Origin: a virus
Virus record (IMG/VR): IMGVR_UViG_3300049740_001889
Coordinates: 1 to 52,086 of that record
Length of the DNA stretch: 52,086 nucleotides
Strand: one strand, 5' to 3'
In this document: in pieces, positions 1-52,086 of the stretch
Position numbering within the stretch: position 1 is the first letter of the stretch
Layout of the letters: each line of letters begins with the position of its first letter
Notes under the pieces: generated by a model
The model's database searches: none
Seen by the model: the letters and a program-made list of their open reading frames with translations, nothing else
Told to the model about the DNA's origin: nothing
Translations under genes and position numbers: made by a program

Positions 1-374
1 TCAGAATTCATAAATTTATTTATAGCTTCCTCGTGTTTTTCAGAACTTATGAAAGGAGAACATACAGGTGCCAGAAATATATAATCAGTATCAGTTGTTT
101 TACCAATATGACCATGAAACTCAGAATTAGAAGCTTCACTACTTGCAAAGTACTCTTCTCTTTTCTTTGTTTTTACACCATATGATTTTCCTATTTCAAT
201 CATTTCATCACAATCACTATTGACTATGATTTCATCTATATTACTAACCTTTAATAAAGTTTGTAATTTTAAATCCAATAAGGTAGTATCACCAAATGGT
301 TTAATATTTTTATTAGGTACTCTTTGAGAACCTTTACGAACTGCAACTACTGCTGTAACTTTTCCTTTTTTCAT
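1..374 (-). CDS. CMP-sugar synthetase (NeuA/KdsB-like cytidylyltransferase), C-terminus cut by window edge
   Basis: The first 124 residues are present; the rest lies beyond base 1. Reading from the ATG at 374, the N-terminus carries the signature A-V-R-K-G-S-Q-R-V-P-N-K-N, the nucleotide-binding loop of the cytidylyltransferase family that makes CMP-activated acidic sugars (CMP-Neu5Ac, CMP-legionaminate, CMP-KDO). The start overlaps the stop of the upstream dehydrogenase by 4 bases (ATGA), so the two are translationally coupled. A dehydrogenase next to a NeuA-like enzyme recalls the PtmA/PtmB pair of Campylobacter flagellin glycosylation; that parallel is inference. The sugar specificity cannot be read from this fragment. 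Family call is firm, substrate is open. Confidence 0.8.
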   Translation of the reverse strand, partial: MKKGKVTAVVAVRKGSQRVPNKNIKPFGDTTLLDLKLQTLLKVSNIDEIIVNSDCDEMIEIGKSYGVKTKKREEYFASSEASNSEFHGHIGKTTDTDYIFLAPVCSPFISSEKHEEAINKFMNS

Positions 375-1042
375 AACTGCCCTCCGTTTACATCAATTAC
401 AGAACCATTTAAATAGTTTGAAAGTTCTGAACATAAGAATACAATTGGTCCAACTTGGTCATCTATTGTACCCAATCTTCTCAATGGAATATTCTCACAT
501 AGTTTATCTTGTTCTTCTTTTGTCATTGATTCTTCTAACATAGGAGTTAGTGTTTGAGATGGACAAGTACAATTTACATGAATACCTCTTGGTCCTAGTT
601 CATGTGCAAGTTGTCTTGTTAATCCAATAATACCTGCCTTACTTGAAGTATAATGAACCCCACTTACAATACTTTTATTTCTACCTGCAATTGAAGATAC
701 GTTTACTATTCTACCTCCACTTTTCATAAGTGGTATAGATTTTTTAATTAGATAATAAAAGGAACGAAGGTTTGTATCAATTACAGAATCCCACTCATCT
801 ATTTCTATATCTTCTATTTTCTTACAAAAATTAATACCAGCAACATTGATTAAAAAATCAATATCTGTAATTGATTCGAAAAAGGAATCTATACTATTTT
901 TATCAGATATATCAACTCCCTCTGTTCTCGAAACTCGGATTACTTTTGCACCAAGTTCTTCAAACTTATCTGCTACTCCCAATCCTATTCCTTTAGAAGA
1001 ACCAACAACTACTGCTGTTTTATTTTTAAAGTTAATCTTCAT
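371..1042 (-). CDS. Short-chain dehydrogenase/reductase (FabG/PtmA-like)
   Basis: A 223-residue classical SDR. Visible are the Rossmann glycine motif (V-G-S-S-K-G-I-G, residues 13-20), the N-V-A-G element near residue 67, the catalytic Ser in V-S-S-I-A, and the Y-T-S-S-K active site near residue 131. Length is usual for the family (about 220-260). It is coupled by a 4-base overlap to the downstream CMP-sugar synthetase gene, and its start lies inside the 3' end of the upstream cupin gene. Most likely it oxidises or reduces a sugar or sugar-precursor hydroxyl for the CMP-sugar pathway; the substrate is inferred only from context. Confidence 0.85.
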   Translation of the reverse strand: MKINFKNKTAVVVGSSKGIGLGVADKFEELGAKVIRVSRTEGVDISDKNSIDSFFESITDIDFLINVAGINFCKKIEDIEIDEWDSVIDTNLRSFYYLIKKSIPLMKSGGRIVNVSSIAGRNKSIVSGVHYTSSKAGIIGLTRQLAHELGPRGIHVNCTCPSQTLTPMLEESMTKEEQDKLCENIPLRRLGTIDDQVGPIVFLCSELSNYLNGSVIDVNGGQL

Positions 1043-1457
1043 ATATGTGCTCTACATCTGGTTTTGTAATTGCTAATCTTGCGGCTGGTTTATCACCAAC
1101 TGCAGTAATCTTATGCCATGTGTTAGCTTTTACAACAATAATATCACCTTGTTTAACTCTACTAACTTCTTCTTCGATTTGCCATTCATATTCACCTTCA
1201 AGAACAACCCAACATTCATCAGCATCAGGATGATAATGTAATCTATTTCCCTCACCAGGGTTCTGTTTGATTATAACTCCACCAAATCTATCATTATAAA
1301 CTACTCGAACTGCCCAAGAATCTTTATAACCTAATTCTTTTTCTAGTGTTGGAATGTTTATTGTTTTTGGATTTTCGAACTCATGACCAGCAACTAATAA
1401 GGAATTAGTTACTCCATCATCTTTTAATACTCGTTTTACATTACTATCTTGTTTCAT
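1032..1457 (-). CDS. Cupin-fold protein, possible sugar isomerase or sugar-binding enzyme
   Basis: A single-domain cupin: the metal-binding motif H-Y-H-P-D-A-D-E (motif 1) and a later G-D-I-I-V-V-K-A-N-T-W-H (motif 2) are both present, so a metal centre is likely. A longer frame opens at 1478, but the first codons would lie within the -7 element of the promoter at 1476-1506; the ATG at 1457 (reading M-K-Q-D) gives a leader of about 12 bases, like other genes here, so I use it (141 residues). First gene of the operon that continues into the dehydrogenase and CMP-sugar synthetase. Cupins next to NeuA/SDR genes are common in nonulosonic acid loci; the reaction is not known. Confidence 0.75.
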   Translation of the reverse strand: MKQDSNVKRVLKDDGVTNSLLVAGHEFENPKTINIPTLEKELGYKDSWAVRVVYNDRFGGVIIKQNPGEGNRLHYHPDADECWVVLEGEYEWQIEEEVSRVKQGDIIVVKANTWHKITAVGDKPAARLAITKPDVEHIYED

Positions 1458-1475
1458 TCTAAGGTGTTTGTTATA

Positions 1476-1506
1476 CAAATATACGAAATTTATTTGGATT
1501 ATACAA
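1476..1506 (-). promoter_or_regulatory. Bacteroidetes-type promoter for the cupin/SDR/CMP-sugar synthetase operon
   Basis: On the minus strand: TTG (1506-1504), a 20-base spacer, then TATATTTG (1483-1476). This matches the -33/-7 pattern TTTG-N19-21-TAnnTTTG of the Bacteroidetes primary sigma factor. The TTTCG before the -7 box recurs in the other promoters of this window. Confidence 0.8.
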
Positions 1507-1513
1507 ATTTTTT

Positions 1514-3070
1514 CTACTCTACTTCCAATATTTCTTTCATTATATTGTCAATTGATACTCTATTATCATTTAAGTAAATTTCTCTTACTAAATCTTCTTG
1601 TGGTTTTTGTTTATGATTACCATTAAATTCACTTTTAACTTCATCACTTACTTTTTTAAACTTATCATCACTTAATTTCTTATAAGATTTTCTCCAACCA
1701 TCTCTAAACCAAGTGAAACCTGTAATGTGTAATTCTTTTAAATCATAACAAAGTAAATCCATTATTGCCATTGTACCTGAATTAGGTCTTGTACCTAACA
1801 TTTTTGCAACACCAATATAATAGTCAGTATCAGCACAATGAAATGATAGATTCCATTTTTTGTTTTCTTTTTCAAATGAAGTTACATCACTATAAAATGG
1901 CCTAACATACTTTGGATAAGGACAAGAAACTAAAACGTTTTTATTTTTCATTTCTTCATAAAAAATATTACCACAACATTCTGGTGATGTATGTAAACAA
2001 TGATAATGAATATCAGTTCGTGAACCTAGGTCGGATTCGAATCCTTCTTCAATTGGAAATCCTTTATTAACCCTAACTACGATATCATATCCATCTATTT
2101 CTTTTCCTTTGCCACTTCCTTCAAGAGATGGAGATGGACCAACTACAATTACTTTTTTATCTTTAAGTAATTCATTGTATTGAGAATCATACTTACCATC
2201 CTTTCTAATATCTAACCACTTATTGTATGTAAATCCTGGTGGATTTGTATTTTTATTTGGTTCTGACACAATCTCCACTCTATATTTTTCTTCTACTTTT
2301 TGTTTTAATTGACTATTTCTATCGTATTGATGTACAATTGGAAACACTTCACCTTTCTGATTTGTAATTACAAAATCATCTGTTATGATTGGTGTTGGTT
2401 CTAATAAAGTATCACCAAATTGTTCTTTTTTAATTAGAACAGTTCCAAGTTGTGTTGCTAAACCTTCTTCTTGTTTTACAAACTGAACGTTTTCTTTAAA
2501 ATGATTTAAGTTTATTAATATATTATAAGCGGCCTGGTCTGCTAATTGGTCAGGATTCGAACCCGTCTTAGACCAATGATAAATTTCTAAGAATAAATCT
2601 CGTAAGGCATACCCCTTACCAACAATAGTACCAGCACAACAAGATGTTTTATTTTGTAACCATTCCCATTCTATTGGAAATGATGTACCAGCATTTACTG
2701 TAGCCCAATCATCATCTTTAAATTTAATACATTCTGATAGAGAAAGGATTTCCTTATTCATATTTTTTTCAATCCAACTTGTTGGGTCTTTTTGAAATAT
2801 AACATCCTTTACATCTGTCCAGATTATTGTTTCATTTTGAAAGTTTTCAAGAAGTTTATAAGCATCTCGGAATCTCTGTATAATGATATGTTCTTCTAAT
2901 GTAGAACCAAATAAATCCCAACCAAATGATTTAAGATAATCAATGGTTTTCTGTGGCACATCATATACCAACATCATTTTATTTCCTCTAAACCCACTCT
3001 TTTCAATAGATTCTACATAGGGTTTAATATCAGTAGGTGAGTATTTTGTTATACAACCAAATATTATCAT
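1514..3070 (-). CDS. Two-domain glycosyltransferase with C-terminal GT29 sialyltransferase-like domain
   Basis: 518 residues in two parts. Residues about 1-250 look like a GT-A-type glycosyltransferase domain (N-terminal I-I-F-G-C-I-T, later W-T-D-V-K-D-V-I-F as a DxD-like site). Residues about 305-480 carry the hallmarks of GT29 sialyltransferases: a sialylmotif L (V-V-G-P-S-P-S-L then G-K-E-I-D-G-Y-D-I-V-V-R-V-N-K and D-L-G-S-R-T-D) and a sialylmotif S (R-P-N-S-G-T-M-A-I-M, then H-I-T-G-F-T-W-F). GT29 is best known from eukaryotes, with scattered bacterial and viral members. The start overlaps the upstream epimerase stop by 4 bases. A CMP-sugar synthetase lies about 1.1 kb downstream, in the next transcription unit, and could supply the donor. 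Target (virion, DNA or host surface) is unknown. Confidence 0.75.
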   Translation of the reverse strand: MIIFGCITKYSPTDIKPYVESIEKSGFRGNKMMLVYDVPQKTIDYLKSFGWDLFGSTLEEHIIIQRFRDAYKLLENFQNETIIWTDVKDVIFQKDPTSWIEKNMNKEILSLSECIKFKDDDWATVNAGTSFPIEWEWLQNKTSCCAGTIVGKGYALRDLFLEIYHWSKTGSNPDQLADQAAYNILINLNHFKENVQFVKQEEGLATQLGTVLIKKEQFGDTLLEPTPIITDDFVITNQKGEVFPIVHQYDRNSQLKQKVEEKYRVEIVSEPNKNTNPPGFTYNKWLDIRKDGKYDSQYNELLKDKKVIVVGPSPSLEGSGKGKEIDGYDIVVRVNKGFPIEEGFESDLGSRTDIHYHCLHTSPECCGNIFYEEMKNKNVLVSCPYPKYVRPFYSDVTSFEKENKKWNLSFHCADTDYYIGVAKMLGTRPNSGTMAIMDLLCYDLKELHITGFTWFRDGWRKSYKKLSDDKFKKVSDEVKSEFNGNHKQKPQEDLVREIYLNDNRVSIDNIMKEILEVE

Positions 3071-3918
3071 TTATCTAAACTTAAAATATATTCTCTTAAT
3101 TTATCTTTGGGTTCCCATCCCAATAGTTTTAGTGTATCATCGTTCTCTCTTAACGTTTCTCGATAGTTACCTGGTTGGTCTGGTATGTACACATGGTCAC
3201 ATCCATATCTTTCTCTAAACATCTGTGCTACATCGTTGATAGAATAATTTATTCCTGTTCCCAACTCCCAAGCATCTTCGTGTTTATTATCTACCAAACC
3301 TATTCTATATAAAGCATCTACAATATCATCTACATGAGTAAAATCTCTTCTCTGTTCACCATCACCTACAATTGTTATTGGTTCTGAATTGAAAACTTGA
3401 GTTCTCCATATTCCAAGTAATGCTGCGTAATCTCCATCAGTTGTTTCACCTGGTCCATATACATTATAAAATCTACAAACCTCTACATTAACATCAAATG
3501 TTTTTTTGTAAAGTTTACAAACTTCTTCACCTAAGTATTTGTACATAGCATATGGTGAATCCGATGGGTTGTGGTGTTTGGATGATGAACCAGCATATAC
3601 AACTTTTATATTGTTTGCTCTTGCCCATTCCATCACTGCTTGAGTTCCTTTCACATTAACCCTAAAACATTCTGTTGGGTTATCAAATGATGGTTGTATT
3701 CTACTTAATGCTGCTAGATGATAACATATATCATATTCTCCTTTGATGTATTCAATTGTTTCTATATCTGCATTTATATACTTCACACCTTCTATGTGAG
3801 TACTTCTATCACCAGTTGAGTAATCATCTAAACAAACTACTCTATTACCTTCATCTTTTAATCTTTTAATTAGATTAGAACCGATGAATCCTGCTCCGCC
3901 TGTTACTAGTATTTTCAT
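3067..3918 (-). CDS. NAD-dependent nucleotide-sugar epimerase/dehydratase (GalE-like extended SDR)
   Basis: 283 residues. The N-terminus has the G-G-A-G-F-I-G-S-N NAD-binding loop, followed by C-L-D-D-Y-S-T-G typical of UDP-hexose epimerases. The catalytic triad is visible as S-S-S-K-H near residue 110 and Y-A-M-Y-K near residue 124. R-R-D-F-T-H-V-D-D-I fits the substrate-binding region. It is joined to its neighbours by 4-base overlaps on both sides, downstream to the GT29-like enzyme and upstream to a GT2 enzyme, so it probably makes the donor sugar for one of them. Exact substrate cannot be told. Confidence 0.85.
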   Translation of the reverse strand: MKILVTGGAGFIGSNLIKRLKDEGNRVVCLDDYSTGDRSTHIEGVKYINADIETIEYIKGEYDICYHLAALSRIQPSFDNPTECFRVNVKGTQAVMEWARANNIKVVYAGSSSKHHNPSDSPYAMYKYLGEEVCKLYKKTFDVNVEVCRFYNVYGPGETTDGDYAALLGIWRTQVFNSEPITIVGDGEQRRDFTHVDDIVDALYRIGLVDNKHEDAWELGTGINYSINDVAQMFRERYGCDHVYIPDQPGNYRETLRENDDTLKLLGWEPKDKLREYILSLDK

Positions 3919-4538
3919 ATTGTTTCGTAGAATTCGTTTTGTTTTTCTTGTCTATCTATTTGTTTAGGATGATACAAACTCCATTGTTCCTCTGCGGGAA
4001 AGTTTGAGAACGTATCATAACCAGTAATAGTTTCATGTACAGGATTCATCCATCTAACTGAATCTGTTCTTTTATAGATACGAAGTTGATAATCAGGAAA
4101 GTTTACCCATCCTTTTTCATCTACGTTCCATCCCCATTTTTTGATATGTTCATCAGTTAATCCTTCTACTGTATTTACTCTTGGAACAAAAATAACATCA
4201 ACAGGATTATTTTCTAATAACTGAGGAAGGTATTCAATAAGTGCTTCATGTGGAATTTCATCTGCATCAATCTGAAATATATAATCTTTACTACAATGAG
4301 ATTTAAGATTGTTTTTAAATGATGCAAAATCTTTGTTTAAAGGAAATCCTATCACTTTATGATTAGAATGCATTTTATCCAACAAAGAAACATATCCCAT
4401 TACCTCATCAGTAACAGATGATTCATCATATTGGATTACAATTTCATCATCAGATTTAATTGTGTTTTGTAAAAAGTTTAGTAATTTTGTTATTTCTTCT
4501 AACTCATTACAAACTGTAATTGCGTATGATATGTTCAT
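3915..4538 (-). CDS. Glycosyltransferase family 2
   Basis: 207 residues with a GT-A fold. The N-terminus has I-T-V-C-N-E-L-E-E for nucleotide-sugar binding, and Q-I-D-A-D-E-I-P near residue 92 supplies the DxD metal site. Short for GT2, with only the catalytic domain and no membrane segment, so it is probably soluble. A later run of Trp and Tyr residues with the pattern G-W-V-N-F-P-D-Y-Q resembles LPS-type GT2 enzymes (WaaE/KdtX group). It overlaps the epimerase start by 4 bases. Acceptor unknown. Confidence 0.8.
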   Translation of the reverse strand: MNISYAITVCNELEEITKLLNFLQNTIKSDDEIVIQYDESSVTDEVMGYVSLLDKMHSNHKVIGFPLNKDFASFKNNLKSHCSKDYIFQIDADEIPHEALIEYLPQLLENNPVDVIFVPRVNTVEGLTDEHIKKWGWNVDEKGWVNFPDYQLRIYKRTDSVRWMNPVHETITGYDTFSNFPAEEQWSLYHPKQIDRQEKQNEFYETI

Positions 4539-4548
4539 TTTTTAAAAA

Positions 4549-5097
4549 TTAATTATCAGGTCTATCTCCAATATCAGGTGTATCGCCTATATCTTCACTT
4601 ACCTCATCTTTAATAACTGTTCTTCTAGTAGATGTATTCGAACCTTCTTTAAACAATTCTTGTAGAAAATCTTGTTCAAATCGTATTTCATATACATTTG
4701 TAATGTTATCTATTTTATATGTTCTGTAATTTTTTAATTGACGAGAATATAATTTTTGATTATTTTTTATAAAGGTTGAAAATAAACTAGCACCATCTTT
4801 AGAAAACTTTTTTAACATAAGTTCTAGTTGAAGGTCTTCTTCAATTGGTATTCTCTTATCTCTAAGTTTAGCTATTAGAGTTGTGAAATCAATAGGTCTT
4901 ATTGGATTTAGTTTAATACAATGAACCTTTTCATCAATAATACCAATTACAAAGATATACCTAGCATCATCACCACTTCTAGTTGCAGGTTGTCCACCAC
5001 GATACGTTGTGATACGATAAATATTTCTAGGTCTTATTAAGGATTTGGATACCCTTCTTTCTGGTTTTAAAAATGCTTTATACTGTCTTGTGTACAT
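4549..5097 (-). CDS. Hypothetical phage protein, 182 residues
   Basis: I do not recognise a family. The protein is basic at the N-terminus (R-P-R-N-I-Y-R-I-T-T-Y-R-G-G), has a central beta-rich stretch (Y-I-F-V-I-G-I-I) and ends in an acidic tail with the near-repeat D-I-G-D-T-P-D-I-G-D-R-P. No signal peptide, no membrane helix. It is packed between the GT2 gene (10 bases) and a GT4 gene (abutting), so it is cotranscribed with the sugar genes. The basic N-terminus with an Ile/Thr core would suit a nucleic-acid or structural role, which is only a guess. Confidence 0.6.
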   Translation of the reverse strand: MYTRQYKAFLKPERRVSKSLIRPRNIYRITTYRGGQPATRSGDDARYIFVIGIIDEKVHCIKLNPIRPIDFTTLIAKLRDKRIPIEEDLQLELMLKKFSKDGASLFSTFIKNNQKLYSRQLKNYRTYKIDNITNVYEIRFEQDFLQELFKEGSNTSTRRTVIKDEVSEDIGDTPDIGDRPDN

Positions 5098-6359
5098 TAT
5101 AGTTTGTTAATAGTTGGAAGTTTCATTTCAATATGTTTTGGTTTACTCTTAACATATTTGTCAAGTATCTCACCTAACTTACTTGTCATTTTATCTAAAC
5201 TGAAGTTTTTGTTTATGTTAGTTTTTAGTCCACTACTTTCTTTTAAATATTTTTTATAGTTTTTATGTACTTCAAATATTTTAGATGCTGCTTTTGAATA
5301 ATCCACATAGAACCATTTTGATTCTTTAAGTAGAAATTTATTAGATGCTGTTTCGTGTACGTTTTTAAGTTCACCTTCGAGGTAAACTGTATTTTCTTCT
5401 GGTAGGAAATCTTTGTACCCACTCCAATTGGAAACGATGATTGGTTTACCTGTTGTAGCAAACTCTGCAAGTGGTCTACCATAACCTTCACCTTTAGTGA
5501 ACATAACCATTGCTTTTACTTTATCATCATTATACAAATCATTTAGTTGACTTTCTTCTAAATCACCGAATACTAAATGAATAGGAGGACACTTATCCCC
5601 ATATTCTTGTGTTAATATTTTTATAGATTTTGTTATCTTTTCACGTTCTCCTACCGAAAATCCAGCATGAGATGTTTTGAGAATAAGACCTGGTTGTTGA
5701 TTTTTTGGTAATCCTTTGAAAACGGTACAGAATGTTTTTATAACCATACCTGTATCTTTTCTATCGTGTCCTAAATCTCCACCCAACCAATGACCTACAT
5801 ACAGAAAGTTAAAATCAGTATCAACGTTATCTAAAATAGATTTTGAAAGTTTACCATTAAATGTTTCTGTGTTAACTCCTTCAAATAAAACCTCAACTGG
5901 TTTTTGTAACTTCATTTCACCAACCTTTTGATTGGTGTTTTTATCCATTTTAGTATAAATTGTGTTAACTAGTGTTTCTTTTGTAAATTCAGAGGGAGTT
6001 ATAATTAAATCCATATTGTTGCCACCTTGGAGAAATTCTTGAGGTGCAACTGTTGTTTCAACTCCAGCGGTAATACCAATATTAAACTCTCCTTTTTGTT
6101 GGAATTCATTTGCAACTGAAACTTGTACAAATACTTCTGGTTTTTTATCTAAATGTGATACAATACTACTGAGTACTTTTTTACCAAAATCACTCTGAGG
6201 ATTGATTTGGTCTTGTGGAGTATTCCCCCATCTAGTTGGTACAACTTTAACATCGTATTTATCTAATTCGAATAATGATTTCAAGATATCTCTTGAATGG
6301 TCACCGTAACCACTTCTTGTTGCTACTGGTGCCTGAAATACTAATATAGGTTTATTCAT
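5097..6359 (-). CDS. Glycosyltransferase family 4 (GT-B fold)
   Basis: 420 residues. The C-terminal nucleotide-sugar-binding half is clear: F-T-K-G-E-G-Y-G-R-P-L-A-E-F-A-T-T-G-K-P followed by I-I-V-S, the E-x7-E type motif of GT4 enzymes. The N-terminal half has S-G-Y-G-D-H-S-R-D, the glycine-rich loop expected before the acceptor site. It overlaps the following small gene by 8 bases. A second GT4 gene lies 270 bases upstream; the two differ clearly in sequence and are not a recent duplication. Acceptor may be virion protein, DNA or host glycan; none can be chosen from sequence. Confidence 0.85.
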   Translation of the reverse strand: MNKPILVFQAPVATRSGYGDHSRDILKSLFELDKYDVKVVPTRWGNTPQDQINPQSDFGKKVLSSIVSHLDKKPEVFVQVSVANEFQQKGEFNIGITAGVETTVAPQEFLQGGNNMDLIITPSEFTKETLVNTIYTKMDKNTNQKVGEMKLQKPVEVLFEGVNTETFNGKLSKSILDNVDTDFNFLYVGHWLGGDLGHDRKDTGMVIKTFCTVFKGLPKNQQPGLILKTSHAGFSVGEREKITKSIKILTQEYGDKCPPIHLVFGDLEESQLNDLYNDDKVKAMVMFTKGEGYGRPLAEFATTGKPIIVSNWSGYKDFLPEENTVYLEGELKNVHETASNKFLLKESKWFYVDYSKAASKIFEVHKNYKKYLKESSGLKTNINKNFSLDKMTSKLGEILDKYVKSKPKHIEMKLPTINKL

Positions 6360-6630
6360 TTTCTAATTCTCTTAATCGGTTTTCTTCTTCGTTTCTTAAA
6401 CATCTCTCAATTGAGAGTTTTGTTAGTTTTGTAATTTCTTCTAATTTTTCTGGTTCATGTGGTGAATTATAACACTCAAATCGTGTAGTTTCGATTTCGT
6501 TATCTTGTAAAGTTAGAACATGATAATCCTCACCAAGTTCTTTCATGTTATGAATTGCTCTACGAGATTCGTTAACTTGATTGTTTGTCCAATAACCTGG
6601 TAACCTAACTATGAATATTGGTTTACTCAT
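6352..6630 (-). CDS. Hypothetical protein, 92 residues, between two glycosyltransferases
   Basis: Not recognised. N-terminus reads S-K-P-I-F-I-V-R-L-P-G-Y-W, and the C-terminal third is a charged, probably helical segment rich in Glu, Arg and Leu. Overlaps the downstream GT4 gene by 8 bases and shares one base with the upstream GT4 gene, so it is translated as part of the same unit. It may be an accessory subunit of one of the enzymes; there is no motif to support that. Confidence 0.6.
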   Translation of the reverse strand: MSKPIFIVRLPGYWTNNQVNESRRAIHNMKELGEDYHVLTLQDNEIETTRFECYNSPHEPEKLEEITKLTKLSIERCLRNEEENRLRELENE

Positions 6631-8012
6631 TATCTAATTTTGTAAACATTAAATCTTTGTTTTGGTTTCCAATTCTTAAATGTAGTTTCAATTCCATCAA
6701 CAAGAGTGTTACACATATTTGTATGATTTAATCCCATTTCACCTAAGAACGCTTCTCTACCTTTTAATCCACATTCATTTCTTTCTGTTGGTGTTTTATC
6801 ATACCAATATTTAATTGCATCTCCTACTTCATAAACATCTACCTTATCATCAATAATGTAAGGAGTTGGAAGTGAACCAACCATTGTTTGAACTCTTGGC
6901 CAAAGTGGTTTTACCCATTCACCATGAGTTAGTTTATCTTCCCAATCTCTGTAATTGTGAAGTGAACCAATTTCTTTGTAATCTTCTGCAGTTAGATATT
7001 TACCATCTAATTTAAATCCACATTGGTCTTGTAATCCACCTGTAACATTAATGATAGCTGGTGTTCCTGCCATAATCGATTCTGCAGTTACTAATCCAAA
7101 TCCTTCATTACCAGCAATGTTAATTGTACAATCTGATAAATTATATAACCAATTCAATTGTTCTTGGTTTACTCTATCTGTTGAGAATTTAATCTCACAA
7201 CCAGGTGCTATTCTATCTGCAACAGAAATTAAATCTGTACCATTTTGGTCTCTTGGATTTGTATGCATTATTAAACACACCTTATCTTTATCCTCCTCTG
7301 GTAACCCATCAACAAATTTTTTGAATCCCCAAATAACATCTGATGGTTGTTTTCTTTTGATATTTCGATTCATCCAAAATAAAACAAACTTGTAATCTTT
7401 ATCACCAAGAACTTGTTTTCTAAAATCTTGAGGTACTTCAACTGGCTTGTATGTATCAGAATTGATACCATGTGGTACATAAGATACCTGCCAATCTTCT
7501 AAGGGTTTGATTGTTTCTGAATCTAGGTTACCAACTCTACTTACGATACCATAAGTTTGTCTTGAGATACATCCTAACCAATCACAACTTTCGTAGTAAT
7601 CTCTATTGTAGTGAGGGTCTGGTAAATCATCCCATATATGATAAAATAGAATTGGAATGTTTTGTCTTAGTTCCGCTTCCATTTCATATAACCATCTCCA
7701 ATATCTTGGGTCTGTAAAGTGAAGAATTGCATCAGGTTGGTGTCTCATGATTAATTCTCTAAGAATATTAGCATCACCATAACCAGTCCAAGGAATGATT
7801 TTAAGTGAAGCATCTTCTACTCCACTTAGTTTTTTTGCATCCTCACCCAAATCTATTTCTTTACCTTTTTCAGGATGATTAACAGCTGCTCCCAACTGAA
7901 CCCAATCATATTTATCAAGAGTACCAAAAACTAATTCTTTGGATACAGTTGCTATACCTGATGACATTCTCAAATCATCAGATAATAATAGAATTTTCTT
8001 CTTTTTTGTCAT
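6630..8012 (-). CDS. Glycosyltransferase family 4 (GT-B fold)
   Basis: 460 residues. N-terminus K-K-I-L-L-L-S-D-D-L-R-M-S-S-G-I is the first beta strand and glycine loop of a GT-B enzyme; the donor-binding motif is N-E-G-F-G-L-V-T-A-E-S-I-M-A-G-T-P near residues 303-319. No signal peptide. It is the first gene of the 8012-3067 run, with a 19-base gap from the upstream small gene. Proteins of this type occur in marine T4-like phages, where DNA or virion glycosylation is suspected. Function by family only. Confidence 0.85.
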   Translation of the reverse strand: MTKKKKILLLSDDLRMSSGIATVSKELVFGTLDKYDWVQLGAAVNHPEKGKEIDLGEDAKKLSGVEDASLKIIPWTGYGDANILRELIMRHQPDAILHFTDPRYWRWLYEMEAELRQNIPILFYHIWDDLPDPHYNRDYYESCDWLGCISRQTYGIVSRVGNLDSETIKPLEDWQVSYVPHGINSDTYKPVEVPQDFRKQVLGDKDYKFVLFWMNRNIKRKQPSDVIWGFKKFVDGLPEEDKDKVCLIMHTNPRDQNGTDLISVADRIAPGCEIKFSTDRVNQEQLNWLYNLSDCTINIAGNEGFGLVTAESIMAGTPAIINVTGGLQDQCGFKLDGKYLTAEDYKEIGSLHNYRDWEDKLTHGEWVKPLWPRVQTMVGSLPTPYIIDDKVDVYEVGDAIKYWYDKTPTERNECGLKGREAFLGEMGLNHTNMCNTLVDGIETTFKNWKPKQRFNVYKIR

Positions 8013-8031
8013 TAACCTTTATTTTAAAATT

Positions 8032-8172
8032 TTAGATATTTGAAAATCTTCGTTTAGATTCCCATTGTACTTTTTTACTTTTAGCCAAGTACAACTTTTT
8101 AGAAACTAATTTATTATAGTTATCCCTTAATGAATTTAATTGTGGACCACTTGCACTACTCGTATCACTCAT
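8032..8172 (-). CDS. Small basic protein, 46 residues
   Basis: A short frame from the ATG at 8172 to the stop at 8032-8034. It is preceded by AAAGGAGAAAA, the most Shine-Dalgarno-like site near any gene in this window, 5-6 bases before the ATG, which is the main reason to accept it. The product begins M-S-D-T-S-S-A-S-G-P and ends with a basic stretch (K-S-K-K-V-Q-W-E-S-K-R-R). No known family. It fills the gap between the RHH gene and the GT4 gene. Confidence 0.6.
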   Translation of the reverse strand: MSDTSSASGPQLNSLRDNYNKLVSKKLYLAKSKKVQWESKRRFSNI

Positions 8173-8186
8173 ATTATTTTCTCCTT

Positions 8187-8381
8187 TTAAAAAGCTGAGC
8201 CGCTTTCATTTAAATTTTGATAATTATTAATTTCATTTCGAAAATCATCATCCTCAATATATTTGTTAACTGACCTGTTAACTAGTTTTTGAAGTGTAAT
8301 ATTTGAATCAAATGATATTCTTTTAAACTTTGAGTAAATATCTTTTATAATCTTTACTGTTGTTAATTTTGTATCTGCCAT
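8187..8381 (-). CDS. Ribbon-helix-helix type small DNA-binding protein
   Basis: 64 residues. The pattern is a short strand (K-L-T-T-V-K-I), then a helix (I-Y-S-K-F-K-R-I-S), a turn with S-N-I-T, and a second helix (L-Q-K-L-V-N-R-S-V-N-K-Y-I), which is the Arc/MetJ/CopG layout. An acidic tail follows. Such proteins in phages usually repress their own or neighbouring promoters. It has its own promoter (8423-8452) with doubled -7-like boxes. Target sites are unknown; the palindromic promoter variants in this window are possible candidates. Confidence 0.65.
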   Translation of the reverse strand: MADTKLTTVKIIKDIYSKFKRISFDSNITLQKLVNRSVNKYIEDDDFRNEINNYQNLNESGSAF

Positions 8382-8422
8382 AACTCTCTATTTTTTATGT
8401 TATTCTTATGTATAAATATATA

Positions 8423-8452
8423 CAAATATATAAAACAGAAAATTATCCCCAA
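8423..8452 (-). promoter_or_regulatory. Bacteroidetes-type promoter for the RHH gene
   Basis: Minus strand TTG (8452-8450), 19 bases, TATATTTG (8430-8423), with a second -7-like box TATATTTA at 8420-8413. The -33 box lies within the end of the upstream nuclease gene. Spacing is one base shorter than in the other promoters. Confidence 0.6.
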
Positions 8453-9303
8453 GCTGAACACAAACCTCTTTCCTTAAATTCACACCATTTACATTGGTTT
8501 CCTTTATTAGTTGGAAAATCTGTTTGTATAATCTCACCTTCTTCACCAAATACTGAATCAACGAAATTCATAAAACCTTTCCAAGCCATATTCATTGAAG
8601 GTTTACCATTGGCTGGAACGAATTTTGAGATTCGTGGGATAGGGAATTCATAATCTTCACTAATCTTTCGTTTAAGTATCTGATATTCTACTCTAATTTT
8701 ATCTAATGGTATATCATACTTATCTGAATAGAATTTTTTGTACAATAACATTTGAGAGGTTTTTACCTTATCATTCTTTTGATATTTGTTCCAACCTCTT
8801 GTTGAAGTTTTCAAATCAATGATAATATATTCTTGTGTAGTTTTATCTTTTAGAAGTACATCAATAAAACCAATGAAATGAACACCAGGTTTAATCTCAG
8901 CATTCAATCTCTGTTCTATAGCGATTAACTCAAATCCACTTTTAGTATATAGTTTATCTAATTTTTTGGTGAAATAAGATAATATTTTTTTACCATCATC
9001 AAAGAACTCACCCAAATCTTCCTTAGTACAAGGATACTTTCCTTCTTCCAACTTATCAGATTCTTTTGTAAATTGTTCTACAAGTTGTTTATATAACATA
9101 TCCTCAAGATTCAATTGAAGTGCTTGTTTCTTAGTTACATTATACATCACATCTAAGAAGTGTTGTATTGTTTCGTGCATTGCACTACCGAAAATTGTGT
9201 GGATGTTTGCTGAGGATGTTCCTAACTTATCAATATAATTTAGTTTATATTGTTGTTGACAAGTTGAATACATTCCATATTGTGAATAACTTACTCTAGC
9301 CAT
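8443..9303 (-). CDS. PD-(D/E)XK nuclease, RecB/Cas4-like, with probable iron-sulphur cluster
   Basis: 286 residues. The N-terminus has S-Y-S-Q-Y-G-M-Y-S-T-C-Q-Q-Q, the helix that begins RecB/AddB-type nucleases, then G-S-A-M-H-E. The catalytic core is readable as G-F-I-D-V-L-L, with the metal-binding Asp, and I-I-I-D-L-K-T-S near residues 165-172, the (D/E)xK site, here DLK. A Cys in the first 20 residues and C-K-W-C plus C-S-A-W-G at the C-terminus give four Cys placed as in 4Fe-4S Cas4/AddB proteins. It may act in recombination or host DNA degradation. Separated by 3 bases from the upstream 68-residue gene. Confidence 0.85.
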   Translation of the reverse strand: MARVSYSQYGMYSTCQQQYKLNYIDKLGTSSANIHTIFGSAMHETIQHFLDVMYNVTKKQALQLNLEDMLYKQLVEQFTKESDKLEEGKYPCTKEDLGEFFDDGKKILSYFTKKLDKLYTKSGFELIAIEQRLNAEIKPGVHFIGFIDVLLKDKTTQEYIIIDLKTSTRGWNKYQKNDKVKTSQMLLYKKFYSDKYDIPLDKIRVEYQILKRKISEDYEFPIPRISKFVPANGKPSMNMAWKGFMNFVDSVFGEEGEIIQTDFPTNKGNQCKWCEFKERGLCSAWG

Positions 9304-9306
9304 AAT

Positions 9307-9513
9307 TTATACTTTATGTGATTCTGTTGATACTCCATATTTAACTACATTGAAATCCTCCTCACTTAGAGAATCCCACCAATCAGAAGCAACTTCCTCT
9401 TCATCTATTGATATAGAGAAACTTTTATCATAACTACCATCTTTTAGTTGAGGATAAATTATTCCTTGTTTTGTGTCAAATACACTTCCTACCGATTCTA
9501 ATACTATTAACAT
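9307..9513 (-). CDS. Hypothetical acidic protein, 68 residues
   Basis: Unrecognised. It is acidic (I-D-E-E-E-V-A-S-D-W-W near the middle) with a hydrophobic N-terminus L-I-V-L-E-S-V-G-S-V-F that is too short for a membrane segment. First gene after the palindromic promoter at 9540-9579, and only 3 bases before the nuclease gene, so the pair is cotranscribed. An acidic partner for the nuclease is conceivable but unsupported. Confidence 0.6.
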   Translation of the reverse strand: MLIVLESVGSVFDTKQGIIYPQLKDGSYDKSFSISIDEEEVASDWWDSLSEEDFNVVKYGVSTESHKV

Positions 9514-9539
9514 ACTTTTATATTTTAATTATTAACCTA

Positions 9540-9579
9540 TTTACTATGTAAATATACGAAAAAAAATCGAGAAATCCAA
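9540..9579 (-). promoter_or_regulatory. Bacteroidetes-type promoter with palindrome over the start region
   Basis: Minus strand TTG (9579-9577), 20 bases, TATATTTA (9556-9549). Directly downstream and overlapping is the inverted repeat TTTAC-ATA-GTAAA (9540-9552 on the plus strand reads TTTACTATGTAAA). The same arrangement occurs upstream of three other accessory genes. Confidence 0.75.
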
Positions 9580-9583
9580 ATTT

Positions 9584-10033
9584 TTAGAGCTTTAATTTTA
9601 ACTTAGTTATTTGTTTTTTATCAATACCATATCGTTCACATAGGTATTTTATATTTTCTCTTCCTTCTTTAGTTGAGTAAAGTATTTCACAGTAATCTTC
9701 TGCCTCATGTGATGAACAAGAAAATTCTTGTTTAAGTAAATCAATTAACCATGCTTCATATTTATCAGTTTTCTTCCCCTTTGTGTATTTTAAGTAATGT
9801 CTACCCTTTGGGAGAATACCAATTAAAGCTAGGTATAATTGTTGAGGTTCTAGTATTTGTGTATAAGGTTGAATCTCTGAAAGTACTTGTATCCAATCAG
9901 GATTCATAGATAGAAAACGATGAACCATATAATTACTCCATGTTTTCTTATCAGCTTCTTCAAGTTTATCCCAATACTTTGGGTCTTGAAATTGTGTAAC
10001 CGCTTTTATGTGGTCAAATAATGATTTAGCCAT
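9584..10033 (-). CDS. 62: Probable clamp loader small subunit (gp62-like)
   Basis: 149 residues. Begins S-L-F-D-H-I-K-A-V-T, like the gp62 proteins of T4-like marine phages that start SLFD followed by a coil; it then has W-S-N-Y-M-V-H-R-F-L-S-M and a central L-Y-L-A-L-I-G-I-L-P-K, features I associate with that family. T4 gp62 is 187 residues, so this is short. gp62 joins four gp44 subunits to load the clamp gp45 onto DNA; both gp44 and gp45 genes are in this window. It overlaps the upstream SGNH gene by 8 bases. The call rests on general resemblance and needs a profile search; another phage helical protein is the alternative. Confidence 0.55.
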   Translation of the reverse strand: MAKSLFDHIKAVTQFQDPKYWDKLEEADKKTWSNYMVHRFLSMNPDWIQVLSEIQPYTQILEPQQLYLALIGILPKGRHYLKYTKGKKTDKYEAWLIDLLKQEFSCSSHEAEDYCEILYSTKEGRENIKYLCERYGIDKKQITKLKLKL

Positions 10034-10619
10034 TGTAATTTATTTTAGGTAAAATATAATTAAAAAAATCTTTTGCACCTTTTGGTGAAAAGTGTTTATC
10101 ATTTGGTGTTATATATGAATGTGTTTCAAGTATCCAATCAATTACATCACCATCGTGTAATAAATTAAAAGAATTTACACCTTCTTTTTTATGTACAAAA
10201 AAAGTATTAATGTTTTTATGTGTTAAAGTTGATGCCAACCCATTCCAAATATTTTTAGAATTATTATCAACCCATTCTGAACCATTTTCTTGTATATCTT
10301 TATTTATCTGATTTAATTTATCACCTCGGTCATTTTGTAAATCAGATATTGTGATTGTGTTATCAACTTGAGGAATACTAATTCTAAAGAAATCTGGTAA
10401 CCCAACTATAATCAAATCATCCAAATTCCATTCTTGATGAGTTGTAAGTATTTCCGTAACAACAGTCATAATACCATGGCCGTTCTTAGCGTGGTTTTTT
10501 ATTTCTAAATCAAAGTGTTCTGATAGATACTCGTACCAAGTTTTACCATCAAGTTTAGCAATTACTCGTGTGTAATCTGTTGATAGAGAATCACCATATA
10601 TCCAAAGTTTTTTACTCAT
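10026..10619 (-). CDS. SGNH/GDSL-like hydrolase-fold protein
   Basis: 197 residues. Block I is G-D-S-L-S near the N-terminus (Y-G-D-S-L-S-T-D), and the C-terminal block V is D-K-H-F-S-P-K-G-A, which supplies the Asp and His of the triad. Such enzymes hydrolyse esters, for example sugar O-acetyl groups. No signal peptide, so it acts in the cytoplasm or in the virion. It overlaps the genes on both sides by 8 bases. A more distant relative lies at 26118-26882. Confidence 0.7.
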   Translation of the reverse strand: MSKKLWIYGDSLSTDYTRVIAKLDGKTWYEYLSEHFDLEIKNHAKNGHGIMTVVTEILTTHQEWNLDDLIIVGLPDFFRISIPQVDNTITISDLQNDRGDKLNQINKDIQENGSEWVDNNSKNIWNGLASTLTHKNINTFFVHKKEGVNSFNLLHDGDVIDWILETHSYITPNDKHFSPKGAKDFFNYILPKINYNG

Positions 10620-10881
10620 TATTATTTTGTAATTCCTTTGGTAATAACTCTTGGTTTATTTCACCACAATCCCCACATAGATATAATTCTACTGGTATGA
10701 TTGCATCTTGTGGTGTACCTGTTATTATCTTTGAAATCTTCAAGAACTTAGTACCTGGTATAAACACAGTACCACCACAATGTTGACATTTCATTTCTGT
10801 TGCCTTGGATAAATCTATCTTTGGTTGTTGAGGTGGAGGTGTATTTCCACCACCATTATTCATTCCTATAATCTTTGCCAT
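10612..10881 (-). CDS. Small zinc-ribbon protein
   Basis: 89 residues. Two knuckles, C-Q-H-C-G near residue 33 and C-G-D-C-G near residue 71, are spaced as in a zinc ribbon. A Pro-rich stretch (N-T-P-P-P-Q-Q-P) precedes the ribbon and probably forms a flexible linker. It lies in the operon that leads to the probable clamp loader subunit and may contact DNA or RNA. No named family. Confidence 0.7.
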   Translation of the reverse strand: MAKIIGMNNGGGNTPPPQQPKIDLSKATEMKCQHCGGTVFIPGTKFLKISKIITGTPQDAIIPVELYLCGDCGEINQELLPKELQNNNE

Positions 10882-10892
10882 AATTTATTTGT

Positions 10893-11255
10893 TTAATCGA
10901 ACCATTGAGAACGGTCTGTTTTTACGTTCTTAACTGTTTTTTTTAATACTTCTCTTTCTTTTTGTTTCCACTCTTTATTTACAAACTTATCTCTAACTTT
11001 GTTTTCATTATCCCTACCAATCTTTTCTGCCTTCTTTAGTTCTTCATCTGTAATTTCCTTACCTTGTTGTTTTAATGATAAAGAAGCAAAATTCTTAGTA
11101 TGATGTGAACTAAGTGGTTTTGAAAATTGTTTTAAATATTCTGTTTTCGAATCTAAGTATTCTAAGAATCCTTCGAAATCTACTTTACCCAAATCATCCA
11201 ACTCTTTATCACTAAGAGGATTATTTGGGTCATATTTGTAAGGTTGGTATTTCAT
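10893..11255 (-). CDS. Hypothetical highly charged helical protein, 120 residues
   Basis: Unrecognised. Tyr/Pro-rich start (Y-Q-P-Y-K-Y-D-P-N-N-P) followed by a strongly charged Lys/Glu-rich, probably helical C-terminal half. First gene of the operon 11255-9584. The start sits about 20 bases downstream of the -7 box at 11275-11282, consistent with the other leaders here. Confidence 0.6.
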   Translation of the reverse strand: MKYQPYKYDPNNPLSDKELDDLGKVDFEGFLEYLDSKTEYLKQFSKPLSSHHTKNFASLSLKQQGKEITDEELKKAEKIGRDNENKVRDKFVNKEWKQKEREVLKKTVKNVKTDRSQWFD

Positions 11256-11274
11256 CTTTTAAAGTTTATTTGTA

Positions 11275-11305
11275 CAAATATACGAAAAATATTTGTATTA
11301 TCCTA
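11275..11305 (-). promoter_or_regulatory. Bacteroidetes-type promoter with weak -33 box
   Basis: TTTCGTATATTTGTA is intact on the minus strand (-7 box TATATTTG at 11282-11275), but the position that should hold TTG, 20 bases upstream, reads TAG. Probably a weaker member of the set. Confidence 0.6.
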
Positions 11306-11606
11306 ATAAAATTGATAAAACATTATCAACGTTTTCTGGTTTATCACCATATTCACTCGCTACTAACTTACCTCGTTTAAAAGCAACTACCATTGGTATA
11401 TTAGTTAAATCAATCAATTCTCTACTCTTTGGTGAGTTGTCTGGATTAATTAATATAAATGGAATTTCTCTATATGATTCAGATACGGATTCAAAATGTG
11501 GTTTTAAGTTATCACAATTGCCACACCAATCAGTACCAAACATTACCATTAACTTTGGTTGAGTTCTTATTAGTACATCAAGTGAATCTGTTTCTAATTT
11601 TATCAT
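11298..11606 (-). CDS. Thioredoxin-fold protein with CGNC active site
   Basis: 102 residues from the ATG at 11606, which overlaps the gp44 stop by 4 bases (ATGA); a longer frame opens at 11633 but would extend into gp44. The active site is D-W-C-G-N-C, and the cis-Pro is in T-N-I-P-M-V-V-A-F near residue 70, followed by G-K-L-V. It could reduce ribonucleotide reductase or serve as a polymerase accessory. A second, more standard thioredoxin lies beside nrdA (38291-38554). Confidence 0.85.
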   Translation of the reverse strand: MIKLETDSLDVLIRTQPKLMVMFGTDWCGNCDNLKPHFESVSESYREIPFILINPDNSPKSRELIDLTNIPMVVAFKRGKLVASEYGDKPENVDNVLSILLG

Positions 11607-12553
11607 AAAATTCCTACTATTTGAATTATACAACTCATAAAGGTGATTTCTTTATCTACTACCAATGCATCTTTGTGTTGTGATTCTGAAAGAATTAGAA
11701 TTATGTTTGAAGTATTAGTACCACCATAATCATCTACCTTTTCATATAAGAATGTATATAGTTCTGTAAAATCTTGTGTACGAGAATCTGCAACAGCCTG
11801 TCTAATGTTTTTCCACTTGTTGGGTTTTGCATCCTTTCCTTTAAGAATCTCAACTACCTTTGATTTTAAATCAGAATCAATTACAGAGGTTGTATCGAGT
11901 TTTAATTGTCCTTTAGATGAATTTAACTGACAAGTATTAATAATCTTTCTAATATCAGGATATGAACTATCAATGATAGGTACGAGGTCTTTTGGTTGAA
12001 AACCCACACCTTCTTTACCTAAAATCTGTGAGATTTGTACTGCAACATCTTTTTTAGTTGGAGGTACAATCTGAAACTCTTGTGTTCTACTTCTAATAGG
12101 TGAGATTACTTTCTCAACATAGTTACAAGTTAAAATAAATCTACAATGTTTTGAGAACGTTTCCATTAGGTTTCTTAAGATTGCCTGTGCATTTGGTGTC
12201 ATATAATCAAACTCATCTAAGATGATTACTTTCATATCTTTGAAACCAACAGTTGAAGCAAAACCCTTTACTTTGTTTCTAACTGTATCAACATTATTCT
12301 CATCGGATGCATTTATGATTATGTAATCACAATCAATCGAGTTAACAATTAACTTTGCTAATGTTGTTTTACCAGTACCTGCTTTACCGAAGAATAAAAG
12401 ATGAGGGATTTCTCCACTTTCAAGATAATCCTTTACCTTATCCTTTAAATGTTCATTACCAACGTATTCTGTTAGTTTGGAAGGTCTATACTTCTCTACC
12501 CATAGAGAGTTGTTTACCTTCTTGGTTGTGTTATTATCTTCGAAAAATGCCAT
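11603..12553 (-). CDS. 44: DNA polymerase clamp loader ATPase (gp44-like)
   Basis: 316 residues of an AAA+ RFC-type ATPase. Walker A reads G-K-A-G-T-G-K-T-T near residue 57-65, Walker B I-I-L-D-E-F-D near 109, sensor 1 L-T-C-N-Y near 142, and the arginine-finger motif S-R-T-Q-E-F near 154 (SRC in cellular RFC). N-terminal W-V-E-K-Y-R-P is the classic RFC start. gp44 forms the pentameric loader with gp62 and opens the gp45 clamp. It follows the 74-residue gene with a single base between them, both behind the promoter at 12802. Confidence 0.95.
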   Translation of the reverse strand: MAFFEDNNTTKKVNNSLWVEKYRPSKLTEYVGNEHLKDKVKDYLESGEIPHLLFFGKAGTGKTTLAKLIVNSIDCDYIIINASDENNVDTVRNKVKGFASTVGFKDMKVIILDEFDYMTPNAQAILRNLMETFSKHCRFILTCNYVEKVISPIRSRTQEFQIVPPTKKDVAVQISQILGKEGVGFQPKDLVPIIDSSYPDIRKIINTCQLNSSKGQLKLDTTSVIDSDLKSKVVEILKGKDAKPNKWKNIRQAVADSRTQDFTELYTFLYEKVDDYGGTNTSNIILILSESQHKDALVVDKEITFMSCIIQIVGIL

Positions 12554-12554
12554 A

Positions 12555-12779
12555 TTAGAATGTAGAGTTTTTCACTTCTTTACAGAAATCTCCTAATTTT
12601 TCTAATTTAGTAATTAGTGATTGTTTTTGATTTTCATCAAGACCTCTGGTTTCATTTCGGTTTAGTTCACCGATTAAATCTACCATTGATGATGCTACGA
12701 TTAGTAAAGCATCTTCTTTCGAGTTCAGAAAATTATCCGATACTCTAAACTTTTTTGCTATTTCTTGTAAGTTTGCCAT
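12555..12779 (-). CDS. Hypothetical protein, 74 residues, upstream of gp44
   Basis: Unrecognised. Probably all-helical (L-Q-E-I-A-K-K-F-R-V-S then a long helix A-L-L-I-V-A-S-S-M-V-D-L-I-G-E-L). First gene of the clamp loader transcription unit, separated from gp44 by 1 base. Too short to be gp62. No membrane segment. Confidence 0.6.
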   Translation of the reverse strand: MANLQEIAKKFRVSDNFLNSKEDALLIVASSMVDLIGELNRNETRGLDENQKQSLITKLEKLGDFCKEVKNSTF

Positions 12780-12801
12780 TATAATTTATTTTTTGTTTAT
12801 A

Positions 12802-12832
12802 CAAATATACGAAATTTATTTCATATATCCAA
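12802..12832 (-). promoter_or_regulatory. Bacteroidetes-type promoter for the gp44 operon
   Basis: Minus strand TTG (12832-12830), 20 bases, TATATTTG (12809-12802). The spacer matches several other promoters here almost base for base (GATATATGAAATAAATTTCG). Confidence 0.85.
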
Positions 12833-13519
12833 GTCTTTTCTTTTTATTTTTTCAATATTCATTGATATTTGTTTAGGTACATTCCATTCTGCTTCCAATT
12901 TAGATATGTTTGGATTTCTTTTCTTAACAAAATCATATATAGATTCAGAGGGTCCTCCTACATTATAAATACCTTCCTTTTCAAATAAAGGGTTAACTAC
13001 ATTAGGCACCTCATCTGACCATATAGAACTCTTATATACATTTGTAAAAGCATGAGAATGTGGAAATGGATACTCTACCATACCCAATCGTAATATTAAG
13101 TATTTATTACATAATTGTACAGCACACTCTCCACCTAGTTTAGACCAACTATATTTGTTGGTAGGTCTAACTGAGGAGTTTTCTGTATGTTGATTATCGG
13201 TTCCACTATAAACATAATCAGTAGAAACATATATTATTTTTTTTCCATATGTGTTACAATACATTACCAAATTAGATGTACCTATTATATTTACATTAAT
13301 ACTAAGGTTGGGTGATTCTTCATGTTGTATCATCGGTCTTGATAAAGCTGCTGAATGGAATAGATAATCAAATTCATAATTATTGAATACATATTCTATA
13401 CTAGCCTCATCTGTAATATCCAATTCTTCTTTATTTAAAAATATAAAATTTGGATTATTTTCTTTTTTAAATTGAGAACATAAGTGACCATCACCTCCTG
13501 TAAATAATATTTTACTCAT
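12821..13519 (-). CDS. RmlD-like nucleotide-sugar reductase (extended SDR)
   Basis: 232 residues from the ATG at 13519, which overlaps the upstream stop by 8 bases; a TTG at 13531 would add four residues. N-terminal F-T-G-G-D-G-H-L-C-S-Q is the NAD(P) loop; Y-V-S-T-D-Y-V-Y-S-G is the RmlD signature; Y-S-W-S-K is the catalytic YxxxK. RmlD reduces dTDP-4-keto-rhamnose; this one could reduce another 4-keto sugar. Slightly short against RmlD (about 290), with the C-terminal substrate lobe reduced. Last gene of the second sugar block; its 3' end covers the -33 box of the gp44 promoter. Confidence 0.75.
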   Translation of the reverse strand: MSKILFTGGDGHLCSQFKKENNPNFIFLNKEELDITDEASIEYVFNNYEFDYLFHSAALSRPMIQHEESPNLSINVNIIGTSNLVMYCNTYGKKIIYVSTDYVYSGTDNQHTENSSVRPTNKYSWSKLGGECAVQLCNKYLILRLGMVEYPFPHSHAFTNVYKSSIWSDEVPNVVNPLFEKEGIYNVGGPSESIYDFVKKRNPNISKLEAEWNVPKQISMNIEKIKRKDLDI

Positions 13520-14513
13520 AGTACCATTCAAATTTATTATTCAATATTTTTTTATATTCATCTATACTATCAATAGTGTTATCACCAATAGCATCTTTGT
13601 AAATCTTATGTAGGAGATTTTCAAATAACAAAATATAATTATGAAGGTGATAATTATTATCTAATAATTTAACACTCAATTCAGTTGATGAAGTGTAATT
13701 CTTCCTAAAAAAATTATAACCATTTAGAGTATCAGTACCACCTGTGTATTTTCTCTCGCTTGATAGCTTTTTTACATTATCATTATATTGATTAGTGTAA
13801 TATAAATAACACCAAAATATATTAGAAAATAAAACACCAGGTTCATTTATTGGTATTTTATAATAATCCTTATCACTTAACTCACTCACTTTATCAAAAT
13901 TACTAAAAATAAAATTTCCAAGATTTTTATCAGTATCAATACTAAAATTTAAAGAAAATTGTTTCAGTTTCAATCCAAGTTCATTTTCAATATTATTTAC
14001 AATCTCTTTCATTCCATTTTTGTGGTAACAAAATAAATGCATATCACTATCAAAAAAGTTTGGATTAGAATCCACTATGGGTATTTGAGTGTAAAAGGAT
14101 ATCTTAGATGTTTTATATTCAGTATAAATTGTTGAAAGTATATCTCTATTAACACAATAAAAGTTATCAGAAATAAACATTAGTTCTGAAGTGTCTTCCA
14201 TTTGATTTATAAACTCATCTATTATTGTAAATTGTATACCTGATGAATATCCATCAAGGGGATTATGTAGTTCAAATTTTATATCTACATTATATTTGGA
14301 TGAAGTAGATTCTATAATAGAAACTATATCTTCTTTTGAAAAAATAGAATCTATACTTTTTTGAGAATGCCAAAAACCAAAATTAATAATTACATTGGTA
14401 GGTATTTTTTTAATACCACCATATAATAAATTCATCACCCAAGTTTCACACTTTAATTTAGAAAAAGTATTTGGATTTGTAAGAATTAATATTTCTAATT
14501 TAGAATTACCCAT
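13512..14513 (-). CDS. Unrecognised protein in sugar block, 333 residues, possible glycosyltransferase
   Basis: No family recognised. N-terminus L-E-I-L-I-L-T-N-P-N is a beta strand of a Rossmann-like fold; F-I-S-D-N-F-Y-C-V-N-R-D-I-L near residue 114 resembles a metal-binding loop of GT-A enzymes but without a clear DxD. Asn, Tyr and Ser are very frequent and Ala rare, as in the protein at 18093, which reflects very AT-rich DNA. The overlaps with an RmlD-like gene downstream and an epimerase upstream (8 bases each) place it in the sugar pathway. Glycosyltransferase is inference from context. Confidence 0.55.
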   Translation of the reverse strand: MGNSKLEILILTNPNTFSKLKCETWVMNLLYGGIKKIPTNVIINFGFWHSQKSIDSIFSKEDIVSIIESTSSKYNVDIKFELHNPLDGYSSGIQFTIIDEFINQMEDTSELMFISDNFYCVNRDILSTIYTEYKTSKISFYTQIPIVDSNPNFFDSDMHLFCYHKNGMKEIVNNIENELGLKLKQFSLNFSIDTDKNLGNFIFSNFDKVSELSDKDYYKIPINEPGVLFSNIFWCYLYYTNQYNDNVKKLSSERKYTGGTDTLNGYNFFRKNYTSSTELSVKLLDNNYHLHNYILLFENLLHKIYKDAIGDNTIDSIDEYKKILNNKFEWYYE

Positions 14514-15405
14514 TCAAATTATATAATGTGTTTAATATTGTTGGAATGACCTGTTTCAATTTATCCATCCGTCTGAACCCAAGGTTATGTATTTTTTCAT
14601 AACTTACATTATAGGAATATTGATTTAATAGAGGAGTATCTACAAAATTTATTTTTAGATTTGGGTTATGCTTTCGTACTATACCAACAATATCAGATAA
14701 TTTTTTATTCTCAGATACTACATTATAAACTCCCTTTGGTAACTTACCATCTATCGCCATCATAATAGAATGATAACAATCCCTTAAACCAAGATATGGT
14801 CTTACTTGGTTATAGTTTTCTTTCCATATAGTTAGTGGAAGATTAAGTGAGGATTGATAACAAAATTTATTTACAGCTGTGTGGAATCTCATTCCTTCAC
14901 TAAATCCGAATATTGTTCCGAATCTAAAAATTACATAATCAATATTAGATTCTTTTAAATAATTTTCTATTTCAATTTTTGATTCTGCGTATGGACTTTG
15001 TGGGTTTAAGAATTGAGATTCATCTTCATATACTTCATCAGCGGCAACACCATATACACTAGTTGATGATGGAAATATAAATTTCTTTACTCCTGCTTCT
15101 ATACACTTATCTATTAATACTTTTGTTTTTGTAATGTTAACATCTTCCATTTCTTTCTTATTACCAAAACTACCAGCAGCATCAGTAATAGCTGCAAGAT
15201 GTAATACAATATCATGTCCATGTAAATCATCAACAGTTAACTCATCAATATCCATTTCTGAAAATTTAATTTGATTTTGTAAATTAAACAGAGAAGTGTA
15301 TCTTTGTGTTAATAAATTATCAACAACCGTTATTTTTTTATTTAAAATATTTCTAATTAAATATGAACCAATGTGGCCACATCCTCCTGTAATTAATAAT
15401 CTCAT
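14506..15405 (-). CDS. NAD-dependent nucleotide-sugar epimerase/dehydratase
   Basis: 299 residues. G-G-C-G-H-I-G-S-Y at the N-terminus binds NAD; H-L-A-A-I-T-D-A-A follows the third strand; F-P-S-S-T-S-V-Y-G and Y-A-E-S-K give the catalytic Ser/Thr, Tyr and Lys. F-R-F-G-T-I-F-G matches the usual strand after YxxxK. Overlaps the FdtA-like gene by 4 bases. Role likely in 4-epimerisation, dehydration or 4-keto reduction of a nucleotide sugar. Confidence 0.85.
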   Translation of the reverse strand: MRLLITGGCGHIGSYLIRNILNKKITVVDNLLTQRYTSLFNLQNQIKFSEMDIDELTVDDLHGHDIVLHLAAITDAAGSFGNKKEMEDVNITKTKVLIDKCIEAGVKKFIFPSSTSVYGVAADEVYEDESQFLNPQSPYAESKIEIENYLKESNIDYVIFRFGTIFGFSEGMRFHTAVNKFCYQSSLNLPLTIWKENYNQVRPYLGLRDCYHSIMMAIDGKLPKGVYNVVSENKKLSDIVGIVRKHNPNLKINFVDTPLLNQYSYNVSYEKIHNLGFRRMDKLKQVIPTILNTLYNLNG

Positions 15406-15809
15406 TTTTTTAGTTTTTTAAAATCATCGTAATCATTTATGTAATCATCTGCATCATAGTGAGTATTACATAACACAAGAAGTATAGTATCTTCTGTTAG
15501 ATATGTTTGCTCATCCCATATCATTTCAGGTATTAAAACAGCCTGATTCTTTTTATTTAAAGTTATGGTTTTCTTCATATATCCATCATCTACTATAACT
15601 TCCAATTCTCCTTGTAAACAAATTAGTATTTGTTGTGTTTTATGATGAGCATGTTTTCCTCTATTATCTTGGTCGTGTACACCATATACATAAAAAATCC
15701 TCTTAATATCAAATGGAACATCACTTCCTCCTTCAATCGGAATCAAATTACCATCATCTTCAATAAATTCTCTGAATCTAAATGTTTTTACATCGTTTAG
15801 TGTTTTCAT
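15402..15809 (-). CDS. Sugar 3,4-ketoisomerase (FdtA/WxcM-like cupin)
   Basis: 135 residues. The FdtA hallmarks are readable: R-I-F-Y-V-Y-G-V, R-G-K-H-A-H-H-K-T-Q-Q as the active-site His cluster, L-Q-G-E-L-E-V, L-I-P-E-M-I-W, and D-A-D-D-Y-I-N-D-Y-D-D-F at the end. FdtA-type enzymes convert dTDP-4-keto-6-deoxyglucose to its 3-keto isomer, the step before a DegT aminotransferase makes a 3-amino sugar. Such an aminotransferase lies two genes upstream at 16994. Overlaps both neighbours by 4 bases. Good family match; whether it is a 3,4-ketoisomerase on dTDP or another nucleotide is inferred. Confidence 0.85.
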   Translation of the reverse strand: MKTLNDVKTFRFREFIEDDGNLIPIEGGSDVPFDIKRIFYVYGVHDQDNRGKHAHHKTQQILICLQGELEVIVDDGYMKKTITLNKKNQAVLIPEMIWDEQTYLTEDTILLVLCNTHYDADDYINDYDDFKKLKK

Positions 15810-16987
15810 ATATCTCCTAATATTTTAACCATTGGTACATGAGTTATTAATTTTCCACCCTTCTCTATCCAATTTCTTTCGTTATTAATTATATAATCTT
15901 TAAAATTCCAAGCTCCTAGGAATATATAATCATAATCATCTAAGTTTACATTATTCCTTGATTTAATAGGGATATGAGAACCTGGTGTTAGTTTGCCTAT
16001 TTTAGTATCACTCGTATCAGATACACATTCAATTAAATCAGAAGTAATACCACAATAATTAAATACAGTAGTTGATTTTGAAGTAGCTCCGTAACTTAAA
16101 ACTTTTTGATTTTTTTCTTTTATTCTGTTTAGTAAATCTATCAAATCTTTTTTTGATTGAGATACTTTGTTTGCGAAACTTAAAATAGATTCTAATTTAT
16201 CTAATCCATTTTCCTTTTCTAAATCTATATTATATTGAACACTTTTATCTATGTTCTTTCCGTTTTTTAATCCAACATATATACGATTACTACCACCATG
16301 AACTGATAAGGTATCTACTTTCTTTATCTCTAAATTATATTTTGATGTAATTTCGTTTATAAATAAAATAGAAAATATATGAGGATGTTCATCATATATC
16401 TGGTCGTATGAATTATTCTGAATCATTGATAATAACGAAGGGTCTTCAAAAACAAATAAACCATCTTCAGATAGTAATTGAGATACCGACCCAAATACAC
16501 CATCAATACCAGGAATATGACAAATACAATTTGCTGAATAGATTAAATCAAACTTACCATGGTTTTCTAATAAAGTATCAACAAGATGAAGTGCAAAAAA
16601 CTCATTATAAGTTTGGTAACCCAATATACCTGTAAGATTTGCTAGATTAGATGATGGCTCTACACATACTGAAGTATCAATATTAAAGTTTTTTATAAAA
16701 CACCCATCGTTACTTCCAATTTCTAAAACAGATTTTGGATTTCTTTTTTGTAATAATTCAGCAGTTTTTCTAAAATGCTCAACCATCGGTTTTGAATTAG
16801 ATGAAAAGTAAGCATAATTTGAATTAAACATATCAGGTGGATTTACTTTATTTTTCTGAGAAAAATGATAAGTATCCGTATCATATGTTGCAACTAGGTG
16901 ATAGAAGGATTCTTTTTCAATATCGTTCCTATCTATGAATGCATTTGCTATTGGTTGCATTCCTAAATCTAAAACATCTTTTACCAT
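15806..16987 (-). CDS. NDP-sugar C-methyltransferase-like SAM enzyme, N-terminal zinc site shortened
   Basis: 393 residues. Begins V-L-D-L-G-M-Q-P-I-A-N-A-F, the end of the zinc-binding N-domain of the TylC3-type C-methyltransferases, but the preceding Cys pairs that family members carry are absent: the gene starts after them and the frame upstream belongs to the aminotransferase end. The SAM domain is intact (V-L-E-I-G-S-N-D-G-C-F near residue 90), as are C-H-I-P-G and the C-terminal V-L-S-Y-G-A-T-S-K-S. Normal length is about 410. It may methylate a deoxysugar ring carbon or act on a related substrate; loss of the zinc ligands may alter it. Confidence 0.75.
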   Translation of the reverse strand: MVKDVLDLGMQPIANAFIDRNDIEKESFYHLVATYDTDTYHFSQKNKVNPPDMFNSNYAYFSSNSKPMVEHFRKTAELLQKRNPKSVLEIGSNDGCFIKNFNIDTSVCVEPSSNLANLTGILGYQTYNEFFALHLVDTLLENHGKFDLIYSANCICHIPGIDGVFGSVSQLLSEDGLFVFEDPSLLSMIQNNSYDQIYDEHPHIFSILFINEITSKYNLEIKKVDTLSVHGGSNRIYVGLKNGKNIDKSVQYNIDLEKENGLDKLESILSFANKVSQSKKDLIDLLNRIKEKNQKVLSYGATSKSTTVFNYCGITSDLIECVSDTSDTKIGKLTPGSHIPIKSRNNVNLDDYDYIFLGAWNFKDYIINNERNWIEKGGKLITHVPMVKILGDI

Positions 16988-16993
16988 ATTATT

Positions 16994-18100
16994 TTATTTA
17001 AAGTTATTTAAAACTTTTATTATTTTTTTCATTTCAGATTTTTTTAGAGAAGGAAATATTGGTAGGTTAAATATTTCTTTTGAAAAAATCTCCGTATTCT
17101 TTAATTTTTGTTTTTTTAAAAAAGAGTATCCTTTCATTTGATGAATCGGATATGGGTAATTTATATTAAAGTACACTCCTTTTGATTTAGCATATTCTAT
17201 TATCTCATCTCTTCTCTTGTGTCTAACTACAAAGTTATAGTAAACTGTATTTGGTTTATGTGGATGAAAACTTATACCATTTAATTCTATGTTATTAAAA
17301 TAGTAGTTTGCTATTTTGTTTCTATTATCAATAAGTTTATCTACTGATTTTAGTTTGTATCTCAATATAGATGCGTGTATTTCATCCAATCGTGAGTTCA
17401 TTGTTAATCTAGCATCTTCAGTTGTATAATATCCCTTACTTCTATCGATTCCATGAAATCTCATCCTTTTAAGTTTTTCATAGTTAGATTTATCATTACA
17501 TACAACCATTCCACCATCACCATATGAACTCAATACTTTAGTAGGATAAAAGGAAAAACAAGATGTATCCCCAAATGTACCAAGTTTTTTTCCATTGTAA
17601 CTAGAACCAAATGATTGAGCACAATCTTCTATTAACTTAATATTATTATTTTTACAAATCTTTTGTAAAATATCTATTTCACAACAATTACCAAATAGAT
17701 GAACTGGTATAACTGCTTTTGTTTTTTTAGTTATATTTTTTTCTACCTCAGATACAATCATTTGATAATCAACACCAACATCCACAAATACAGGTGTTGC
17801 TCCACTCATTACAATTGCATTAACAGTAGGGATAGCTGTATTGGATTGTGTAATTACCTCATCGCCTTTACCTATACCAAACAACTTTAGTGATAGATAC
17901 AATGAATCAGTACAACTATTAGTACCAACTGAATATATTTTATCTTCTGATAAATAATTTGAAAATTCTTGTTCAAATAAAGATAATTGGTTTCCTAAAA
18001 TAAAGTTACCAGATTTTAAAACTCTGAATATTCCTTTTATTATAGATAAGCCATCTCGAATTGATTCTCGGATTCCATTAAATGGAGTAATTTTATACAT
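16994..18100 (-). CDS. DegT/DnrJ/EryC1 family sugar aminotransferase
   Basis: 368 residues from the ATG at 18100; a TTG at 18112 is possible. Fold-type-I PLP features: G-T-N-S-C-T-D-S-L near residue 56, I-E-D-C-A-Q-S-F-G with the cofactor Asp, and S-F-Y-P-T-K-V-L with the Schiff-base Lys. P-V-H-L-F-G-N is also characteristic. It transfers an amino group onto a keto sugar; with the FdtA-like isomerase the likely product is a 3-amino-3,6-dideoxyhexose nucleotide, as in FdtB. Overlaps the upstream gene by 8 bases. Confidence 0.9.
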   Translation of the reverse strand: MYKITPFNGIRESIRDGLSIIKGIFRVLKSGNFILGNQLSLFEQEFSNYLSEDKIYSVGTNSCTDSLYLSLKLFGIGKGDEVITQSNTAIPTVNAIVMSGATPVFVDVGVDYQMIVSEVEKNITKKTKAVIPVHLFGNCCEIDILQKICKNNNIKLIEDCAQSFGSSYNGKKLGTFGDTSCFSFYPTKVLSSYGDGGMVVCNDKSNYEKLKRMRFHGIDRSKGYYTTEDARLTMNSRLDEIHASILRYKLKSVDKLIDNRNKIANYYFNNIELNGISFHPHKPNTVYYNFVVRHKRRDEIIEYAKSKGVYFNINYPYPIHQMKGYSFLKKQKLKNTEIFSKEIFNLPIFPSLKKSEMKKIIKVLNNFK

Positions 18101-19349
18101 AACATTTATCAATTATTTCTTCAATATTAACTCTAAGTATATCTATATAACCATTATCCATATCATTATATAAATTTAGTAAATCAGAATCAATATCCGA
18201 AGTTATAGGTAAGCTTAGTAGTTTTTTTAAACTTGAACTTATATTATTTGTTTCTTTTAATAAATATTGTAATTTAGATATATCTGCATTATTGTTTTTA
18301 GAAAAAATATTAATTGTTTGTTCTAAGATAAAAATAAAGTGTTGTTTATGTTGATTGAATTTTACGATAGAAATAAAATATTCACTCGGTAAAGAATCTA
18401 TCACCTCCTTGACGTTATTAAATTTTTTGTTTAAATTTTTTTTATAAAAAATAAAAAGAATTAATTCTAACAAAAAAGGTCCTGCCTCTATTCCATTTCT
18501 CAAAAAAGAATTATTATTAAACACATCCAATGGAACGCGGTCATCCTCATCAAAATCTGAGTAACTATCTGTATATTCTATCCTTGGTATAGTTTTGTTT
18601 TGAATATCATCTGGCCACCAATCTGAAACACCAAATAAAAATGTTTCGGATATTTTAAAAGTATCTCCATTTGGATACATTAGTTTAATCTTAGGATTAT
18701 TATCAATTTCTTTTAAATAATCAAAGAATATGTTATTATTTATTACAAATAAATTTAATGTATCTACACCCATATTTAAAATATTATTTTTAAAATCAGG
18801 TTCTTTAAAAAACGCATTTGTAAATATAAATGGTACGTTTGTATTGTTTAAGTGAGTTATTGCTTTTGATAAACTAGATGTATCTATTACTAAAGAATTT
18901 ATTGATTTAAATACATAAAAATCATATTCAGTATAAGTGTTCTTAAATGTATTACCAATTATATTAAAATGATTATCAGAACTATAATTTTTAGTATTAC
19001 TTGAATTTGTAATTTTTATAGTTTTAAATAAATTTGTAAAATGTTTATTTTCTTTTACAATTTCATCTACAATTTCTTTTATATTATTTTGGGATTTTAA
19101 AAAACTTTCATTAATTTCTAATTGAACATCATGAAACTTATCTGATTTGTATTTGTTAGTATCAATTGAATAGCGTATCAATGAAGAAAATTTATCTGTT
19201 ACTAAAGCTTGCCAAGTATCAATATGAAGATGGAATTCATAATCTCCCAAACTTTTATTGATAAAACGATTACACTTTAAGAAAAATAATTCTAAGGAAC
19301 TTTTATCTACACATGGATTAGTAACAGTATGTATTAGAATTTTTTTCAA
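18093..19349 (-). CDS. Unrecognised large protein heading the second sugar block, 418 residues
   Basis: No family recognised. Starts with a probable TTG codon at 19349 giving K-K-I-L-I-H-T-V-T-N-P, a plausible first strand of a Rossmann-like or GT fold; I see no in-frame ATG just upstream. W-W-P-D-D-I near the middle and many Asn/Ser/Ile residues are notable. No signal peptide or membrane helix. It is the first gene after the terminator of the TonB-dependent receptor, with a leader so short that its start lies about 25 bases from the hairpin. Perhaps a glycosyltransferase, by context only. Confidence 0.5.
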   Translation of the reverse strand: MKKILIHTVTNPCVDKSSLELFFLKCNRFINKSLGDYEFHLHIDTWQALVTDKFSSLIRYSIDTNKYKSDKFHDVQLEINESFLKSQNNIKEIVDEIVKENKHFTNLFKTIKITNSSNTKNYSSDNHFNIIGNTFKNTYTEYDFYVFKSINSLVIDTSSLSKAITHLNNTNVPFIFTNAFFKEPDFKNNILNMGVDTLNLFVINNNIFFDYLKEIDNNPKIKLMYPNGDTFKISETFLFGVSDWWPDDIQNKTIPRIEYTDSYSDFDEDDRVPLDVFNNNSFLRNGIEAGPFLLELILFIFYKKNLNKKFNNVKEVIDSLPSEYFISIVKFNQHKQHFIFILEQTINIFSKNNNADISKLQYLLKETNNISSSLKKLLSLPITSDIDSDLLNLYNDMDNGYIDILRVNIEEIIDKCYV

Positions 19350-19371
19350 TATAGGTTTGTTTAATTTTAAT

Positions 19372-19402
19372 AAAAAAGGGGGAATCTATTAAATCCCCCC
19401 TT
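19372..19402 (-). terminator. Intrinsic terminator of the TonB-dependent receptor gene
   Basis: On the minus strand a GC stem (GGGGGA paired with TCCCCC, plus strand 19378-19383 and 19394-19399) with a 10-base loop is followed by TTTTTTATT. It begins 13 bases after the receptor stop. This is the clearest rho-independent terminator in the window. Confidence 0.85.
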
Positions 19403-19415
19403 AATTTATTTTAGT

Positions 19416-22121
19416 TTAGAATCTTACTTTAAGAGAAGTATTGAAAGTACGTCCGAATCCGAACCATACTGAGTTTCTCGTATCTACACCATTCCATGTT
19501 TCCGAACCAGCATCAGCGTGGATGTTGGTATTGGATTCAGCAATGTAGTAAGTATCAAATAAGTTATTTACGTTAACTCTAAACGATGCATCAGTTCCGA
19601 ATAAATCAAACCTATAAGTTGCTCCTAAATCAGCCAATCCATAAGAAGGTAATTTTAAAGCTCCTTTGTTATCAGGGTTAGTAAATTCTGAATCTGTGAT
19701 TGAATAATCAGCATATAATCCATCAACGAATCTATATCCTAAATCAACTCTTAATCCTTCGATTACTTCGTAATCTGCTTCAACATAAGATGTGAACTGA
19801 GCCGCATCTCCTACTTTAGCATCTTTCAAGTACAATGTACCTGTTCCGATTGATTGTTGATTATCATCAAATAATTCTGCTGAGAAATCATTAGTATATC
19901 TCCAATCACCGATTGATAACATACCTTTTAATCTCAACTTATCTGTTGGGTTATACGAAGTTTCAACTTCGATACCATTATGTACAACATCGATATCTTT
20001 AAATTGAGCTGAACCATCTACACCCTGTTGGTTAGATAAACTTCTTTGAACGAATCTATTACCCCATACAGTAGAATATGCATTAACATTAACTCTAAAG
20101 TTATTACCAATGAAACCATATCCTAATTCGAATGATTTAATTTCTTCATTTTGTAAATCTTCAGAAATTGTATTTCCATAGTTAGGGAATACTGCTCCGA
20201 AGTTTGGTTGTCTTGAAATTACACCAGCATTAAAGAATACGTTTTGTTTATCATCAATGTTCCAGTTTGCACCACCTTTGATGTATCCTCCACCTTGATT
20301 CTTAGTATCTGATTCTGGATTACCTGGTTGGTCAAAGTAATCAATTCTTTGGAATGATTGATTAGAAGTACCTGCTTGTAATACAGCTGATACTTTTTCA
20401 TTGTTATATTCAACTAAACCATTGAATCCTTGCCATCCAACTTTACCAACATTGTAATAATCAATCTTCGGTCCTCTAATACCAGTATTGTTAAATGGAG
20501 ATGCCTCCACTAACGTATTGATAATTTGACCAGCAGAGTTTTTATTACCTGTTGAGTAATATCCATCTAATCCCATAAGGTTGTTCACTACTCTGTAATG
20601 ATAACCTGTATAGTTTCTTAAATCGATACCTACTGAGTATTTCCAATTTCCACTTTCATATTCTAAGTTAGAGATTGCTCCAACCCAGTCATGAGAGTTC
20701 ATAGATGCTCTTCTAATAAGTGCACTTCTGTTAACACCATCTTCATCGAATCCATTAGAACCAATTAACTGACCACCAAATGGTAAACCACCACTATAAG
20801 GGTCTGTGTTTGATTGGTTAAATGCAACAACTGCATCAAAATCAATAAATCCTTCAGGAGTTCTTGAACCTCTACCATTTTCTAAGTAGTGTTCTGTAAG
20901 GTCTTTTCTGAAAGGTAAGATATCAGTTTCCGAGTTGTAGTAATTTCTACCTCTTGGTCCTGTTCCACCACCTCTACCAGCTGAACCATATAATGATGTA
21001 GCTAGTTTAAGGTTATCAGAAATATCCCAATCCCAATTCAATGTTGCTAATGGTTTGTTATAGAAGTTTCTTCTCATTGAGAATTCTTCACCATTTAAAA
21101 CACCACCATTGGAATTCCATCTTCTATCAATTCCTTCTTCACCGAAGTTTTGGTAATCTCTAATAGAAACCCAAACATCTCTTTGGTGGTGCCATTGTCC
21201 AGCACCTAAGAAAGAAAAGTTAACAGAATGGTCTGAATCTTCAGGTGCATATCCTAACGCAAAGAAGTAAGTGTAACCTTCTCCTTTTGTGTTATAGATA
21301 TAACCATCACCTTGCCACTTAGAAAGTAACACAGATGTAGCCCATCCATTATCAGATAATCCTGTTGATACAGCAGCTGTAGTTTTAAAGTATCCATCAT
21401 TACCAACTGATTGTTGTACAGATGCACCCTTTTTAGCTTCAGCAGCTTTTGTAAAAATAGAAACAGTTCCACCTACTGATGGTACTGCTAATCTCGATGC
21501 ACCCAATCCTCTTTGTAATTGAATACCACTTGCAACATCCGTAAGACCTTGCCAGTTAGACCAATAAACCCATCCATTTTCCATATCATTTACTGGTTGT
21601 CCATTGATAAGGAAAGAGGTGTTTCTTTGGTCAAATCCTCTTAAAGAGATTCTTGAATCACCATATCCACCACCTTGTTTGGTAGCATAAACTCCTGGAG
21701 TTTTATTCATGATTTCAGGAAACTCTTGGTTACCTACTTTTAAAGCAATCTCTGATGGTGAAATAGTTGATACAGCAACAGGTGTTTCTCTCACCTTAGC
21801 AATATCAATTACACCAGAAGTTACTACAACCTCACCTAATTGATTTAAGTCTGGTTCTAAGTAGATTTCTAAGTTATCTTCTGCAACAACTTCTGCAGTT
21901 TCATAACCTAAATAGGAAACTTGTAAAAGTTCACCTAAATTAACATCCAAAGTAAATGTACCATCAAAACCAGTTACAACTCCATCAGCCGTTCCTTGAA
22001 CGATAATGGTTGCTCCTGGTAAAGGGTCATTAGTTTCGGAGTCTAATACTTTTCCACTAATTTGTGCAAAAGTAGTGATACTCGTTAAGAGCATCAATCC
22101 AACTAATAATAGTTTTCTCAT
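19416..22121 (-). CDS. TonB-dependent outer-membrane receptor, full length
   Basis: 901 residues, complete. Residues 1-19 are a signal peptide (M-R-K-L-L-L-V-G-L-M-L-L then T-F-A-Q, cleavage before Q20). About 20-105 form a CarboxypepD_reg-like domain (I-S-G-K-V-L-D, P-L-P-G-A-T-I, V-S-Y-L-G-Y-E-T), typical of Bacteroidetes receptors. The plug follows (about 110-225, with T-P-G-V-Y-A-T, L-R-G-F-D-Q-R, P-S-V-G-G-T-V-S-I), then a beta-barrel rich in aromatic, Gly and Asn residues that ends S-L-K-V-R-F, with the C-terminal Phe needed for outer-membrane assembly. No SusD gene is adjacent, so it is not a paired SusC system. No frameshift. It sits alone between an inverted repeat and a terminator, flanked by phage replication genes on one side and sugar genes on the other. 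Ligand unknown. Confidence 0.95.
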   Translation of the reverse strand: MRKLLLVGLMLLTSITTFAQISGKVLDSETNDPLPGATIIVQGTADGVVTGFDGTFTLDVNLGELLQVSYLGYETAEVVAEDNLEIYLEPDLNQLGEVVVTSGVIDIAKVRETPVAVSTISPSEIALKVGNQEFPEIMNKTPGVYATKQGGGYGDSRISLRGFDQRNTSFLINGQPVNDMENGWVYWSNWQGLTDVASGIQLQRGLGASRLAVPSVGGTVSIFTKAAEAKKGASVQQSVGNDGYFKTTAAVSTGLSDNGWATSVLLSKWQGDGYIYNTKGEGYTYFFALGYAPEDSDHSVNFSFLGAGQWHHQRDVWVSIRDYQNFGEEGIDRRWNSNGGVLNGEEFSMRRNFYNKPLATLNWDWDISDNLKLATSLYGSAGRGGGTGPRGRNYYNSETDILPFRKDLTEHYLENGRGSRTPEGFIDFDAVVAFNQSNTDPYSGGLPFGGQLIGSNGFDEDGVNRSALIRRASMNSHDWVGAISNLEYESGNWKYSVGIDLRNYTGYHYRVVNNLMGLDGYYSTGNKNSAGQIINTLVEASPFNNTGIRGPKIDYYNVGKVGWQGFNGLVEYNNEKVSAVLQAGTSNQSFQRIDYFDQPGNPESDTKNQGGGYIKGGANWNIDDKQNVFFNAGVISRQPNFGAVFPNYGNTISEDLQNEEIKSFELGYGFIGNNFRVNVNAYSTVWGNRFVQRSLSNQQGVDGSAQFKDIDVVHNGIEVETSYNPTDKLRLKGMLSIGDWRYTNDFSAELFDDNQQSIGTGTLYLKDAKVGDAAQFTSYVEADYEVIEGLRVDLGYRFVDGLYADYSITDSEFTNPDNKGALKLPSYGLADLGATYRFDLFGTDASFRVNVNNLFDTYYIAESNTNIHADAGSETWNGVDTRNSVWFGFGRTFNTSLKVRF

Positions 22122-22157
22122 AATAATTGTTTTAATTTAAATTAAATTAGTATAACC

Positions 22158-22173
22158 TGTTCATTTCTGAACA
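22158..22173. promoter_or_regulatory. Perfect inverted repeat upstream of the TonB-dependent receptor
   Basis: TGTTCA-TTTC-TGAACA, a 6+4+6 palindrome, about 37 bases before the receptor start and 10 bases after the guaB/guaC-like stop. A run of seven T follows on the plus strand, so as RNA it would end a plus-strand transcript, yet no plus-strand gene is present. An operator for the receptor gene, or a weak terminator for the operon to the right, are both possible. No standard TTG/TATATTTG promoter is seen between it and the receptor. Confidence 0.5.
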
Positions 22174-22182
22174 TTTTTTTCT

Positions 22183-23253
22183 TTATAGTAAATGTGGTTT
22201 TGCTTCGTTGATACCTGAATTAGTAACTTTAACATAAGGTGGATTAAAATCTTCTAACGATTTAGCACCACCATACGATAGTGCAGATTTCACTCCATCA
22301 ATTAACCCATTCACTATGAACTTAACTCCGCCCTTGTAGGGAATGGTAGTGGATTCTCCCTCCACATTTCTGGTCTGTTGACCATGTGTTACTTTGGTTT
22401 CCAACGAGGCTGAACCTCTATATCTTTTATAAAGACCTTTGGGTGTTTCAACAATCTGACCTGGTGCTTCATCAGTACCAGCGATTAATGAACCCAACAT
22501 AACAGAACTCGCTCCAATTGCAAGAGCTTTTGATATATCACCACTTGAACGAATACCTCCATCAGCCATAACGGGTGTTTTCGCAACAGATGTAATATCT
22601 TCAATACAACTTACATTCGGTACACCGAATCCTGTCTTAACTCTTGTAGTACAAAGTGAACCTCCACCGATTCCAACTCTCAACCCATCAGCTCCCCAAG
22701 ATTCCAATTCTTGAGCTGCTTCTTTCGTAGCGATGTTACCAGCAATAATATCCACCTTATCATCAAGGTTATTTTTACACCACATCAACATTTTTTCAAC
22801 GTTTTTGTGATGACCATGAGCAACATCAATAACGATAATGTTACAACCATTATCTACTAAAGATTTTGCTCTATCTTTATCACTTTCACTTACTCCAATG
22901 GATGCCATAATTGGTATATGAGGAATTTCTGAATGCCAATCATCAACCATGACTCCCCATGATTCAAATTGACCTCCCCAATCTTCGGAATAAATTCTGT
23001 GATATAGTTCTTTTACAATGTTTGATTGTTCTTCTATTGAATTAAACCTATGGATACAACCAACTCCACCAAGTTTAAACATTTTATATGCCATTTCTAA
23101 CCCACAAACAGTATCCATCGGAGATGCTACTATTGGATTTAAAAGGCCGTATCTACGAGATACGAGAGTATGTAATTTGATTTGAGTACGAGTAGGAATA
23201 TTCGAGTACTGAGGTACTAACTGAATATCATCGTATGTTAGAGAGTTTCTCAT
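22183..23253 (-). CDS. IMP dehydrogenase/GMP reductase family enzyme without CBS domains
   Basis: 356 residues, a single TIM barrel. Begins L-T-Y-D-D-I-Q-L-V-P-Q-Y-S; the catalytic Cys loop is G-G-G-S-L-C-T-T-R-V-K-T-G, closer to the C-T-T-R-V-K-T-G of GMP reductase than to IMPDH. The nucleotide-phosphate loop (M-A-D-G-G-I-R) and I-A-G-N-I-A-T are present. The CBS pair that IMPDH inserts after about residue 100 is absent, and the length fits GMP reductase (about 345). The C-terminal part (I-P-Y-K-G, S-Y-G-G-A-K) is more IMPDH-like. It would shift guanine and adenine nucleotide pools during replication. Overlaps the GroES gene by 4 bases. IMPDH or GMPR is undecided. Confidence 0.85.
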   Translation of the reverse strand: MRNSLTYDDIQLVPQYSNIPTRTQIKLHTLVSRRYGLLNPIVASPMDTVCGLEMAYKMFKLGGVGCIHRFNSIEEQSNIVKELYHRIYSEDWGGQFESWGVMVDDWHSEIPHIPIMASIGVSESDKDRAKSLVDNGCNIIVIDVAHGHHKNVEKMLMWCKNNLDDKVDIIAGNIATKEAAQELESWGADGLRVGIGGGSLCTTRVKTGFGVPNVSCIEDITSVAKTPVMADGGIRSSGDISKALAIGASSVMLGSLIAGTDEAPGQIVETPKGLYKRYRGSASLETKVTHGQQTRNVEGESTTIPYKGGVKFIVNGLIDGVKSALSYGGAKSLEDFNPPYVKVTNSGINEAKPHLL

Positions 23254-23558
23254 CTAATAAAACCTAAAAGTTCGTGCTCATGGAAAATAAGAAGTTCCTC
23301 ATCATCTATTTTTATAGTATCAGTTGATTCATTTTTTTTATAAAGAACAGAATCTCCTACTCTTAAAAATGATGGAATTGGTGAACCAGTTTGTGAGAAT
23401 ATACCTGTTCCAATAGAAACTATTGTACCATATACTTTCTGTCCTCTATTGATTGAATCGGTAAGAATCAATCCTCCTTTACTTTTCTTTTCTTCTGATT
23501 TAGAATCAGGTCTTACTAAAACTCTGTCTCCGAGTGGTCTGAAATTACTCATCGTCAT
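23250..23558 (-). CDS. GroES-like co-chaperonin (functional counterpart of T4 gp31)
   Basis: 102 residues. F-R-P-L-G-D-R-V-L-V is the GroES start, followed by K-G-G-L-I-L-T (mobile loop region), G-T-I-V-S-I-G-T-G, V-G-D-S-V-L-Y and E-L-L-I-F-H-E-H-E-L at the end. GroES caps GroEL; T4-like phages use gp31 for the same task when folding the capsid protein. This one looks like true GroES rather than diverged gp31. Start at 23558, or 23552 (M-S-N-F). The start overlaps the preceding 47-residue gene, and the stop overlaps the guaB/guaC-like gene by 4 bases. Confidence 0.9.
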   Translation of the reverse strand: MTMSNFRPLGDRVLVRPDSKSEEKKSKGGLILTDSINRGQKVYGTIVSIGTGIFSQTGSPIPSFLRVGDSVLYKKNESTDTIKIDDEELLIFHEHELLGFIR

Positions 23559-23688
23559 TTTTGTTTATATAATTAATATTATTTGAATTTGTTGTGTAAA
23601 AAGTTACCCTATCTGAAGTAGCGGTTGTCCATTCGAAATATGGATGATTCTGGTAACTCGTAAAATTTAATACATAAGTTTCACTCAT
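23545..23688 (-). CDS. Small protein, 47 residues, ahead of GroES
   Basis: Short frame from the ATG at 23688 to the stop at 23545-23547. Product begins M-S-E-T-Y-V-L-N-F-T-S-Y, has a Thr/Asn-rich, beta-prone body and an acidic end (K-N-D-D-E). Its stop lies inside the start of the GroES gene, a coupling pattern like that of other pairs here, and it fills what would otherwise be the only gap in the operon. No known family. Confidence 0.5.
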   Translation of the reverse strand: MSETYVLNFTSYQNHPYFEWTTATSDRVTFYTTNSNNINYINKNDDE

Positions 23689-23702
23689 CTTTGTATAAGT
23701 AT

Positions 23703-25340
23703 TTAAGGTTTATAAAAAACGAAGATTGGTTCAAATTTATATGCCTTTCCTTCGTACTGAACTGCATTCTTAATTCCACTCTTAGAAGGGTCTAATCCAA
23801 CCATTCGTGTCATTAACATTTTAAGTTTTCCTTTATATTCACATCCTAATTCATTTAAGATATCTATTGAATCTTGTTCCAATGGATAGTAAGTACTTTC
23901 ACCAATCTTAATATCTGCAATATTCCAAAGAATATATCTATCATTCTTAAGGTACTCATAAATCGTTGTTAGAGTAGGTTTTAAGAAGTTATCTCTCCAA
24001 TCTTCATACTCACCATAAGCTTTGAACGATTGGTTCTCATCTTGTGAATATTGTTCTCTATTAAAGTAAGGAGGCGAAGTAAATGAAATATCTAATTTAC
24101 CTTTATACTTTTGGAACTCAGGATTGTTTTTAATTAACTCCGAACCATCTTGAAATAATTCGTATGTGTTACCTTGTGGTGTTACATCGAAGAATGATGT
24201 AAGTTTATCTGAATAATTATCTACACAATTATCATTAAAGAACTTAGCAACATATTCATAACGAGAAATACCTTCATCATCTAGGAAGTTATCAGGATTA
24301 GGGTCGGTACCAACATAATGAATTTTCTTACGAGAACTCATTGCTCCTAAGATTCTACCACCCCAACCACTTGATGAATCATAAATATGTAATGGTTCAT
24401 CTGTATCAATGTGTTTGGTATAGTTTTCGTAAATCCATTTAGCAGTTAATGCTGGAAAGTTTACAGCTGGTTGTCCACAACTTAATCTGAATACTTGTAA
24501 TATTCTTGGGAATATACCTGAATCCTTCTCATACCAACGTATTTGATATACATAAGTTTGTGTTGTACCTGCTTCAGATGTCCATGAAGATTCAATTCTA
24601 TCTATATTAGATAACTGAGTATCTGATAAGAAACCATCATCTTTTAGTTGTTGAACTTGTTCCGATTTAAGGTATAGGTTTTTAGAACCAATAAATGCTT
24701 GATTAAAAGTACCATAGTTTGATATAGTTCTTGTATTTACTTTAGCAATCCAAATACCTAAATCAGAATATTTACCATTAAATATCTTTCCATTATGAAC
24801 ATCTTTGATAAAATCAATAGCACCTTGTCCATTCCAAAAAGGATTTTCATCTTTCTTATCTACAATTGAACGAGACCAAGAATACATAGAATCTCTTTTA
24901 ACTGCTCGTTTCATAATACGAACAAATTTATCTTCTAATTCTGGGTCTGAGAAGTGGTCGTAAATAGATAATCCTCCTTCTGCCGATTTACCAGTTGATA
25001 TTTTAGTTTTTAACATTGTAGGAAAAAACTGATTTACAACTGAGGCATCTTTATTAAAGTTTTTAATAATACCCAATGATTCATCATCACCACTTAAATC
25101 CTTTTCCCAATAATCTGCTGGGTTAGATTTAAGTTTCTTGAATTTTTCAATAATACCTTCTTCATCTCTACCAATTACTGGTGGAGTACCTCGTTCATCC
25201 CATTGTGCAGTAACCTCTTTACGGAGTAAACGAGCCCATACCACAAACTCATCATCAGTCATTTCTAACAACTGATGATAAGTAGTATTGGATTTAAACT
25301 CGGAAAACTTACTTCTTTCGTAAAAGTGTTTGTTACTCAT
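23703..25340 (-). CDS. SPPY-type methyltransferase-like protein, 545 residues
   Basis: The C-terminal half carries a SAM-binding motif I-like Y-D-S-S-S-G-W-G-G-R-I-L, then Y-V-G-T-D-P-N, then motif IV F-T-S-P-P-Y-F, the N4-cytosine/N6-adenine amino-methyltransferase hallmark. The N-terminal ~300 residues have no recognised domain and may recognise the target. A hydrophobic-aromatic end (E-P-I-F-V-F-Y-K-P) is shared with the paralogues at 29470 and 30672. Adjoins the sliding clamp gene at one base. DNA methylation is likely from motifs; another nucleic-acid or nucleotide substrate remains possible. Confidence 0.7.
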   Translation of the reverse strand: MSNKHFYERSKFSEFKSNTTYHQLLEMTDDEFVVWARLLRKEVTAQWDERGTPPVIGRDEEGIIEKFKKLKSNPADYWEKDLSGDDESLGIIKNFNKDASVVNQFFPTMLKTKISTGKSAEGGLSIYDHFSDPELEDKFVRIMKRAVKRDSMYSWSRSIVDKKDENPFWNGQGAIDFIKDVHNGKIFNGKYSDLGIWIAKVNTRTISNYGTFNQAFIGSKNLYLKSEQVQQLKDDGFLSDTQLSNIDRIESSWTSEAGTTQTYVYQIRWYEKDSGIFPRILQVFRLSCGQPAVNFPALTAKWIYENYTKHIDTDEPLHIYDSSSGWGGRILGAMSSRKKIHYVGTDPNPDNFLDDEGISRYEYVAKFFNDNCVDNYSDKLTSFFDVTPQGNTYELFQDGSELIKNNPEFQKYKGKLDISFTSPPYFNREQYSQDENQSFKAYGEYEDWRDNFLKPTLTTIYEYLKNDRYILWNIADIKIGESTYYPLEQDSIDILNELGCEYKGKLKMLMTRMVGLDPSKSGIKNAVQYEGKAYKFEPIFVFYKP

Positions 25341-26053
25341 TAAGATTGAATTTCTACAAGATAATAATTTGATTCGTAGTTATCGATTGAAAAAGAAATA
25401 TGTGCCAATCCTTGAGATGAAATCTTTAAGGTAGCATCTGTTGCTTCTTTATTTGCAACTAGTATCTCTTTTAAATATGTAGCTGAGAAAGAAATTGGAT
25501 TTACATCACCTTCACAAGTACAATCAACATCAATGTTAATTCTATTTGTGTTAATATTAGAATAACCTAATACAATAGTTCCTTTATTATCTTTACAAGT
25601 AAACGTAAAGTTATTTTCATCAGCCAAAGCACCTTTAGCCTTGATAAACTTTGAAATAAAGTTTGAATCTAATTTAATTTCTACATTAAAAGGTGGTAAT
25701 TGTTTCAAATCTGGTACATTAGGGATAACAGATAAATCTGCTAACATATAATTTACATTTGTTGAACCATCTTTGAATTTCAAAGAAACTGGTTTCCCAT
25801 CAATATCATTGATTGAGAAATCTACATCGTTACCAAGAACTGATAACATTTTTGTAAGTTTGGTTGTATCATATACACCAAATGTTGCATCTGAACTTTC
25901 AAACTCATTCATAGTAACACTACCTAATACAGATTTATCATCTGAAATAAATGATGTTGTTAAGGAACCATCTTTTGATTCCCATTTTACAGATTCTACC
26001 AAACCTGCAAGGTTGTACTTCGATACGAAGCGATTTAATAATTGTTTTTCCAT
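25340..26053 (-). CDS. 45: DNA polymerase sliding clamp (gp45-like)
   Basis: 237 residues, close to T4 gp45 (228). Pattern of alternating strands with D-V-D-F-S-I-N-D-I-D-G-K-P-V in the middle and L-K-I-S-S-Q-G-L-A-H-I-S-F near the end, as in PCNA-like clamps of T4-type phages. It tethers gp43 to DNA and in T4 also activates late transcription. It heads the operon clamp, methyltransferase, 47-residue protein, GroES, IMPDH/GMPR. Its promoter lies at 26086-26116. Confidence 0.85.
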   Translation of the reverse strand: MEKQLLNRFVSKYNLAGLVESVKWESKDGSLTTSFISDDKSVLGSVTMNEFESSDATFGVYDTTKLTKMLSVLGNDVDFSINDIDGKPVSLKFKDGSTNVNYMLADLSVIPNVPDLKQLPPFNVEIKLDSNFISKFIKAKGALADENNFTFTCKDNKGTIVLGYSNINTNRINIDVDCTCEGDVNPISFSATYLKEILVANKEATDATLKISSQGLAHISFSIDNYESNYYLVEIQS

Positions 26054-26085
26054 GTTTATTAATTTAAATTATAATTTATATTGTA

Positions 26086-26116
26086 CAAATATACGAAATT
26101 ATTTTTAATTACACAA
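26086..26116 (-). promoter_or_regulatory. Bacteroidetes-type promoter for the sliding clamp operon
   Basis: Minus strand TTG (26116-26114), 20 bases, TATATTTG (26093-26086). The -33 box lies within the last bases before the SGNH gene stop. Confidence 0.85.
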
Positions 26117-26117
26117 G

Positions 26118-26882
26118 TCATTTCGTATTTTTTTGTGTAATGTGGTTATTTATGTATTCTGAAAATAGATGATGAGCAAATTTATTCATATGACCATCAC
26201 CAACTATAGCGTTATCTTGAATCCATGTATGCCAATCAGGATATGGATTTCTTGTGTTTTCATTTGGTGGCATGATTATATCATTACCATATTCTTTCAC
26301 ATCAAATAATATTGGTAAATTATTTAAACTACTAATTCCCAAATCCAAATTATTTGCATCTAACTCGTTTAAAGTATGTGAAAGTATTTTTAAATCGTTA
26401 ACATCATCAAGAAACCAAATGTTAACATTATCACAATATTTTTTTAATGTGTTATACATAAATGATGTGTTAATTATCCATTGTAGAAATACAATACTAG
26501 TATTACTATCAGCTTTAAAATCAAACTCACCTTCATTCATTTGTACCGTATCCTGAGGTAATGTTTCTGATTCATATATTTTCTGAACAAACTCTACAAA
26601 TCTATTTTTATTGTTGTCTATTTGAGGGATATTAACTGAACTCCATCTACTAGAATAAGATGTGTTTAATATAACAATATCATTTTTGTTGATAAGATTA
26701 TTATTTATTCTATGCATCATATCATATAGTATGTTAAAACTACCCATACCAGTTTGACCATATCTGCCATATGAATCTATTTTTAACTTATTTGCTAATT
26801 TAAAATACCACGAATCTTTCTCATCAATTCCACAAGCAGTTGAGTGTGAACATCCAAATATATGTAATTTTCTTTTTTTCAT
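26118..26882 (-). CDS. SGNH-hydrolase-like protein, second copy
   Basis: 254 residues. Block I is F-G-C-S-H-S-T-A (Ser in GxSHS, as in some SGNH families of sugar loci); G-R-Y-G-Q-T-G-M-G-S follows as block II; the C-terminal D-G-H-M-N-K-F-A-H-H gives the Asp/His pair. Resembles the 197-residue protein at 10026 in layout but is longer. No signal peptide. Lies 4 bases after the DNA polymerase gene, so they are cotranscribed. Activity on O-acetyl or other esters is inferred. Confidence 0.65.
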   Translation of the reverse strand: MKKRKLHIFGCSHSTACGIDEKDSWYFKLANKLKIDSYGRYGQTGMGSFNILYDMMHRINNNLINKNDIVILNTSYSSRWSSVNIPQIDNNKNRFVEFVQKIYESETLPQDTVQMNEGEFDFKADSNTSIVFLQWIINTSFMYNTLKKYCDNVNIWFLDDVNDLKILSHTLNELDANNLDLGISSLNNLPILFDVKEYGNDIIMPPNENTRNPYPDWHTWIQDNAIVGDGHMNKFAHHLFSEYINNHITQKNTK

Positions 26883-26886
26883 TCAA

Positions 26887-29403
26887 TTAAAAATTAAAAA
26901 ACTTTTCAGCGGTTCTTTGTTCACTAATCACATCACCCCAACCAACTGCATCAAAGAAAACTTGAAGTTTATGTCCTAATTCTCTTTCAAAGATTTTGTT
27001 GTGGTCAATGTAAGTAGCTAAAAATTCTTCTATTTCTGGTGGGTCGTTATATCCACTAAACGCTAATCCATCGATTCCAAGAGGATTATCTTTAAGGTAA
27101 ACCCATTTTACTTTATCACCATTTTTCATTGGTTCGTACTTAAAAGGAGCATTGAAATGTTTCAAACAATCGTTATATAGTATTGCTGCCTTAACATGAG
27201 CAGGTGTTCCTTTCATCATTGTAAATGGTTCTCTCTTACCCTTTGGCATATATTTCTTAAGATTCTTTACCGCTGAGTTCTTAGCAATTTCAACAGTAGG
27301 TCTATTTACCATATTCTTTTTGAAATCTAAAACATAATCTGAAATTTCTTCTTCTGTTTTACCTTTTAGAATATCAATCAAAACTGCACCCATACATTCT
27401 TGGAATGCTTTTGGGAATGATGAACGTTTAACATCTAATCCTTTTACATCTAATTTATCAACAGGTACACCATTATCTGATATAATCCATTGAGCATATC
27501 TTTTCTTAGCTACCCACAACCCTGCTTTAGCAACATACTCCTTCTTAATCTCTAATCTATGTTTATCAACATCTACATTGAAAATCTTTGTAGAAAGGAT
27601 ATCATAGAAATCATTAAGGTAATCTTGCATCTCTTCTGCAATCTCATTTACATAACCAGCAATTGTATCTTGGTCTTGTTCCTTCCAATTAGGAATTCGT
27701 TTATCCATTAAAGGAACTGCTGAGAAAAATACAGAATCAGTATCGATGTATATATTAGAGTCAGCATCAGGAGTATTAAGCTCCTTGTTGTACTTGATGT
27801 TAGCCATATCCGCAGTTGATTTAATAACTGTCTGTCCTGTCGTGGTAACAGCGGTAGCATTATCAACATCATAGAACCTAAAGGCAGGAAGGCCAAGAAC
27901 ACCATATAAAGAGTTAAGTAAAATTTTCTGAACCAACTGACGTTTGTGATAGAAGGCATATTTTTCATCATCTCCTGCTTTCCCATATTTTTTCATTTCA
28001 TTTTTATACTCAACTCGTTTTTGAAACCACAAGTCAAGAATACCAGGTATACAACCAACGGTATCGGTTCGGTAAAGTACACCATTCGATGCTACTGCGA
28101 ACTTAGATTGTTCTAAATATTTTTTTAAATTTTCTTTTGATATCGAATCCTCTCCGATATAATAAGTATCAACTTCACCCTTAACAAACTTATTTGCATC
28201 CCAATCTTGAATCTTACCAATCTTGGTTTCAGGTGAAATATTTACAGTCATAATAATAGAAGGATATAGAGAGGTTAAATCCAAATCATATATCCAATCA
28301 TACTTACCAACGATTGGTGCCTTTACATAAGCTCCTATAAACTTCTCTTGGTTATTATCTCTAATAGCCTGCATTCTCTCTTGTCTATCCGCTGGTTTGT
28401 TTGGTGCAACTAAGTTTCTTCTTCTTAGATAAGTCAACATAGCACCCTCAAGATACTTTGATGAATAAACAAAATCTTCATATGGTACATGACCAGCATG
28501 ACAGATACCTCTACATAAATCAATGAACTGAAGTTTCTTATCAAAATCTACAACAAGTTCAACATCCACTAAGTTATACTCAATGAACTTTTCAATATCA
28601 TCTCTGAATAACTGGTCTAAGTTACCTTGGTATTCAATCTTACCTCTACCTAATTCTATTTTAGCAACAGTATCTAATCGATAGTTTGGAAGTTCACCAT
28701 AGTTATAAATCTTATAAAGAGTGATATAATCTAAATAAGATACACCAGCCATAAAATATCTCTTACGATAAGGTGACCAGAAACATTGTCCTATTGGTGA
28801 TAATCTATTTGCTTGTTTCTCACCCAATAATCGTTTGATTCTATTATATAACATCGGTGTATCAAAGAAATCAATATTCCAACCTGTAACGATAGATGGA
28901 TTAATCATTTCATATAACTCCAAATACTTCATTAACATATCTCTTTCATCTTGAAATGGAAGAACAATACACTTATCAGTAGTTTTTTCTTTCATACCAC
29001 CTTCCTTATCAACAACTAATACCCAATATTGGTTAGTTGCAGAATCATGAAGTGCAATTGAAGTTAATTCATTCTTAGCTTCTTGTGGGTCTGGTAATCC
29101 ACTTAACATCTCACACTCAATATCATATGTTAAGATAACATGACCTTCCGATACATCATCAGTTTCGGAATATAAATCTACTAAAGCTCGTGTGGTTTCT
29201 GGTACATCAGATTCAAATAGTTCGGGGTCATCCTTTTTAAACTTATAAACCTTTGTTAAGGTATCTCCATAAATAGATTTGAATTCACCTCTCTGAACCT
29301 TCTCGTAAGCATATCTGGTATATGGGAACGAAGAATATCCTCTTTGGTCATCCCAAAGATGGATTTTATTTCTTTCTCGTTGGTAATAAATGTTTTGGTA
29401 CAA
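26887..29403 (-). CDS. 43: DNA polymerase, family B (gp43-like)
   Basis: About 838 residues. Exonuclease motifs: T-Y-D-I-E-C-E-M (Exo I), W-N-I-D-F-F-D-T (Exo II), Y-N-L-V-D (Exo III). Polymerase motifs: D-L-D-L-T-S-L-Y-P-S-I-I (A), L-L-N-S-L-Y-G-V-L (B), Y-I-D-T-D-S-V (C). Proofreading and polymerase sites both look intact. An ATG in frame at 29430 would lie within the -7 box of its own promoter; the TTG at 29403 gives a normal leader of about 18 bases and the product start Y-Q-N-I-Y-Y-Q, so I prefer it. No intein or split. Confidence 0.95.
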   Translation of the reverse strand: MYQNIYYQRERNKIHLWDDQRGYSSFPYTRYAYEKVQRGEFKSIYGDTLTKVYKFKKDDPELFESDVPETTRALVDLYSETDDVSEGHVILTYDIECEMLSGLPDPQEAKNELTSIALHDSATNQYWVLVVDKEGGMKEKTTDKCIVLPFQDERDMLMKYLELYEMINPSIVTGWNIDFFDTPMLYNRIKRLLGEKQANRLSPIGQCFWSPYRKRYFMAGVSYLDYITLYKIYNYGELPNYRLDTVAKIELGRGKIEYQGNLDQLFRDDIEKFIEYNLVDVELVVDFDKKLQFIDLCRGICHAGHVPYEDFVYSSKYLEGAMLTYLRRRNLVAPNKPADRQERMQAIRDNNQEKFIGAYVKAPIVGKYDWIYDLDLTSLYPSIIMTVNISPETKIGKIQDWDANKFVKGEVDTYYIGEDSISKENLKKYLEQSKFAVASNGVLYRTDTVGCIPGILDLWFQKRVEYKNEMKKYGKAGDDEKYAFYHKRQLVQKILLNSLYGVLGLPAFRFYDVDNATAVTTTGQTVIKSTADMANIKYNKELNTPDADSNIYIDTDSVFFSAVPLMDKRIPNWKEQDQDTIAGYVNEIAEEMQDYLNDFYDILSTKIFNVDVDKHRLEIKKEYVAKAGLWVAKKRYAQWIISDNGVPVDKLDVKGLDVKRSSFPKAFQECMGAVLIDILKGKTEEEISDYVLDFKKNMVNRPTVEIAKNSAVKNLKKYMPKGKREPFTMMKGTPAHVKAAILYNDCLKHFNAPFKYEPMKNGDKVKWVYLKDNPLGIDGLAFSGYNDPPEIEEFLATYIDHNKIFERELGHKLQVFFDAVGWGDVISEQRTAEKFFNF

Positions 29404-29427
29404 TCTGTTCTGTTTTATTTTATTATA

Positions 29428-29458
29428 CAAATATACGAAAATCTTTTCATATATCCAA
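29428..29458 (-). promoter_or_regulatory. Bacteroidetes-type promoter for DNA polymerase
   Basis: Minus strand TTG (29458-29456), 20 bases, TATATTTG (29435-29428). Lies between the methyltransferase-like gene and the polymerase. Confidence 0.85.
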
Positions 29459-29469
29459 ATTTATTTTTA

Positions 29470-30690
29470 TTATTTTTTCCAAATCCAAATTGGTTCACCA
29501 AACGCAATATCTGATGTATCTTTTGTTTTCTCTTTAAGATGTTCTTCGAAATATTCACTTTTTGCGTTTCCTGCTCCACCTGAATTAAATCGTTTAGTCA
29601 TCTCCATTCCAATACAACCATAATAACTCAATCCTTGTGATTCTAAAAATTCATTCATAGGATTACAGATATCAAAATAATCTTTTTCTTTTGGATTGTA
29701 CACATCTGCAATATTCACTGCCAATATTCCACCTTCTTTCAATGTAGGAATTATATTACCAAGTGTTTTCTGTAAAAAGTTTTTATTCCACTCTTCTATT
29801 GTTTTATATCTCACCCAACTTTGAGTATCCTCATCTGAATATCTTTCAACATCAAAATAAGGTGGTGATGTAAATACAGTATCGAAGTGATTTTTATATT
29901 TAGAAAAATCTACATCTTCAGCTGGTGAACAAATTAAATCTACTTCTTTTGGTTCTTCAAAGAATGTTTGATTCTTTTTGTAGAACTCAACTTGTTTTTT
30001 ATAGTTAGGATGATTTAAAGTGTTTGGGTCAATACCAACATAATGTTTAGTAGTTTCACCACAATAGAATCCTGCCAATCTATCTCCCCAACCTGCTGAG
30101 AAATCCAATACATTTTCTGATTTGAAGTAATCGTAGAATGCCTTTGCAATAGATGGTTTGAATTGGGATGCCACATACTTTCGTAATGTAGTTGCCATTC
30201 TGATTGATTGTAAATCTACTTTGGTTAGAACCTTTTCTAAACTCCAAAATGCTCTAACAATAGTTTTGATTCCTTTTACTGTCTGCCAAGTTCTCCAACC
30301 TGATGGGGTTCTTGTCCAATCTACCTTCCATCGATTTTCGATATGGAATGGATTAGATGCATTATTACCTTTATTATCTCTTTTGAAATACTTTGATGTT
30401 AATGGATATTTTGATTTTCTTTCGTTCCTAGGAAACCATTCCTTTTCTACCAATAAATTCTTAAATTTAATTCCTTTTAAAAGATTTAATGATTTCAGAG
30501 TTTCTTTTTCTGAAATATCTGGTATAGGACAAGGATAGGTATGTAAACATTTTGCGAGTTCTTCAACCACCTCATCTTTTTCATATGTTTTCATAATATG
30601 TTGCCACTCATCTTCTTCAATTTGAAGATAAGGTTTCATATTATAATATTTCTTAAATACTTCTTCTATGTTTATTTCTGAATTATCCAT
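29470..30690 (-). CDS. SPPY-type DNA methyltransferase-like protein (paralogue 1)
   Basis: 406 residues. Motif I region V-L-D-F-S-A-G-W-G-D-R-L-A-G, then Y-V-G-I-D-P-N, then motif IV F-T-S-P-P-Y-F, and V-N-I-A-D-V-Y after it. Closely related along its whole length to the next gene, including D-T-Q-S-W-V-R-Y-K and the C-terminal G-G-A-G-N-A-K-S. Overlaps that gene by 19 bases. The motif order (I before IV) and SPPY sequence suit amino-methylation of DNA bases; no target-recognition domain is recognised. Confidence 0.75.
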   Translation of the reverse strand: MDNSEINIEEVFKKYYNMKPYLQIEEDEWQHIMKTYEKDEVVEELAKCLHTYPCPIPDISEKETLKSLNLLKGIKFKNLLVEKEWFPRNERKSKYPLTSKYFKRDNKGNNASNPFHIENRWKVDWTRTPSGWRTWQTVKGIKTIVRAFWSLEKVLTKVDLQSIRMATTLRKYVASQFKPSIAKAFYDYFKSENVLDFSAGWGDRLAGFYCGETTKHYVGIDPNTLNHPNYKKQVEFYKKNQTFFEEPKEVDLICSPAEDVDFSKYKNHFDTVFTSPPYFDVERYSDEDTQSWVRYKTIEEWNKNFLQKTLGNIIPTLKEGGILAVNIADVYNPKEKDYFDICNPMNEFLESQGLSYYGCIGMEMTKRFNSGGAGNAKSEYFEEHLKEKTKDTSDIAFGEPIWIWKK

Positions 30691-31904
30691 ATTGGTTCAC
30701 AAAAAGTTTGGTTTTGTGTTTCTTCTGCTAATTTTAAACTTTCTTCTGAATATTGTTCACCATCTTTAGCAGTTCCTGCTCCACCACTATTAGGTCTCTT
30801 TGCCATTTCCATACCAATACAACCTTTGTAAGTTAATCCTTGTGATGTAAGATAATCAATCATTGGATTACAAATCTCCAACCATCCCTTATCACCTTTG
30901 GAACTAGCATATACATCAGCTATGTTCACTGCAATAATACCACCCTTCTTTACTGTTGGTATAATCTTACCAAGTGCCTTATGTAAGAAGTGTTCATTCC
31001 ACACATCAATGTTTTTATATCTTACCCAACTCTGAGTATCATCATGTGAATATCTTTCTACTGAGAAATATGGAGGTGATGTAAATACTACATCAAAGTA
31101 CTCATTATATTCAGAGTAATCAAAATCTTCTGCTGGTGATTCATAGAACGTTGTTTTAGTTGGGTTCTCAAAGAAAGATGTATGTTTAGTATAGAAATCT
31201 CTTTGTTGTTCGTAAAACGGATGATTTTCTTTACGAGGGTCTAACCCTACATAATGTTCAACTGTTTCACTACTAAACGCTCCTGCTAATCTATCACCCC
31301 ACCCCATTGAGAAATCAAGTACGGTCTTAGCATTATTCATATCATAGAACATCTTGGCTACATTTGGTTTAAATTGAGCACATATGTATTTTCTCAACCC
31401 AATCATTGTTCTTAATTCTTTCTTACCAACTTGTGGTAACTTTAAAGAATAAGCTGCACCCATTAGTGATTTCATAAATGATTTTGTTTCCCAAGTTCTT
31501 TTTGGACCTGGTGAAACCGAACCATCTACACTCCATCTGTTATGTTGTTGGAAGTAATTAGATGCTTTGTTACCTGTATTGATACGAGAAAAGTATTGTT
31601 GTTTTCCATCGTATGTTAGTGAATACTTAGATTCAGCTGCTTTTCGTGGAAACCATTCACCTTCTTTTAGATACTCACTCCATCTAAAACCTTTTAATTT
31701 AAGGTAATCATTATAAGCATCCTCTTCGGTGATATCTGCATATGGTATTGGATATTCCATAAACAAATCAGCCAACATTTCCTTTACCTCATCTTTTGGA
31801 TAAGTTTCTTTTAATAATTCGAAATCGTGTTCTACAATTGTTGGAAATTCTCCATCATATACACCTTTTCTATACTTTGATAATATATCTTCTCCACTTG
31901 TCAT
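30672..31904 (-). CDS. SPPY-type DNA methyltransferase-like protein (paralogue 2)
   Basis: 410 residues, the tandem partner of the gene at 29470: V-L-D-F-S-M-G-W-G-D-R-L-A-G, Y-V-G-L-D-P-R, F-T-S-P-P-Y-F, V-N-I-A-D-V-Y, C-I-G-M-E-M-A-K-R-P-N-S-G-G-A-G. The duplication is old, since the two differ throughout. The ATG (31904) sits at the edge of the 25-base tandem repeat 31903-31952. Both paralogues share motif layout and the end E-P-I-W with the 545-residue protein at 23703, so this phage carries three members of one family. Confidence 0.75.
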   Translation of the reverse strand: MTSGEDILSKYRKGVYDGEFPTIVEHDFELLKETYPKDEVKEMLADLFMEYPIPYADITEEDAYNDYLKLKGFRWSEYLKEGEWFPRKAAESKYSLTYDGKQQYFSRINTGNKASNYFQQHNRWSVDGSVSPGPKRTWETKSFMKSLMGAAYSLKLPQVGKKELRTMIGLRKYICAQFKPNVAKMFYDMNNAKTVLDFSMGWGDRLAGAFSSETVEHYVGLDPRKENHPFYEQQRDFYTKHTSFFENPTKTTFYESPAEDFDYSEYNEYFDVVFTSPPYFSVERYSHDDTQSWVRYKNIDVWNEHFLHKALGKIIPTVKKGGIIAVNIADVYASSKGDKGWLEICNPMIDYLTSQGLTYKGCIGMEMAKRPNSGGAGTAKDGEQYSEESLKLAEETQNQTFCEPIWIIQK

Positions 31905-31952
31905 AAGTCGTTGATACTCAGTTAGTTATAAGTCGTTGATACTCAGTTAGTT
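31903..31952. repeat. Perfect 25-base tandem repeat, two units
   Basis: Units 31903-31927 and 31928-31952 are identical (plus strand begins ATAAGTCGTTGATACTCAG). The repeat fills the whole gap between the stop of the membrane protein gene and the start of paralogue 2, so it doubles the leader of that gene. Confidence 0.95.
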
Positions 31953-32109
31953 ATAAATCACCATCTTGTTTAGGTGAACCATGTCTATCGTAATAATGTG
32001 GGTAATTTTCTTCTCTATTTTTTCTAGCTCCGTAGAATATATTCCAAATTGTAAAAAATACATATACTGAGAATATACATCCACCTACTATAAACATTGC
32101 TATATTCAT
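31951..32109 (-). CDS. Small membrane protein, 52 residues
   Basis: Taken from the ATG at 32109, which overlaps the upstream stop by 4 bases (ATGA). A longer frame reaches 32256 but only in the frame behind the neighbour. N-terminal residues 3-24 form one hydrophobic helix (M-F-I-V-G-G-C-I-F-S-V-Y-V-F-F), followed by a basic and then acidic soluble tail (Y-Y-D-R-H-G-S-P-K-Q-D-G-D-L). Unknown family. Paired with the next membrane protein. Confidence 0.6.
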   Translation of the reverse strand: MNIAMFIVGGCIFSVYVFFTIWNIFYGARKNREENYPHYYDRHGSPKQDGDL

Positions 32110-32288
32110 CTTCCTCTTCTTTGTCTGATTGCTATAGCAAATAGTAAAATAGTTCCTGCCCAATGAGCCGAGTATTGAGCCTCTTCTGTGTATCCGAATA
32201 ATCCTAATCCGATTGAATAACACATACAAATGAATGCAAGTATAATTGGATACCAAGTGTTTAAAAATTGTGTAATTTTGTTTTTCAT
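32106..32288 (-). CDS. Small membrane protein, 60 residues, two predicted helices
   Basis: Two hydrophobic stretches, Y-P-I-I-L-A-F-I-C-M-C-Y-S-I-G-L and H-W-A-G-T-I-L-L-F-A-I-A-I, with a basic end (R-Q-R-R-G-R) that would stay in the cytoplasm. No family recognised. It lies 12 bases after the HD gene and is coupled by 4 bases to the next small membrane protein. Small two-helix proteins in phage early operons can act on the host membrane (superinfection exclusion, lysis timing), which is inference here. Confidence 0.6.
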   Translation of the reverse strand: MKNKITQFLNTWYPIILAFICMCYSIGLGLFGYTEEAQYSAHWAGTILLFAIAIRQRRGR

Positions 32289-32300
32289 AATTTTAAGATT

Positions 32301-32957
32301 TTATTTTCTAAATATTTCATCTCTTTCGATAATTGTACTCATGTGGTCAGCCCAATGCATTATGTAACCCATATTAGTGGTCTTACCTACAATCTTATCT
32401 TTATCAAAAGTGATTAAGTATTTTTTATTATCTTCATCAAACAAACCATCTGTTAGTTTCATACCTAGATATTCTTTCTCATTGAACTTAATACCATATT
32501 GGTTTAGAAGAAACATAGTTCTATCTGTATGTGTTAGATATACAACATTCGGATTTGATTTATACAAATGTCCTAATTTATCTTTATGCCATTGTGAATC
32601 ATTATCAATATAATGTAATTCACCTTTAGCACCAAGTTTACCCAAATCGTGATGAAAAGCGGTAAACAATAATTCTTCTTGTGTAAAATCAATTACACCA
32701 CCAGCTTCCTTATAAAGTTTCATCATACGGAGAGCATTTCTGGCCACGTTCATCACATGGTCGATGTACCCACCTTCATAAGCATTGTGGTAGTTTATAT
32801 TTCCACTCGCTGGAGATAACATTAGGTTTGGTCCTAATTCTTCCATTGAGTACATATGTAGGAGTTTTTCTAATCTTTCACCTTCGAAAGATTTCTTAAG
32901 TGCCTCAAGAAACTTGTTATAGTTTTCTTCGAGTTGTTTTTCGTTATAGCGATTCAT
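32301..32957 (-). CDS. HD-domain phosphohydrolase
   Basis: 218 residues. The HD signature is spread as expected: G-G-Y-I-D-H-V (first His), F-H-H-D-L-G-K-L-G (HD pair), and H-W-A-D-H-M-S-T near the end (final Asp/His). Such enzymes hydrolyse phosphate esters of nucleotides or cyclic nucleotides; several phages use them on nucleotide pools or defence signals. First gene of the operon that continues through the two membrane proteins and the two methyltransferase-like genes. Confidence 0.8.
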   Translation of the reverse strand: MNRYNEKQLEENYNKFLEALKKSFEGERLEKLLHMYSMEELGPNLMLSPASGNINYHNAYEGGYIDHVMNVARNALRMMKLYKEAGGVIDFTQEELLFTAFHHDLGKLGAKGELHYIDNDSQWHKDKLGHLYKSNPNVVYLTHTDRTMFLLNQYGIKFNEKEYLGMKLTDGLFDEDNKKYLITFDKDKIVGKTTNMGYIMHWADHMSTIIERDEIFRK

Positions 32958-32985
32958 ATTACTTTAAGTTTTATTATTTGTTTTA

Positions 32986-33016
32986 CAAATATACGAAAAA
33001 AATTTCATATATCCAA
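32986..33016 (-). promoter_or_regulatory. Bacteroidetes-type promoter for the HD operon
   Basis: Minus strand TTG (33016-33014), 20 bases, TATATTTG (32993-32986). Confidence 0.85.
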
Positions 33017-33061
33017 ACTTTATTCAAAGAATATTGGATTAATTTGATATCTACTTATTTA

Positions 33062-34849
33062 TTATCTTTTATACGGATTTAAATCTGCCGTATCTTCCAA
33101 ATCAGAATAAGTTGTAACTATGAAGTTAAGTGGGTTATCATGTTCATCTGTTACTGATGCATAATGTTTCTCAATATAATCTTTATAATGAGCATCATTC
33201 CACTTATCAACAACAAGTACAAAATGTCTAGCACTTCTTTCATGACTTGATAATGCAATCAACCTATCAATGTGTTCCCAAATTTTATCAGTAAAAAACT
33301 CAATAATCATTGTAGGTTTTTCACCTTCCTTCTTGAACATCATATCAATTTGTCGGTGTTCATATTTGTTACTTCCACCATAAGATAAAATGTTTTTATT
33401 CATAATATCAGATGGTTTCAATTCATAATTTGAATAATGAACAAGATTCTGAACGATTTGGTTTCCTTTACCAGAAAGGATTAAATCACCAATTCTATCA
33501 GTTTCTTTATCTTCAGCCTTTCCAGCTCTTGCTGTAATTAAGGCCTTTTTATTACCTTGATTTCTATCAAGATAATCTTTAACTTCCTTTTTACACTTTT
33601 CTACAAGTGTAATCGGAACATCAGATGATTTCTGAGCTAATTCGTATTCAGAAACCCCTCCCTTATGTCTACAAAGAATAGTAATTCCAAGTGGAAAAGA
33701 ACTACCCAAATCTACAATAGAGTGGATAGTACCTTGTTTATTCATGTAGATAAGTTTAGAGTGTCTTAATCGAGTAACTCTGCTTTTATCACCTCTTAGA
33801 ATCTGTTTTTTAACAGATGATGTGGATTTAATACCACAATCTTTAGTAATAGCTTTTAGCATTTTACTATACTTAGCTGGTTCAGTTTTTTGAGCAACAT
33901 CTGTATAAGCTCTCAACTCATATTCAGCAGTATAATCTTCATAACCTTTAAACTTCTTTATAATAATAGGAAGTTGGGTATATGATTTTACAACTAAATC
34001 ACCATTGATATCTGCTGGGTAGTAAGATTGAAACTTCTTCATTACTTTATCTTCGAATTTAAATTTAACATCTAAATTTGGAAATTCAATTGTTTGTTCA
34101 CTTACACATCTCATAATTTCTTTTTGATTATAAGAATCTTGTGGTAAAATACTTTCAATATCATCGTATTTTTTTACTCCAATAAAGAATTTTGGTACAT
34201 CTGAAAAAACATCAGATGAAAAATCACCATCATTAGAAATTGTAAACTGACAAAGTAATTTATATTGTGTTTCAGTTATAGAGAGTTCTTCAAGGAACCA
34301 ATTTGTTCCACTAAACTCAGCAGCTTTGAAAGTATCGCTGATACCTTCATATCGTATAAAATAAGCTTTGTACTCACTTCCTCTCTTAGATAAAATATAA
34401 TATGGTAAACCATGTTTAGCCATAAAGATTTTAGTTCCTAATCCTGAAAACGAACCTTGAGAAGCTTTACCTCCCATAATTCTTGGTTTTAGTAATCTAT
34501 TTAGAATACTATCTAAATCAATAGAATCTCCATTATTACCAAAGTACAAAAAGTCATTAGTTAACAAACAACCAACCTCACTTGCACCAAAATCATTACC
34601 ACCCTCAACTATTTCATTAAGATAAGTGTATTTTGGAGAAACAAGTTGTTGATTTCGCATTCCTAAGTAACTTAGTAGATTATCATAAACTAATTCATAT
34701 CGAATAATCGAATCGGAATTTTCTCTAAGATATTCAATTAATCCTAAAGTATTAACTCCTGATGGAGAAACAAATTCTAAAAGGTTTCCATCAATTCCTT
34801 CTAAATTCCTAACTGTTTGGGTCGTAGGCACCGCAAGTGTTTCTAACAT
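33062..34849 (-). CDS. Putative GHKL ATPase fused to nuclease-like C-terminus, 595 residues
   Basis: Residues about 75-150 resemble the GHKL (Hsp90/MORC-type) ATP fold: an N-box-like N-E-I-V-E-G-G-N-D-F-G-A-S, a G1-like F-G-N-N-G-D-S-I-D, and a G2-like G-S-F-S-G-L-G-T-K-I followed by a strand (Y-Y-I-L-S-K-R). The G1 Asp is replaced by Asn. Near residues 500-525, H-R-Q-I-D-M-M-F-K then M-I-I-E-F-F is placed like a PD-(D/E)XK core, but the usual Lys is Phe. The middle is basic (S-R-V-T-R-L-R-H-S-K). It has its own promoter and a leader of about 168 bases. No family name recognised; GHKL is moderately supported, the nuclease part weakly. Confidence 0.5.
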   Translation of the reverse strand: MLETLAVPTTQTVRNLEGIDGNLLEFVSPSGVNTLGLIEYLRENSDSIIRYELVYDNLLSYLGMRNQQLVSPKYTYLNEIVEGGNDFGASEVGCLLTNDFLYFGNNGDSIDLDSILNRLLKPRIMGGKASQGSFSGLGTKIFMAKHGLPYYILSKRGSEYKAYFIRYEGISDTFKAAEFSGTNWFLEELSITETQYKLLCQFTISNDGDFSSDVFSDVPKFFIGVKKYDDIESILPQDSYNQKEIMRCVSEQTIEFPNLDVKFKFEDKVMKKFQSYYPADINGDLVVKSYTQLPIIIKKFKGYEDYTAEYELRAYTDVAQKTEPAKYSKMLKAITKDCGIKSTSSVKKQILRGDKSRVTRLRHSKLIYMNKQGTIHSIVDLGSSFPLGITILCRHKGGVSEYELAQKSSDVPITLVEKCKKEVKDYLDRNQGNKKALITARAGKAEDKETDRIGDLILSGKGNQIVQNLVHYSNYELKPSDIMNKNILSYGGSNKYEHRQIDMMFKKEGEKPTMIIEFFTDKIWEHIDRLIALSSHERSARHFVLVVDKWNDAHYKDYIEKHYASVTDEHDNPLNFIVTTYSDLEDTADLNPYKR

Positions 34850-35017
34850 ATTGTTATGAGGCTCTTAACCCCTTTTTTTAAATTATTAAAATTTGTTGTA
34901 TGAGGCACAACAAAACCCTACCTTGTATAGTGTAGTACTATCGGAAAGCTCATACCTCTTTGTATGAAAGCTATCCTGTGTGATTATTCAAATCAATCCA
35001 ATATTTCAAAGAACATA
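34850..35017 (-). ncRNA. Long, possibly structured 5' leader of the putative GHKL gene
   Basis: Other genes in this window have leaders of about 12-30 bases, this one about 168. On the minus strand two features stand out: CATAC (loop AAAGAG) GTATG near 34949-34964, flanked by two copies of AGCTTTC, and TTGTTGT (loop GCCTCAT) ACAACAA near 34892-34912. It is also richer in G and C than nearby intergenic DNA. A riboswitch, attenuator or separate small RNA could lie here; no known class is recognised. Confidence 0.4.
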
Positions 35018-35023
35018 TTTATA

Positions 35024-35054
35024 CAAATATACGAAAATTATTTCATATATCCAA
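35024..35054 (-). promoter_or_regulatory. Bacteroidetes-type promoter for the leader and GHKL gene
   Basis: Minus strand TTG (35054-35052), 20 bases, TATATTTG (35031-35024). Identical in its key bases to the promoters of the replication genes. Confidence 0.85.
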
Positions 35055-35076
35055 GTCTTTTTTTATTTTTTTTTAT

Positions 35077-35907
35077 TTAGTAACCAACGTTCCAAAATAA
35101 ACAATCTTTCTTACCAAATTCTTTTACGAATCTCCAGGCCTTAGCATCATAGGTAATTGCCGATTGGAATGGGAGAGCATTTAATTCAGCTTCTTTAACT
35201 GGTTTATCGAATTTATATTCACTTCTATAATAATTTGCTCTACCAATTTCTCTCTCACTCATTGTGTGGCCAACCGATACTATATTCATTGGTAAATCAG
35301 GAAATGCAAGTGCCAATCCTCTAGCCAAAGTTCCACTAGAAGCAACACTCCAAATTTCTGATATCTTAGTTGGGTCTATATGTTTTCTAGCAACCTTAAT
35401 AATAGAAGCAATTACTGTTGGATGTTCTAATCCAATTGGGAATTGAATTCTTTCTTCTGGATTCTCTTCAACATATTTTCTTGCTCTTGATTGTGTTACT
35501 GATAACATTCCCATATTAACCCATTTGTACTCTGCACCAAGTGCCATACCTCTCAATTGATAATCATGATAGTTTTCAGGTCTACGTTTAGCCATAAACA
35601 AAACAGTTTTTTTATCGTACTTGTTTGTTACAGCTGGTAATGATATCTGAGCATATCCTGTAGCAGGTGATGAACCGAATACAATTTCTTTATGAGGTGT
35701 ATCTCTGATAAACTTATCTACAAATCTAATCTTTGCACCATAATCTAATAATTCATCTTGTACTACAAATACATCATCAAACTTTGTAATGATTGGGTCT
35801 GGATTAGGGTCTTCCCAATCTTTTACCAATTCCAACAATTCATCTACTGTCCAAAACCTACCATTATTATCTTCGTATGTAGGTTCTAAAAATTTACTTA
35901 TACTCAT
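35077..35907 (-). CDS. Fold-type-II PLP-dependent enzyme-like protein
   Basis: 276 residues. V-Q-D-E-L-L-D-Y-G-A-K-I-R-F is placed like the Schiff-base Lys loop of the ACC deaminase/cysteine desulfhydrase/threonine synthase group (usual form GGNKxR). F-G-S-S-P-A-T-G-Y-A matches the following Ser/Asn phosphate loop, and V-A-S-S-G-T-L-A-R-G-L-A the later Gly/Ser loop. Shorter than most fold-II enzymes (about 320-350). It abuts the upstream 155-residue gene, forming the last step of a three-gene operon with a dioxygenase. An amino-acid lyase or transfer reaction is possible; substrate unknown. Confidence 0.6.
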   Translation of the reverse strand: MSISKFLEPTYEDNNGRFWTVDELLELVKDWEDPNPDPIITKFDDVFVVQDELLDYGAKIRFVDKFIRDTPHKEIVFGSSPATGYAQISLPAVTNKYDKKTVLFMAKRRPENYHDYQLRGMALGAEYKWVNMGMLSVTQSRARKYVEENPEERIQFPIGLEHPTVIASIIKVARKHIDPTKISEIWSVASSGTLARGLALAFPDLPMNIVSVGHTMSEREIGRANYYRSEYKFDKPVKEAELNALPFQSAITYDAKAWRFVKEFGKKDCLFWNVGY

Positions 35908-36375
35908 TTACCAAAATTTTGTGTTAACTTCTTTTTCTCTTTCTTCTGGCAGATTAAAATCTAAGTGTTCTGCCAGTAATCTTGTTCTCTTTGATGGGCC
36001 TTTGTTATTTTTAGTTGTCATAAAATAACATATCTTTGCATTTGAATAATCTACTTCTTCATAGTTTGGAAATTGGTCAATAGCCAAATCAACTATTTGA
36101 TTATCTGGCCACATAATGAATCTATGTAAACCATCATCGCCAGGTATACCAGGTAACTTAAAAGGTTTAGAACCTTTTGGTGAAAGATAGTAGTAAACAA
36201 ACTCAGCAATTACATAACAATAATTTTTAGTAGGATTATCCTCAGTCCAATTATCTTTCATTGCTTTTGTTTTAAGATGTTTCTTTCCCATCTTAATAAG
36301 AGCTTCGTGTAACTTTTGTTTTTCAATACCAGCTAAACGAAACATTGATTGTAACTTTTCTTCTTCTATTCTCAT
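35908..36375 (-). CDS. Small protein with Cys/His/Asp triad-like pattern, 155 residues
   Basis: Y-C-Y-V-I-A-E-F-V-Y-Y near residue 52, then L-H-R-F-I-M-W near 83 and I-V-D-L-A-I-D-Q-F near 95, an order (Cys, His, Asp) seen in transglutaminase/papain-fold proteins and in a widespread uncharacterised phage family with a YC..SE, HWF and D.T..QF layout. The N-terminal 45 residues are basic and helical. Overlaps the upstream dioxygenase gene by 4 bases (ATGA) and abuts the PLP gene. Catalysis is not certain. Confidence 0.5.
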   Translation of the reverse strand: MRIEEEKLQSMFRLAGIEKQKLHEALIKMGKKHLKTKAMKDNWTEDNPTKNYCYVIAEFVYYYLSPKGSKPFKLPGIPGDDGLHRFIMWPDNQIVDLAIDQFPNYEEVDYSNAKICYFMTTKNNKGPSKRTRLLAEHLDFNLPEEREKEVNTKFW

Positions 36376-37727
36376 TCTATATAATCATCAGGTTGTTGTG
36401 TAGTAGGATATTTATCAGCTCCTTTTTCTAACCACCTTCGTGTTTCAGAATTTGATTGAATATCAATAATTAAATGATACCTATCTTCATCACCAAAGTT
36501 AATTGCTGTATGTGGTTTTCTCATATCCAAGTACCAACATTCTCCTAATCCCATTCTTAGAGTAGTTGATGAACCATCATAGTTCCATTGTGTAAACTTA
36601 ACATCAGGATTAGTTTGTAGTGGAAAATGAATCCTTGTCCATTGTCCATCACCAATACCAGCATCTTTATCTTGTCTATCAGTATGTCTTTCCAATTCAC
36701 CTTCACCTTTTGATAATCTTAAGATTCTGATTCTTTCTATATGTTTATCTTCATCTTTAAGATGTGGTAATTCTTCTTGTAGTAATTTAACAAAATGTTC
36801 TACTTCTGTTACAGTTTTTCTCAAAGGAGTATCTTCTACCCCCCAATCTAATTTTTCCTTATTTTCTTTTTTCCAAGAGTTTGTCATCTCTGCTGGTTTG
36901 ATAATAAAATCTACCAATCCACCATAACCTTTTACTACCATTCCTCTCCAACTATTTCCTTTATTGTAGTTTGAATAATGATTAGCGAAATCATCCATGT
37001 TTAATTTAAGGATTTGTTCCATTATCTTTGATGTATCTTGAACTGGTACATCTAATTTTTGTAGAGAGAGTTGTTGAGCTCTTTCAATAGGAGTATAATC
37101 ACCACCCTTTACCCAAATACCATATACATCAGCAAATGATGTAATAATATTATCAATACAAGTAAATCCAAGATTTTCTAATATAGTTCTATTTCTTTTT
37201 AACTGATTATCTATTTCTACTAAAGTAATAGGTTCCTCATCTTCAAAGAAAGAAGAAGTTTGTGGTTTAGCAATATGTTTTTCTACTAACTTCTGTAACC
37301 ATTCTTCATAACCAGGATAACAAGCCATTTCTTTTATGTACTTATCACCTCTTGATTTTTGAAGAACATATGTTTGATTACAAAATGAATTTACATTTTT
37401 ATTCTGTGTACTCATTTTGTTTAAATCATAAAATAATATAATTGCTTTTATTTTACCTTCATCATCTTCAACCCAATCAACTTCCTTATATTCATTTTTT
37501 TTCATATGACCAAGGAATTGTTGTATTTTATATTTGTTTATTTTTCTGAATGGGTCTCTTAATCGTGTATTACCATCTGTTTTAAATGGTTTTACATCTT
37601 CTGGTCGTTGTGTTTCATGAAAGCAATTTAAAATCTCATCATATATTAATGATTTAGAATAATCCCATGGATTACTTCCATCTTTTGTAGGTGCTGTGTA
37701 TTCTTTGTTCCAATCTCTAAATTTCAT
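36372..37727 (-). CDS. 2-oxoglutarate dioxygenase (Asp/Asn beta-hydroxylase-like) with unknown N-terminal domain
   Basis: 451 residues. The C-terminal part (about 335-440) has E-R-H-T-D-R, the H-x-D iron site, W-T-R-I-H-F-P-L, and K-P-H-T-A-I-N-F-G with the distal His, then R-Y-H-L-I-I-D-I, as in the aspartyl/asparaginyl beta-hydroxylase domain. The first ~220 residues resemble a GNAT acetyltransferase in outline (A-I-I-L-F-Y-D-L-N, then N-R-T-I-L-E-N-L-G-F-T), a loose match. First of three coupled genes (hydroxylase, triad protein, PLP enzyme). Target may be a protein side chain or a small amino-acid compound. Confidence 0.7.
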   Translation of the reverse strand: MKFRDWNKEYTAPTKDGSNPWDYSKSLIYDEILNCFHETQRPEDVKPFKTDGNTRLRDPFRKINKYKIQQFLGHMKKNEYKEVDWVEDDEGKIKAIILFYDLNKMSTQNKNVNSFCNQTYVLQKSRGDKYIKEMACYPGYEEWLQKLVEKHIAKPQTSSFFEDEEPITLVEIDNQLKRNRTILENLGFTCIDNIITSFADVYGIWVKGGDYTPIERAQQLSLQKLDVPVQDTSKIMEQILKLNMDDFANHYSNYNKGNSWRGMVVKGYGGLVDFIIKPAEMTNSWKKENKEKLDWGVEDTPLRKTVTEVEHFVKLLQEELPHLKDEDKHIERIRILRLSKGEGELERHTDRQDKDAGIGDGQWTRIHFPLQTNPDVKFTQWNYDGSSTTLRMGLGECWYLDMRKPHTAINFGDEDRYHLIIDIQSNSETRRWLEKGADKYPTTQQPDDYIE

Positions 37728-37781
37728 ATTAATAGTTTTAAGTTTATGTATCTATAATTATGCCAGAATTAAAAAAACAGG

Positions 37782-37982
37782 TTATAGATGAACCCATGTT
37801 TTTCTTTTGACAATTTCTTCCACATTCCATGTTGATACCTTAAAATTTCTAGCTATGACGTTAGTAGAGAACCCCTTGGAATAGAGGTCTCTAATTTGTA
37901 ATACTTGTTCAGCTGTTAATTTAGCTCTTGGATGCGATTCGCCTCTGAGCCTGTTTGAGAAAAACCATAAGGTTCTTGACAT
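37782..37982 (-). CDS. HTH protein, probable remnant of an HNH homing endonuclease
   Basis: 66 residues. G-E-S-H-P-R-A-K-L-T-A-E-Q-V followed by I-R-D-L-Y-S-K-G and a helix-turn-helix F-S-T-N-V-I-A-R-N-F-K-V-S-T is the DNA-binding tail that often ends phage HNH endonucleases. No HNH domain lies upstream; the preceding gene is unrelated. Either a relic left by degradation or a free-standing HTH protein. It lies 12 bases from the upstream gene. Confidence 0.6.
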   Translation of the reverse strand: MSRTLWFFSNRLRGESHPRAKLTAEQVLQIRDLYSKGFSTNVIARNFKVSTWNVEEIVKRKTWVHL

Positions 37983-37994
37983 AAATTTACTTTT

Positions 37995-38231
37995 TTATAT
38001 TCTTTCTATTGGAATAGTAATCAAATAGTAATTACTATATTGTGGATGTTTCTGAGTAAAATCTACCCTAGAATCTATTTTTAATCTGTAAGCCGTATCT
38101 GTTTCAATATAATACAATGAGGTATCCCCATCAATACTACTGAGTTTTTTACTCTTACTCATTGGAACTTTAGGTGTTCCTTTAATTACCTGTTCTTTTT
38201 CTTCTTTAAATGTTACTTTAATTGATGCCAT
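37995..38231 (-). CDS. Hypothetical basic protein, 78 residues
   Basis: Unrecognised. Lys/Ser-rich N-terminal half (K-V-P-M-S-K-S-K-K) and a beta-prone C-terminal half (Y-R-L-K-I-D-S-R-V). First gene after the palindromic promoter at 38246-38285, with a leader of about 17 bases. Confidence 0.6.
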   Translation of the reverse strand: MASIKVTFKEEKEQVIKGTPKVPMSKSKKLSSIDGDTSLYYIETDTAYRLKIDSRVDFTQKHPQYSNYYLITIPIERI

Positions 38232-38245
38232 ATATTTGTTTATTA

Positions 38246-38285
38246 TTTACTATGTAAATATACGAAAAATAAATGAGAAATCCAA
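38246..38285 (-). promoter_or_regulatory. Bacteroidetes-type promoter with palindrome over the start region
   Basis: Minus strand TTG (38285-38283), 20 bases, TATATTTA (38262-38255); plus strand TTTACTATGTAAA (38246-38258) forms the inverted repeat TTTAC/GTAAA. Same design as at 9540, 47661 and 48115. Confidence 0.75.
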
Positions 38286-38290
38286 ATATT

Positions 38291-38554
38291 TTACGATAAA
38301 TTTTCATTTAAAGCATTTGTATAAGCCAATTCCGATTGAACCCCAACCATTCTTTCTACCTCAACTCCATCTTTTTCGATTATTACCGTTGGTACAGACC
38401 TTACATGATACTTCTGAGCTATTTCAAATTGTGAATCAATATCTACATTTTGAAAGTTAACATTTGAAAATTTAGTTTTAACGTTCTCCATTAAAGGTGT
38501 TAGAACCTTACAAGGTCCACACCATTCTGCATAAAATTTTTTTACTTCTACCAT
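38291..38554 (-). CDS. Thioredoxin
   Basis: 87 residues. E-W-C-G-P-C-K is the standard thioredoxin active site, and V-R-S-V-P-T-V-I carries the cis-Pro. Slightly short (usual 100-110) because the N-terminal strand/helix is trimmed. Lies 26 bases after nrdA, so it most likely re-reduces ribonucleotide reductase. Confidence 0.9.
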   Translation of the reverse strand: MVEVKKFYAEWCGPCKVLTPLMENVKTKFSNVNFQNVDIDSQFEIAQKYHVRSVPTVIIEKDGVEVERMVGVQSELAYTNALNENLS

Positions 38555-38580
38555 TTTAATTTTTCCTATTAATTAATTAA

Positions 38581-40365
38581 TTATCCGTCACACGCAACAC
38601 AATCAGGGTCAACCGCTCTTGTTGCAATATCTCCTCTAAGAACTGATTCAGTTCTCATATAATATAGAGTTTTAATTCCTTGTTTCCAAGCCTCCATAGT
38701 TACTTGGTTAATCCACTTCGGTGTTGCAATCGAAGGGAAAGCTAAATTTAATGAAACTCCTTGGTCAATATATTGTTGTCTAACACCAGCTTGTTTAACT
38801 AAATCCATTTGATTAATTTCTTTGAAAGTTCTGAAAACATCTTTTACAGGATAAATCTTATCTCTATCTCCATTAGTGATTTCTTCACAAAGTACCATTT
38901 TACCATCTAAGTAACACCACTTATCAAGTTCTTTAATACCTTGAACCGAACCACCATCTTCCATTATCTTATCCCAAGTATCTTTATTATTAACACCTGC
39001 TTTTCTTAATACCTTAACCAACTCATTGTTCTTTCTAATGAAAGTTCCTTTTGCAGTTTGTTCGGTAAATACATTAGCGGCCCAAGGTTCGATACCAGCA
39101 GATACGTTTCCAGCTAATTTAGAGTTACTAACTGTTGGAGCAACTGCTCTTAAGTGAGTATTTCTAAATCCACTTTCTCTACACCAAAGAGGTTCACCAT
39201 ATTCTGATGCTAAATCTCTTGATGCTCTTTCCGATTCTATCTTTAACTGAGAAAAAATCTTACGAGTTTCAAATTGAGCCTCCATACCTTCAAATGGAAT
39301 ACCATTTTGTTGTAGGTAAGTGTGCCATCCTAAAACTCCCAATCCTAATGCTCTACCCTTTTCAGCAGATGCAACAGAATTTTCAAATCCTCTCATGTTT
39401 TTTGCTTTTTGGATAAATTCAGAAAGTACTCCATCTAAGAACCAAGTTGCTGTATAAACTAAATCAGTACTTTTCCACTCATTGTACTTAGCAAGATTTA
39501 CTGATGATAAACAACAAACAAATGAATGGTTCTCATCTGTATGTAAAGTAATCTCAGAACATATGTTTGTCATATGAACTTTTAATCCATTTTTTTTGTA
39601 CATATCAGGATTAGCTTTATTAACGTTTCCTTTGTACATGATGTATGGTTCACCAGTTGCTTTTCTTTTTTGTAGTAATTTTCCCCACTTTCTTCTCGCA
39701 TCAGGTTCTCCTTGTTCGAGTTTTCTCATAAACTTATCACCTACAACTGCACATTGGTGTAGATTAAGTGATTGTCTATTTACATCTCCTTTAGGTTCTC
39801 TGATTTCTAACCACTCTTCAAAATCTTTGTGGTCAATATTAAGATTAACAGATGCTGCTCCCCTTCTTACTGAACCTTGGTTAGTTGCAAGTATTGTAGA
39901 ATCATAAATTTTAGCGAATGGTACAACACCATCACTTGTTCCGTTACCTGTAATTGGTGCTCCTGCTGGTCTGATTTGGTTGATTCCAATACCAACACCA
40001 CCACCATGTTTTGCAAGTAACATCAATTCTAAGTTCTTATTTCCGATATCATAAATGGAATCAGCAACATCAATACCGAAACATGATATAGGTAATCCTC
40101 TATCAGTGCCAGTATTTGAAAGAACTGGTGTTGCTAAGTTCAACCAACCCTTCCATATATAATCGAAGAATTTAGTTGCCATTTGTGGTTTGTTTAATCT
40201 TTGAGCAACTCTTGTTGCAACTCTCCAATATGCATCTTTTGGTTTTTCACCTTCTAACAAATATCCCTTTGATATAGTTTTTACATATATCTCTGTATTT
40301 GCCCATGATGGAAAGTCAACATCAAGTTCCCAACCGAGTTCTTCTCCGTAGTTTGTTTTAGCCAT
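38581..40365 (-). CDS. nrdA: Class I ribonucleotide reductase, large subunit, without ATP cone
   Basis: 594 residues. Active-site residues: P-I-S-C-F (first redox Cys), N-I-C-S-E-I (radical Cys, Asn and Glu), C-C-L-S-S-V-N-L (second redox Cys) and Y-Y-M-R-T-E-S (electron-transfer Tyr pair). The C-terminal redox pair is D-C-V-A-C-D-G. The ATP-cone domain of about 90-100 residues found in most NrdA proteins is absent, so dATP feedback inhibition is probably lost. Ten bases separate it from nrdB. It supplies dNTPs for phage DNA. Confidence 0.95.
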   Translation of the reverse strand: MAKTNYGEELGWELDVDFPSWANTEIYVKTISKGYLLEGEKPKDAYWRVATRVAQRLNKPQMATKFFDYIWKGWLNLATPVLSNTGTDRGLPISCFGIDVADSIYDIGNKNLELMLLAKHGGGVGIGINQIRPAGAPITGNGTSDGVVPFAKIYDSTILATNQGSVRRGAASVNLNIDHKDFEEWLEIREPKGDVNRQSLNLHQCAVVGDKFMRKLEQGEPDARRKWGKLLQKRKATGEPYIMYKGNVNKANPDMYKKNGLKVHMTNICSEITLHTDENHSFVCCLSSVNLAKYNEWKSTDLVYTATWFLDGVLSEFIQKAKNMRGFENSVASAEKGRALGLGVLGWHTYLQQNGIPFEGMEAQFETRKIFSQLKIESERASRDLASEYGEPLWCRESGFRNTHLRAVAPTVSNSKLAGNVSAGIEPWAANVFTEQTAKGTFIRKNNELVKVLRKAGVNNKDTWDKIMEDGGSVQGIKELDKWCYLDGKMVLCEEITNGDRDKIYPVKDVFRTFKEINQMDLVKQAGVRQQYIDQGVSLNLAFPSIATPKWINQVTMEAWKQGIKTLYYMRTESVLRGDIATRAVDPDCVACDG

Positions 40366-40375
40366 AATTTTTTAT

Positions 40376-41371
40376 TTAAAATAAATCACCCCAATCTTCG
40401 CCTTCATTAGCCTTACTATAATCAGTAGGTCTAACAGCAAAGAAATCAGTATGAGTGAGTCCACCTGTAAGATGATAGAACCATTCTAATTTTTCAGCCT
40501 TCGTTTTATCGAATTCATGAATGGATTCATATCCTAATTCTTTTAATTTTGTATTTGTTCTAGCTTTAATGAATTCTTTTAAATCGTTTTTTTCAAGATT
40601 TTCTAAATCACCCATTTCGAACATCTTATCAATAAATTTAGTTTCTAAATCAATAATTAATCTTGAAGCCTCTTCAATTGATTCTTTACACTCATCTAGT
40701 AATGTAGGATATTCTTCACACATATGTCTGAAGAGTTGACAACCCATTTTAGAATGTAGAGATTCATCTCTTACAGACCATTTCATTTGTTGTCCGATAC
40801 CTTTTAGTAGATTTCTCATTTGAAATGAGTAGAGTACTGCAAATGAAGAGTATAGGGATACTCCTTCACTAAATGCAGAAAAGATTGCTAAACTTCTACC
40901 AACTTCTTTTCTTGCCTGTGGATTTGTTGCCAAATCTTCATGTGTCCAATTGTTAGTAGTAGCAGTAAGGAGTTCAAACTTCTCAGCAACTGCAGGTTCG
41001 TGCAGAAACGCTGAGAAGTCATCTAATCCTAATGTTTCATTTAAGTATGAATATGCAGTTGCATGAATTGTTTCTTGTGAACCAAACATCATCGCCATCT
41101 GTCTTATCTCGTGTTTAGGAAACCAATCAGTAACCATATTAGTCCAATAATCGGAAACTGCACATTCAGTTTGAGCAAAACCAAGTAAGATATTCCCCAC
41201 TAAGTTTTTCTCAGCAGCTGTTAATCGTTCATTCCAATCTTTAACATCCCCTTGCATTGGGATTTCAGTATGTAACCAAAATGCTTGGGCCTGTTTCAAC
41301 CAACCTTCTGTATAGTAGATTGGATATTCAAATGGTTTAAACGGAATTCTTTCTGTGAATAATTTGCTCAT
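40376..41371 (-). CDS. nrdB: Class I ribonucleotide reductase, small subunit
   Basis: 331 residues. Metal ligands are readable: Glu in F-A-Q-T-E-C (position of E. coli Asp84), Q-E-T-I-H-A-T-A-Y (Glu115, His118 and radical Tyr122), S-E-G-V-S-L-Y (Glu204) and R-D-E-S-L-H-S-K (Glu238, His241). The Tyr is kept, so a tyrosyl radical is expected, but the first ligand is Glu rather than Asp. Part of the operon histone-like gene, nrdB, nrdA, thioredoxin. Confidence 0.95.
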   Translation of the reverse strand: MSKLFTERIPFKPFEYPIYYTEGWLKQAQAFWLHTEIPMQGDVKDWNERLTAAEKNLVGNILLGFAQTECAVSDYWTNMVTDWFPKHEIRQMAMMFGSQETIHATAYSYLNETLGLDDFSAFLHEPAVAEKFELLTATTNNWTHEDLATNPQARKEVGRSLAIFSAFSEGVSLYSSFAVLYSFQMRNLLKGIGQQMKWSVRDESLHSKMGCQLFRHMCEEYPTLLDECKESIEEASRLIIDLETKFIDKMFEMGDLENLEKNDLKEFIKARTNTKLKELGYESIHEFDKTKAEKLEWFYHLTGGLTHTDFFAVRPTDYSKANEGEDWGDLF

Positions 41372-41380
41372 AGTAACTTA

Positions 41381-41551
41381 TTATTTTGATTCTTCTACTG
41401 AAGCTTTTCTATAATCTGTTACTAGTTTCTTAACTTCACCAATTGCTTTTCTTGCTCTTGATTTAGCTGCTTTTGAACCACCATTGTGTTCTGTTTCAAA
41501 TTGAACGAATAAATCTTTAATCTGTTCAAATAGTTCTTGTGAATTTGCCAT
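41381..41551 (-). CDS. Histone H1-like protein (Hc1-type), Bacteroidetes style
   Basis: 56 residues from the ATG at 41551; a TTG at 41587 would add 12 residues but overlaps an inverted repeat. L-F-E-Q-I-K-D-L-F-V-Q-F begins the helix; G-G-S-K-A-A-K-S-R-A-R-K-A and K-K-L-V-T-D-Y-R-K-A-S-V match the short histone-H1-like proteins common in Bacteroidetes chromosomes. It would bind and compact DNA. First gene of the nrdBA operon (9 bases from nrdB). Confidence 0.75.
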   Translation of the reverse strand: MANSQELFEQIKDLFVQFETEHNGGSKAAKSRARKAIGEVKKLVTDYRKASVEESK

Positions 41552-41581
41552 AAAATATTTAATTATTAATTGTTTTGAAGT

Positions 41582-41597
41582 GACCAATCATATGGTC
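41582..41597. promoter_or_regulatory. Inverted repeat in the leader of the histone/nrd operon
   Basis: GACCA-ATCATA-TGGTC, perfect 5-base arms, 31 bases before the histone start. No TTG/TATATTTG promoter is seen in the 41552-41718 gap, so this may mark a different control mode. Short enough to be chance. Confidence 0.3.
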
Positions 41598-41718
41598 GTG
41601 TTTATAATTATAGTATATATTGAAAAACGTAATTGTTTTTTATAAATTTTTTTTGTCTAACCATTTTTACACATATACCATCCTTTACCATAACTATGTT
41701 ATAATTTTTTTGATAGGG

Positions 41719-43080
41719 TTATCCCATATTTTCTACATATTTCTTGTGGAGTAACTTTTTTGTTTCAAGTTGTCCACTAGCAGATTGTTTTGTTGCAATC
41801 ACACCATCAGGAGAAGAACTGTCATATACTTCAATGTAACCTGTGTTGGTATTCATCTTACATGGGAATGTGATTCCGTCTGGTCCGAATCTGTTTTTCA
41901 TAATATGAGCTCGAGCAGTATCATTCAATTTATCTTTTGATTTTCTACTCCAACTCATAATGAAATCTGCGTTCATTACTTTGGCATAAGAATCTGCAAT
42001 CTTATCTGCCTCGATAACTTCGGAATCAATTGCTGAACGGTTGGTCTGAGATGCAGTCCAAATTGGAATTTCCAATTCACCACTCATTCCACGAAGGTCA
42101 ATATACACTCCTCCTTGCTCCGCATAAGTAGAGTCTGACTTATTAGAGTGAGAGAGGAGAAGGTCGGCATAATCAACAATGATAACATCGGGTTTGTTAT
42201 CTAACGTAACCATTTTCTCTATATGTTGCTGTAACTTTTTTACTGTAACACCCTTTGGAGGGAAGTACTTAATAAGTAGTTTCCCCTTCAAGTTCGAGAT
42301 TTTGCCTTTTACCTCTTCTTTTTTGTCCTTCAAATCTGTGGAAGGTATTTGTGTAAACACAGTATCATATCTCGCACCAACGTAGTGCTCTGATAATTCC
42401 ATTGTGTAATGTACTACACTCAAACCTCTCCGAACAGCTTCTGCACCGATAGCGGTGAGAATCCATGTTTTTCCTACACCCGAAGGTGCTACAACTACTC
42501 CCAACTCACCAGGTCCTAATCCACCATCCATTAAATCATTTATAGGATTCCATTTAGTTGGAACAGTTGTTCTATTTAGTTCTTCAGTTCTCATATCGAA
42601 ATCTTCGATATAATCCATACCTAAGTTGGTTTCGTTACCAACCTTCATAGCTGAATCTACTAAATCTTTGATTCTATCATAAGAACCAGCTTGTAATAAA
42701 TCTACTGATTGTAGTATTACGTTTTTTAAATTTTGATTAATACAAAAACTTTTAAACTCATCCTTAATATAATCTAAATCTACATTACCAACTTGAGTAA
42801 AAACGTGTCGTAGTTGTTCTACAACAGTTTTCTTTAAAACTTCGTTATCTACTTTTGATAATTGTGATTTGAATACATCGAGTGTAGGAGGTTTTTTATA
42901 ATCTAAATGATATTGTAGTATCTCAGAAATAATCCATTTGTTAGCATCGTTCTCAAAGAACTTAGCGGTAGTTATTTCACTAATCGTATCTAAGAATTTC
43001 CCATCTGTAAGTAGAGCCGAAACTACTTTCGATTGGAACGATTGGCCATATTTTGATAATGTATCTATTTGTTCTTGCAT
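41719..43080 (-). CDS. 41: Replicative DNA helicase, DnaB/gp41-like
   Basis: 453 residues. Walker A is A-P-S-G-V-G-K-T-W near residue 203, Walker B V-I-I-V-D-Y-A-D-L near 305, and T-A-S-Q-T-N-R the following sensor. D-F-I-M-S-W-S-R-K and N-R-F-G-P-D-G-I-T-F-P resemble the C-terminal DnaB motifs. N-terminal ~170 residues are helical, as in gp41. It unwinds DNA at the fork. Own promoter with a leader of about 15 bases. Confidence 0.95.
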   Translation of the reverse strand: MQEQIDTLSKYGQSFQSKVVSALLTDGKFLDTISEITTAKFFENDANKWIISEILQYHLDYKKPPTLDVFKSQLSKVDNEVLKKTVVEQLRHVFTQVGNVDLDYIKDEFKSFCINQNLKNVILQSVDLLQAGSYDRIKDLVDSAMKVGNETNLGMDYIEDFDMRTEELNRTTVPTKWNPINDLMDGGLGPGELGVVVAPSGVGKTWILTAIGAEAVRRGLSVVHYTMELSEHYVGARYDTVFTQIPSTDLKDKKEEVKGKISNLKGKLLIKYFPPKGVTVKKLQQHIEKMVTLDNKPDVIIVDYADLLLSHSNKSDSTYAEQGGVYIDLRGMSGELEIPIWTASQTNRSAIDSEVIEADKIADSYAKVMNADFIMSWSRKSKDKLNDTARAHIMKNRFGPDGITFPCKMNTNTGYIEVYDSSSPDGVIATKQSASGQLETKKLLHKKYVENMG

Positions 43081-43101
43081 TGACTCTTTTTAAAACTTAT
43101 A

Positions 43102-43132
43102 CAAATATACGAAATTTATTTTTAATATCCAA
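43102..43132 (-). promoter_or_regulatory. Bacteroidetes-type promoter for the helicase
   Basis: Minus strand TTG (43132-43130), 20 bases, TATATTTG (43109-43102). Confidence 0.85.
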
Positions 43133-43133
43133 A

Positions 43134-44189
43134 TTATTTTATGATTAAATTTCCAAAAGTGGTTTTTAACCAATCATTGATATCTCCAAAGTTTCCGATA
43201 ACTTTGTATTTTAACAGAATTTTCATGAAATTCATTTTATTTAAGGGTTCGATAGATTCGTTAAATCTATCTAAAGTTTTCATTTTTATATTACCACTAA
43301 TATCAACATCATCGAGTTGCATTAATTCCCTATTTAGTAATATTTGTCTTTTTGATTTAAGTATATCTTTGTAAATCTTTATTTTACCTTTTGTTTCAGT
43401 TTCCTTTTCTTCACATAATTTTAATAAATCATCTACTGATAATTTAACATCTTCTGTAATTTCAGGAAATCTTTTTACTACGGTCTTAATACCACATCCA
43501 TATACTCCAGGAATATTATCTGATTTATCCCCATCCAATACTCTATATAGTAAAAGGTTTTTGGATTCAATTCCATACTCTTCTTTTACCATTGTTGTAT
43601 TGTACATTTTCTTTTTGGTCGGTGACCAGACGATGGTTGTATCATCAACCAATTGAAGGAAATCCTTATCAGTTGACATAATCACCGCCTGTTCATCTTC
43701 CTTGAGAAGTTTGGTGGATATATAAGCCATGATATCATCGGCTTCAACACCATCGTATATCATAGTTGTGAGTGGTAACCCATCTAACATTTCATTTAAC
43801 CAAACGAATTGTCTTTTCATAGATTCTCTTTCATCTTCATCATTCATCATACCTTTATAAGCACGATTCACTCTGAGTTTGTTAGAATCTCTTTGAGCTT
43901 TATATCCACTAAATTTCTTCTTTCTTTGGGTAGAACCACCCTTACCATCGAACACTACAACAACACGAGTCGGTTGAGTTTGTCTAATTGCATATCCAAT
44001 CGATTTGAGAACACCAGTTGCACCACCAACATGGTCACCATCTTCATTCATTGTAGGAATAGATGACCAACATCTGATAAATGTATTTAACCCATCAATA
44101 ATTAAAACACGAGAATTCTTGTGTCTATTGATATTCGTTTCTCTATCGGTTTCAACCGAATCTAAAATGTTTTTGTATAGTTCTTTCAT
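43134..44189 (-). CDS. rnh: 5'-3' exonuclease / RNase H (FEN-type, T4 rnh-like)
   Basis: 351 residues. The FEN active site is spread as expected: L-I-I-D-G-L-N near residue 30, V-V-F-D-G-K-G near 80, G-V-E-A-D-D-I near 146, M-S-T-D-K-D-F near 171, and L-D-G-D-K-S-D-N-I-P-G-V near 220 with a helix-hairpin-helix (G-C-G-I-K-T). It removes RNA primers from Okazaki fragments. Shares a base with the small gene upstream. Confidence 0.9.
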   Translation of the reverse strand: MKELYKNILDSVETDRETNINRHKNSRVLIIDGLNTFIRCWSSIPTMNEDGDHVGGATGVLKSIGYAIRQTQPTRVVVVFDGKGGSTQRKKKFSGYKAQRDSNKLRVNRAYKGMMNDEDERESMKRQFVWLNEMLDGLPLTTMIYDGVEADDIMAYISTKLLKEDEQAVIMSTDKDFLQLVDDTTIVWSPTKKKMYNTTMVKEEYGIESKNLLLYRVLDGDKSDNIPGVYGCGIKTVVKRFPEITEDVKLSVDDLLKLCEEKETETKGKIKIYKDILKSKRQILLNRELMQLDDVDISGNIKMKTLDRFNESIEPLNKMNFMKILLKYKVIGNFGDINDWLKTTFGNLIIK

Positions 44190-44410
44190 TATAAAACTTC
44201 TTTAGTATTAAAGTATTTTTCAAGTGCTCCTAATCTATCATCAGCATCTACTAACTTAATCAGAGCTTCCTCTGCGTTTTTGTAGAAATCTTCAGTAGAG
44301 TGGTCACCAATTCCAACTGCTTTATTACCAAGAAGTTCTAAAGAAAGTAGAGCTTTGGCCTTATCAGCCTCAGCACTACTTTTCAACATAGTGTATAATT
44401 TTTTGTCCAT
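44189..44410 (-). CDS. Hypothetical helical protein, 73 residues
   Basis: Unrecognised. Ala/Leu/Lys-rich, all-helical, no membrane segment. It lies 2 bases after uvsX and shares a base with the exonuclease gene, so it belongs to the replication/recombination operon. Similar short genes sit next to uvsX in other T4-like marine phages, but I cannot name it. Confidence 0.6.
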   Translation of the reverse strand: MDKKLYTMLKSSAEADKAKALLSLELLGNKAVGIGDHSTEDFYKNAEEALIKLVDADDRLGALEKYFNTKEVL

Positions 44411-44412
44411 AA

Positions 44413-45543
44413 CTATTCATTTACACCAGCACCACGAGTATCTACTTCCATATTATCGATATCTAAAGTATCAGATTTATATTGTAAGATTGTTTCTTCA
44501 CATATCTTTTTGTAAATCTGTTCTCTGAGTTCAGTATTCTCATCCATCAAAGGAATAAAATCTTTTGATTGAAATTTAAATTCTTCACCAGTTTCAGTAT
44601 CAACATATGCATACCATGCACCAGCTTGTTTTACTAATTTGTTTTCTTTCATAACTCCGAGCCATGACCCGTAGTTATCAATCCCTCTGTCAAAGTAGAT
44701 TTCAAAATCAGCCGCTCTTAGAGGTGGGCCCATTCTGTTTTTTACAACTTGACATCGTACTTTCATACCAACTGTTTTGTCCTTACCATTTACCTTCATC
44801 TTGATTTGTCCCATATTCTTTAACCTTAATCTTACAGATGCGTGAAAAGCAAGAGCTTTACCACCACTTGTAGTCCAAGGGTCACCGAACATAGCATTCA
44901 TCTTTTGTCTAAGTTGGTTAGTGAATACTAATGAGATTTTCTGTCTACCAATCATATTGGTAATCTTTCTCATTGCCTTCGAGATAATAATAGCTTTATC
45001 AGTAGCATATCCATCTTTCTTGTAATCTGCCGCTAATTCATTAGTTGTAGAAGCAGCCGCAACTGAATCTACTACTATTGTTACTATTTTATCTTTGGAA
45101 GTTTCTCTAACTTTCTCAATGATAGTTTCTGTAAAATCAAAGATTTGTTCAACCGAATCAGCCGTAACATAGAGAAGTTTAGAAACGTCAACACCGATTG
45201 CCTCTAAAAATTCTCTACTTACTGCAGTTTCTGTATCAATAAGAACAGCAACACCACCTTGTTTCTGTGTTTCCGCAAGGAGGTGTGCTGATACTAATGA
45301 TTTTCCTGATTGTTCTAATCCTGTGATTTCAGTTATTCTACCAACGGGTAAACCACCATAAGGACGATTTGAAACAGCCACATCCAACATTGCACATCCT
45401 GTCGATATCCAACCATCTACGTTTGTAGGTGCTTCATCATCGTTAAGAAAAAATGCTACTTTGGAATCTTTCGATTGTTTGTTAAGTTCACCTGCCAGAA
45501 TATCCGCCAAGTCTAACTCCTTTACTGCCTTCTTTTTCGCCAT
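44413..45543 (-). CDS. uvsX: RecA-like recombinase UvsX
   Basis: 376 residues (T4 UvsX 391). Walker A is G-L-E-Q-S-G-K-S near residue 71; L-I-D-T-E-T-A near 97; Walker B I-V-V-D-S-V-A-A near 148; F-T-N-Q-L-R-Q near 211; T-S-G-G-K-A-L-A-F near 228. It promotes strand invasion for recombination-dependent replication. Ten bases after gp32, with which it works. Confidence 0.95.
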   Translation of the reverse strand: MAKKKAVKELDLADILAGELNKQSKDSKVAFFLNDDEAPTNVDGWISTGCAMLDVAVSNRPYGGLPVGRITEITGLEQSGKSLVSAHLLAETQKQGGVAVLIDTETAVSREFLEAIGVDVSKLLYVTADSVEQIFDFTETIIEKVRETSKDKIVTIVVDSVAAASTTNELAADYKKDGYATDKAIIISKAMRKITNMIGRQKISLVFTNQLRQKMNAMFGDPWTTSGGKALAFHASVRLRLKNMGQIKMKVNGKDKTVGMKVRCQVVKNRMGPPLRAADFEIYFDRGIDNYGSWLGVMKENKLVKQAGAWYAYVDTETGEEFKFQSKDFIPLMDENTELREQIYKKICEETILQYKSDTLDIDNMEVDTRGAGVNE

Positions 45544-45553
45544 TTAGTTTGGT

Positions 45554-46363
45554 TTAGTTGTTAAATAAATCATCAAAAGCAGCCGCTACATCATCAGTTT
45601 TCTTCGATGAAGATTCTGTTGTAGTAGTTGGTGCAGATTCTACTGGTTTAGAAGCTGGGGTACTTTGTGATAAGGTAGATTGAGATACAGTTTCTTTCTC
45701 ACCTTCTCCACTTGGGTTTAACCAACCTTCTAATACTGATTTTAATTCATCATAAGATAATTCAGAATATAAATCTGTAATTTCAGTTTGTGATTCTAAA
45801 AATTGAGTTACTTTATCAGTATCTTCACTCACTGGTGTAGTTGATGGTTTAACTCTAATAGTAGTAGTTGGATAAGTAGTACCAGCTTCTTCTGCTGATT
45901 TGTACTCGATTGTTAAATCTCTACCACTTGTTGGGTCTGAAATATCTCCATAATCTGGGTCAGCAATGTAACCTAAGATTTCTTGATATACAGTTTTACC
46001 AAATCCCCAAAATCTTACTCCTTCACCTTCTTCTCCTCTTACGATAACAGGAACAAAAGTTCTCAACTTAGGCTCCATAGCCTTCGCTGCTTTCCAATCA
46101 TCTTTATCACCCATTCTTTTTAGTTTATCCGCAAACTCTACAATAGGGTCTGGTCTACCAAATGATTGTGGTGATAAGTAAGTTTTGTTGTTAATGTTGT
46201 AGTGAAAGTACAATTCGATGAATGGGTTATCTTTATCGAATTGGTAAGGAACGATTCTCACTTGGTGTTTACCAGGTGTTGGTTTCCATAATGAATCTGA
46301 TTTCCTTTGTGTGTTTTGCAGTTTGTTCAGTCTGCTTCTGATTGCGTTAATGTCTAAAGCCAT
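45554..46363 (-). CDS. 32: Single-stranded DNA-binding protein (gp32-like), zinc-free
   Basis: 269 residues (T4 gp32 301). Starts with A-I-R-S-R-L-N-K-L-Q, the basic LAST-like cooperativity region, then W-K-P-T-P-G-K-H-Q-V-R-I-V-P, typical of T4-like marine gp32. No Cys occurs anywhere, so the His/Cys zinc site of T4 gp32 is absent. Ser/Thr-rich linker and an acidic end (A-A-F-D-D-L-F) for partner contacts. It lies directly before uvsX. Confidence 0.9.
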   Translation of the reverse strand: MALDINAIRSRLNKLQNTQRKSDSLWKPTPGKHQVRIVPYQFDKDNPFIELYFHYNINNKTYLSPQSFGRPDPIVEFADKLKRMGDKDDWKAAKAMEPKLRTFVPVIVRGEEGEGVRFWGFGKTVYQEILGYIADPDYGDISDPTSGRDLTIEYKSAEEAGTTYPTTTIRVKPSTTPVSEDTDKVTQFLESQTEITDLYSELSYDELKSVLEGWLNPSGEGEKETVSQSTLSQSTPASKPVESAPTTTTESSSKKTDDVAAAFDDLFNN

Positions 46364-46434
46364 GATTTTTACCTTTTAGTTTTAATTAATTTATTTTTTA
46401 AGTTTAAAGTTTTGAGTGCCAAACTTATTAACAC

Positions 46435-46476
46435 TCGGTGTATATATAAATATAAAGAAACCCCAAAAAACACCGA
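46435..46476. promoter_or_regulatory. 7-base inverted repeat in the gp32 leader
   Basis: TCGGTGT (46435-46441) and ACACCGA (46470-46476) are perfect complements with 28 AT-rich bases between, holding a minus-strand TATATTTA (46454-46447). It lies about 72 bases before the gp32 start. It could close a loop in the gp32 mRNA or end the upstream transcript. T4 gp32 represses its own translation through a leader pseudoknot; a link is speculative. Confidence 0.4.
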
Positions 46477-46501
46477 ATTTTTGTGATTACTTATTAACAA
46501 T

Positions 46502-46864
46502 TTACTTAGCCCATTTATCCCTTTGTACAAGTTGTGAGATTATACCATAAACGGATAAATCTTCGTAAGTATCTTGAATATTTTCTCCTACTTCATCAGG
46601 TTGTCCTTTAACAACTAATTGAAGTAATCGTTGAATTTTATCATTCTTTCTGAACCATAATCCAGTTAAAGCAACTTTCTTATCATCATCAGTTTCTAAT
46701 TGAGAACCAACTGAAATATTACCTGGTCCGTAGTTTCTTTGTTTCTTACAAAATGTTACATACATTTCATCTAGGATTTTTTTGAACTCATCACAAGTTT
46801 GTGGATATGTTCTTTCACAGAATTCTACTGCATTTTCAGTAGGTTGTGTAGTTTCTTCTATCAT
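46502..46864 (-). CDS. DUF1599 / nucleotide modification associated domain 1 protein
   Basis: 120 residues. Y-P-Q-T-C-D-E-F-K-K-I, F-C-K-K-Q-R-N-Y-G-P-G-N-I, L-T-G-L-W-F-R-K-N-D-K-I-Q-R and Y-E-D-L-S-V-Y-G-I-I match the DUF1599 pattern, an all-alpha family predicted from comparative genomics to act in phage nucleotide modification. Has its own promoter with a leader of about 13 bases. Enzymatic role unproven. Confidence 0.75.
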   Translation of the reverse strand: MIEETTQPTENAVEFCERTYPQTCDEFKKILDEMYVTFCKKQRNYGPGNISVGSQLETDDDKKVALTGLWFRKNDKIQRLLQLVVKGQPDEVGENIQDTYEDLSVYGIISQLVQRDKWAK

Positions 46865-46883
46865 ACTTTTTTAATTTGTTATA

Positions 46884-46914
46884 CAAATATACGAAATTAT
46901 TTTTACAATTCCAA
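46884..46914 (-). promoter_or_regulatory. Bacteroidetes-type promoter for the DUF1599 gene
   Basis: Minus strand TTG (46914-46912), 20 bases, TATATTTG (46891-46884). Confidence 0.85.
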
Positions 46915-46932
46915 ATATTTTTTATTTTTTTT

Positions 46933-47187
46933 TTAATATATCCTTGAATCTGTAATATTGTATTGGTATAGAACTCCACAATCATCATCTTCATCAACGA
47001 TGTTTTCACTAACCTTACAGTAATGTGGTAGTATTTCTTGCAATCCTTCGAAATCTACTTTTTGCCAATAACCAAATCTTAGGTTTATTCCTTTACCTTT
47101 AGTAAAGTAAGAATCATATCCGATTTCAAAATCAGATGAACCATACCACTTTTTAATTTCTTTAAATTTTTTATATCCTATTCTCAT
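46933..47187 (-). CDS. Hypothetical protein, 84 residues
   Basis: Unrecognised. Tyr/Gly-rich beta-type sequence (K-W-Y-G-S-S-D-F-E-I-G-Y), then an acidic stretch (I-V-D-E-D-D-D-C-G-V). Overlaps the upstream gene by 4 bases. Confidence 0.55.
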   Translation of the reverse strand: MRIGYKKFKEIKKWYGSSDFEIGYDSYFTKGKGINLRFGYWQKVDFEGLQEILPHYCKVSENIVDEDDDCGVLYQYNITDSRIY

Positions 47188-47477
47188 ACCTCGTATTCTC
47201 TATCTTTAATATCAATTTCCTTCATTAACAAGTCATATGATAACTCGGTTGGGTTATGGAATATAACCTCGTGGTCAATATACTCAAACCTCTCCATATC
47301 ATTGGATTGTTTTTCTACTATCTTAGATAGTTTACCTTTCATATCTTCAGTCCATATTGCTACATCTGATGATACTTCCATTGTGAACTTATGTCCACCT
47401 TTTGGTTTCCAATGAGTTGTTCCCTCATGAAATCCATAATTTTCGTAATACTGAGTATCAACTATAATTTTTGCCAT
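47184..47477 (-). CDS. Hypothetical phage protein, 97 residues
   Basis: Starts A-K-I-I-V-D-T-Q-Y-Y-E-N-Y-G-F, then H-W-K-P-K-G-G-H-K-F, a layout I recall from unnamed proteins of large phages, without known function. Acidic C-terminal half. Lies 11 bases after the 52-residue gene and is coupled to the next gene by 4 bases. Confidence 0.6.
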   Translation of the reverse strand: MAKIIVDTQYYENYGFHEGTTHWKPKGGHKFTMEVSSDVAIWTEDMKGKLSKIVEKQSNDMERFEYIDHEVIFHNPTELSYDLLMKEIDIKDREYEV

Positions 47478-47488
47478 TGTTTTATATT

Positions 47489-47647
47489 TTAAAGTTTAAT
47501 TTTATTTACTTTCTGAATTTTGTTAAGAACTGTGTAAAGAACTCTTGGGTTCATCATTGTACTGATTGATTCAATCTCTCCAATGAAATTTGGATTTAAC
47601 AACACTTTTTCTAACTCAACTCTACTTAATTGTCTTAAATTTTTCAT
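47489..47647 (-). CDS. Small protein, 52 residues
   Basis: Short frame from the ATG at 47647 to the stop at 47489-47491, directly behind the palindromic promoter (leader about 16 bases), which makes it very likely real. Product begins M-K-N-L-R-Q-L-S-R-V-E-L-E-K-V-L-L, probably a helical hairpin, with basic end K-V-N-K-I-K-L. Unknown family. Confidence 0.65.
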   Translation of the reverse strand: MKNLRQLSRVELEKVLLNPNFIGEIESISTMMNPRVLYTVLNKIQKVNKIKL

Positions 47648-47660
47648 GTTTTAACTCTTA

Positions 47661-47700
47661 TTTACTATGTAAATATACGAAAAAATATTAATATATCCAA
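47661..47700 (-). promoter_or_regulatory. Bacteroidetes-type promoter with palindrome over the start region
   Basis: Minus strand TTG (47700-47698), 20 bases, TATATTTA (47677-47670); TTTACTATGTAAA at 47661-47673. Drives the 52-, 97- and 84-residue genes. Confidence 0.75.
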
Positions 47701-47716
47701 GTCTTTTTTCATTTAT

Positions 47717-48103
47717 TTAAATAAACAATTTGTAATCTTTTTCATAACTGATAGCTTCAATCTCATATGGATGGTCATTGTAGTGATATCCCATATTATA
47801 ATATCGTTTGAACCAAGATGGAGATTGTAAGTAGTGAATGTATTCATGAATCAAAGTTTTAATTATCATCTTTCTACTTTTCATCTGAGGATAGTAAACT
47901 GTGATTTCATTCATCATTGAACAATATTCAGCGTGACACTTATCCTCCTCACCTTGAGCACCTTCCTCACCACTATACTTTTCATAGATATTTCTATGAG
48001 TTTCTACATAAGGAGTACATTCTTGGAATTTTGAGAAACCATAGTGGTTCTCTATCTTTGGAAAAATTTCTTTGATTATTTTATTTACTTGTTTCTCAGT
48101 CAT
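47717..48103 (-). CDS. HExxH metallopeptidase-like protein
   Basis: 128 residues. L-I-H-E-Y-I-H-Y-L-Q holds the HExxH zinc motif near residue 89, and P-Y-E-I-E-A about 25 residues later offers the third ligand Glu, as in small gluzincin or SprT-like proteins. Acidic N-terminal half. No signal peptide, so a cytoplasmic protease or a zinc-binding scaffold. Leader about 14 bases. Confidence 0.7.
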   Translation of the reverse strand: MTEKQVNKIIKEIFPKIENHYGFSKFQECTPYVETHRNIYEKYSGEEGAQGEEDKCHAEYCSMMNEITVYYPQMKSRKMIIKTLIHEYIHYLQSPSWFKRYYNMGYHYNDHPYEIEAISYEKDYKLFI

Positions 48104-48114
48104 ATCTTATCTTA

Positions 48115-48154
48115 TTTACTATGTAAATATACGAAAAATAAATGAGAAATCCAA
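48115..48154 (-). promoter_or_regulatory. Bacteroidetes-type promoter with palindrome over the start region
   Basis: Minus strand TTG (48154-48152), 20 bases, TATATTTA (48131-48124); TTTACTATGTAAA at 48115-48127. From the palindrome to the -33 box it is nearly identical to the copy at 38246. Confidence 0.75.
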
Positions 48155-48166
48155 GCAAAAAGTGAA

Positions 48167-48853
48167 TTATTTTCTTAAATTTTTTACAATTGTAATAGCA
48201 CCTACAACTGATTCTATTTTTGATTCAGATACAATTTCTACCAACCCTCTATCAGATAATTTGTTTACAGAATCCCAAACACCAGTTGGTATAACAGGCC
48301 CACAATCATCACATCCAATTATTGGAACTTTATTAATAATAGCTGTTTCTATATCAAAGGTTGAGGTTTCTTCAGTATGATTACCATCAATCCATGCAAA
48401 ATCATATGGAGTAAAGTTATTAGTCCAATTTCTAAATTCTTGAGTATCCGAACTACCATGGAATAAAGTGATTAGTTTCTCATCGAAAAATTCATTGATT
48501 TGTTCGGCTCTTTCAATAAACTCCCAAACTCTATCTACTGTATAAACTTTTACATCACCTAATGTTAATTTTGCTATTATAGAAAATGAACCAGCGTTCA
48601 TTCCAACTTCTAATATTCTTTTTGGTTTGTATTTTTGAAGTAATTTTACAATATAAGTTACACCCATAGTTGAGTGTTCTATTGTATCCTCATAAAAATC
48701 AATACACCCACCATCGGAACAATCAAATTCTCTATCTCTATGATTTACCCATTTTCGGTTATCATCATTTAGTAAAGGATGATTTAATATTTTATTTATA
48801 AGAGCCTTCGTTTCAGATGATTCATCTGATATGAATTTTGAGTAGTCTGTCAT
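48167..48853 (-). CDS. Class I SAM-dependent methyltransferase (Methyltransf_24-like)
   Basis: 228 residues. I-L-E-V-G-M-N-A-G-S-F-S is motif I near residue 80, V-Y-T-V-D-R motif II, and F-A-W-I-D-G-N-H-T-E-E the later acidic motif typical of the O-methyltransferase-like Methyltransf_24 group. Differs from the SPPY proteins. Substrate may be a sugar or protein. Separated by 30 bases from the upstream gene. Confidence 0.8.
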   Translation of the reverse strand: MTDYSKFISDESSETKALINKILNHPLLNDDNRKWVNHRDREFDCSDGGCIDFYEDTIEHSTMGVTYIVKLLQKYKPKRILEVGMNAGSFSIIAKLTLGDVKVYTVDRVWEFIERAEQINEFFDEKLITLFHGSSDTQEFRNWTNNFTPYDFAWIDGNHTEETSTFDIETAIINKVPIIGCDDCGPVIPTGVWDSVNKLSDRGLVEIVSESKIESVVGAITIVKNLRK

Positions 48854-48883
48854 GTAACCTGTTTAGTTTAAATATTAAACTTT

Positions 48884-49285
48884 TTATTTTTGATTAAATT
48901 CTATCACTTCGAAGATTCGTGTAGAAATCTTTTTTGTTCCCTCTACATTGGTAACAATTATTGAATTTTTAAATTTAGTCCAATCTATTGAGAATTTTTT
49001 ATCCAATACACCATTATTTTCTTCTTTAACTAATTCGTTAAGTGCATTGATTGTATAAAGAGTATTAGATTGTTTCTTTCTATGAACCAAAATAGTATCC
49101 TGAAGTGGTCTATCTGGTTTTACAGATGTATCTATATTATAGGTAATAAAGAGCTCGTCTAGGTTTCCCTTATTTTGCAGAACATAAATATAGTTATAAA
49201 CTATATGGTATGTTTCTCGAATAAGTTGAAGTGTATCTTGTAGCTCTGCCTTAGATGTAAATGTACAAAGTAACTGTGTTTGCAT
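48884..49285 (-). CDS. Hypothetical protein, 133 residues
   Basis: Unrecognised. Mixed alpha/beta, Thr/Asn-rich; no signal peptide, no membrane helix. The 118-base gap upstream holds a minus-strand TATATTTA at 49324-49317 with no good -33 box, and an 8-base palindrome ATGTACAT (49364-49371) with a partial repeat ATGTAC at 49384. Confidence 0.55.
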   Translation of the reverse strand: MQTQLLCTFTSKAELQDTLQLIRETYHIVYNYIYVLQNKGNLDELFITYNIDTSVKPDRPLQDTILVHRKKQSNTLYTINALNELVKEENNGVLDKKFSIDWTKFKNSIIVTNVEGTKKISTRIFEVIEFNQK

Positions 49286-49403
49286 ATATTTTCTTAACCC
49301 ACTTTTCTTAGTATATAAATATAATTGGATTTTACGAAAATGTTAAAATATTAACTAAAAGTAATGTACATCGAATTAGAGTTATGTACGAGGGGTTAGG
49401 CTA

Positions 49404-51896
49404 TTAACTATTTAAAGATTTTTTAGATTGGATAGCTAATTGTTCTTGTAAATCTTTTCCATATTGACCAGCTACTTTAGATATTTTTCCAGCTGTTCTA
49501 TGGGTATCCGTTCCAATATGTTTTTTCTTACCATCAGTAGATACATAATGAAGTTCTTGTTCTACACCTTCAACAGTAACATTTCCTATTAAATGTTCTT
49601 CTAATGCTTTATTATAATCTCCATCAGGATTATCTTTTAGGTATTCATCTTCTGTTGGGAACTCAGTTGATACAGCTAATGCATTTCTATAATCTTTTGG
49701 TGATACAGAGTGTTCTCCCATTTCAGTAAGTTTTCTACCATCCGCAGTACCACCTACATTTTGTGTAATATGTACCCTATCAAAGAACCCAGCAACATAA
49801 GCTTGTGTTCTCTTACCATTTACAGGTGGAGGAGTGTGTCCTTCTTCTTTATCTTTTTCAACTAATCTTGATACGGTTTCAGTTTGCATTTTTTTGATAT
49901 CCTCACCTCGTTGTCTTTCAGAAGTTTCCATATCCCTCAAACCATCATTTTCATATAATTCAATTAAATCAGATTCATCAAATACTCCACCATACATTAC
50001 ATCACCCTTCTTATCTGGTTTATCAAATTGTTTTTTAAGTTTTGAAGCAGCTTCTTCTTTACTCAATCCACTATCTATCAATTTTTTCATTTTAGAATGC
50101 ACATCTCTCGATACAATAGTTACTTTTTCATTTGTCCTAAGATGATTTCCTCTTGAAATACCACCAGTACCAGTTACCATTGTAGCTGAGTGTGTTATTT
50201 GTTCATTTGAATACTCACCACCATTTACTTTGAATTGTTCACTTGTATCCTTTTTCCATTTTTTGTATTCTTTGGAAGTAGTATCATCATTCGGAGGCCC
50301 TTCTAATCCTAATAGATGTGCTTGAACTTCTGGTTTCTTCAATGAATCAGTTATATAACTTTCTTTCTTTTTCTTTTCTGCAGGGGTTAGTTTACTATTC
50401 GGTTTACCTAACTTACTTCTTCCACTTAATGCTTGTGCTGCTTTAGCCATAGCTTTTTGAGCCTGTGGTGTAGATAATTTTTCTTTATGTTTTTCAACTG
50501 CTGCTTTAACTCCTTGAGCAAATGTTTCATCAAATTGATTCGCTTTATCAAATTGTTCTTGAGCAATAGTAAGTACATCTTGTTTTTCGTTTTCAGATAA
50601 CCCCAATCTCGTGGCTGCAAATGTAAGTGATTTTTTAGAACTACCAATTGTACCACTTGATTGTTGGTCATTTAAAGATTGTTTATTTGAAATATAACAA
50701 ACTCTATCTCTACCTTTACTATCTTTGTAAATTACAATAGTATCAGCATCACCTTCTTTACCAGTAATAGATTTATCTGCTGCGTTTTTTTGGAATTCAT
50801 ATAATTCATTTTTAGCATGGTCAATCGATTCTTGGTCACCTGATTCTTCTGCTTCTCTAAGTTGAGTTGCTAAGGTATCTCTAACAAGAATACCATCAGT
50901 AGTATTTGATGGATATCCATCTGGTTGGTTTGGATTAAAATCAAATTTTGGATTACTTTGTATTTTTTTAGCTGAACCAAATCCTGCTACTGAAGCATTA
51001 GATAGTTTTTTAAGTTTTGAAGCATTTCCAGCAACCTTACTATCAGGAAACTCTTGTTTTACTCTTTCTGATATTTTTTCTGCTAATTCTTCTTTTGTAA
51101 TGTTAGGGTTTCCAAATACAATCTCTCTACCCATATTAGTCATTTCTTCTTGAATAGTAGTATCACCACCTCCCTTTCCAGCTTTACCACCAAAAGCAAC
51201 CTTTCTTGATTCTAATGTTCTTTTTGCTACATCTGAAGGACCTTTTGTTGGAATAACTTTAGGGTCATTTGAAGTAGAAACAGAATCAATAATCTCTTCT
51301 GTTGTTTTGCCTTCCCATTTATTATTTAATGCCTTTTTTGGAAATTCTTTTTTAGGTTTAGATTCTTTTTTATCAGATTGACTATCTTCTTTTTCTTTTT
51401 GGATTTTATCTCCAATTTCTTTTTCTTTTTTTCTTTGAGCTTTTTGAGATGGAGTATTAAAAGTTTTCTTTATAGAATCTTGTTTTTCCTTTTCTTCTTC
51501 TGGTGAACTTCCATCACCACTTGAGTTTTGTTCCGAATCTTTAGCAGCTTCTTCTCCTTCTTCTCCTTGTTTTTGCTTTTCTTTTTCATAATCAGAATCA
51601 GATACCGCTTTTAGTTTTCCACTGTCATCCTTCTTGTATTTTTTAGCACCATCTTTTTTCTCATCACCCTTCTTTACATAAAATCCGTTACCAATGTGAG
51701 CATAATCTTTATCTTCACCTTCAGTATCATCTTCATTAGTTAGAAATTCAAAGATAGTTTCTTTTACATCATACTCACCCCATTCTGAAAGAATCTCAGA
51801 CATGATTGATTGGTGTTCTTTATTTTCTACATCAGGGATACCTACCCTATATGAGAGTTCTCTTACTAACTTATCTATTACTTTTTTATAATCCAT
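49404..51896 (-). CDS. Large low-complexity phage protein, probable virion or head-associated, 830 residues
   Basis: Residues about 1-60 are ordinary; about 60-190 are a Lys/Glu/Ser/Gln-rich, unstructured stretch; the remainder is mixed, with a central region (I-V-I-Y-K-D-S-K-G-R-D-R-V) and a late globular part (A-Y-V-A-G-F-F-D-R-V-H-I). No enzyme motif is clear. Size, composition and position next to a LamG-type gene suggest a structural or internal head protein. Could instead be a large injected effector. Confidence 0.6.
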   Translation of the reverse strand: MDYKKVIDKLVRELSYRVGIPDVENKEHQSIMSEILSEWGEYDVKETIFEFLTNEDDTEGEDKDYAHIGNGFYVKKGDEKKDGAKKYKKDDSGKLKAVSDSDYEKEKQKQGEEGEEAAKDSEQNSSGDGSSPEEEKEKQDSIKKTFNTPSQKAQRKKEKEIGDKIQKEKEDSQSDKKESKPKKEFPKKALNNKWEGKTTEEIIDSVSTSNDPKVIPTKGPSDVAKRTLESRKVAFGGKAGKGGGDTTIQEEMTNMGREIVFGNPNITKEELAEKISERVKQEFPDSKVAGNASKLKKLSNASVAGFGSAKKIQSNPKFDFNPNQPDGYPSNTTDGILVRDTLATQLREAEESGDQESIDHAKNELYEFQKNAADKSITGKEGDADTIVIYKDSKGRDRVCYISNKQSLNDQQSSGTIGSSKKSLTFAATRLGLSENEKQDVLTIAQEQFDKANQFDETFAQGVKAAVEKHKEKLSTPQAQKAMAKAAQALSGRSKLGKPNSKLTPAEKKKKESYITDSLKKPEVQAHLLGLEGPPNDDTTSKEYKKWKKDTSEQFKVNGGEYSNEQITHSATMVTGTGGISRGNHLRTNEKVTIVSRDVHSKMKKLIDSGLSKEEAASKLKKQFDKPDKKGDVMYGGVFDESDLIELYENDGLRDMETSERQRGEDIKKMQTETVSRLVEKDKEEGHTPPPVNGKRTQAYVAGFFDRVHITQNVGGTADGRKLTEMGEHSVSPKDYRNALAVSTEFPTEDEYLKDNPDGDYNKALEEHLIGNVTVEGVEQELHYVSTDGKKKHIGTDTHRTAGKISKVAGQYGKDLQEQLAIQSKKSLNS

Positions 51897-51910
51897 CTAT
51901 ACTATAAATA

Positions 51911-52086
51911 TTAAGGTGCCGAATTCTTATATGTATGGTCACTTGGTAGGGAACTTGTTAATCCCCATTTATGTGCAAGATAACCTTCTGCTTTTATTAA
52001 ATGTGTTAAATCAGTACCACTTGTACCAGGTATATTTGCTACTGCAAAGAATTCACCTAATTTACCATCCAATTCTTGAGATGACC
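51911..52086 (-). CDS. LamG-type (concanavalin-like) virion protein, C-terminus only
   Basis: Only the last 58 residues are in the window; the start lies beyond 52086. The end reads E-G-Y-L-A-H-K-W-G-L then L-P-S-D-H-T-Y-K, the C-terminal signature of a LamG/concanavalin A-like domain common in marine phage and planctomycete proteins. It is likely a fibre or decoration protein that binds glycans. Confidence 0.7.
   Translation of the reverse strand, partial: SSQELDGKLGEFFAVANIPGTSGTDLTHLIKAEGYLAHKWGLTSSLPSDHTYKNSAP

Follow-up and report, generated by a model that had tools for sequence, protein, structure and literature searches.

The stretch of DNA analysed here (the window) spans the 52-kb record of a marine phage, in which T4-like replication genes (gp32, RecA, DnaB, RNR, PolB and clamp loader) were identified. 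Three consecutive genes on its minus strand encode a PF05118-type oxygenase, a YunG-like protein and a pyridoxal-phosphate (PLP) enzyme (Table 1). The oxygenase and YunG genes share a 4-base overlap (ATGA) and the PLP gene starts at the base right after the YunG stop codon. The coupling reported in the first-pass annotation was thus confirmed from the open reading frame coordinates and by reading the sequence, and the three open reading frames are intact, coupled and real genes. A 595-aa protein that lacks a family match (window 33062-34849) is encoded between the PLP gene and an HD-like gene, which in relatives comes directly after the PLP gene. Further regions of the window comprise a long sugar-nucleotide/glycan cassette (371-19349), including FdtA, a DegT aminotransferase, a C-methyltransferase, epimerases and GT2/GT4/GT29-like transferases, and a phage IMPDH/GMP-reductase-family gene that overlaps a Cpn10 (GroES-like) gene (22183-23558).

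Table 1. Genes of the operon and candidate partner methyltransferase (MTase) genes in the window.
Feature	Position	Strand	Length, motifs and evidence
Asp/Asn-hydroxylase-type 2OG/Fe(II) oxygenase (AspH), gene 1	36372..37727	-	451 aa; PF05118, structure model, invariant residues
YunG-like protein, gene 2	35908..36375	-	155 aa; PF24585 below cut-off, 64 homologues
Compact fold-type-II PLP enzyme (predicted), gene 3	35077..35907	-	276 aa; phrog_7093, homologues PF00291, K59 in 159/159
MT1, partner MTase homologue	30672..31904	-	Motif I GWGDR, TSPPY; PF01555 E 4.6e-4, phrog_12517 E 7.5e-9
MT2, partner MTase homologue, in tandem with MT1	29470..30690	-	PF01555 E 3.3e-5, phrog_12517 E 9e-16
MT3, partner MTase homologue	23703..25340	-	Motif I GWGGR, TSPPY; phrog_12517 E 4.4e-11

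Residues 245-424 of the oxygenase were matched by PF05118 (Pfam; E 2.5e-11, 44.1 bits against a gathering cut-off of 22.6). The C-terminal catalytic domain (residues ~215-430) contains H348-x-D350...H406 and R416, and this iron triad (H348, D350, H406) and 2OG arginine were conserved in 150/150 homologues. The AlphaFold (AF2) model (pLDDT 83) was most similar to L-proline cis-4-hydroxylase (4p7w; VIA Z 15.3, 3.1 Å over 183 residues), followed by a nucleoside-antibiotic beta-hydroxylase and then human AspH (Z 14.3 for the latter). The protein belongs to the Asp/Asn beta-hydroxylase family, with the HxD...H triad and the 2OG arginine placed in a double-stranded beta-helix, in line with its previous description as an Asp/Asn-hydroxylase-like dioxygenase. 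An extra N-terminal domain (residues 1 to about 210), which had been overlooked, shows a GNAT-like order of strands and helices in the model. This order is suggestive of a GNAT identity; the domain had no Pfam or PDB-sequence match, GNAT included, and was barely sampled by the VIA comparison, whose rows for the oxygenase cover mostly residues 193-429.

The YunG match of gene 2 (PF24585; E 3.9e-5, 24.2 bits) lies just under the Pfam cut-off of 27. Residues C53, H84, D96 and Q101 were invariant in 64 homologues, which bears out the initial view of a Cys/His/Asp protein. A possible transglutaminase fold, which had also been put forward, is unproven, as the model (pLDDT 79) yielded no PDB match at E <= 0.001, transglutaminase/papain-like folds included.

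Gene 3 was assigned to phrog_7093, annotated as "threonine dehydratase" (E 6.6e-31). The window protein itself matched no Pfam family at E 0.1, including PALP (PF00291), and its homologues in phages ZS04 and Mae-JY30 scored above the PF00291 cut-off. The Schiff-base lysine K59 was present in 159/159 homologues and S191 and G192 in 156/156; the protein further contains a phosphate loop (SSGT, residues 190-193) and the C-terminal motif YDAK..W...LFWNVG. On the level of sequence, the homologues and the invariant lysine and phosphate loop identify the protein as a compact fold-II PLP enzyme, as had been assigned before. Its remote kin are ACC deaminase-like, with the homologue from phage Vincenzo matching 1j0a (E 5.5e-12), and include Ackermannviridae PLP proteins, in which YEGK...LFWIVG corresponds to YDAK...LFWNVG in the window. 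A host metabolic origin of the gene was rejected, since a search of genome contigs returned a single match, an 11-kb MAG contig.

At least 497 IMG/VR contigs encode a homologue of the PLP enzyme, and 148 were found to encode one of the oxygenase. After removal of loci more than 90% identical, 61 loci were retained, 49 of them with a PLP gene and 40 with an AspH gene. Within 6 kb of the 49 nonredundant PLP genes, an SPPY MTase gene was present in 33 loci, AspH in 27, either of them in 38 and YunG in 7; the 40 AspH loci contained an MTase in 30 and a PLP gene in 28 cases. All of these counts are lower bounds because of truncated contigs. Given its presence in 7 of 49 loci, YunG is therefore regarded as accessory. 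In one variant tied to thymidylate synthesis (L097:6837-8783), ThyX (PF02511), YunG and PLP genes follow one another with 4-base and longer overlaps and without AspH. The full trio is arranged in one order in several divergent groups of viruses, among them contigs of 130-170 kb, and is contiguous across diverse marine virus contigs, with PLP identities in full trios down to about 62%. Recurrence of the PLP enzyme and the oxygenase extends to dozens of distinct lineages, and their catalytic residues are invariant; neither the scattering of the genes nor the loss of these residues, which the first-pass annotation had named as arguments against the operon, was seen.

The recurrent neighbour of the trio is an amino-type SPPY DNA MTase. 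The first-pass annotation had seen no matching partner gene, but three copies are encoded in the window itself (MT1-MT3). Relatives of MT1 abut or overlap PLP or AspH genes, and those of MT3 immediately precede AspH or follow PLP. Other phages carry the same core as a ParB-MTase (phrog_498/12517). In locus L149, a single 918-aa chain comprises ParB-MTase, the N domain and AspH, and its gene overlaps the PLP gene that comes next. The ParB-MTase chains of Erythrobacter phage ZS04 and Pseudanabaena phage Pam4 have the PLP domain within them. In Microcystis phage Mae-JY30, the gene order is ParB, MTase, PLP, and in Vincenzo, the ParB-MTase gene overlaps the ACC-deaminase-like PLP gene. Among 65 nonredundant loci encoding ParB-MTases with an arginine in motif I (Arg-type), 32 contain a PLP gene, mostly with a 4-base overlap, and four contain AspH between the MTase and PLP genes, the order being MT-AspH-PLP wherever AspH is present. 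Chance proximity of these genes is ruled out by their recurrence, overlaps and fusions, and the fusions are decisive for the functional unity of MTase, oxygenase and PLP enzyme. In several loci, a second MTase-like gene in which the catalytic PPY is replaced (TSVPD or TSLPD) is located directly after AspH or PLP (L155:4865-5515 and L150:6561-7211, both in cluster c39, and L307:4882-5505); it may encode a degenerate or altered DNA MTase of the same pathway.

A second coupling was observed for the ParB-MTases. In ZRG1 and P2559S, whose hosts are unrelated, a SAM-decarboxylase gene (PF02675) overlaps the ParB-MTase gene. Among ParB-MTases with the motif I AGD(S/T)(V/A)FG, a SAM-decarboxylase gene was present in 48 of 51 nonredundant IMG/VR loci, mostly overlapping, the sample having been retrieved in part by means of a pattern that included FAGD and so set the motif but left the neighbour free. 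It was absent from all 76 loci with the motif I AGGxVRG (65 + 11, the two samples not being cross-dereplicated). This split is significant when phylogeny is ignored (Fisher p 8e-32). Conversely, PLP or AspH genes were found near AGD-type ParB-MTases in 0/80 of the contig loci retrieved, such that the two groups are mutually exclusive for the PLP gene as well. The decarboxylase of P2559S (SpeD) is a bona fide AdoMetDC (PMC9992855); all others are assigned by similarity, and among the SpeD homologues of phages, ornithine and arginine decarboxylases also occur (PMC10407285). The motif-I arginine is kept in MT1-MT3 and in every SPPY relative with a readable motif I, and its position is occupied by threonine in the solved MTase 2zie. 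On the simplest reading of these sequences, decarboxylated SAM would serve AGD-type enzymes as an aminopropyl donor, and the arginine of AGG-type enzymes would bind the carboxylate of SAM. Some Arg-type ParB-MTases have none of the listed partners and could simply methylate. The window MTases are distant from the ParB-MTases, with similarity detected at PHROG/Pfam level only, and have no recognisable ParB domain, so the SAM-arm reading extends to them indirectly.

As MTase genes overlap and are fused with those of the PLP enzyme and the oxygenase, we infer that the system acts on DNA and very probably mediates base hypermodification. Of the targets initially suggested for a small modification pathway, the hypermodified base thus gained support, whereas a free amino acid and a protein side chain did not. 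With moderate confidence, we assign the trio as the tailoring half of a post-replicative module with the chemistry proposed below, whose installing half would be the SPPY MTase (MT1, MT2 and MT3 in the window, a ParB-MTase in many other phages). First, an Arg-type MTase homologue would move not the methyl group of SAM but its 3-amino-3-carboxypropyl (acp) arm onto phage DNA, at the exocyclic amine of C or A, producing an alpha-amino acid on the base, which would fit the substrates of PLP enzymes and proline-hydroxylase-like oxygenases. An amino acid as the group to be tailored is favoured by proline cis-4-hydroxylase being the nearest solved oxygenase and by the AspH homologue of LilMcDreamy, whose gene adjoins that of an amino acid:DNA transferase (PF18724). 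The general proposal that these "methyltransferases" transfer the acp or aminopropyl arm of SAM or decarboxylated SAM to a base is, in our judgement, evenly balanced. The oxygenase would then hydroxylate the side chain of the base-linked amino acid, and the fold-II PLP enzyme would remodel it in the following step. Decarboxylation to a primary amine would be the most likely PLP reaction and is put forward tentatively. For YunG, acyl transfer or hydrolysis by Cys-His-Asp could follow; this function and that of the oxygenase N-terminal domain are guesses. In the sister branch, SAM would be decarboxylated first and used by the AGDxVFG-type ParB-MTase, leading to an aminopropyl base more directly. 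The product of the PLP decarboxylation would be the same as the aminopropyl product of this branch, a convergence that is attractive.

Two other DNA-directed explanations were considered. In classical thymidine hypermodification (ViI, M6), 5-hydroxymethyl-dU is made, the transferase ADDT attaches an amino acid, and PLP enzymes, oxygenases and others trim it. This route is unlikely here: no ADDT, thymidylate-synthase-type or Tet/JBP gene was present among the Pfam-scanned open reading frames of the window, whose 52-kb record may be a fragment, and the partner gene that keeps recurring encodes an SPPY amino-MTase. It is nevertheless in agreement with the distant PLP homologues in Ackermannviridae, kin of ViI, with the ThyX-YunG-PLP locus described above and with two annotated phages. 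In Glutamicibacter phage Montesquieu, the PLP gene overlaps a gene annotated as aGPT-PPlase clade 2 (an annotation without Pfam confirmation), and in LilMcDreamy, Tet_JBP-like, ADDT and AspH genes occur together, the AspH homologue adjoining the amino acid:DNA transferase ADDT (PF18724). The product of LilMcDreamy gp2 (L035:855-1787) is annotated as queuine tRNA-ribosyltransferase, likely wrongly to judge from its weak Tet_JBP match (E 0.0022, below cut-off). Equally improbable is that the MTase only methylates, with the PLP enzyme and oxygenase further processing an adduct, methyl-type or other, through reactions that do not involve the amino-acid arm of SAM. While the MTases do keep SPPY/CPPY and match PF01555, methylation leaves unexplained both the presence of amino-acid-type tailoring enzymes and, in the same family, the SAM-decarboxylase coupling and motif-I covariation.

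A role in auxiliary metabolism, in which a free amino acid or cofactor is the substrate of the PLP enzyme and oxygenase and their genes are merely co-located with DNA-modification genes, would suit the free amino acids on which fold-II PLP and AspH-type enzymes mostly act and the proline 4-hydroxylase that is the closest solved relative of the oxygenase. It is rendered quite improbable by the single-polypeptide ParB-MTase fusions, the 4-base overlaps in many lineages and the lone match among genome contigs. Modification of virion protein side chains, as might be suggested by the action of AspH proper on proteins and by the Cys-His-Asp set of YunG, is highly improbable given that the genes are coupled to those of DNA MTases and ParB and not to structural genes.

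If the acp-transfer module is correct, hundreds of virus contigs would encode a chemically new way of modifying DNA bases. Transfer of the SAM amino-acid arm is known in tRNA, and we know of no instance in DNA. It is quite possible, if a little short of an even chance, that there is a large undescribed viral class in which an MTase fold transfers the acp or aminopropyl arm, PLP, AspH and YunG proteins sculpt the product, and the change from AGGxVRG to AGDxVFG marks the donor. A function would then be assigned to many phage "DNA methyltransferases" and "threonine dehydratases", with predictions testable on cultured phages. The modification would probably protect phage DNA from bacterial defences; modified DNA should then withstand many restriction enzymes, and the module would be a source of new DNA-labelling enzymes. 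A literature search returned no description of the module, parts of which may have been predicted before (Iyer 2013 and Lee 2022, outside the search).

The individual components have known counterparts. The oxygenase has the fold and metal triad of L-proline cis-4-hydroxylase and the Asp/Asn beta-hydroxylases (PF05118) and differs from them in its extra N-terminal domain, in the fusion of its L149 homologue to a ParB-MTase and in its substrate, which is presumably DNA-bound. The PLP proteins share the fold-II superfamily with ACC deaminase and D-cysteine desulfhydrase but are shorter (about 235-276 aa), virus-specific and coupled to DNA MTases. With phage ParB-MTases (phrog_498/12517), the window MTases have a homologous MTase core in common, whereas they lack a detectable ParB domain and their motif I reads GWG(D/G)R, not AGGSVR. 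In ViI and M6 (5-NeOmdU, 5-NedU), DNA-bound amino acids are reportedly trimmed by PLP enzymes and others, as attributed to Lee et al. 2018/2022. Amino acids on DNA and PLP enzymes, with distant homologues in ViI kin, would be features of both systems, but the amino acids of ViI/M6 are installed on 5-hmdU by a kinase and an amino acid:DNA transferase, neither of which was found in the window. To judge from the neighbourhoods in LilMcDreamy, Montesquieu and Vincenzo, the tailoring enzymes seem to be exchanged among pathways for attaching amino acids to DNA.

By analogy, the nearest described logic would be that of the carboxymethylcytosine system CmoA/CmoX/CmoY of Synechococcus phage S-B43, in which an MTase homologue is paired with the synthase of a SAM derivative (PMC12783734). 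CmoX has a C5-cytosine MTase fold with SPPC, uses Cx-SAM as donor, the carboxylate of which is bound by a key arginine, and installs a reactive DNA handle to which an amino acid is ligated next; ParB-domain genes are often nearby, and no N4/N6-type carboxymethyltransferases were found (PMC12783734). The terms PLP, dioxygenase and hydroxylase are absent from that report (PMC12783734). In locus L154 (6500-8930), an AspH homologue adjoins a gene that resembles C5-cytosine MTases and has the SPPC motif of CmoX, possibly reflecting a carboxymethylcytosine pathway with a hydroxylase. The window MTases carry SPPY, not SPPC, and are of the PF01555/phrog_12517 type. Unlike CmoX/CmoY, the present system would thus employ an SPPY/CPPY amino-type MTase that is coupled to a SAM decarboxylase (in the sister branch) or to PLP/AspH, whereas the pairing of a SAM-derivative synthase with an MTase homologue that installs a reactive handle, a key arginine for the carboxylate of the donor, the amino-acid chemistry that would follow and the frequent proximity of ParB-domain genes would be common to both.
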